Shown: positions 1 to 21,310, counted from the first letter of the stretch. The stretch: DNA of 21,310 bases from a virus (IMGVR_UViG_3300033156_000901:1-21310); one strand, 5' to 3'. Notes: generated by a model not told the origin, from the letters alone. Numbers and translations are program-made.

Positions 1-3
1 CAT
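1..3 (-). CDS. Start codon of a further left-operon gene (cut by window edge)
   Basis: On the minus strand the DUF669-like gene ends with TGA (10-8), followed at once by GAGGAG and an ATG at 3-1. The stop codon runs into the Shine-Dalgarno site and the start, the coupling style used throughout this operon. Only the start codon is inside the window, so the product is unknown. It should be another replication or recombination gene by position. Confidence 0.5.
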
Positions 4-7
4 CTCC

Positions 8-433
8 TCAGAATGGAACATCCTCCTCCACTTCGCCTTCCTTTTCGCCGAGCGGCAGATAGTCAGCAACATTGGCAAAAACCTGATCCTGCGGCCCTTT
101 TCGGTGCTTTACTTTAATCCTAAGCCCTTTTCCAGCCTTAAGCTCGCGGATCAGAGTGTTTGCCGCATCACCAGGGCTTTCAAAGTAAGTCTCACTGGGT
201 ACGCCCAGAGCCTTGAGCGCCAGGCAAGCCCGAAAGATGCCACGGTCAGTAACGACGAAATTATCAAAAATCCGCGCTCCAACGTAGTCACCTTCCGTAA
301 CCTCCCATGTAACTTTGATCATGGGAGATCCGGATGACGCTTCCGCTTTGGTCCAATCGGCCATCACGACCCGATATTCCCCTTCCGGTAACATCGCACC
401 TCGCTCCAGCTTCTCTTTCAAGGTGAAGCCCAT
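8..433 (-). CDS. DUF669-like phage single-stranded-DNA-binding protein
   Basis: A 141-residue protein of the size and layout of DUF669 phage proteins, which are found in recombination modules next to Sak4/RecA-like ATPases. The N-terminus (GEYRVVMADW, then a segment with KVTWEVTEGDYVGARIFDNF) resembles the beta-rich core of that family. The C-terminus is very acidic and ends EEDVPF, close to the DDDIPF tail by which bacterial SSB recruits partner proteins. The start is ATG at 433-431: AGGAGG lies 7 bases upstream, a better distance than for the GTG at 436. It overlaps the stop of the ATPase gene upstream (TGATG). Likely role: binding ssDNA for the neighbouring ATPase. The family call rests on pattern and context; the tail is seen directly. 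Confidence 0.6.
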   Translation of the reverse strand: MGFTLKEKLERGAMLPEGEYRVVMADWTKAEASSGSPMIKVTWEVTEGDYVGARIFDNFVVTDRGIFRACLALKALGVPSETYFESPGDAANTLIRELKAGKGLRIKVKHRKGPQDQVFANVADYLPLGEKEGEVEEDVPF

Positions 434-1194
434 CACTTACCTCCTTTCTTATCATTCTTCTCTTCCTTGAACAAAGCCCGGAGGGCCTGGAAAGTCGGCG
501 GGCACGAACCAGCGGCGGCTAGTACTGGATGCCTTGAGCCCGCCTCAATCGCAGGTCCAGGATTAAAGACGAACCGCCGCTCGACCTCGCCGCTTGGAAG
601 TTCCTCTGCTGAAAGATACAGGACATGGCTCACGATGGCCATGACTGCTTGTCCGAGTTTGCCTGGTAAGTCTAGGATCTTAGCACCTCCCGAGAACTCA
701 GGCTTGCGGCTAGCAGTATGAGCTATGATGACGAGATGGACAGGGAAAGCTTGGAACTGGCGGATGACGTTCAGAACTTCATTTCGGTGATCTGAAAAGT
801 CCGCGCCGTAAACCCCGGCCTCGCCTAGTTGGGTCGCGCCGTATTTGCGAGCAACCTCCTGCTCCTTCCACATAGAGATCATGTCGATAGTGTCGAGAAC
901 GATGGTCTGGTACTTAAACTTGCCCTGTCGTAGCTTCCTCTGTAGATCTTTGTAAACTTCCCGCAACTGTGCTAGAGCCTTAGCCCAACCAGGTTCTTTG
1001 TCCGTGCTAAACGAATCGATCTCCTGGATGTAAGCCTCCACGTAGTCTGCTCCACCAGGCTCACACTCGATGATGAGCGGCTCGGGCCAGGTTGCGGCTG
1101 CGGTTGTCTTTCCCGCCTTGGGTTGCCCGTAGATCAGCCAAGTGGCTCGCTCCGGGAACCCAAGTTTTGGCTTCCGCTTCTCCTCAGGCAGCAT
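433..1194 (-). CDS. Sak4-like RecA-fold ATPase (phage recombinase/annealing ATPase)
   Basis: A 253-residue P-loop ATPase. Walker A is GQPKAGKTT at residues 23-31 and Walker B is TIVLDT ending near D101. A further strand, VIIAH, is typical of RecA-fold enzymes. The length and the lack of extra domains fit the phage Sak4/AAA_24-type ATPases that act with an SSB in single-strand annealing or strand exchange. The C-terminus is lysine-rich (KEEKNDKKGGK). The ATG at 1194 has AGGAGG about 6 bases upstream and overlaps the end of the upstream gene by 11 bases. A DUF669-like gene with an SSB-type tail follows directly, supporting a paired recombination function. An ATPase of another role, such as a helicase loader, is possible. 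Confidence 0.75.
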   Translation of the reverse strand: MLPEEKRKPKLGFPERATWLIYGQPKAGKTTAAATWPEPLIIECEPGGADYVEAYIQEIDSFSTDKEPGWAKALAQLREVYKDLQRKLRQGKFKYQTIVLDTIDMISMWKEQEVARKYGATQLGEAGVYGADFSDHRNEVLNVIRQFQAFPVHLVIIAHTASRKPEFSGGAKILDLPGKLGQAVMAIVSHVLYLSAEELPSGEVERRFVFNPGPAIEAGSRHPVLAAAGSCPPTFQALRALFKEEKNDKKGGK

Positions 1195-1507
1195 CTTCTA
1201 CCTCCTTTCGCGCTTCATAAAATAGATCCTGGGCCACTACAGGATAGTCCGAAAGGCCATCGCAGTAGCGGCACTCGATCTCCACTAGACCGACCTCGCC
1301 TTGCGGGTCCAGGTAACCGAGCGTTTTCGCGACGCCGGCGAGCAGTTCCCTGAGCTTTGCTACCACTTCTCGCTTATCACCGTCGGTGTAGCCTTGCAAG
1401 ACAGCCTCTCCGGTAGAATCCTTTTCGATGAGCCGAATTGCTATCTTGCCTTCCCAAAGCTCCGCCTTGATCTTTCCTAGCTCTTCCAGATTAACTATCA
1501 CGTCCAT
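1184..1507 (-). CDS. Conserved small phage protein, tandem paralogue A
   Basis: A 107-residue protein of unknown function. It starts MDVIVNLEELGKIKAELWEG, has a central helix (KLRELLAGVAKTLGYLDP) and near the end a single CRYC pair, then AQDLFYEARKE. The next gene upstream (1491-1871) has the same plan: MDVVIDL start, KLEELLTAIADALTYLDP, CWNC and ARDLCSDRE, so the two are tandem duplicates. One CxxC pair per chain would allow zinc binding only with extra ligands or by dimerising. The ribosome site AGGAGGCAGGAAG lies inside the end of the upstream gene. It ends inside the start of the Sak4-like gene (11-base overlap), so translation is coupled. A role in the recombination operon is inferred from position only. 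Confidence 0.7.
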   Translation of the reverse strand: MDVIVNLEELGKIKAELWEGKIAIRLIEKDSTGEAVLQGYTDGDKREVVAKLRELLAGVAKTLGYLDPQGEVGLVEIECRYCDGLSDYPVVAQDLFYEARKEVEDAA

Positions 1508-1871
1508 CTTCCTGCCTCCTTTCTAACTTCTCCCTGTCAGAACACAAATCGCGAGCCAGGATATGAAATTTTTGCTCATGGCCACAATTCCAGCATTTCT
1601 TCTGAGTGAATTTGATTTTTCGTGCCGGATCGAGATAAGTGAGAGCATCTGCAATCGCGGTCAGCAATTCCTCCAATTTGGCTGCCATATCTTGCTGATA
1701 GCTTTCTGTATGTGGGAGAACGAATTTATCGGATCGAGGAGGCAATAGAATCTCTATCGTGCTGGTCCATTCTGGCCCTTCCATACCTCCTGTAAGGCAG
1801 ATCTTGAGCCTGTCATTTTCTAACTTCGTTTCGACTCTTCCAACTGTTATGAGGTCAATCACGACATCCAT
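1491..1871 (-). CDS. Conserved small phage protein, tandem paralogue B
   Basis: A 126-residue paralogue of the 1184-1507 product, with the same MDV-V-L start, conserved helix ending YLDP, and a CWNCGH motif that adds a histidine as a possible metal ligand. The ATG at 1871-1869 is chosen over the longer frame because ATAGGAGGCAGG lies directly upstream and because it aligns with the paralogue's start. It overlaps the end of the RecB-like gene by 17 bases, and its own end overlaps paralogue A by 17 bases as well, so the coupling junction seems to have been duplicated with the gene. Function unknown. Confidence 0.7.
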   Translation of the reverse strand: MDVVIDLITVGRVETKLENDRLKICLTGGMEGPEWTSTIEILLPPRSDKFVLPHTESYQQDMAAKLEELLTAIADALTYLDPARKIKFTQKKCWNCGHEQKFHILARDLCSDREKLERRQEDGRDS

Positions 1872-2691
1872 CCTGCCTCCTATCCAGCTTACGGAACCCG
1901 AGCGCCTCGGCCCGTCTCGAGTCATCGCAGATCAGCTCGTAAGGACAAGGCCAGGCCAGACAGGCTCCCGAGTTCCGGTAGATCCTGCCTTCCTCGATTT
2001 CCCGGACCAGGACCGCGACGCGCTCGAGCGCGCGCCGAACGCGGTCCTCGGTCAGGACAACCGGAAACTGCACGATGTACTTCTCCTTATTCTTCCTGAT
2101 CTCCTCCTCCCACCTCCTCCTGAATTGAACAGGGCTCTCGTTCTTTCGTCCCCTGAGCGAAGTGCTCAGCGCGACCCAGGCAGTCCTGATTTCTTCACCG
2201 GGCCACAGGTCCATGGCGGCGGCCTGGTAGAGAGCCAGTTGATCATCAAGCTCGCGCATGCGATCGCAGTTGGGGACTCGCGATACTGTCTTCCAGTCCA
2301 AGACCAGAATGTGATCATCGCGCTTGAGGACAAGGTCAAGGACCCCGACAAACTGGAACCGGACCCCATTCACATCCCACTTGAGGCCAAAGCGATGCTC
2401 GACGCCTAAGATCTCGCCTTCCGGGATCTCGGTTGCCTCGACCAGTGGCAAACCTTTAGCAGCGATCCAGCGCCTCCGATTTGGTGAAAGCGTAGATTCG
2501 GTTATGGCCTGGACGGTTGCGAGTTCGATATCGTCTCCCTTTCCTTTAGCGGCCAGGCCAGCATGGACTGCCCGCCCTAGCACCAAGGGCTCGGGGTCTT
2601 CAGGCGGAAGCCAGCCTTCCCGGTAGCGGAGCTCCCAGCGCCTGCGGCACTGGGCGAACTCAGTCAGCTCCGAATAGCTCACTTTGAGCAT
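1855..2691 (-). CDS. RecB/Cas4-like PD-(D/E)XK nuclease with probable 4Fe-4S cluster
   Basis: A 278-residue nuclease of the PD-(D/E)XK (PDDEXK_1, Cas4/AddB/RecB) type. Seen in order: YSELTEFAQC with C15; LGRAVHAGL with H43; GVLDLVL with D119; VLDWKT with D132 and K134; a QLALYQ helix; and three late cysteines C244, C249 and C255 (ACLAWPCPYELIC). C15 plus the three late cysteines is the pattern that holds a 4Fe-4S cluster in Cas4 and AddB. The acid two residues before the catalytic lysine is Asp rather than the more common Glu. Expected activity: metal-dependent exonuclease making ssDNA ends for the Sak4-like ATPase. The ATG at 2691 has GGAGG about 8 bases upstream. It overlaps both neighbouring genes. 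Confidence 0.82.
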   Translation of the reverse strand: MLKVSYSELTEFAQCRRRWELRYREGWLPPEDPEPLVLGRAVHAGLAAKGKGDDIELATVQAITESTLSPNRRRWIAAKGLPLVEATEIPEGEILGVEHRFGLKWDVNGVRFQFVGVLDLVLKRDDHILVLDWKTVSRVPNCDRMRELDDQLALYQAAAMDLWPGEEIRTAWVALSTSLRGRKNESPVQFRRRWEEEIRKNKEKYIVQFPVVLTEDRVRRALERVAVLVREIEEGRIYRNSGACLAWPCPYELICDDSRRAEALGFRKLDRRQDGCRD

Positions 2692-2840
2692 GACTGAGCC
2701 TCCAGGTACTCAGCTTGCTTGCGGCACCAGGACGTCTTGGTCCAAGTGTCGCAGGCGCTACAGTAGCACCAACCATGGTCCTGCTCTTGGACCTTGGCGC
2801 CACATCTTGGACAGATGAGTTCTGCATCCACCGGGTTCAT
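2679..2840 (-). CDS. Very small zinc-ribbon protein (53 aa)
   Basis: A 53-residue frame linking its two neighbours. It has a CPRCGAKV knuckle at residues 10-13 and a second knuckle in WCYCSACDTW (C25, C27 and C30), with extra cysteines at 39 and 51, which looks like a single zinc ribbon. GGAGG lies 5 bases before the ATG. The start overlaps the upstream stop (ATGA) and the end overlaps the nuclease start by 13 bases, so it fills the only gap in the operon. It may bind DNA or act as an adaptor for the nuclease; that is inference. The motif and couplings are seen directly. Confidence 0.72.
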   Translation of the reverse strand: MNPVDAELICPRCGAKVQEQDHGWCYCSACDTWTKTSWCRKQAEYLEAQSCSK

Positions 2841-3223
2841 TTCGCCTCCGCAGGAGCTTCTCCCAGAACCTTGCTTTTGCCAGGGATCACCAGGATACCT
2901 TCAGGGACGAACACGAAGCGATCACTTTCATCCCGGACCCTTTCCGTCTCGAACACCACCATTTCCGGCCACTCCTCATCCCATAGCGACCGGAGCGCGA
3001 AAACAAGAGCGCCAGTGTGCCCGCCGATGAGCACGCTAGCACCCTGCTCCACGGCCTCCGCGAGGACCTCCGCGATCTTGGAGGCTGCCTCCTGGAGGCC
3101 GTCCATGCCCGGACCCACGACTGGGGCTCGGGGCTCCGGGTCGAGCTCGTACCCGTACTGACAGACGAGCTCGATCTCCCGCTCACCCTGCCTGTGAAGC
3201 GTCAGATTTATTAGCCTTTTCAT
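2837..3223 (-). CDS. Small alpha/beta protein, possibly CARF/ring-nuclease-like
   Basis: A 128-residue protein starting MKRLINLTLH. After a long helix rich in A, E and K (LQEAASKIAEVLAEAVEQG) comes a hydrophobic strand and turn, SVLIGGHTGALVFALRSLW, then MVVFETERVRDESDRFVF and a last strand GILVIPGK. The order strand, GGHTGA loop, helix, strand and TERV recalls small Rossmann-like CRISPR-associated proteins of the Csx20/CARF group, some of which cleave cyclic oligoadenylates. That likeness is from memory and is tentative. The ATG at 3223 is preferred over GTG at 3229 because GAGGAG lies 6 bases before it. It is the second gene after the left promoter, where counter-defence genes often sit. 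Confidence 0.65.
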   Translation of the reverse strand: MKRLINLTLHRQGEREIELVCQYGYELDPEPRAPVVGPGMDGLQEAASKIAEVLAEAVEQGASVLIGGHTGALVFALRSLWDEEWPEMVVFETERVRDESDRFVFVPEGILVIPGKSKVLGEAPAEAK

Positions 3224-3225
3224 CC

Positions 3226-3768
3226 TCACTCCTCTCGGGTGACTACGGCTTCTTCCCCTACCTTGTAGGGGAGTTCGCCCAAAACGTGGAACCGCTTCCC
3301 GTCAGGGAAGAGGAGGTTAATCTGCCGCTTGTTTGTGAAATCGAATTCAATGTTCCAGCCTTGGGGAAGGTCATGCTCCACGACCTCTGCGGATCGGAGA
3401 ACTACCTGCTTAACCTTCTTCCCGGTCCAAGCAAAATACTTCACATGAACTGGTGTAGGTACAGCGGGAGTAAAGACATCTTCGGCAAGCTGAAACGGGT
3501 GGCCACTCCCGCCGCCCTCCTGGACAGCGGCCCTCTGCTCCAGTTCGACGATCTCGAACTGGAGCCGGAGGACGAACTCCCGCCCTTGGCATTCCTGGGG
3601 CGGGCCAAATATCCTGGAATCAGAGTGAGGAACGAAAAAGGCCACCTCGACCTCGGGCTTGCCCGAGGCCAAGATGGCCTCGTAAATGCTCTTGGCCTGG
3701 GCCTCTATCGAGGCCCGGCGGTGTGTTACTAGCCTTTCCATCTCCGCCTCCTTTCCTAGCCTTTCCAT
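3226..3768 (-). CDS. First left-operon gene, unknown function
   Basis: A protein of 180 residues (start 3768) or 171 (start 3741), not recognised. It begins with a charged helix (HRRASIEAQAKSIYEAILAS), continues with beta-rich stretches (VEVAFFVPHSDSRIFGPP, FVLRLQFEIVELEQR) and a proline-rich linker, and ends in a possible second beta domain (VHVKYFAWTGKKVKQVVLRS, INLLFPDGKRFHVLGELPYK). The longest frame would begin at 3798, upstream of the predicted transcript start near 3783, so it is rejected. Both remaining ATGs have their own AGGAGG site because the start region is a 27-base tandem repeat. It is the promoter-proximal gene, so it should be made early and abundantly. Confidence 0.65.
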   Translation of the reverse strand: MERLGKEAEMERLVTHRRASIEAQAKSIYEAILASGKPEVEVAFFVPHSDSRIFGPPQECQGREFVLRLQFEIVELEQRAAVQEGGGSGHPFQLAEDVFTPAVPTPVHVKYFAWTGKKVKQVVLRSAEVVEHDLPQGWNIEFDFTNKRQINLLFPDGKRFHVLGELPYKVGEEAVVTREE

Positions 3769-3780
3769 CTCCTGCCTCCT
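3739..3780 (-). repeat. 27-base tandem repeat duplicating ribosome site and start codon
   Basis: Read on the minus strand, AGGAGGCAGGAGATGGAAAG (first ATG 3768) is followed 27 bases later by AGGAGGCGGAGATGGAAAGG (second ATG 3741). The unit is in frame and encodes MERLG-KEAE and then MERLV. Either start, or both, may be used. Confidence 0.75.
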
Positions 3781-3789
3781 TGCACTTAT

Positions 3790-3818
3790 AATATACACCT
3801 AGTGCTGCCCTTTGTCAA
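3790..3818 (-). promoter_or_regulatory. Strong sigma-70/A-type promoter of the left operon
   Basis: On the minus strand the -35 box TTGACA (3818-3813) is a perfect match. A 17-base spacer leads to TATATT (3795-3790). Transcription should start near 3783, leaving a short leader with AGGAGG before the ATG at 3768. The first operator palindrome ends 8 bases upstream of the -35 box. Confidence 0.75.
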
Positions 3819-3825
3819 GAGCGGA

Positions 3826-3839
3826 GGGACAAATGTCCC
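3826..3839. promoter_or_regulatory. Operator palindrome 1 (left-promoter side)
   Basis: GGGACAAATGTCCC is a perfect inverted repeat of GGGACA around a 2-base centre. It lies 7 bases beyond the left -35 box and 16 bp centre to centre from operator 2, about 1.5 helical turns. It probably binds the 63-residue HTH protein encoded at 3899-4090; that assignment is inference. Confidence 0.65.
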
Positions 3840-3842
3840 TGT

Positions 3843-3854
3843 GGACATCTGTCC
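3843..3854. promoter_or_regulatory. Operator palindrome 2 (regulator-promoter side)
   Basis: GGACATCTGTCC carries the same GGACA-NN-TGTCC half sites as operator 1. It lies 7 bases upstream of the right-facing -35 box. Two matching sites placed mirror-fashion between divergent promoters suggest shared control of both directions by one dimeric regulator. Confidence 0.62.
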
Positions 3855-3861
3855 TAAGACC

Positions 3862-3890
3862 TTGCCCAGCGCCACCTTTCCGGTTATCAT
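3862..3890 (+). promoter_or_regulatory. Right-facing promoter for the regulator gene, probably leaderless
   Basis: TTGCCC (3862-3867), a 17-base spacer and TATCAT (3885-3890) match the consensus at 4/6 and 5/6. The start of transcription would be near 3897, and the regulator ATG is at 3899. No Shine-Dalgarno site precedes that ATG. The message would be leaderless, as lambda cI made from PRM is. Confidence 0.5.
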
Positions 3891-3898
3891 CAAGCGCT

Positions 3899-4090
3899 AT
3901 GAACGGTAAGGCACTTAAGCAGGCAAGGAGACGGGCTGGGTTGACCCAGGAGGAGCTGGCCGCGCGGCTGGGATGCTCGCGCCGAGCGATCGCCAGGTGG
4001 GAGAGAGGCGAAGTGAGGCCACTTAGGGTGTTCTGGGAGAAACTAGAAAAGGAGTTGGACATCAATATGGAAAGGATCGTCAATGGCTGA
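3899..4090 (+). CDS. Cro/C1-type HTH transcriptional regulator (63 aa)
   Basis: A minimal helix-turn-helix protein, essentially one HTH_3 domain (residues 4-53). ALKQARRRAGLTQEELAARL is followed by the recognition region GCSRRAIARWERGEVRP. There is no dimerisation or cleavage domain, so it resembles Cro or a plasmid-type repressor rather than a LexA-like CI. The ATG at 3899 is chosen over the upstream in-frame ATG at 3812 because the extra residues would read through both operators and the promoter and do not look like protein. It has no ribosome site. It overlaps the ParB-methyltransferase gene by 8 bases. Its likely targets are the two palindromes at 3826-3854. Confidence 0.82.
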   Translation: MNGKALKQARRRAGLTQEELAARLGCSRRAIARWERGEVRPLRVFWEKLEKELDINMERIVNG

Positions 4091-5351
4091 CAAGGGAAAA
4101 GAGCAAGTTCTAGGCCAACTTTTGCCACAGTTGACTGAGGAGGAATTTGAAGCGCTTAAAGCTGATATCGCCGAGCGCGGAGTACAGGTCCCTGTCGAAT
4201 ACGATGAGGATGGCAACATCTTAGACGGCCATCATCGAGTAAAAGCTTGTCAAGAACTGGGGATCAAGGATTGGCCGCGCATAGTACGCGTTGGACTTAG
4301 CGAAGAAGAAAAGATCGAACATATCCTATCGCTTAACCTGAATCGGCGACAGCTGACTAGAGAACAGAAACGCGAGATCGCCAAACAGCTCCGGGAAAGA
4401 GGATGGAGCTACCCTCGGATCGCGAAGGCGCTTGGGATCGCCGTTGGAACAGTATATAGCTGGCTGAGGGAAGAAGAGACAGATGTCCCAGCTTTTCAAA
4501 ACCGAAAACCTGAGACAAACGTCCGCCTAGTCGAAGGTGCAGATGGCAAGCTCTATCCTGCTTGCAAGAAGAAACGATCTGCGGTTTTTGCGACTACTGA
4601 ACGCGAACATGAGAAAGTACAGGAAGCACTCGAAAAGACCAAGGAGAATTTGCCGGGCAAGATCTTGACAGCCCAGCGACTTGCCCGGATCGCGCGGGAG
4701 ACTATTGCCCAGAAGGCAAAGACAGAAGTGCCTTCAACCGCGAAGGAAGGAGACATCGAGATCCGCCTTGGCGACTTTCGCGATGTATTGGGCGATCTAG
4801 AAGGCCAGGTCGATGCGATCATCACCGACCCGCCTTACGGGAAAGAACACCTCGACCTCTATTCGGATCTGTCTCGGGTTGCTGCAACACTTTTGAAACC
4901 GAGTGGCGTTTTAGTTGTTATGGTCGGAGCGCTCTACTTGCCGGACTACCTCGCACGCCTCATGACTCATCTGCGATACCGATGGACCTGCGCGTATATC
5001 GCTCAAGGGCCTCGTACTCGAGTATTCCCAGTACGTGTCGGGACTGGTTGGAAGCCCTTGCTTGTGTTCATGCGTCCTGATGCGGCGGATTCGAAATTTC
5101 TGTTAGATGATGTATTCGATGCCGCGACTGTCTGTCAGGATGGCACTCAAAAAAATCTCCATCATTGGGAACAATCCGAGGCCGGGTTTGCTGAGATTGT
5201 CGAGCGCTTCACTGAGCCGGGGGATCTTGTGATCGATCCTTTCTTAGGCAGTGGCACGACCGCGGTGGTATGCCGAGACCTTGGCAGGCGATTCATTGGC
5301 TGTGACATCGATCCAAAAGCGATCGCCATAGCTCGGGAGAGATTAGAATGA
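4083..5351 (+). CDS. ParB-like/HTH protein fused to a DNA methyltransferase
   Basis: A 422-residue fusion. Residues about 15-75 form a ParB/Srx-type domain with the box ILDGHHRVKA, where canonical chromosomal ParB has GERR. Residues about 90-130 are a helix-turn-helix (REQKREIAKQL, then YPRIAKALGIAVGTVYSWL). From about residue 225 there is an amino-methyltransferase with TDPPYG at 248-253 and the AdoMet loop DPFLGSGTT at 385-393. Catalytic motif before the AdoMet motif is the order of beta-type N6-adenine or N4-cytosine enzymes. Such ParB-methylase fusions are known in phages and usually lack a restriction partner; none is seen here. The ATG overlaps the regulator end, with AAGGA about 8 bases upstream. 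Target sequence unknown. Confidence 0.85.
   Translation: MADKGKEQVLGQLLPQLTEEEFEALKADIAERGVQVPVEYDEDGNILDGHHRVKACQELGIKDWPRIVRVGLSEEEKIEHILSLNLNRRQLTREQKREIAKQLRERGWSYPRIAKALGIAVGTVYSWLREEETDVPAFQNRKPETNVRLVEGADGKLYPACKKKRSAVFATTEREHEKVQEALEKTKENLPGKILTAQRLARIARETIAQKAKTEVPSTAKEGDIEIRLGDFRDVLGDLEGQVDAIITDPPYGKEHLDLYSDLSRVAATLLKPSGVLVVMVGALYLPDYLARLMTHLRYRWTCAYIAQGPRTRVFPVRVGTGWKPLLVFMRPDAADSKFLLDDVFDAATVCQDGTQKNLHHWEQSEAGFAEIVERFTEPGDLVIDPFLGSGTTAVVCRDLGRRFIGCDIDPKAIAIARERLE
4477..4489. promoter_or_regulatory. Operator-like palindrome inside the ParB-methyltransferase gene
   Basis: AGACAGATGTCC (4477-4488) differs at only one position from the reverse complement of operator 2. It lies within the coding sequence just after the HTH region. 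It could be a secondary site for the same regulator or chance. Confidence 0.25.
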
Positions 5352-5743
5352 GTATGGAAGAAAGATATGGCACTCGCGACCTAGCCTATTCAGCATGGCA
5401 TCGAATCCTCGATCCTTCTCTGCATTATATTGACTTGGATGCCATTGAGTACTGTGCGCAATGCAAGGAGCCTTTGGCTCTTTTCGAGTTAGCTCAAGAT
5501 GTTGGACAGGGTTGGAAGGCAACTACTGTCTTGCGCAAGCTTGCTCGCAAAGCCCGACTTCCCGCTTATCTCGTGTTCTGGAAGAAAGAAGGAGATGAGA
5601 TCGTACAATTGCGGGTTCGAGAGGTTTGGCCTTGCTATGGTCAGGAAAATACCATGAGTCCAGCTGAATACGAACAGTGGCTCTTATCACTCAGAGAACA
5701 GCACGACTGTGATGATGGACCCGAGCAAGATCGATGGTTCTAA
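5348..5743 (+). CDS. Hypothetical phage protein with CxxC pair
   Basis: A 131-residue protein, start overlapping the methyltransferase stop (ATGA). Its first half has YIDLDAIEYCAQCKEPLALF, a single CxxC pair, followed by ELAQDVGQGWKATTVLRKLA. The middle is beta-rich (LPAYLVFWKKEGDEIVQLRV) and the end acidic (HDCDDGPEQDRWF). The mix of a helix with basic residues and a short beta sheet faintly recalls small nuclease-like folds, but no catalytic motif is convincing. Coupled translation suggests it works with the methyltransferase. The hairpin at 5751-5797 follows. Confidence 0.7.
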   Translation: MSMEERYGTRDLAYSAWHRILDPSLHYIDLDAIEYCAQCKEPLALFELAQDVGQGWKATTVLRKLARKARLPAYLVFWKKEGDEIVQLRVREVWPCYGQENTMSPAEYEQWLLSLREQHDCDDGPEQDRWF

Positions 5744-5750
5744 CTTGGTT

Positions 5751-5797
5751 CTGGAAGAGCAAAGCCTAGCGCTTGGGCTAGGCCTTGCTCTTCCCAG
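5751..5797 (+). terminator. Long hairpin after the methyltransferase pair (terminator-like)
   Basis: CTGGAAGAGCAAAGCCTAGC (5751-5770) pairs with GCTAGGCCTTGCTCTTCC (5777-5794), extended by CAG. It leaves a 6-base loop, one mismatch and one bulge. No T-run follows, so it may be a processing or bidirectional structure rather than a simple intrinsic terminator. Its right arm contains the -35-like element of the next promoter. Confidence 0.6.
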
Positions 5798-5812
5798 CGG
5801 GAGCCTTATAAT
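5785..5812 (+). promoter_or_regulatory. Possible promoter overlapping the hairpin
   Basis: A perfect TATAAT (5807-5812) follows a weak TTGCTC (5785-5790) with a 16-base spacer. The -35-like element lies in the 3' arm of the hairpin, and the -10 box in the loop of a second small hairpin (GGGAG...CTCCC, 5799-5818). The start would be near 5819, just before AGGAGGTGATCCC and the ATG at 5833. Confidence 0.38.
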
Positions 5813-5832
5813 CTCCCTCAGGAGGTGATCCC

Positions 5833-6153
5833 ATGCAGGAGTATACTACAGAACAAGCAGAGAGGCAAGAGGGGAGGATCTCAATCCCCCCTTTTGTGTT
5901 GGAGCAGTTGGAGCCACTCCTAGGCGAGATCCTTGAAAAGCTCACCTGGCTTTCGCTGCAATACAATCGGACAGAACCCGCCATTGAAGAACAGCTGATC
6001 AGGCTGGAAGATGCGATAGGCAGCCAAGCTGAGGACATATACAAGTTGAAGAGAGAGATAGAAGATCTAAAGCGGGAGCTGGGCCAGGCTCGAAGGGACC
6101 AGCCTCCCGAACCAAAAAAGAAGAAAGTCCCCAAACCAAAAGGCTACATTTAG
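5833..6153 (+). CDS. Coiled-coil phage protein with basic tail
   Basis: A 106-residue protein. After a polar start and ISIPPFVLEQLEPLLGEIL, residues about 60-92 form an evident coiled coil (EDAIGSQAEDIYKLKREIED, then LKRELGQARRD). The tail is basic and proline-rich (PEPKKKKVPKPKGYI), suited to binding nucleic acid or a partner. The ribosome site AGGAGGTGATC is a near-perfect anti-SD complement, implying strong expression. It lies 12 bases before the RepA-like ATPase, so it may be a partner of the helicase or initiator. No family recognised. Confidence 0.72.
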   Translation: MQEYTTEQAERQEGRISIPPFVLEQLEPLLGEILEKLTWLSLQYNRTEPAIEEQLIRLEDAIGSQAEDIYKLKREIEDLKRELGQARRDQPPEPKKKKVPKPKGYI

Positions 6154-6165
6154 AAAGGAGTCTTT

Positions 6166-7395
6166 ATGGCAGAAGAAGGGAAAGCTATTTTTGAAGGAAC
6201 AGGCACATCTTTTCAGTACAGGTATCCTCCCGCAGGGATAGCCATCAAGATCCGCTCTCCTAAAATTCATTCTGATGGCAGATTGACTGCGCTACTGCGC
6301 TTTTCTTCCGATTCAGGCTTTGTGATACCGGGAAGCGGACTGATCAACCTGGCAGCACCGCGGACCAGGGCCAGTCTAGCCAGGGAACTGGAAACAGAAT
6401 TCCCGACTGGAGTCTGGCCACATATCTTGGACGATCTTTATAATCGCTTGGAAACCCGCCTGTTAGAAGGCGAACCTGCGAGATTGATCTACCCTGACGC
6501 GGAGTGCCTGGATCCCCCTTATTTAGTTGAGCCACTTTTACCTTTGGACATGCCGACTGTCTTTTATGGCGCTGGCGGTGTGGGAAAAGGATGGCTCGCT
6601 CTTTTAGTTGCTAAAGCTATCATTACAGGCGAGTCTCCCAGAGGTCTGAACCTGACAGTGAAGCAAATGGGGCCTGTCTTGTATCTTGATTGGGAATCAT
6701 GCTATGAGGACCTGCATGCGCGCTGGACCCGGGTTTCAGCTGACCGCCTTAATGGGAGTCTAATTTATAGGCGCTGCGCCGGACCGCTGGCGAATGATGT
6801 CGAATATATTCAAGGTCTGATCTTGGAAACGAACCCGGTGCTCGTGATTGTCGACTCAGCTGGTCTGGCTGCCGGCGGCGACCTTAACTCGGTGGAGTCT
6901 GCAACTGAACTATACAGAGCAGTCCGCGAATTAGGTCGGACCACCCTGATCATAGCGCACTCCCCGAAGCATGGGAACTCGATCTTTGGAAGTGTGTATT
7001 TTTGGAATCTGGCCAGGATGGTCTGGGAAGTAAAAGCCGAACCGAAGGATAATGAGAATGAATTGGTGATCGGAGTGTCATGTGGGAAGTCGAACATCGG
7101 ACCCAAGCGCAAGCCTTTTGGAATCTTGCTGCGATTTGAAGGCGATAGACTCGAAACTTATCCAGCCGAACTCCAAAAGACCTTTGGACTAGCCGAACTT
7201 GAAGGGACGACAAAGCGCATCCTTTATTTCCTGCGCCATGAAGGAAAGGCGACTGTGGATGAGATCGCCGACAGTCTTGGCGTAGCAAAGAAGACAGTCC
7301 AAAACCATCTTTATGATCTCAGGCGATTAAAAGCAGTGATGAAGTTCCCAGATGGCAGATGGGGGATGCTGGTCGAAGAAGAAGCTCCATTTTGA
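6166..7395 (+). CDS. RepA-like AAA ATPase (AAA_25) with C-terminal winged helix
   Basis: A 409-residue replication ATPase. The N-terminal 120 residues are of unclear fold. Walker A is GAGGVGKG at 135-142, with Gly in the place of the usual Ser/Thr after the lysine, as in some AAA_25 proteins. VLYLDWES and Walker B LVIVDSAG (D230) follow, then TLIIAHSPK and SVYFWNLARMVWEV, typical of RepA/KaiC-like hexameric helicases. The last 60 residues are a winged helix (ILYFLRHEGKATVDEIADSL, then GVAKKTVQNHLYDL). It could bind the repeat-rich region just downstream and act as initiator or helicase. AAAGGAG precedes the ATG. Confidence 0.83.
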   Translation: MAEEGKAIFEGTGTSFQYRYPPAGIAIKIRSPKIHSDGRLTALLRFSSDSGFVIPGSGLINLAAPRTRASLARELETEFPTGVWPHILDDLYNRLETRLLEGEPARLIYPDAECLDPPYLVEPLLPLDMPTVFYGAGGVGKGWLALLVAKAIITGESPRGLNLTVKQMGPVLYLDWESCYEDLHARWTRVSADRLNGSLIYRRCAGPLANDVEYIQGLILETNPVLVIVDSAGLAAGGDLNSVESATELYRAVRELGRTTLIIAHSPKHGNSIFGSVYFWNLARMVWEVKAEPKDNENELVIGVSCGKSNIGPKRKPFGILLRFEGDRLETYPAELQKTFGLAELEGTTKRILYFLRHEGKATVDEIADSLGVAKKTVQNHLYDLRRLKAVMKFPDGRWGMLVEEEAPF

Positions 7396-7600
7396 CATGC
7401 ACAAAATGGTTTTGGGTGTTGCCCGGGGCAAATGCCAAAATGGCCGGGCAAGGGTTGCCCCGGGCAATGCCCGGCGATCAGCGAAAATGCAGATGGGAAC
7501 GATACCCTGTGCGGGCAACCCGGCGGGTATGACTTGCCCTGCCCTCCTAGGGTACCCTTTAGGGTACCCTAGGGCAAGGGCAAGGTACCCGGGGCAAGTT
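7396..7600. repeat. Iteron/palindrome-rich intergenic region, candidate replication origin
   Basis: No convincing gene lies between the ATPase stop and the ATG at 7664. GGGCAA occurs at 7426, 7446, 7462, 7513, 7572, 7578 and 7592, and TTGCCC at 7419, 7455 and 7534: ten copies in about 180 bp. The 13-mers at 7419-7431 and 7455-7467 are exact reverse complements. ATACCC...GGGTAT (7502-7530) encloses CGGG-CAA-CCCG. CTAGGGTACCCT (7547-7558) and AGGGTACCCTAG (7561-7572) form a perfect inverted repeat, each arm itself containing a palindrome, and GGTACC recurs at 7584. It directly follows a RepA-like gene. A regulatory or termination role is also possible. Confidence 0.55.
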
Positions 7601-7609
7601 AATAGGGTC

Positions 7610-7638
7610 TTGACAAGCGAGCGAAAATGTTGTATATA
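7610..7638 (+). promoter_or_regulatory. Strong rightward promoter
   Basis: TTGACA (7610-7615), a 17-base spacer and TATATA (7633-7638). Transcription would start near 7645, followed by GTGCAAGGAAAGGAGGCAGA before the ATG at 7664. The initial transcribed stretch shares GTGCAAGG and AGGAGGCAG with the left-operon promoter. It should drive the long run of small genes up to the terminase. Confidence 0.7.
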
Positions 7639-7663
7639 GTAGGTGCAAGGAAAGGAGGCAGAG

Positions 7664-7885
7664 ATGGCCAAGATCAGCGCTAGAGGAGATCGGGAGCTGG
7701 AGCGGGTGAAGTTTGAGGATGGAGTGGCCTACATCCTCACAGAACAAGGCCGGGTACTCCTCCGTCACAGCGATGGCAAGATAAATCTCCTGGCTACGCG
7801 CAAGCAAGTGCGCGATCCGCGGGACTACTTTAAGCGGTTGGTGGCTATGCGAGCGCAATATGTGGCGGTAAAGGAGAGGATCTGA
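7664..7885 (+). CDS. Small hypothetical phage protein
   Basis: A 73-residue basic protein beginning MAKISARGDRELERVKFEDG, with a short beta-rich core (VAYILTEQGRVLLRHSDGKI) and a basic helical end (DPRDYFKRLVAMRAQYVAVK). The ATG at 7664 is chosen over the in-frame GTG at 7643 because AGGAGG lies 6 bases before it and the GTG lies at the predicted transcript start. It is the first gene after the strong promoter at 7610 and is coupled to the next gene (TGATG). The function is not recognised. Confidence 0.75.
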   Translation: MAKISARGDRELERVKFEDGVAYILTEQGRVLLRHSDGKINLLATRKQVRDPRDYFKRLVAMRAQYVAVKERI

Positions 7886-8070
7886 TGGACGAGCGAGATA
7901 TTCAAAGAGAGAACGCTGAGATGTGGGCTCGTGAGGCCGAGGCCATGGCAGACGAACTGCGGGCTGAGGCCTTGCGATGTGTCAAAGATGATCCGCTGCG
8001 AGCTCTGGAACTCTGCCACCGGGCTGGATTCTTGTGCATAGCGGCGAAATACAGGAGATTGGAGGCGTGA
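7885..8070 (+). CDS. Small acidic helical protein
   Basis: A 61-residue, almost entirely helical protein (AEMWAREAEAMADELRAEAL, then DPLRALELCHRAGFLCIAAK) with two cysteines. Its start and stop each overlap a neighbour (TGATG at both ends), so it is translated as part of a coupled string. The helix pattern resembles a single helical-repeat pair but is too short to classify. Function unknown. Confidence 0.68.
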   Translation: MDERDIQRENAEMWAREAEAMADELRAEALRCVKDDPLRALELCHRAGFLCIAAKYRRLEA

Positions 8071-8165
8071 TGAGATACTCTCGCGAGGACGTTATTGTCG
8101 GAGGCTTGTGGCTTTTGAGCTTTCTCATGCTGGCCATCGTGGCTGGCCTGCGGCTGGCGAGTTAA
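8070..8165 (+). CDS. Single-pass membrane peptide (31 aa)
   Basis: A 31-residue frame, MRYSREDVIVGG followed by a hydrophobic stretch LWLLSFLMLAIVAG and a short basic end. GGAGG lies 4 bases before the ATG, the start overlaps the previous stop (TGATG), and the next gene's ribosome site follows directly. One transmembrane helix with a charged N-terminus would place it in the inner membrane. Holin-like or superinfection-related roles are possible but unsupported. Confidence 0.6.
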   Translation: MRYSREDVIVGGLWLLSFLMLAIVAGLRLAS

Positions 8166-8175
8166 GGAGGCAGAT

Positions 8176-8502
8176 ATGAGATGGGGATCCCAACTGAAAG
8201 TCCCGTTTGAGCCCGGTGAGCTTGTGCAAGTATCCTTGTTTACAGAATCTGCCCCTGGCCTCTGCGAAACTGTAATCGGAGAAGTCATGCAAGCCGGGGA
8301 GGACTTCATTCGTATTCGCTGGGGAAGTAATGATGAGCAAGAACACCGTCTCATGCCATGGTGGAGCGGGCCTATGCTTGTCAGACCTGTGATCAGAGGC
8401 TATCCTTATGAGCGAAAGCTATCGGACTTTGCATGGGCATTGTTCTGGATCTGGTATCTTCCTTATCGGCTAAGGAGGAGGCTATGCAAGTTGTGCCGAT
8501 GA
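8176..8502 (+). CDS. Hypothetical protein with C-terminal hydrophobic helix
   Basis: A 108-residue protein preceded by AAGGAGG. The N-terminal 60 residues look like a small beta barrel (FEPGELVQVSLFTESAPG, then VIGEVMQAGEDFIRIRWGSN). The C-terminus has an aromatic hydrophobic segment, FAWALFWIWYLPYRL, followed by a strongly basic tail (RRRLCKLCR), suggesting membrane association. The end overlaps the nuclease gene by 19 bases. No family recognised. Confidence 0.68.
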   Translation: MRWGSQLKVPFEPGELVQVSLFTESAPGLCETVIGEVMQAGEDFIRIRWGSNDEQEHRLMPWWSGPMLVRPVIRGYPYERKLSDFAWALFWIWYLPYRLRRRLCKLCR

Positions 8503-8777
8503 CAGAAAAGGAATTCCTGCAACAGGTACGGGATTTGGCGGACCTTTGTGGTTGGCTCGTTTATCACACCTACGATTCGAGGAGGTCACCCGAGGGCTTT
8601 CCCGATCTCGTCTTAGTCCGCGGTGACAAAGTTATTTTCGCGGAACTGAAGAGCGAGAGGGGGAGAGTAAGGCCCGAGCAACGGATGTGGCTGGACGCTT
8701 TGGAAAAGGTGCGGAGGGCGGAGGCTTGCTTGTGGAGGCCGAGCGATTGGGATAGGATCGTGGAGGTTTTGCGGTGA
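8484..8777 (+). CDS. VRR-NUC domain nuclease
   Basis: A 97-residue stand-alone VRR-NUC protein (PD-(D/E)XK superfamily). After a helix (TEKEFLQQVRDLADLCGW) comes GFPDLVLVRGDKVIFAELKS, carrying the catalytic D and the E-x-K pair, then a conserved QRMWLDAL helix and a last strand ending in IVEVLR. Phage VRR-NUC proteins are usually structure-selective nucleases thought to act on branched DNA, such as Holliday junctions, before packaging. The ATG at 8484 is chosen because AAGGAGGAGG precedes it; the longer frame from 8433 runs through the upstream gene. It sits in the rightward operon ahead of the packaging genes. Confidence 0.85.
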   Translation: MQVVPMTEKEFLQQVRDLADLCGWLVYHTYDSRRSPEGFPDLVLVRGDKVIFAELKSERGRVRPEQRMWLDALEKVRRAEACLWRPSDWDRIVEVLR

Positions 8778-8793
8778 GAAAGGAGATCATGCA

Positions 8794-9174
8794 ATGGGTG
8801 TTATGCTGATAGTTGCGGTCCCTTTCGTGCTGGTGGCGATATATACGCTATGGCAAAGAAAGCGATGGGGTTGGATCTCCCTCGGAGTTTTCGCTTCTGT
8901 GATCGCCTTAGGCATCCTTTTGGTGGCTGGTCTGTTCACTCTAGGAGTGAGTCGCCTTGCGATCAATGGGGAAGTGAGGGAATTCGTGGCACTGCGAGCT
9001 ACCGTCGAAGCGGCAAGACAAAATGAACATATTTCTGAACTGGAACTGGCTGCGTTACAGCAAAAGATCATAGAAGTGAATAAGTGGCTGGCGTCCACGC
9101 AGTACTATCGGCGTCTGTTCTGGACTAACATTTTCTACCCGCCGGTGGTGCTTGAGCTGGAGCCGATCCGATGA
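8794..9174 (+). CDS. Two-helix membrane protein of unknown function
   Basis: A 126-residue protein. Two N-terminal hydrophobic helices (MLIVAVPFVLVAIYTLW, and ISLGVFASVIALGILLVAGL) are separated by the basic turn QRKRWGW. A soluble tail follows (LAINGEVREFVALRATVEAA, then a helix to KWLASTQYYRRLFWT). The tail resembles a short conserved phage protein of unknown role. AGGAG lies about 9 bases before the ATG. A second ATG at 8789 is out of frame and ends quickly. A holin is one possibility, but the long cytoplasmic tail is unusual for that. Confidence 0.7.
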   Translation: MGVMLIVAVPFVLVAIYTLWQRKRWGWISLGVFASVIALGILLVAGLFTLGVSRLAINGEVREFVALRATVEAARQNEHISELELAALQQKIIEVNKWLASTQYYRRLFWTNIFYPPVVLELEPIR

Positions 9175-9204
9175 ACCTGTATGAAAGGGGTATAATAAAT
9201 TGAG

Positions 9205-9807
9205 ATGGCTTGGGTTAAATATGCGGCGCAAGTTGAGATTGCTCGCCAGCGCTACATAGAGGATCCGCGGAAGCCCACGATCCGGGAGCTGGCGGATGAG
9301 CTCGGCGTGCCTGTCGAGTCCCTCTATAAGTACTCGGCGAAAGAGAAATGGCGGGAGAAAAGGCGCAAGCACACCGAAAAGATGCTGGCAGAGACCCGCA
9401 AGCAACTGAGACAAGAGACGGAGCAAGTCATAGCCCGGAGCGAAGATTCGCGGGAAAAGTCGCGAGAGATTTTGAAATTCCTCCGCGACGGACTGACGAA
9501 GGCCTGGCAAGTCGCGCTCGCCCACATGGTCATGCCAAAGAACGCCAGTCCGGAAGAGAAGGCGGCTATCCTCCGCAGGTGGGAGGAGCTTTCACCAAAC
9601 GAACTCTTGCGATTCATTCACCAAGCGCCGAAGGCGCTGACGGACATCATCAAGGCGCTCGAGCTCCTGGAAGGTGGTCCGGCAGAAAGGTCGGAGAGCA
9701 CGTTCTGGATCGAGGGGGAGGTGAGAGAGAGGCTGACCGACAAGGAATTTCTCAAGATGGTTGAGGAGTTCGCCAAATCGCGAAAGCTGAAAGTGGGGTT
9801 GTCGTGA
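9205..9807 (+). CDS. Probable terminase small subunit
   Basis: A 200-residue protein with an N-terminal HTH (YIEDPRKPTIRELADELGVP, ESLYKYSAKEKW) followed by a long basic coiled coil (REKRRKHTEKMLAETRKQLR) and helical segments, the usual plan of phage small terminases. The C-terminal part (LSPNELLRFIHQAPKALTDI) also fits. The large terminase lies 2.5 kb downstream, farther than usual. The start has no close ribosome site; GAAAGGGG is 15 bases away. A phage HTH regulator is the main alternative. Confidence 0.62.
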   Translation: MAWVKYAAQVEIARQRYIEDPRKPTIRELADELGVPVESLYKYSAKEKWREKRRKHTEKMLAETRKQLRQETEQVIARSEDSREKSREILKFLRDGLTKAWQVALAHMVMPKNASPEEKAAILRRWEELSPNELLRFIHQAPKALTDIIKALELLEGGPAERSESTFWIEGEVRERLTDKEFLKMVEEFAKSRKLKVGLS

Positions 9808-9816
9808 GAGGAGAGA

Positions 9817-10251
9817 GTGTTGCTAGTCAAAGTCCACACCGCTTACGGGACGTTCTGGAAGCAGACCGAGCTGGCGAAACTGATCCGCGAAGTGGATTCT
9901 TACAGAGGCAAGCCAAATCCTGAGATAGTGAAGAAGCTAGCGGAGAAGTACGGCGATACTGAGGAATATGTTTGGAGCTTGTTTCGGACTAAGCGTTTCA
10001 GGAAAGGCAAGAAGTGGAGGGAGCTGAGGGATCGAGCCAGGAAGGCTTTGTCGTGTCGCAAGCGAGACGAAAAGAACATGTGGCTCAAGGAGGAGATCGA
10101 ATTCTTGCGAGCCAATTGGCAATACATGACCGATGAGGAGCTGGCCCGGGCGATAAGTGACTTGCCTTGTAACCGAGCACGAGGAAAGGTAAGGAATCGC
10201 AATGCAGTAGCTAAGAAGCGGTCCGATCTTGGATTGAGGAAGCGGAGGTGA
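9817..10251 (+). CDS. Myb/SANT-like DNA-binding protein
   Basis: A 144-residue, highly basic protein. The second half carries NMWLKEEIEFLRANWQYMTD, then EELARAISDLPCNRARGKV and RNRNAVAKKRSDLGLRKRR, the spacing of the Myb/SANT-like domain seen in phage and GcrA-like proteins, where the last helix contacts DNA. The N-terminal half (LAEKYGDTEEYVWSLFRTKR) may be a second helical DNA-binding unit. The start is GTG at 9817 with GAGAGGAG just upstream; no ATG is available. Likely a late regulator or packaging factor. Confidence 0.65.
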   Translation: MLLVKVHTAYGTFWKQTELAKLIREVDSYRGKPNPEIVKKLAEKYGDTEEYVWSLFRTKRFRKGKKWRELRDRARKALSCRKRDEKNMWLKEEIEFLRANWQYMTDEELARAISDLPCNRARGKVRNRNAVAKKRSDLGLRKRR

Positions 10252-10255
10252 ACGA

Positions 10256-10483
10256 ATGAGCGTGTTTACAACTGTGTGGGAAAGACTGAGGCGGGTGAAC
10301 AGAGAAAAGACCAAGGAAAGCCAAGAATCAGTTAGGGCCCTTAATGGGGTGATAGCGAAAAGCGAGTTGATATGGCGTGCTCGCCGGGGTGAAGTTACGT
10401 GTGAAAAAGTGTCGACTTGTAACCTGGCGACTGGAGAAATATCGCTACACGGTTTCTTTCGGCAAGCAGTGGAGGAGGAATGA
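10256..10483 (+). CDS. Small hypothetical phage protein
   Basis: A 75-residue basic protein, MSVFTTVWERLRRVNREKTK followed by a helix and a short beta-like end (ATGEISLHGFFRQAVEEE). GGAGGTGA precedes the ATG and its stop overlaps the next start (ATGATG), so it is translationally coupled. No recognised domain. Confidence 0.62.
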   Translation: MSVFTTVWERLRRVNREKTKESQESVRALNGVIAKSELIWRARRGEVTCEKVSTCNLATGEISLHGFFRQAVEEE

Positions 10484-10701
10484 TGAAAGTCTATTGCCCG
10501 GAGTGTGGTCAGGTAACGGGAGAAACGGATAGCGTTATTCTGAGACGGAATGGCTATCGGTGGAAGTGCCCATGTTGTTTGACAGAGTGGCGTATTCCTT
10601 TGATCTTTGTGGGGGAAGGAAATCGGCCTCACTTAGCTAAAGAAAAAAAAATCAGTGCAGCGCGAGGAAGGGAGAAGGTGGAGGGCGATGGCAAGGGTTG
10701 A
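10480..10701 (+). CDS. Zinc-ribbon protein ending near an A9 run
   Basis: A 73-residue protein with a four-cysteine zinc ribbon: YCPECGQ at the start and RWKCPCCLTEW after 20 residues. The tail is basic (HLAKEKKISAARGREKVEGD) and is encoded across nine consecutive A bases at 10643-10651. A start at 10480 or 10483 is equally supported by GGAGGAGG. The end overlaps the next gene by 14 bases. It may bind nucleic acid or recruit a partner. Slippage on the A9 run could extend it into the next gene. Confidence 0.72.
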   Translation: MMKVYCPECGQVTGETDSVILRRNGYRWKCPCCLTEWRIPLIFVGEGNRPHLAKEKKISAARGREKVEGDGKG

Positions 10702-10996
10702 GGTTGCACGATATGGCCTGTATGGCTTGCTCTACTGCACAGCATCGTCGGGATTGACCGTGTCCACATCTATGCGGGGAAGGGGCGAGTCTTTTAACCG
10801 GGAGGCGGCAGCTAAATACGCAGAGGTTCTGATAAGGCGCTATGCGCAATATTTGACGGACGAGCAGCGCTGCAAGCTGACCGAGAGGATTCTCGATTTT
10901 GTGTATGGCTCTCCTTGGGGCATTGCACCTAAGCAATGGGAGCGGTTGGCGAAGTGGCTATCGGAGCAAAATCAAGCGGAGACAGCTGATGGATAA
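10688..10996 (+). CDS. Small hypothetical protein, helical C-terminus
   Basis: A 102-residue protein. The N-terminus MARVEVARYGLYGLLYCTAS is mildly hydrophobic; the rest is helical (EAAAKYAEVLIRRYAQYLTD, then RCKLTERILDFVYGSPWGIA). The ATG at 10688 has AGGTGGAGG before it. The same frame stays open back through the A9 run, so a fused form with the upstream zinc ribbon is conceivable. No family recognised. Confidence 0.6.
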   Translation: MARVEVARYGLYGLLYCTASSGLTVSTSMRGRGESFNREAAAKYAEVLIRRYAQYLTDEQRCKLTERILDFVYGSPWGIAPKQWERLAKWLSEQNQAETADG

Positions 10997-11010
10997 GCAA
11001 ATGGAGGTGA

Positions 11011-11307
11011 ATGATGCTGATATATAAGTGCGATTCGAGTGAATTAAATGAAGCCCAGGCAAAGGCCCTTTTAGATATTGCTTTAGATTACCTTTTGAAA
11101 TTAGTGCAAGCCCGACCTGGGTTGCGATACACCCAGTTATTGAATGAAGCCATAGACGAAATGCTTAAAGAAACCGACTATACCAAAGAACGCATTAAGT
11201 TGGCTTTGGCATTAGCGTTGCTGCAACTTACTGTAGAAGGATACGTTGTCGTTCAAAACCGTCAAATCTTTCTGCCCTCTATGGCAGAGGGCGAGGAAGG
11301 ACAATGA
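11011..11307 (+). CDS. Small winged-helix-like protein in an AT-richer patch
   Basis: A 98-residue helical protein (LNEAQAKALLDIALDYLLKL, LRYTQLLNEAIDEMLKETDY) ending in a possible beta wing (VEGYVVVQNRQIFL), so a winged-helix fold is likely. GGAGGTGA precedes the ATG pair and the end overlaps the next start (ATGA). Its codon use is more AT-rich than its neighbours (many TTA, ATT and GAA codons), suggesting a recently acquired gene. Function unknown. Confidence 0.65.
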   Translation: MMLIYKCDSSELNEAQAKALLDIALDYLLKLVQARPGLRYTQLLNEAIDEMLKETDYTKERIKLALALALLQLTVEGYVVVQNRQIFLPSMAEGEEGQ

Positions 11308-11597
11308 AAACGGAAGAAGTGCTAAAGCGACTTGAGGAGATCGAGGCCGAGCTGGGCGATAGTTCGATCGACCACTATCCTGCTCCTAATACTATCACCC
11401 AGGGGCACCTCCGGCGGCTATACCAGGGGACGCGAGAGCTTTTTTTGGCTCGCCTTCACAAGCTAGAGAAGGTAGCCGAGGCCGCGCGGGAACTAGTGAA
11501 TAAACCGGCTTACAGACCCGAACTGCAGGATAGGTGGCATACCGCCTGGTCGAAACTGCGCGAAGCCCTCGCCGGGCTGGAGGAGGAGAAAGAATGA
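11304..11597 (+). CDS. Helical hypothetical protein
   Basis: A 97-residue all-helical acidic protein beginning MKTEEVLKRLEEIEAELGDS and ending WSKLREALAGLEEEKE. Its middle (FLARLHKLEKVAEAARELVN) resembles short phage proteins found beside replication and packaging genes. It overlaps both neighbours by 4 bases (ATGA), so it is translated as a coupled unit. No function can be assigned. Confidence 0.68.
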   Translation: MKTEEVLKRLEEIEAELGDSSIDHYPAPNTITQGHLRRLYQGTRELFLARLHKLEKVAEAARELVNKPAYRPELQDRWHTAWSKLREALAGLEEEKE

Positions 11598-11947
11598 ACT
11601 TCCTTTTCTGGAAGCGCGAGGATTGGGAAGGGCATCCGAAAGACCTCTGCCCTAAAGCTGAGGATGTAATCCGTGACTTGTGCAACTGGCTGATCTGTGC
11701 CCTGTATGAACCAGATGCGGAGTTAATCTTTCGGGTGGACAAAAATCGGCTAAAACAATTCCCAGGCTTGGAGGGCGCGGCTGTTAACTGGGGCGACCTT
11801 AAGTGCTTCGATGTTGAGCGTCGAGGGACCGTGTACGTAGCCCATGTCGATGAGGCCTCACCTGACAGAGCGGATGCCCTGCGGGCGTACCTTGAGACGT
11901 GGCTGCAAGAGTGGGGATGGCCTGTGGCAGTCGAGACAGAATGGTGA
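11594..11947 (+). CDS. Hypothetical phage protein
   Basis: A 117-residue acidic protein beginning MNFLFWKREDWEGHPKDLCP. It has an alpha/beta mix (AELIFRVDKNRLKQFPGLEG, TVYVAHVDEA) and an aromatic end (LETWLQEWGWPVAVETEW). The start at 11594 is chosen over the longer frame at 11534 because it overlaps the preceding stop (ATGA) and has GGAGGAG upstream. Not recognised. Confidence 0.66.
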   Translation: MNFLFWKREDWEGHPKDLCPKAEDVIRDLCNWLICALYEPDAELIFRVDKNRLKQFPGLEGAAVNWGDLKCFDVERRGTVYVAHVDEASPDRADALRAYLETWLQEWGWPVAVETEW

Positions 11948-11960
11948 AGGAGGAGTGAAG

Positions 11961-12047
11961 ATGGTATGGGCGATCTTGGGATCTTACCTACTGTTTGGCT
12001 CATTGGGATGGTTCGGCGGCTGGGTCCTGTCAGGCACGCTTCCATAA
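11961..12047 (+). CDS. Membrane peptide (28 aa), possible first half of a split two-helix protein
   Basis: A 28-residue hydrophobic peptide, MVWAILGSYLLFGSLGWFGG followed by WVLSGTLP and TAA. AAGGAGGAG lies 5 bases before the ATG. In the same frame directly after the TAA, codons 12048-12134 encode a second membrane helix (TIAAPISLAALAVFVAERL). The pair would make a two-helix holin-like protein if the TAA were read through or is a recent mutation. Confidence 0.6.
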   Translation: MVWAILGSYLLFGSLGWFGGWVLSGTLP

Positions 12048-12137
12048 TGGGCGAGCTGGCTCTTGACGATCGCGGCACCGATCAGTTTAGCGGCGCTGGC
12101 AGTATTTGTAGCCGAACGGTTGATGGATCGGCCGTGA
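12048..12137 (+). pseudogene. Possible second half of the membrane protein after an in-frame TAA
   Basis: An open stretch of 29 codons continues the previous frame beyond its TAA and codes WLLTIAAPISLAALAVFVAE then RLMDRP before TGA. It is strongly hydrophobic then charged, like a real transmembrane segment. No ATG/GTG start with a ribosome site is present; only TTG at 12063 could serve. It could be a remnant, a readthrough product or an independent gene. Confidence 0.35.
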
Positions 12138-12189
12138 GGGATTGGATGGTAGGGCCGTGCAAATAGGATGGTGCTCAAGGCAGTTAGAA

Positions 12190-12303
12190 ATGGTTGAGAA
12201 AGAACCGCTCGACCGAGCGATCGATAAAGACGAAGAGAAGACCGGACGAAAGCCCACTTCGCGCGAGTGGGCCAAGTGGGCTGGGTACGATTGCGGAGAG
12301 TGA
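12190..12303 (+). CDS. Small hydrophilic peptide before the terminase (37 aa)
   Basis: A 37-residue charged peptide, MVEKEPLDRAIDKDEEKTGR then KPTSREWAKWAGYDCGE, ending two bases before the terminase ATG. AAGG lies 9 bases before the start; a longer form from GTG at 12157 is also possible. Its position suggests a packaging accessory, but the evidence is only an open frame with protein-like composition and good spacing. Confidence 0.42.
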   Translation: MVEKEPLDRAIDKDEEKTGRKPTSREWAKWAGYDCGE

Positions 12304-12305
12304 GA

Positions 12306-13700
12306 ATGGGAACTCTTACTGTCGACCATCCCGCGCTGGATCTCGTGGATCCGACTGGCTGGATTCGCAAAGTGACCGGTTCCCAACCATGGTCTCGTCA
12401 AGAGGAGATCCTGAAAGAGCTGTTTCGTTCCCGCCGTCTTGTGATCCGGTCCGCGAACGCCGTCGGAAAGTCTTGGACTGCGGCCCAAGCGGTAGTTTTG
12501 TTCGCAACCCACTTCAGGCCCGCGGTCGTGGTCACCACCGCACCCACGTTCAGACAAGTGCGAGACATCATCTGGCGAGAGATTCGGAAGACTTGGCGGG
12601 CCGCACTTAACCGAGGCTACAGGCTAGGGGAGGAGCCGCTCCAGACCACGTGGCGGCCCGATCCCAACGTGCTCGTAACCGGGATCGCGGTGCCCGACTG
12701 GGCCACCGCCAACTTGCAGGGTCTGCACGCCGAGCATGTCCTAGTAGTGGTTGATGAGGCTCAGGGGCTTTCGTGGGACGTGTGGACCGCCCTGCAGACC
12801 CTCCTCCGAGGCCAGTTCTCTTACCTTCTCATGATCGGGAACCCTACGGTTCCGGAAGGGCCTTTCTATGAGGCGTTCCGTGATCCACACTTCGCTAAGA
12901 TGAGCATCTCCGCTTTGGAGTGTCCTAACGTAGTGGAGGGCAAGATAGTGACCCCAGGCCTGGTGACCAAGGAAGACGTAGAGGAGATCAGACAAAGGTA
13001 TGGAGAAGACTCCTGGGAGTGGAAAGTATGGGTCCTGGGTGAATTCGCGGAACGAAGTGAGGAAGTCTTAGTTGCGCTGTCGTGGGTAGAAAAGGCTGGA
13101 CTGAGGAGCAAGCCTGGAGAAGGAAGAGTAGAAGTAGGAGCGGACATAGCTCGCTATGGCGGCGATCACACGGTTTTCGTGGCGCGCAAGGGAGGCTGCG
13201 CTTTTGCGTTGCAAGAGTGCCCGCCGGGAAGCACGATGGAGACGGCGGGGCGGTTAATCGCTTTCGCGCGCAAGGTCAAGGCCGAGCTAATCAAGGTGGA
13301 TGTCACTGGAGTCGGCGCAGGAGTGGTGGACCGGTTAAAAGAACAAGGCTATCCTCTCGTTGGAGTGGAGTTCGGTGGGAGGCCGATAGAGAGGGACCGG
13401 TTCGAAAACAAGTCGGCCGAGATGTGGTGGAACCTGGCTGAGATGCTGCAAAAGGGAGAAGCTTGGGGCCCCGTGTTCAAAGACCGGAACGTTGTGCGGG
13501 ATCTAACCGGCCGGAAGTACAGCTACACGTCATCTGGGAGGGTCAAGCTTGAATCGAAGGAACAAATGCGGAAGCGGGGCGTTCCTTCGCCAGACTGGGG
13601 TGACGCGGTGGCGTTGGCCTACGCTGCCGTGGACGTGCGGAGGCCGGACGTGCCTTTGCCGATAGGTATAGGGCGGGAATCGCCGTGGCTGAGAAAATGA
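12306..13700 (+). CDS. Terminase large subunit
   Basis: The packaging motor ATPase and nuclease, 464 residues. Walker A-like RSANAVGKS is at 48-56, Walker B VLVVVDEA with D150 and E151. The C-terminal nuclease has GADIARYGGDHTVF with D280 and D287, VDVTGVGAG with D332, and PDWGDAVALAYA with D433, the acidic set expected of an RNase H-fold terminase nuclease. The full usual length is present. The ATG at 12306 has GGAGAGTGAG just upstream; the longer frame from 12267 overlaps the small peptide gene and is less likely. It is followed by two cargo-like genes and then the portal, the usual packaging order otherwise. Confidence 0.92.
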   Translation: MGTLTVDHPALDLVDPTGWIRKVTGSQPWSRQEEILKELFRSRRLVIRSANAVGKSWTAAQAVVLFATHFRPAVVVTTAPTFRQVRDIIWREIRKTWRAALNRGYRLGEEPLQTTWRPDPNVLVTGIAVPDWATANLQGLHAEHVLVVVDEAQGLSWDVWTALQTLLRGQFSYLLMIGNPTVPEGPFYEAFRDPHFAKMSISALECPNVVEGKIVTPGLVTKEDVEEIRQRYGEDSWEWKVWVLGEFAERSEEVLVALSWVEKAGLRSKPGEGRVEVGADIARYGGDHTVFVARKGGCAFALQECPPGSTMETAGRLIAFARKVKAELIKVDVTGVGAGVVDRLKEQGYPLVGVEFGGRPIERDRFENKSAEMWWNLAEMLQKGEAWGPVFKDRNVVRDLTGRKYSYTSSGRVKLESKEQMRKRGVPSPDWGDAVALAYAAVDVRRPDVPLPIGIGRESPWLRK

Positions 13701-14551
13701 GGATTCGGTTTCTGGTGAGGAGAGGCGATTACGAGATCGTGGACCGGGCCCATGTCGAGCCGATTCTTGAGCACTTGGAAGAAAGCGAGATCGCTCACGA
13801 ACCTTCTTTCGAAGCCTTAAACGTGTCGCTGTCATGGGAAGTTTTCCCGAAGGCTGACGTTTTCATGTCCCACGGCTTAGCTGACAAAAATTGGCGGAAC
13901 GCGGACAAGATGTCAGGCTATGGTCATGTCCTAGTCTCGGGTTCTGCGTGGAAAGAAAAGCTGGTGAGCCAGGGCATGTCGCCGGACGCGATCTTAGTGG
14001 TAGGGTATCCTTTCCTTGATCCGGTCTGGGATCTCGAAAGGTCCCGCGAGCTCCTCGTCTGGGCCCCGACCCACAAAGCGACCTCCGACGTTACCACAGA
14101 AGGTAGGCTTTCTGAAGCATTGCTGGATCGGCTGAGAAAAGACTTCCCTTTGGAAACAGTTTCCCACCCCGTTGGTTCTAAGCGGCTGTCTAGGGATGTC
14201 TTGCCCCGGGCAGCGGTCGTGATAGCGGATGCTGGCTCCACTCTTTACGAAGCTTGGGCCTTTGGCGTTCCGGTGGTCTTCCCGGACTGGCTTGTTGAGG
14301 AGGCCATTTTGAAAAAGTGGCCCGGCTCATTTGAAGCTACCATCTATGGGAGGGGCTTGGGATGGCATGCCAACTCAGAGGGGGAGCTGATTGACTTGGT
14401 CAGGGAAGTTTGGGATACGGGTGAGCTAGGGACTGGCGTGGAGGAGTTCATGGAGGGTATACTTCCATCGGAACTCCGGGGATGCTCGGGCGAAGTTGCG
14501 GCCAGGGAGCTGATGCGGCTGCGCGATCAGAAAGCGGAGGTGGCGAATTGA
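13697..14551 (+). CDS. CDP-glycerol glycerophosphotransferase-like (GT-B) protein
   Basis: A 284-residue protein similar to the Glyphos_transf/TagB-TagF family, which transfers glycerophosphate in teichoic acid synthesis. Motifs: FMSHGLADKNW with H59, VVGYPFLDPVW, WAPTHK (122-127), SHPVG (156-160) and IADAGSTLYEAWAFGVP (176-191), matching the HG, GYPR-D, PTxR, HP and SDYSS stations of the family. It lacks the large N-terminal part of TagF. The start could be ATG 13697 (overlapping the terminase stop, ATGA) or GTG 13685. A surface- or DNA-modifying glycosyltransferase is the alternative. Its place between terminase and portal is unusual. Confidence 0.68.
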   Translation: MRIRFLVRRGDYEIVDRAHVEPILEHLEESEIAHEPSFEALNVSLSWEVFPKADVFMSHGLADKNWRNADKMSGYGHVLVSGSAWKEKLVSQGMSPDAILVVGYPFLDPVWDLERSRELLVWAPTHKATSDVTTEGRLSEALLDRLRKDFPLETVSHPVGSKRLSRDVLPRAAVVIADAGSTLYEAWAFGVPVVFPDWLVEEAILKKWPGSFEATIYGRGLGWHANSEGELIDLVREVWDTGELGTGVEEFMEGILPSELRGCSGEVAARELMRLRDQKAEVAN

Positions 14552-15234
14552 AGGTTCTAGTGATTGGCTGTGGAGGAATAGGAAGTGCGATAATAAGGGA
14601 GCTGGTGGCTTGCGGCGATGATGTCGTAGCGACCTATGCGACGGGGGAAGGGGCAGTCAGAGCGATGGAACTAGCCCGCATATTCGGGATCAAGACAGAG
14701 AAGTTTCAGGTCAAGGATCCGGTCAAGACGTCCGTCTGGTTGGCCTCTTTTATGGATCCCGGCAAACCTTTCGAGGGGGTGGTTTATGCGGCTGGCGTCG
14801 TTTACCCCGGCGCTCTAACCGAAGTGTCTCTGGAACAAGCTGAAGAGACGTTCCACGTTAACTTTTGGGGCCCTTATGTACTCCTTCGGGAGGCTCCCAA
14901 GCTTCTGTTAAGCTCTGGTAAGATCATTCTTCTTTCATCGTCCACGAGCTTAAGAGCCTCTCCTGGACTTGCTGCTTATGCAGCTTCAAAGGCTGCGCTC
15001 AACTCTCTCGTTCTTTCTGCCGCTGAGGAGCTCGCCGAGTATGGCATCCGAGTCTACAATCTCTGTCTAGGACGAGTGGCCACGCCCTTAAGACAAAAAA
15101 TAGCGCCTGAGGAGGACCGGTTCGAGATAATGCAACCCGAGCAGGTGGCGAAGGTGGTAGCCTTTATCTTGTCGGAGGCCGGGGACGCGCTGTCTATGTT
15201 TCCGGTCAGGGTACACATGGGGCCATACGTTTAG
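14548..15234 (+). CDS. Short-chain dehydrogenase/reductase (SDR)
   Basis: A 228-residue classical SDR oxidoreductase. The cofactor loop is VIGCGGIGSA (residues 5-14), a YAAGV motif stands in for NNAG, then catalytic N105 (NFWGPY), S131 (ILLSSST), Y144 and K148 (YAASK). All four catalytic residues are present, so it should be an active NAD(P)(H) enzyme. It starts at TTG 14548, with GGAGGTGGCGAA before it, and overlaps the previous stop (TTGA), so it is coupled to the glycerophosphotransferase-like gene. Together they may make or attach a sugar or polyol. Substrate unknown. Confidence 0.83.
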   Translation: MKVLVIGCGGIGSAIIRELVACGDDVVATYATGEGAVRAMELARIFGIKTEKFQVKDPVKTSVWLASFMDPGKPFEGVVYAAGVVYPGALTEVSLEQAEETFHVNFWGPYVLLREAPKLLLSSGKIILLSSSTSLRASPGLAAYAASKAALNSLVLSAAEELAEYGIRVYNLCLGRVATPLRQKIAPEEDRFEIMQPEQVAKVVAFILSEAGDALSMFPVRVHMGPYV

Positions 15235-15243
15235 GAGGTAGCT

Positions 15244-15573
15244 ATGAGGGATCTGAAAACAGCATGGGAACGGATGCAAGCGAGGTTCGCTGCTTATGCC
15301 AAAGCGAGGGAGGAATTTGGCAAGGAGCTGGAAGCTTGCCTGCGGTCCATTGCGAAAGACATAGAACTTTTACCTCATTGGGAAGAGGTGTGGCATGAAC
15401 CCTTGTTTTTCAAGCGGGAGTTGCCGGAAGGTCGCCATCCTTTGGGAGAAATCGTCAACGCGATATTTGGAAATTACATCGTAGAAGGCGGCGAAACGCA
15501 GCTCACCGATGAAGAGAAAGAGAAGCTGGAGGAGCTTCTCGCGAAGCTCGGGTTCAGGAGGAGGCGTGATTGA
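15244..15573 (+). CDS. Helical hypothetical protein
   Basis: A 109-residue protein with a long N-terminal helix (LKTAWERMQARFAAYAKARE) and a charged helical end (TDEEKEKLEELLAKLGFRRR). AGGAGGTAGCT precedes the ATG. It sits just before the portal gene with two further small genes, so it may be a head-assembly or scaffold accessory. No family recognised. Confidence 0.68.
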   Translation: MRDLKTAWERMQARFAAYAKAREEFGKELEACLRSIAKDIELLPHWEEVWHEPLFFKRELPEGRHPLGEIVNAIFGNYIVEGGETQLTDEEKEKLEELLAKLGFRRRRD

Positions 15574-15709
15574 TTATTTAGTGTTCTATCCTCTGGAATT
15601 TATAAGCTGTATTGTGACTGGCTGGTACCGCCGGAGGCTGGAGCGTATGCGGGCCAATTCGCTTGCTTGTTTTGACAGGAGTGTTAGGATAGGGAGGAGG
15701 CAACCATGA
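15566..15709 (+). CDS. Short basic membrane-anchored peptide (47 aa)
   Basis: A 47-residue frame starting at GTG: IDYLVFYPLEFISCIVTGWY is hydrophobic, then the basic RRRLERMRAN and a polar end. AGGAGG lies 4 bases before the GTG. It overlaps the stop of the preceding gene and its own stop overlaps the next start (ATGA). Coupling at both ends supports it as real. One N-terminal membrane helix with positive-inside tail is likely. Confidence 0.55.
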   Translation: MIDYLVFYPLEFISCIVTGWYRRRLERMRANSLACFDRSVRIGRRQP

Positions 15710-15891
15710 CAAACGAGAAGATGTGGCCGTTTGGCGAAGGAACTGAGTTTGAGGAGAACTTAGGCAAGTTCGCTCGCTTGCTTCGCTGTCTATTCGACGC
15801 CTTAAAGGACGCGGGCTTTACCGAGTCGCAGGCGTTCGAGCTGATAAAAGATTTTCTGAGGAGTTCGCTGGCGGCGGCGAAGGGTGTCTGA
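15706..15891 (+). CDS. Small helical protein upstream of the portal
   Basis: A 61-residue protein with a helical core (EENLGKFARLLRCLFDALKD, GFTESQAFELIKDFLRSSL). It overlaps both neighbours (ATGA at its start, TGATG at its end), so it is translated with the portal. AGGGAGGAGG precedes the start. Possibly a portal or head accessory; not recognised. Confidence 0.67.
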   Translation: MTNEKMWPFGEGTEFEENLGKFARLLRCLFDALKDAGFTESQAFELIKDFLRSSLAAAKGV

Positions 15892-17168
15892 TGACCGAGA
15901 AGAAAGAGCCGGATTTTAAAAGTCTGGGAGTGCCAGGTCTCTCGATCTGGTCCGGCATCTTACGCGAGGAATGGCTTTCCGAGCTTCAGGGGAAAAAGGG
16001 CCGGAAAGTCTGGCGCGAGATGCGGGACAACGACTCTACCGTCGGCTCCATCCTCTTTGCCATTTCTCACATCCTCAGAGGTGCTCAGTGGTCCGTAGAA
16101 CCGGGAGGGGACTCCAGAGCGGACAGGGAAGCTGCCGATTTTCTCGAGCAGTGCCTCTATGATATGGAGACTCCATGGACCGAGTTCATTTCCGAGGTCC
16201 AGAGTTTTCTCGTCTACGGGTTCGCGGTATTTGAGATCTTGTGGAAGGTTCGGGAAGGTCCGGATGCTCCTCCATCGGGTCGTTCTAAGTACAGTGACAA
16301 ACGAATCGGATGGCGCGACTTTTCTATCCGGGCTCAGGAGACGATCACGCGGTGGGATATGGATTCTACTGGGCACCTCAAGGGATTATGGCAGGTAGCT
16401 CCCCCCGATTACAAGGAGCGGTATATCCCAGCAGATAAGTTCCTTTTGTTTAGAACTGAAGCACATAAAGGAAATCCGGAGGGCCGCAGTATACTTCGCA
16501 ATTGCTACTTGTCATGGTATTTTAAGAAAAACTTACAAATTTTGGAAGGAATTGGAGCAGAAAGGGATCTTGCCGGACTGCCGGTCCTGTACGTGCCTTA
16601 TGATTACTTGACCGACCCTGACAAAGAAAAGGACAGAGCATGGTTGCAAGACCTGGTTGAGAACATTCGCCAAGATGAAGAAGCTGGCCTGCTTTTGCCG
16701 ATGGACCCGTACGCCGAAGGTGGACCTCGGGAACTCATGCGCCTGGAGCTGATCTCATCTGCTGGCAGCAAACAGTTTGAGACCTCGGAGATAATCCAAC
16801 GATATGATCATGCCATAGCTCAGACCGTCTTGGCGGATTTCGTTTTGCTTGGCTTAGAGAGCAAGGGCTCCTACGCTTTGGCCCGAGAGAAGCGAACTGT
16901 GTTCGAGACCGCGCTCATAGCCTGGCTGGATTCTATCGCGGATACGATCAATGCCAAGGCAGTTCGTCAGTTATTTGAATTTAATGAATTTGGCATCGAC
17001 AATCCGCCCAAGCTGGTGGCTCGGCTTCCGCGGGTGCCTGATCTTGACGAGGTGACCAAGCTTATCGATGCCTTGAGCAGAGCGGGCGCCGAGCTCTTCC
17101 CGGATGAGGATCTTGAGAACGCCTTGAGGGCGCAAGTGGGGCTCCCGGCAAAGAAAACGGAGGTGTGA
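15891..17168 (+). CDS. Phage portal protein (DUF935/Mu gp29-like)
   Basis: A 425-residue portal, the dodecameric ring through which DNA enters the head. The N-terminal part (WREMRDNDSTVGSILFAISH, then GAQWSVEPG) and the middle (FLVYGFAVFEILWKVREG, and DKFLLFRTEAHKGNPEGRS) match the DUF935/Mu gp29-like family. The region IIQRYDHAIAQTVLADFVLL and the end of the helix SYALAREKRTVFETALIAWL are also typical. Length is normal. It overlaps the previous gene (TGATG) and is followed by a Mu gpF-like gene, the order found in Mu-type heads. Confidence 0.87.
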   Translation: MTEKKEPDFKSLGVPGLSIWSGILREEWLSELQGKKGRKVWREMRDNDSTVGSILFAISHILRGAQWSVEPGGDSRADREAADFLEQCLYDMETPWTEFISEVQSFLVYGFAVFEILWKVREGPDAPPSGRSKYSDKRIGWRDFSIRAQETITRWDMDSTGHLKGLWQVAPPDYKERYIPADKFLLFRTEAHKGNPEGRSILRNCYLSWYFKKNLQILEGIGAERDLAGLPVLYVPYDYLTDPDKEKDRAWLQDLVENIRQDEEAGLLLPMDPYAEGGPRELMRLELISSAGSKQFETSEIIQRYDHAIAQTVLADFVLLGLESKGSYALAREKRTVFETALIAWLDSIADTINAKAVRQLFEFNEFGIDNPPKLVARLPRVPDLDEVTKLIDALSRAGAELFPDEDLENALRAQVGLPAKKTEV

Positions 17169-17170
17169 AG

Positions 17171-18055
17171 ATGGCCCTCCGCTCCAGCCTCCTTTCCTCC
17201 TGTAAGACACCCCACCCGAGAGCGGAGGGCCTATTTAAAGCGAAGGGCAAGAGGGTTCCTGTCAAAGAAGCGCGTGAAGCTTTCATCGACGCCTTTGAAG
17301 AAATCCAGCGCAAGGTAAAAAGCAAGGACCTCAGAGAAGCCTTGGAAGAAGAAAAACCTAGTGCCTTCATTCGGGATCTTAAGAAGGCAGGGATCGTCAG
17401 TGCCGCCCTACTTGGGGCTTGGAAGGTATTTAATCCGCACTTCATCTACCACGCCAACCGGGAGGTCATTTACTGGGGCTGGGATCGGCGTTTGGTTCCT
17501 GGGAACTCTTGGGTCCGCGCTTGGCTAAAGAAATACGGACTCAGTCGAGTGAAGGACTTATCTTCCGAAACGATCGAGGGCATCAAAGTCGCCCTAGACC
17601 AGGCGTTAGAGCGAGGCGAGAACCCGTTCGTGGCGGCTCGGCGGATCAGGTCGATGATCGGGCCCAATGCGCGTCAGATGCGAGCCATCGAGCGGTATTA
17701 TTCTAAGCTCTTGGATCAAGGAGTCACGCAGAAAAGGGCGCGGGACCTGACTCAAAAGCTGGCGGATAGGTACATCAGGGAGCGGGCCGAGACGATAGCT
17801 AGAACGGAGCTGATTGCAGCCGAAAACCACGGGCGATTGGAGTCTTGGAACCGGGCGGTAAGAGCAAAGCTGATCGGAAAGGAGTCCGAGAAGGAATGGG
17901 TAACGGCATTTGATGAAAGAACATGTTTTCGATGTAGTCAATTAGATGGAGTGCGAGTCAAGTTAGATGAAACTTTCCCGGGTGGAGTGATTTCTCCGCC
18001 ATTGCACCCATTATGTAGATGTTCTATCAATCTGATCCCTGCTCCTGTGCGGTGA
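17171..18055 (+). CDS. Mu gpF-like head morphogenesis protein
   Basis: A 294-residue protein of the Phage_Mu_F (SPP1 gp7) family, a minor head protein needed for capsid assembly. The diagnostic C-terminus is present: AETIARTELIAAENHGRLES, then EWVTAFDERTCFRCSQLDG and PPLHPLCRCSINL, with the paired cysteines and HPLCRC. The N-terminal half is helical and basic. The ATG at 17171 is chosen over GTG 17165 because GGAGGTG lies about 7 bases before it. The last 150 bases are AT-richer than the rest. It follows the portal directly. Confidence 0.88.
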   Translation: MALRSSLLSSCKTPHPRAEGLFKAKGKRVPVKEAREAFIDAFEEIQRKVKSKDLREALEEEKPSAFIRDLKKAGIVSAALLGAWKVFNPHFIYHANREVIYWGWDRRLVPGNSWVRAWLKKYGLSRVKDLSSETIEGIKVALDQALERGENPFVAARRIRSMIGPNARQMRAIERYYSKLLDQGVTQKRARDLTQKLADRYIRERAETIARTELIAAENHGRLESWNRAVRAKLIGKESEKEWVTAFDERTCFRCSQLDGVRVKLDETFPGGVISPPLHPLCRCSINLIPAPVR

Positions 18056-18059
18056 GGAT

Positions 18060-18088
18060 TTGACAACCTGGAGCGTTTGCCTTATATT
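18060..18088 (+). promoter_or_regulatory. Strong rightward promoter before the cysteine-rich and ASCH-Dam-Nudix genes
   Basis: TTGACA (18060-18065), a 17-base spacer and TATATT (18083-18088), the same boxes and spacing as the left-operon promoter. The start would be near 18095. It begins 4 bases after the gpF-like stop, so the following genes have their own transcription inside the head module. Confidence 0.75.
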
Positions 18089-18120
18089 AGAAACGGAAGG
18101 GAGGAACTACCTTAGTCGGG

Positions 18121-18387
18121 ATGAAGCTAGAAGAGAAAGTTGATGACGAGAAGAACGCCCTAAGGCGCTGTGGGACTTGCCGATATTGGAAGCCCACTAA
18201 GCCTGGGTTGGGTGAGACTCTGCAACGGACTAAAGAGCAACTTCACATCCAGGGTGGCTTAATCAACGAACCAGTCGGCATCTGCATTAAAGAGGTTCAA
18301 GTCCCGTCTTCGTACTTTAAAGCTTCATTCATCGCTGCCAGTGAAGGCGGAACTTGCCCGTTTTGGGAACCTTCTTCGCCATCGTAA
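18121..18387 (+). CDS. Cysteine-rich small protein (possible zinc or Fe-S site)
   Basis: An 88-residue protein with RRCGTCRYWKP at the start, GICIKEV in the middle and GTCPFWEP at the end. These four spaced cysteines could bind zinc or an iron-sulfur cluster. A similar CxxCRYW-C-C arrangement is seen in several short phage and bacterial proteins of unknown function. The likely ribosome site AAGGGAGG is 16 bases before the ATG, too far to be ideal. It is the first gene after the promoter at 18060. The 53 bases that follow before the next ATG hold only AGAAGG at 18422-18428. Confidence 0.65.
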   Translation: MKLEEKVDDEKNALRRCGTCRYWKPTKPGLGETLQRTKEQLHIQGGLINEPVGICIKEVQVPSSYFKASFIAASEGGTCPFWEPSSPS

Positions 18388-18440
18388 TTGCTACCAGGAA
18401 AAGACTTGCCTGAACGATCTTAGAAGGTTAGTCTTTCGCG

Positions 18441-21310
18441 ATGGCTACGATTCCGGAGCGGGTTCGCGGACTGTACCTGGTCGCGCCGCACGGCTCGCTG
18501 TTAGTTTCAGGCGAGAAGCGGGCTGTGGTCAAGGCGCGCAAGTTCAAGATGGCGGGCGAGTGGCTCGCCATCTTGGAGGATCAAAGGCTGCTCGGGGTGG
18601 CCAAGTTCAAGGCTCCCAAGGCTCTCACGCTCGAGGAGTTCCGGAAGACTTACGATCTGCACAGGGTCTCGCAAGAGGAGAGAGTCGCCTGGTGGCCCGG
18701 GAAGAGGAAGCTCTGGCTTTATCCCGTTGATGAGGTCTACGCTTATCCTACCTCGATTGAGTACGACGTGCCGCCGGGGACTCAGACCTTCCTCAAGGAG
18801 GTTGTCCTTCCGAGCCGCGACAAACTTGTGAAAGTCGAGCCGATTGAGAAATTGCATCTTGAAGAGTTCAGAGCAGAGGGAATAGATTATGATCTAAAAC
18901 ATCCCAAGGCAAGGAGACAGCAACTGATTGCCGACCTAAGGTATTGCCTGCCGCCTGGCAGTTTCGTTGTCAAGAATCCAGTTTCAGTTACTCCAATTGA
19001 GGATGTGAAGATTGGCGACGTAGTTTGGGCTTCAGAACCTGCTGCTGTGCATCAGAAGTATAAGCACAGTCACAGTGGAGAACTTATTGAGATAAAGCCG
19101 TTTGGACTACCATCAGTCCGTTTAACGGAGAATCATCCAGTCTTGACGTGCCGAATCCAGTATCGCCCCTATTCTACAAAAAGAGAAAGGGAAGCTGCCT
19201 TCTTGAGAAAAGAGAATGGCCCGATCCGAGGGCGAAAAATAATGATGGAAGGCAAGCCTCGTATCGCGTTTTACAATCTTAATGAAAAAATCTGGAAGCG
19301 AGCGGATGAACTCAAAAAAGACGATCTTCTTTTCGTGCCTTTTCCGAGAGTTTCCGAGCAGGTGACTCTTGATCTGAAGGCATATCTCCCAAAATGGCAT
19401 ACAGGGCTTGACGGTTCTCTTCTTTATAGGCCAAGGCGACCGGGAGAACACCATCGACGATTAAAAACTCGTTGGATTCTGCTTGATAAGACCCTTGGTT
19501 TCTGTGTAGGCTTATTCCTTGCCGAAGGCGACACGAGTTGTGGGCAGGGACTTCGCCTTTCACTCCATGAGAGCGAAAGGAAATTGGGGGAGCGTTTTCT
19601 AGACGGTATTGAGAAGATTTTTGGAATCCAGGGCAGTATCTCACCAGGGAAACGGCATTCGCTCGTTATACGGGTCAGTTCAAAGTATCTTGCTTCTTTG
19701 TTCACAAAGTGGTGTGGGAAAGGTGCACGGGAGAAGCACTTGCCGGATTGGGTTTGGGCTGCTCCAAAAGCTTGTAAGCTAGGCCTTCTTGAAGGCCTTT
19801 TCTTGGGAGACGGGACAGCATCTTGGGGAGATTCTCACTATGTGGGCCAACGCTATGTGACTGTTTCGCCGCACCTAGCATACAGCACATGGCTGCTCTT
19901 AGGAACTCTAGGCATATTTGGAAAGCTGAGCTCTAGAAAAATCAAGAGCGGTTTTCAGTCGAATGCTGAATTGGCTTTTGAAATTGGGCTTCGTGGGACT
20001 TTTTACAACGTACGGAGCCATATAGTTTTCTTTGATGATGACGGTGTTTGGATCCCTATCCGAAAGATTCGACGAGTGCCTTATGCCGGGCCAGTCTTCA
20101 ATCTTGGAACTTCATCGGGGTCTTATTGCGTTCCTTTCCTGGTCCATAATTGCGGAAATTCGGCTTATCCGCGACTAAAGGCCGGAAAGAAATGGGGAGA
20201 TTGGACTCTCGACCTTGTTCTCCGGTACTTTGGAAAGATAGTTGATACGCTGAGGACAAAAATTGATCCATCTTACTTCCCTGAGCCGCCTCCAGGAGAT
20301 CCGAAGTGGAAAACCAGTTGGTGGCAATGCTACAAGGAAGCCAAGGAAAAGGGCTACCTCAAGACCAAGCCCGTCATCAAAGGCTTGCCGAAGCCGATTA
20401 ACTCGCCTGGAGGGAAAGATCCATGGCTAGACATCCTTTTGGAAAAGACCCCGCCTCATAAGGTATATGTCGAACCCTATGCAGGGGGCGCGAGTCTGTT
20501 CTGGGCCAAGGAGCCTTCCGAAGTTGAGGTCTTAGCGGATATTAATCCTGACATCATTGCCTTGTATAAATGGCTTCAAACAGCAGATGACGAGGATTTC
20601 GCTTGGATGCGCTCTCAGACTTGGAGCTATTCTGAAGCTAGATACAGAGCTTTACTCAAAAGCAAGCCAAGAAAATTGAGGGAGAGAGCTTATCGTGCCC
20701 GTTATCTTTATCTCTTTTCCAAACGTGGTGATCCAGTTGACTTTCCAAGACGCGATGCGATTTCATGGAAGGAACCGGCTAGGTCATTCCTTGCTAATTT
20801 AGAGAGGTATCGAGAAAGGCTCAAGGGAGTCCATATTCTTGAAGAAGATGCTTTCAAGGTCATGAAACGCTATGATTCTACGGATACGTTTTTCTATCTT
20901 GACCCTCCTTGGAAACCAATAGCACAAGGCAGGGAATGGAAAGAATTTGATCCAGAACGATTCGCCGCAATTGTAAAATCGCTAAAAGGGAAAGTTCTCA
21001 TAAGTTATCAGGGCGATCTTGATCTTGGGCGCAATTTCCATCGTTACACTTATGAACGTAGTGGAGGAGGCATGACAATGAGTTCGAGGCAAACGTTGTA
21101 CTGGAACTATTCGATCACAAAATCCAGGCAAGCCGCCCTGGGCCTCGTCTACCGCAATGGCGAGATCCTCTTGATCAAGCGCAAAAACGAGCCTCGGGTC
21201 TGGAGTCCTCCCGGAGGTTTCCTTTCGGGCCGCGATCCTGTCACCGCGGCTCTAGAGGAAGTCCAAGAGGAGACAGGCGTGCTGGCCGATCCCGTGATGG
21301 AGGAGCCCTG
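18441..21310 (+). CDS. ASCH/PUA-like, intein, Dam methyltransferase and Nudix fusion (partial, 3' end beyond window)
   Basis: An open frame of at least 956 codons without a stop; TAG at 18429 bars a longer start. Residues 1-168 include LLVSGEKRAVVKARKF and LLGVAKF, reminiscent of the ASCH signature GxKxxExR with K for E, then HRVSQEERVAWWPGKRKLWL. Residues 169-570 are a complete intein (separate entry). After the splice point come GNSAYPRLKAGKKWGDWTL and a linker, then a D12-class Dam domain: PINSPGGK (651-658), VEPYAGGASLFW (677-688), ADINPDI, DPPW (821-824) and an ending QTLYWNYS. A Nudix domain follows (GLVYRNGEILLIKRK, box 925-947). Expected activities: N6-adenine methylation and nucleotide hydrolysis. 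The ASCH call is tentative; Dam and intein are firm. Confidence 0.85.
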   Translation, partial: MATIPERVRGLYLVAPHGSLLVSGEKRAVVKARKFKMAGEWLAILEDQRLLGVAKFKAPKALTLEEFRKTYDLHRVSQEERVAWWPGKRKLWLYPVDEVYAYPTSIEYDVPPGTQTFLKEVVLPSRDKLVKVEPIEKLHLEEFRAEGIDYDLKHPKARRQQLIADLRYCLPPGSFVVKNPVSVTPIEDVKIGDVVWASEPAAVHQKYKHSHSGELIEIKPFGLPSVRLTENHPVLTCRIQYRPYSTKREREAAFLRKENGPIRGRKIMMEGKPRIAFYNLNEKIWKRADELKKDDLLFVPFPRVSEQVTLDLKAYLPKWHTGLDGSLLYRPRRPGEHHRRLKTRWILLDKTLGFCVGLFLAEGDTSCGQGLRLSLHESERKLGERFLDGIEKIFGIQGSISPGKRHSLVIRVSSKYLASLFTKWCGKGAREKHLPDWVWAAPKACKLGLLEGLFLGDGTASWGDSHYVGQRYVTVSPHLAYSTWLLLGTLGIFGKLSSRKIKSGFQSNAELAFEIGLRGTFYNVRSHIVFFDDDGVWIPIRKIRRVPYAGPVFNLGTSSGSYCVPFLVHNCGNSAYPRLKAGKKWGDWTLDLVLRYFGKIVDTLRTKIDPSYFPEPPPGDPKWKTSWWQCYKEAKEKGYLKTKPVIKGLPKPINSPGGKDPWLDILLEKTPPHKVYVEPYAGGASLFWAKEPSEVEVLADINPDIIALYKWLQTADDEDFAWMRSQTWSYSEARYRALLKSKPRKLRERAYRARYLYLFSKRGDPVDFPRRDAISWKEPARSFLANLERYRERLKGVHILEEDAFKVMKRYDSTDTFFYLDPPWKPIAQGREWKEFDPERFAAIVKSLKGKVLISYQGDLDLGRNFHRYTYERSGGGMTMSSRQTLYWNYSITKSRQAALGLVYRNGEILLIKRKNEPRVWSPPGGFLSGRDPVTAALEEVQEETGVLADPVMEEP
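18945..20150 (+). mobile_element. Complete LAGLIDADG homing-endonuclease intein (402 aa)
   Basis: A self-splicing intein inside the fusion gene. It starts at Cys1 (CLPPGSFVV) after the extein DLRY and ends HN (H401, N402) followed by extein Cys (CGNSAYP). Splicing block B has TENH (T61, H64). LAGLIDADG motifs GLFLAEGD (E194) and GLFLGDGT (D289) keep their acidic residues, HLPDWVWAAP and LGTLGIFGKL fit blocks D and H, and VFNLGTSSGSYCVPFLVHN is block F/G. Every residue needed for class 1 splicing is present and both endonuclease acids are intact, so it should splice and may home. Confidence 0.93.

Follow-up and report, generated by a model that had tools for sequence, protein, structure and literature searches.

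The polyprotein gene and its head-module setting

The window analysed here is an entire virus record of 21,310 bases from an environmental metagenome, and is probably a genome fragment. At its 3' end one plus-strand frame runs through 956 codons without a stop and is open at the contig end, so that it encodes at least 956 amino acids. The frame contains, in order, an ASCH domain, a conserved helical domain named LGNS here, which is split by an intein, a DNA adenine methyltransferase (Dam) and a Nudix domain. Terminase, portal and Mu F-like genes lie upstream on the same strand, in line with the head-module location given in the original prediction. The features are as follows.

12267-13700, plus strand: terminase large subunit (phrog_2, E 3.8e-44)
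15891-17168, plus strand: portal gene, upstream of the polyprotein (phrog_113, E 4e-83)
17165-18055, plus strand: head morphogenesis (Mu F-like) gene, upstream of the polyprotein (phrog_3517, E 1.7e-30; PF04233 over cut-off)
18121-18387, plus strand: small Cys-rich ORF of 88 aa, flanked by the MuF-like gene and the polyprotein (conserved in L003)
18441-21308, plus strand: polyprotein frame (in-frame homologues in L002, L003, L005, L007 and L018)
18465-18803, plus strand: ASCH domain, residues 9-121 (HMM built here, E 5e-38; AF2 fold of the L002 homologue)
18846-18944, plus strand: N-terminal part of LGNS, to ...IADLRY (HMM built here; separate profile, E 3e-12)
18945-20150, plus strand: intein with DOD homing endonuclease, residues 169-570 (LAGLIDADG_3; PI-PkoII match, E 1e-6; empty site in L018)
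20151-20375, plus strand: C-terminal part of LGNS, CGNSAYPRLK...WGDW...SWWQCYKEA (profile E 9e-30; conserved in 39 contigs)
20403-21113, plus strand: D12-class DNA adenine methyltransferase (Dam), an optional module (PF02086, E 1.4e-14; E. coli Dam 2g1p, E 6e-6)
21126-21308, plus strand: Nudix domain, incomplete at the contig end (PF00293, E 4.4e-8; Nudix box GGFLSGRDPVTAALEEVQEETGV)

The window most likely holds the first half of a multi-enzyme polyprotein from the head module of a tailed virus. The original prediction had described one chain of ASCH, Dam and Nudix parts; these three are present, but the frame is truncated, and in relatives the chain goes on to a nucleotidyltransferase (NTase) and an ATP-dependent DNA ligase. 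The small Cys-rich ORF gave no Pfam or PHROG match. Elsewhere in the window, a second DNA methyltransferase (4083-5351, plus strand; N6_N4_Mtase, E 1.4e-19), fused to an HTH and a weak ParB-like part, stands apart from the head module. The gap between terminase and portal (13685-15234, plus strand) holds a weak Epimerase_2-like gene and a short-chain dehydrogenase (E 6e-31), which are unusual cargo at this position.

The fusion is found again in an independent contig, L002, where ASCH, LGNS, Dam, Nudix and NTase follow each other in frame; the chain is thus a single one, and the ASCH, Dam and Nudix parts are not always separate genes. Between the window and L002 the dN/dS ratio is 0.11 for ASCH and 0.02 for Nudix, dS having reached saturation in Dam and LGNS, and since it is 0.00-0.11 in every domain with measurable dS, the modules of the polyprotein are under purifying selection. 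An assembly chimera is ruled out because L002 repeats the fusion and L018 carries an empty intein site, and the in-frame fusion in L002 together with the low dN/dS rules out chance or a pseudogene. The probability that an assembly or sequencing artefact joined separate genes is negligible: the window frame does run off the contig end and the ligase part of L004 has a frame break, but L002 repeats the fusion independently, dN/dS is low, and the same downstream order recurs in L003, L005, L007, L009 and L018.

The N-terminal domain of the polyprotein has no Pfam match. The L002 homologue (245 aa), aligned with homologues from other loci, was predicted with AF2 (pLDDT 85), and its fold superimposes on the Zymomonas ASCH protein 5gus with Z 12.8 and an rmsd of 2.5 Å over 122 residues, while 2dp9 is matched with a Foldseek E of 4.6e-7. 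Because the best matches of the predicted fold among solved structures are these ASCH proteins, the earlier assignment to an ASCH/PUA-like fold is supported at the level of the model.

The intein begins with C169 and ends with HN569-570, followed by C571 as the +1 residue. The Pfam model LAGLIDADG_3 matches residues 445-504 (E 2.8e-8), and the intein-splicing match is sub-threshold. The boundaries, which agree with those originally proposed, are fixed by the precise empty site in L018, GATAT/TGCGGGAATTCG, with the +1 cysteine codon included, as compared with the filled site of the window, GGTAT/TGCCTG...CATAAT/TGCGGAAATTCG. A C or S first residue, the HN end, a C, S or T at +1 and an empty site are thus all present. 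The insertion point is the LRY/CGNS motif, the most conserved motif of LGNS; the intein had been recognised in the original prediction, and this conserved domain between ASCH and Dam had gone unnoticed. Further intein-like insertions were seen at several different sites of the head-module genes of this group (L020:12953-15010; the phosphoesterase (PE) region of L013 and L025; the PE gene of L005/L007; the ligase of L023/L029), including the neighbourhood of the HxDxR motif of PE. The head operon of the group is intein-rich.

The Pfam D12 methylase match covers residues 656-865. GGK (20409), VEPYAGG (20469) and DPPW (20901) are found where they had been reported, the last two corresponding to the F/YxGG and DPPY/W motifs of D12 methylases, and the Dam assignment is sustained. 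In L002 Dam has the same place, between LGNS and Nudix. It is absent in eight close relatives (L003-L007, L008/L018, L009, L012), where LGNS directly joins Nudix, and it is fused in the other relatives L025, L027 and L052. PADLOC matched methylase and homing endonuclease models in the window protein, one methylase match being PD-Lambda-5_B, and gave no match in the polyprotein, PE-XkdF and TROVE proteins of relatives. For Nudix, also named in the original prediction, the Pfam match covers residues 896-949, with the box at 21213 as reported earlier, and the domain is full-length in L005 (PF00293, E 1.2e-10). Compared with GX5EX7REUXEEXGU, the metal-binding EVQEE is kept in the aligned copies. 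An apparent charge swap was observed in 7 of 7 aligned copies (the window and the L002-L018 relatives), with R for the glutamate of GX5E and E for the arginine of RE.

LGNS and its recurrent partners

The consensus of LGNS reads ...ADLRYLGNSAYPRLK..WGxW..YFAKIVDxLRS..SYWxCYxEAxKYM. Searched as a degenerate DNA pattern, the motif gave 20 viral loci; 35 loci, some of them the same, came from a profile scan. The domain has no Pfam match and no PDB sequence match; tblastn against 50,697 GenBank phage records gave no match, and it was not found in 393 + 380 prokaryote genomes (two phyla; a search without positive control). Predicted alone, LGNS folds with pLDDT 91. Comparison of this fold with the PDB returned nothing convincing (Foldseek best E 1.5), the best VIA Z of 4.6 being near chance for helical bundles, and so weak a result does not amount to proof that the fold is new. 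LGNS appears from its sequence to be an unrecognised viral domain, and as such it would mark the system in metagenomes.

In close relatives the chain ASCH-LGNS-Nudix-NTase-ligase ends at about 903 aa. The evidence for the ligase comes from these relatives, beyond the 3' end of the window: it matches Pfam DNA_ligase_A_M (PF01068, E 1.3e-17) and the DNA ligase 3gde (E 5.5e-7), and motifs I, III, IV and V (KxDG, D/E, EGxxxK, KxK) are conserved. In L018 the next gene starts at 2606, overlapping the polyprotein stop codon (2607-2609); its product has a LigD-type PE region and, at the C-terminus, an XkdF protease (PF14550, E 1.5e-26) with conserved H and S; the window ends before XkdF.

Modules were counted in 39 non-redundant LGNS contigs, many of them incomplete, with iterated HMMs built here. 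Ligase was found in 34, NTase in 31, ASCH in 30, PE in 29, XkdF in 23 and MBL in 19, while Nudix (8, in the window's lineage only) and Dam (7) were less frequent. The same loci had served to seed and iterate these HMMs, on which the weak modules (NTase, PE and some XkdF) partly rest; ligase, Dam, MBL and XkdF have independent Pfam support. In PE the HxDxR motif is invariant, and a profile comparison reaches E 1.3e-4 with the archaeal PE structure 3p4h; LigD_N is the sole family match (best E 1e-4, under the gathering score). The best Pfam match of the NTase is NTP_transf_2 (E 0.004, under cut-off), and G and DxD are invariant, so that this sequence-based assignment is considered probable.

The modules recur permuted and split over genes. 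L030/L050 have NTase-LIG-PE-LGNS-XkdF in a single chain of 1365 aa and L047 has ASCH-MBL-NTase-LIG-LGNS-Dam-PE in one frame of 2289 aa, while L052 spreads them over three genes (MBL-LIG-PE / Dam-NTase / LGNS-XkdF), as do L044-L046 (MBL-ASCH-LGNS-LIG / PE / NTase-XkdF). The core consists of LGNS, ligase, NTase and PE, with ASCH and MBL added in places, and it adjoins XkdF, with which same-chain fusions occur in at least six relatives (L021, L022, L027, L028, L030 and L031). This recurrent core beside XkdF points to repair or sealing of DNA ends, with Dam and Nudix as optional parts.

The position of the modules is conserved. In 14 of 14 records with a detectable portal, the distance from the portal gene downstream to LGNS, on the same strand, is 1.7-4.3 kb, and XkdF follows LGNS on the same strand, 46 b to 5 kb downstream or fused, in all 15 records where XkdF is detectable (5 of these being under Pfam's cut-off). 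Exactly one ATP-dependent ligase, inside the kit, is present in 18 of 20 records; the two lacking it are the window, which is truncated, and G013. No Ku match exceeded the cut-off in a set of 21 records, many of which are fragments; the only one, of 14 bits in G005, was far below it. The polyproteins and PE genes gave no Pfam match to AEP/Prim-Pol polymerase, and the NTase-like domain stands where this polymerase of LigD would be.

Some further observations were made in single loci. The N-terminal MBL domain of L023 and L034-L040 has lost the first histidines of HxHxDH in most copies (e.g. SSPDEDH), and L025 retains HSHPDH. Residues 1020-1123 of the L034 polyprotein match ATP-grasp (GARS_A) weakly, and further modules may therefore exist. 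In the 53-kb record IMGVR_UViG_3300021509_000001, the gene of a Ro60-like protein (15083-16720 of L020; TROVE E 2.8e-46, vWA_Ro60 E 1.6e-68) has the MuF-like gene on one side and the polyprotein on the other; TROVE was rejected as a regular partner, being seen in 1 of 32 records only. The ends of the same record, where L018 starts and L020 ends, share 152 of 156 bases, which suggests that the map is circular and that the polyprotein spans the junction of the two ends. Two contigs with 94% identity (best segment) to the polyprotein, L012 and L013, lie in MAGs, one assigned to a Candidatus Alkanophagales archaeon and the other to bacterium AUK014; they were the only two in the genome-contig scan, are too short to name a host, and their binning may be wrong.

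Comparison with described systems

No description of this kit was found in open-licence literature, in agreement with the view that the architecture is undescribed; when the polyprotein was searched against GenBank phages at the DNA and protein level, there were either no matches or weak ones to ligases. The closest described concept is that of polyvalent proteins (Iyer et al. 2017, PMC5512222), which are multidomain, are predicted to be packaged and injected, and have assemblin-like peptidases always at the C-terminus; their repertoire includes DNA adenine methylases and pol-beta NTases, with the Dar proteins of phage P1 as an example. The chains studied here are similar in having at least two disparate domains (ASCH, Dam and Nudix in the window, NTase and ligase in relatives), in being encoded among virion genes, the portal preceding and XkdF following them wherever these can be detected, and in having a C-terminal protease in some chains. 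They differ in their core of ligase, PE, ASCH and LGNS with XkdF. The text of PMC5512222 contains neither 'ASCH' nor 'XkdF', names ligases only as RNA ligases not found associated, and NUDIX only as a neighbour of InPase. The proteins scanned gave no Pfam match to zincin-like MPTase/ArdC-type hub domains, which are common in the polyvalent class and not obligatory.

A second likeness is to LigD of bacterial NHEJ, since a putative PE, an ATP-dependent ligase and a nucleotidyl-transferring module are joined in one chain or operon (NTase-LIG-PE in L030 and ANMV-1). Unlike in LigD, a probable pol-beta-type NTase replaces the AEP polymerase, Ku is not detected over cut-off, and the kit sits in a head operon with ASCH, LGNS and XkdF added. 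Among the GenBank records of phages and viruses, a PE could be detected in ANMV-1 (KP703175) alone. Its gene at 3200-5800 has the order NTase-LIG-PE, as in the kit, and is annotated only as 'ATP-dependent DNA ligase'; its authors infer an archaeal host, and their main text is without 'ligase' (Paul et al. 2015, PMC4372165). ANMV-1 differs in that LGNS and ASCH were undetected in the four genes tested and the prohead protease is elsewhere in the genome. Two neighbouring annotations in this record (L071) are likely wrong: by eye the 'MutT-like phage hydrolase' (1913-3193) reads portal-like, and a large Cys-rich hypothetical protein (5868-9368) ends in a MuF-like motif.

Profiles of a nucleic-acid enzyme that also span XkdF are present in PHROGs (phrog_13242, phrog_1530 and phrog_14859; Dam-XkdF and RNA ligase-XkdF), but these are two-part, and no ASCH, LGNS, PE or NTase was seen in them. 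The mycobacteriophages Omega and Corndog use NHEJ for their own genome with their own Ku and borrowed host LigD (Pitcher 2006, as cited in PMC7719229), unlike the virus here, which brings ligase and PE and in which no Ku was found. In a survey of about 3,000 actinobacteriophages there were no NHEJ components (PMC7719229).

Possible roles of the polyprotein

We regard as most likely, with about even chances, a head-associated, possibly injected kit of the polyvalent-protein kind for repair and sealing of DNA ends or nicks, whose delivery, processing and activity we infer. In its favour are the conserved ligase and PE motifs, the constant position between portal and XkdF, the same-chain fusions with XkdF, which support packaging indirectly, the location of the single ATP-dependent ligase inside the kit, the low dN/dS and the precedent of the polyvalent proteins. 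The intein would first splice out of the polyprotein, and the spliced chain would enter the prohead with the XkdF protease, fused or co-encoded, to be cut into separate enzymes during head maturation. Once freed, the enzymes would act on viral DNA: PE could clean 3' ends, the NTase could add or transfer nucleotides and the ligase could seal, while ASCH and LGNS might help with nucleic-acid binding or with docking in the head, Dam might mark the DNA against restriction and Nudix might clear nucleotide by-products. The kit would then probably serve to repair or join virion DNA that is nicked or linear, either inside the head or right after injection. XkdF-type proteases are presumably prohead proteases, so that enzymes fused upstream of XkdF would enter the prohead and be freed by cleavage, which would explain the drift of order and gene boundaries. 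Several points speak against this reading: in the window's lineage XkdF is in the next gene and not in the same chain; the kit ligase, as the only one per record, could simply serve replication; Ku gave no match over cut-off; the NTase and LigD_N matches are under cut-off; and part of HxHxDH is lost in most MBL copies. No cleavage site was identified in the polyproteins. If the packaged kit is real, there are tailed viruses that bring enzymes of their own for repairing and sealing DNA ends and build them in with the head, and head-operon ligases that so far have been annotated without context would have a function. Virion delivery is directly testable by proteomics, given the strict order of portal, kit and protease.

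The combination of PE, NTase and ligase resembles the end-healing and sealing steps of LigD. A more specific form of the packaged kit, which we hold only tentatively, is a LigD-like, Ku-independent end-joining kit that would be built into the prohead, processed by the maturation protease and delivered with the genome, in a class of tailed viruses with ANMV-1 as a relative. LGNS would dock it in the head or on DNA ends, and since the protease would release the parts, the domain order could change freely.

The main rival to the packaged kit, in our judgement rather unlikely, is intracellular repair, in which nicks in replicated DNA are sealed by the kit ahead of packaging or while it proceeds, and the place in the head operon reflects late timing only. 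It would fit with the kit ligase being the only ATP-dependent one in most records, where it may supply all ligation, and with enzymes on genes separate from XkdF in many relatives. In-chain fusion to the prohead protease, however, would place the enzymes inside the prohead, and the strict placement between portal and protease also argues against late timing only.

Readings outside DNA repair fit less well than either packaged or intracellular repair of DNA. Healing of RNA, such as cleaved tRNA, by ligase, PE and NTase after host defence is improbable. In its favour, most ASCH domains have links to RNA, the polyprotein of L020 has a Ro60/TROVE gene as its neighbour, and the RNA-ligase family profile phrog_14859 also spans XkdF; against this, the ligase resembles DNA ligases in its matches to both PF01068 and 3gde, TROVE is confined to a single record and a DNA methylase is among the optional partners. 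Still more improbable is the self-contained system of ASCH, Dam and Nudix for DNA or nucleotide modification and anti-restriction. This role had been suggested originally and is not upheld, although the window and L002 both have the three parts in a single chain and Dam is also fused in the other relatives L025, L027 and L052: Dam is missing in the eight close relatives and present in 7 of 39 contigs overall, Nudix is present in 8 of 39, and it is ligase, PE and NTase that recur as partners and, with LGNS, form the core.
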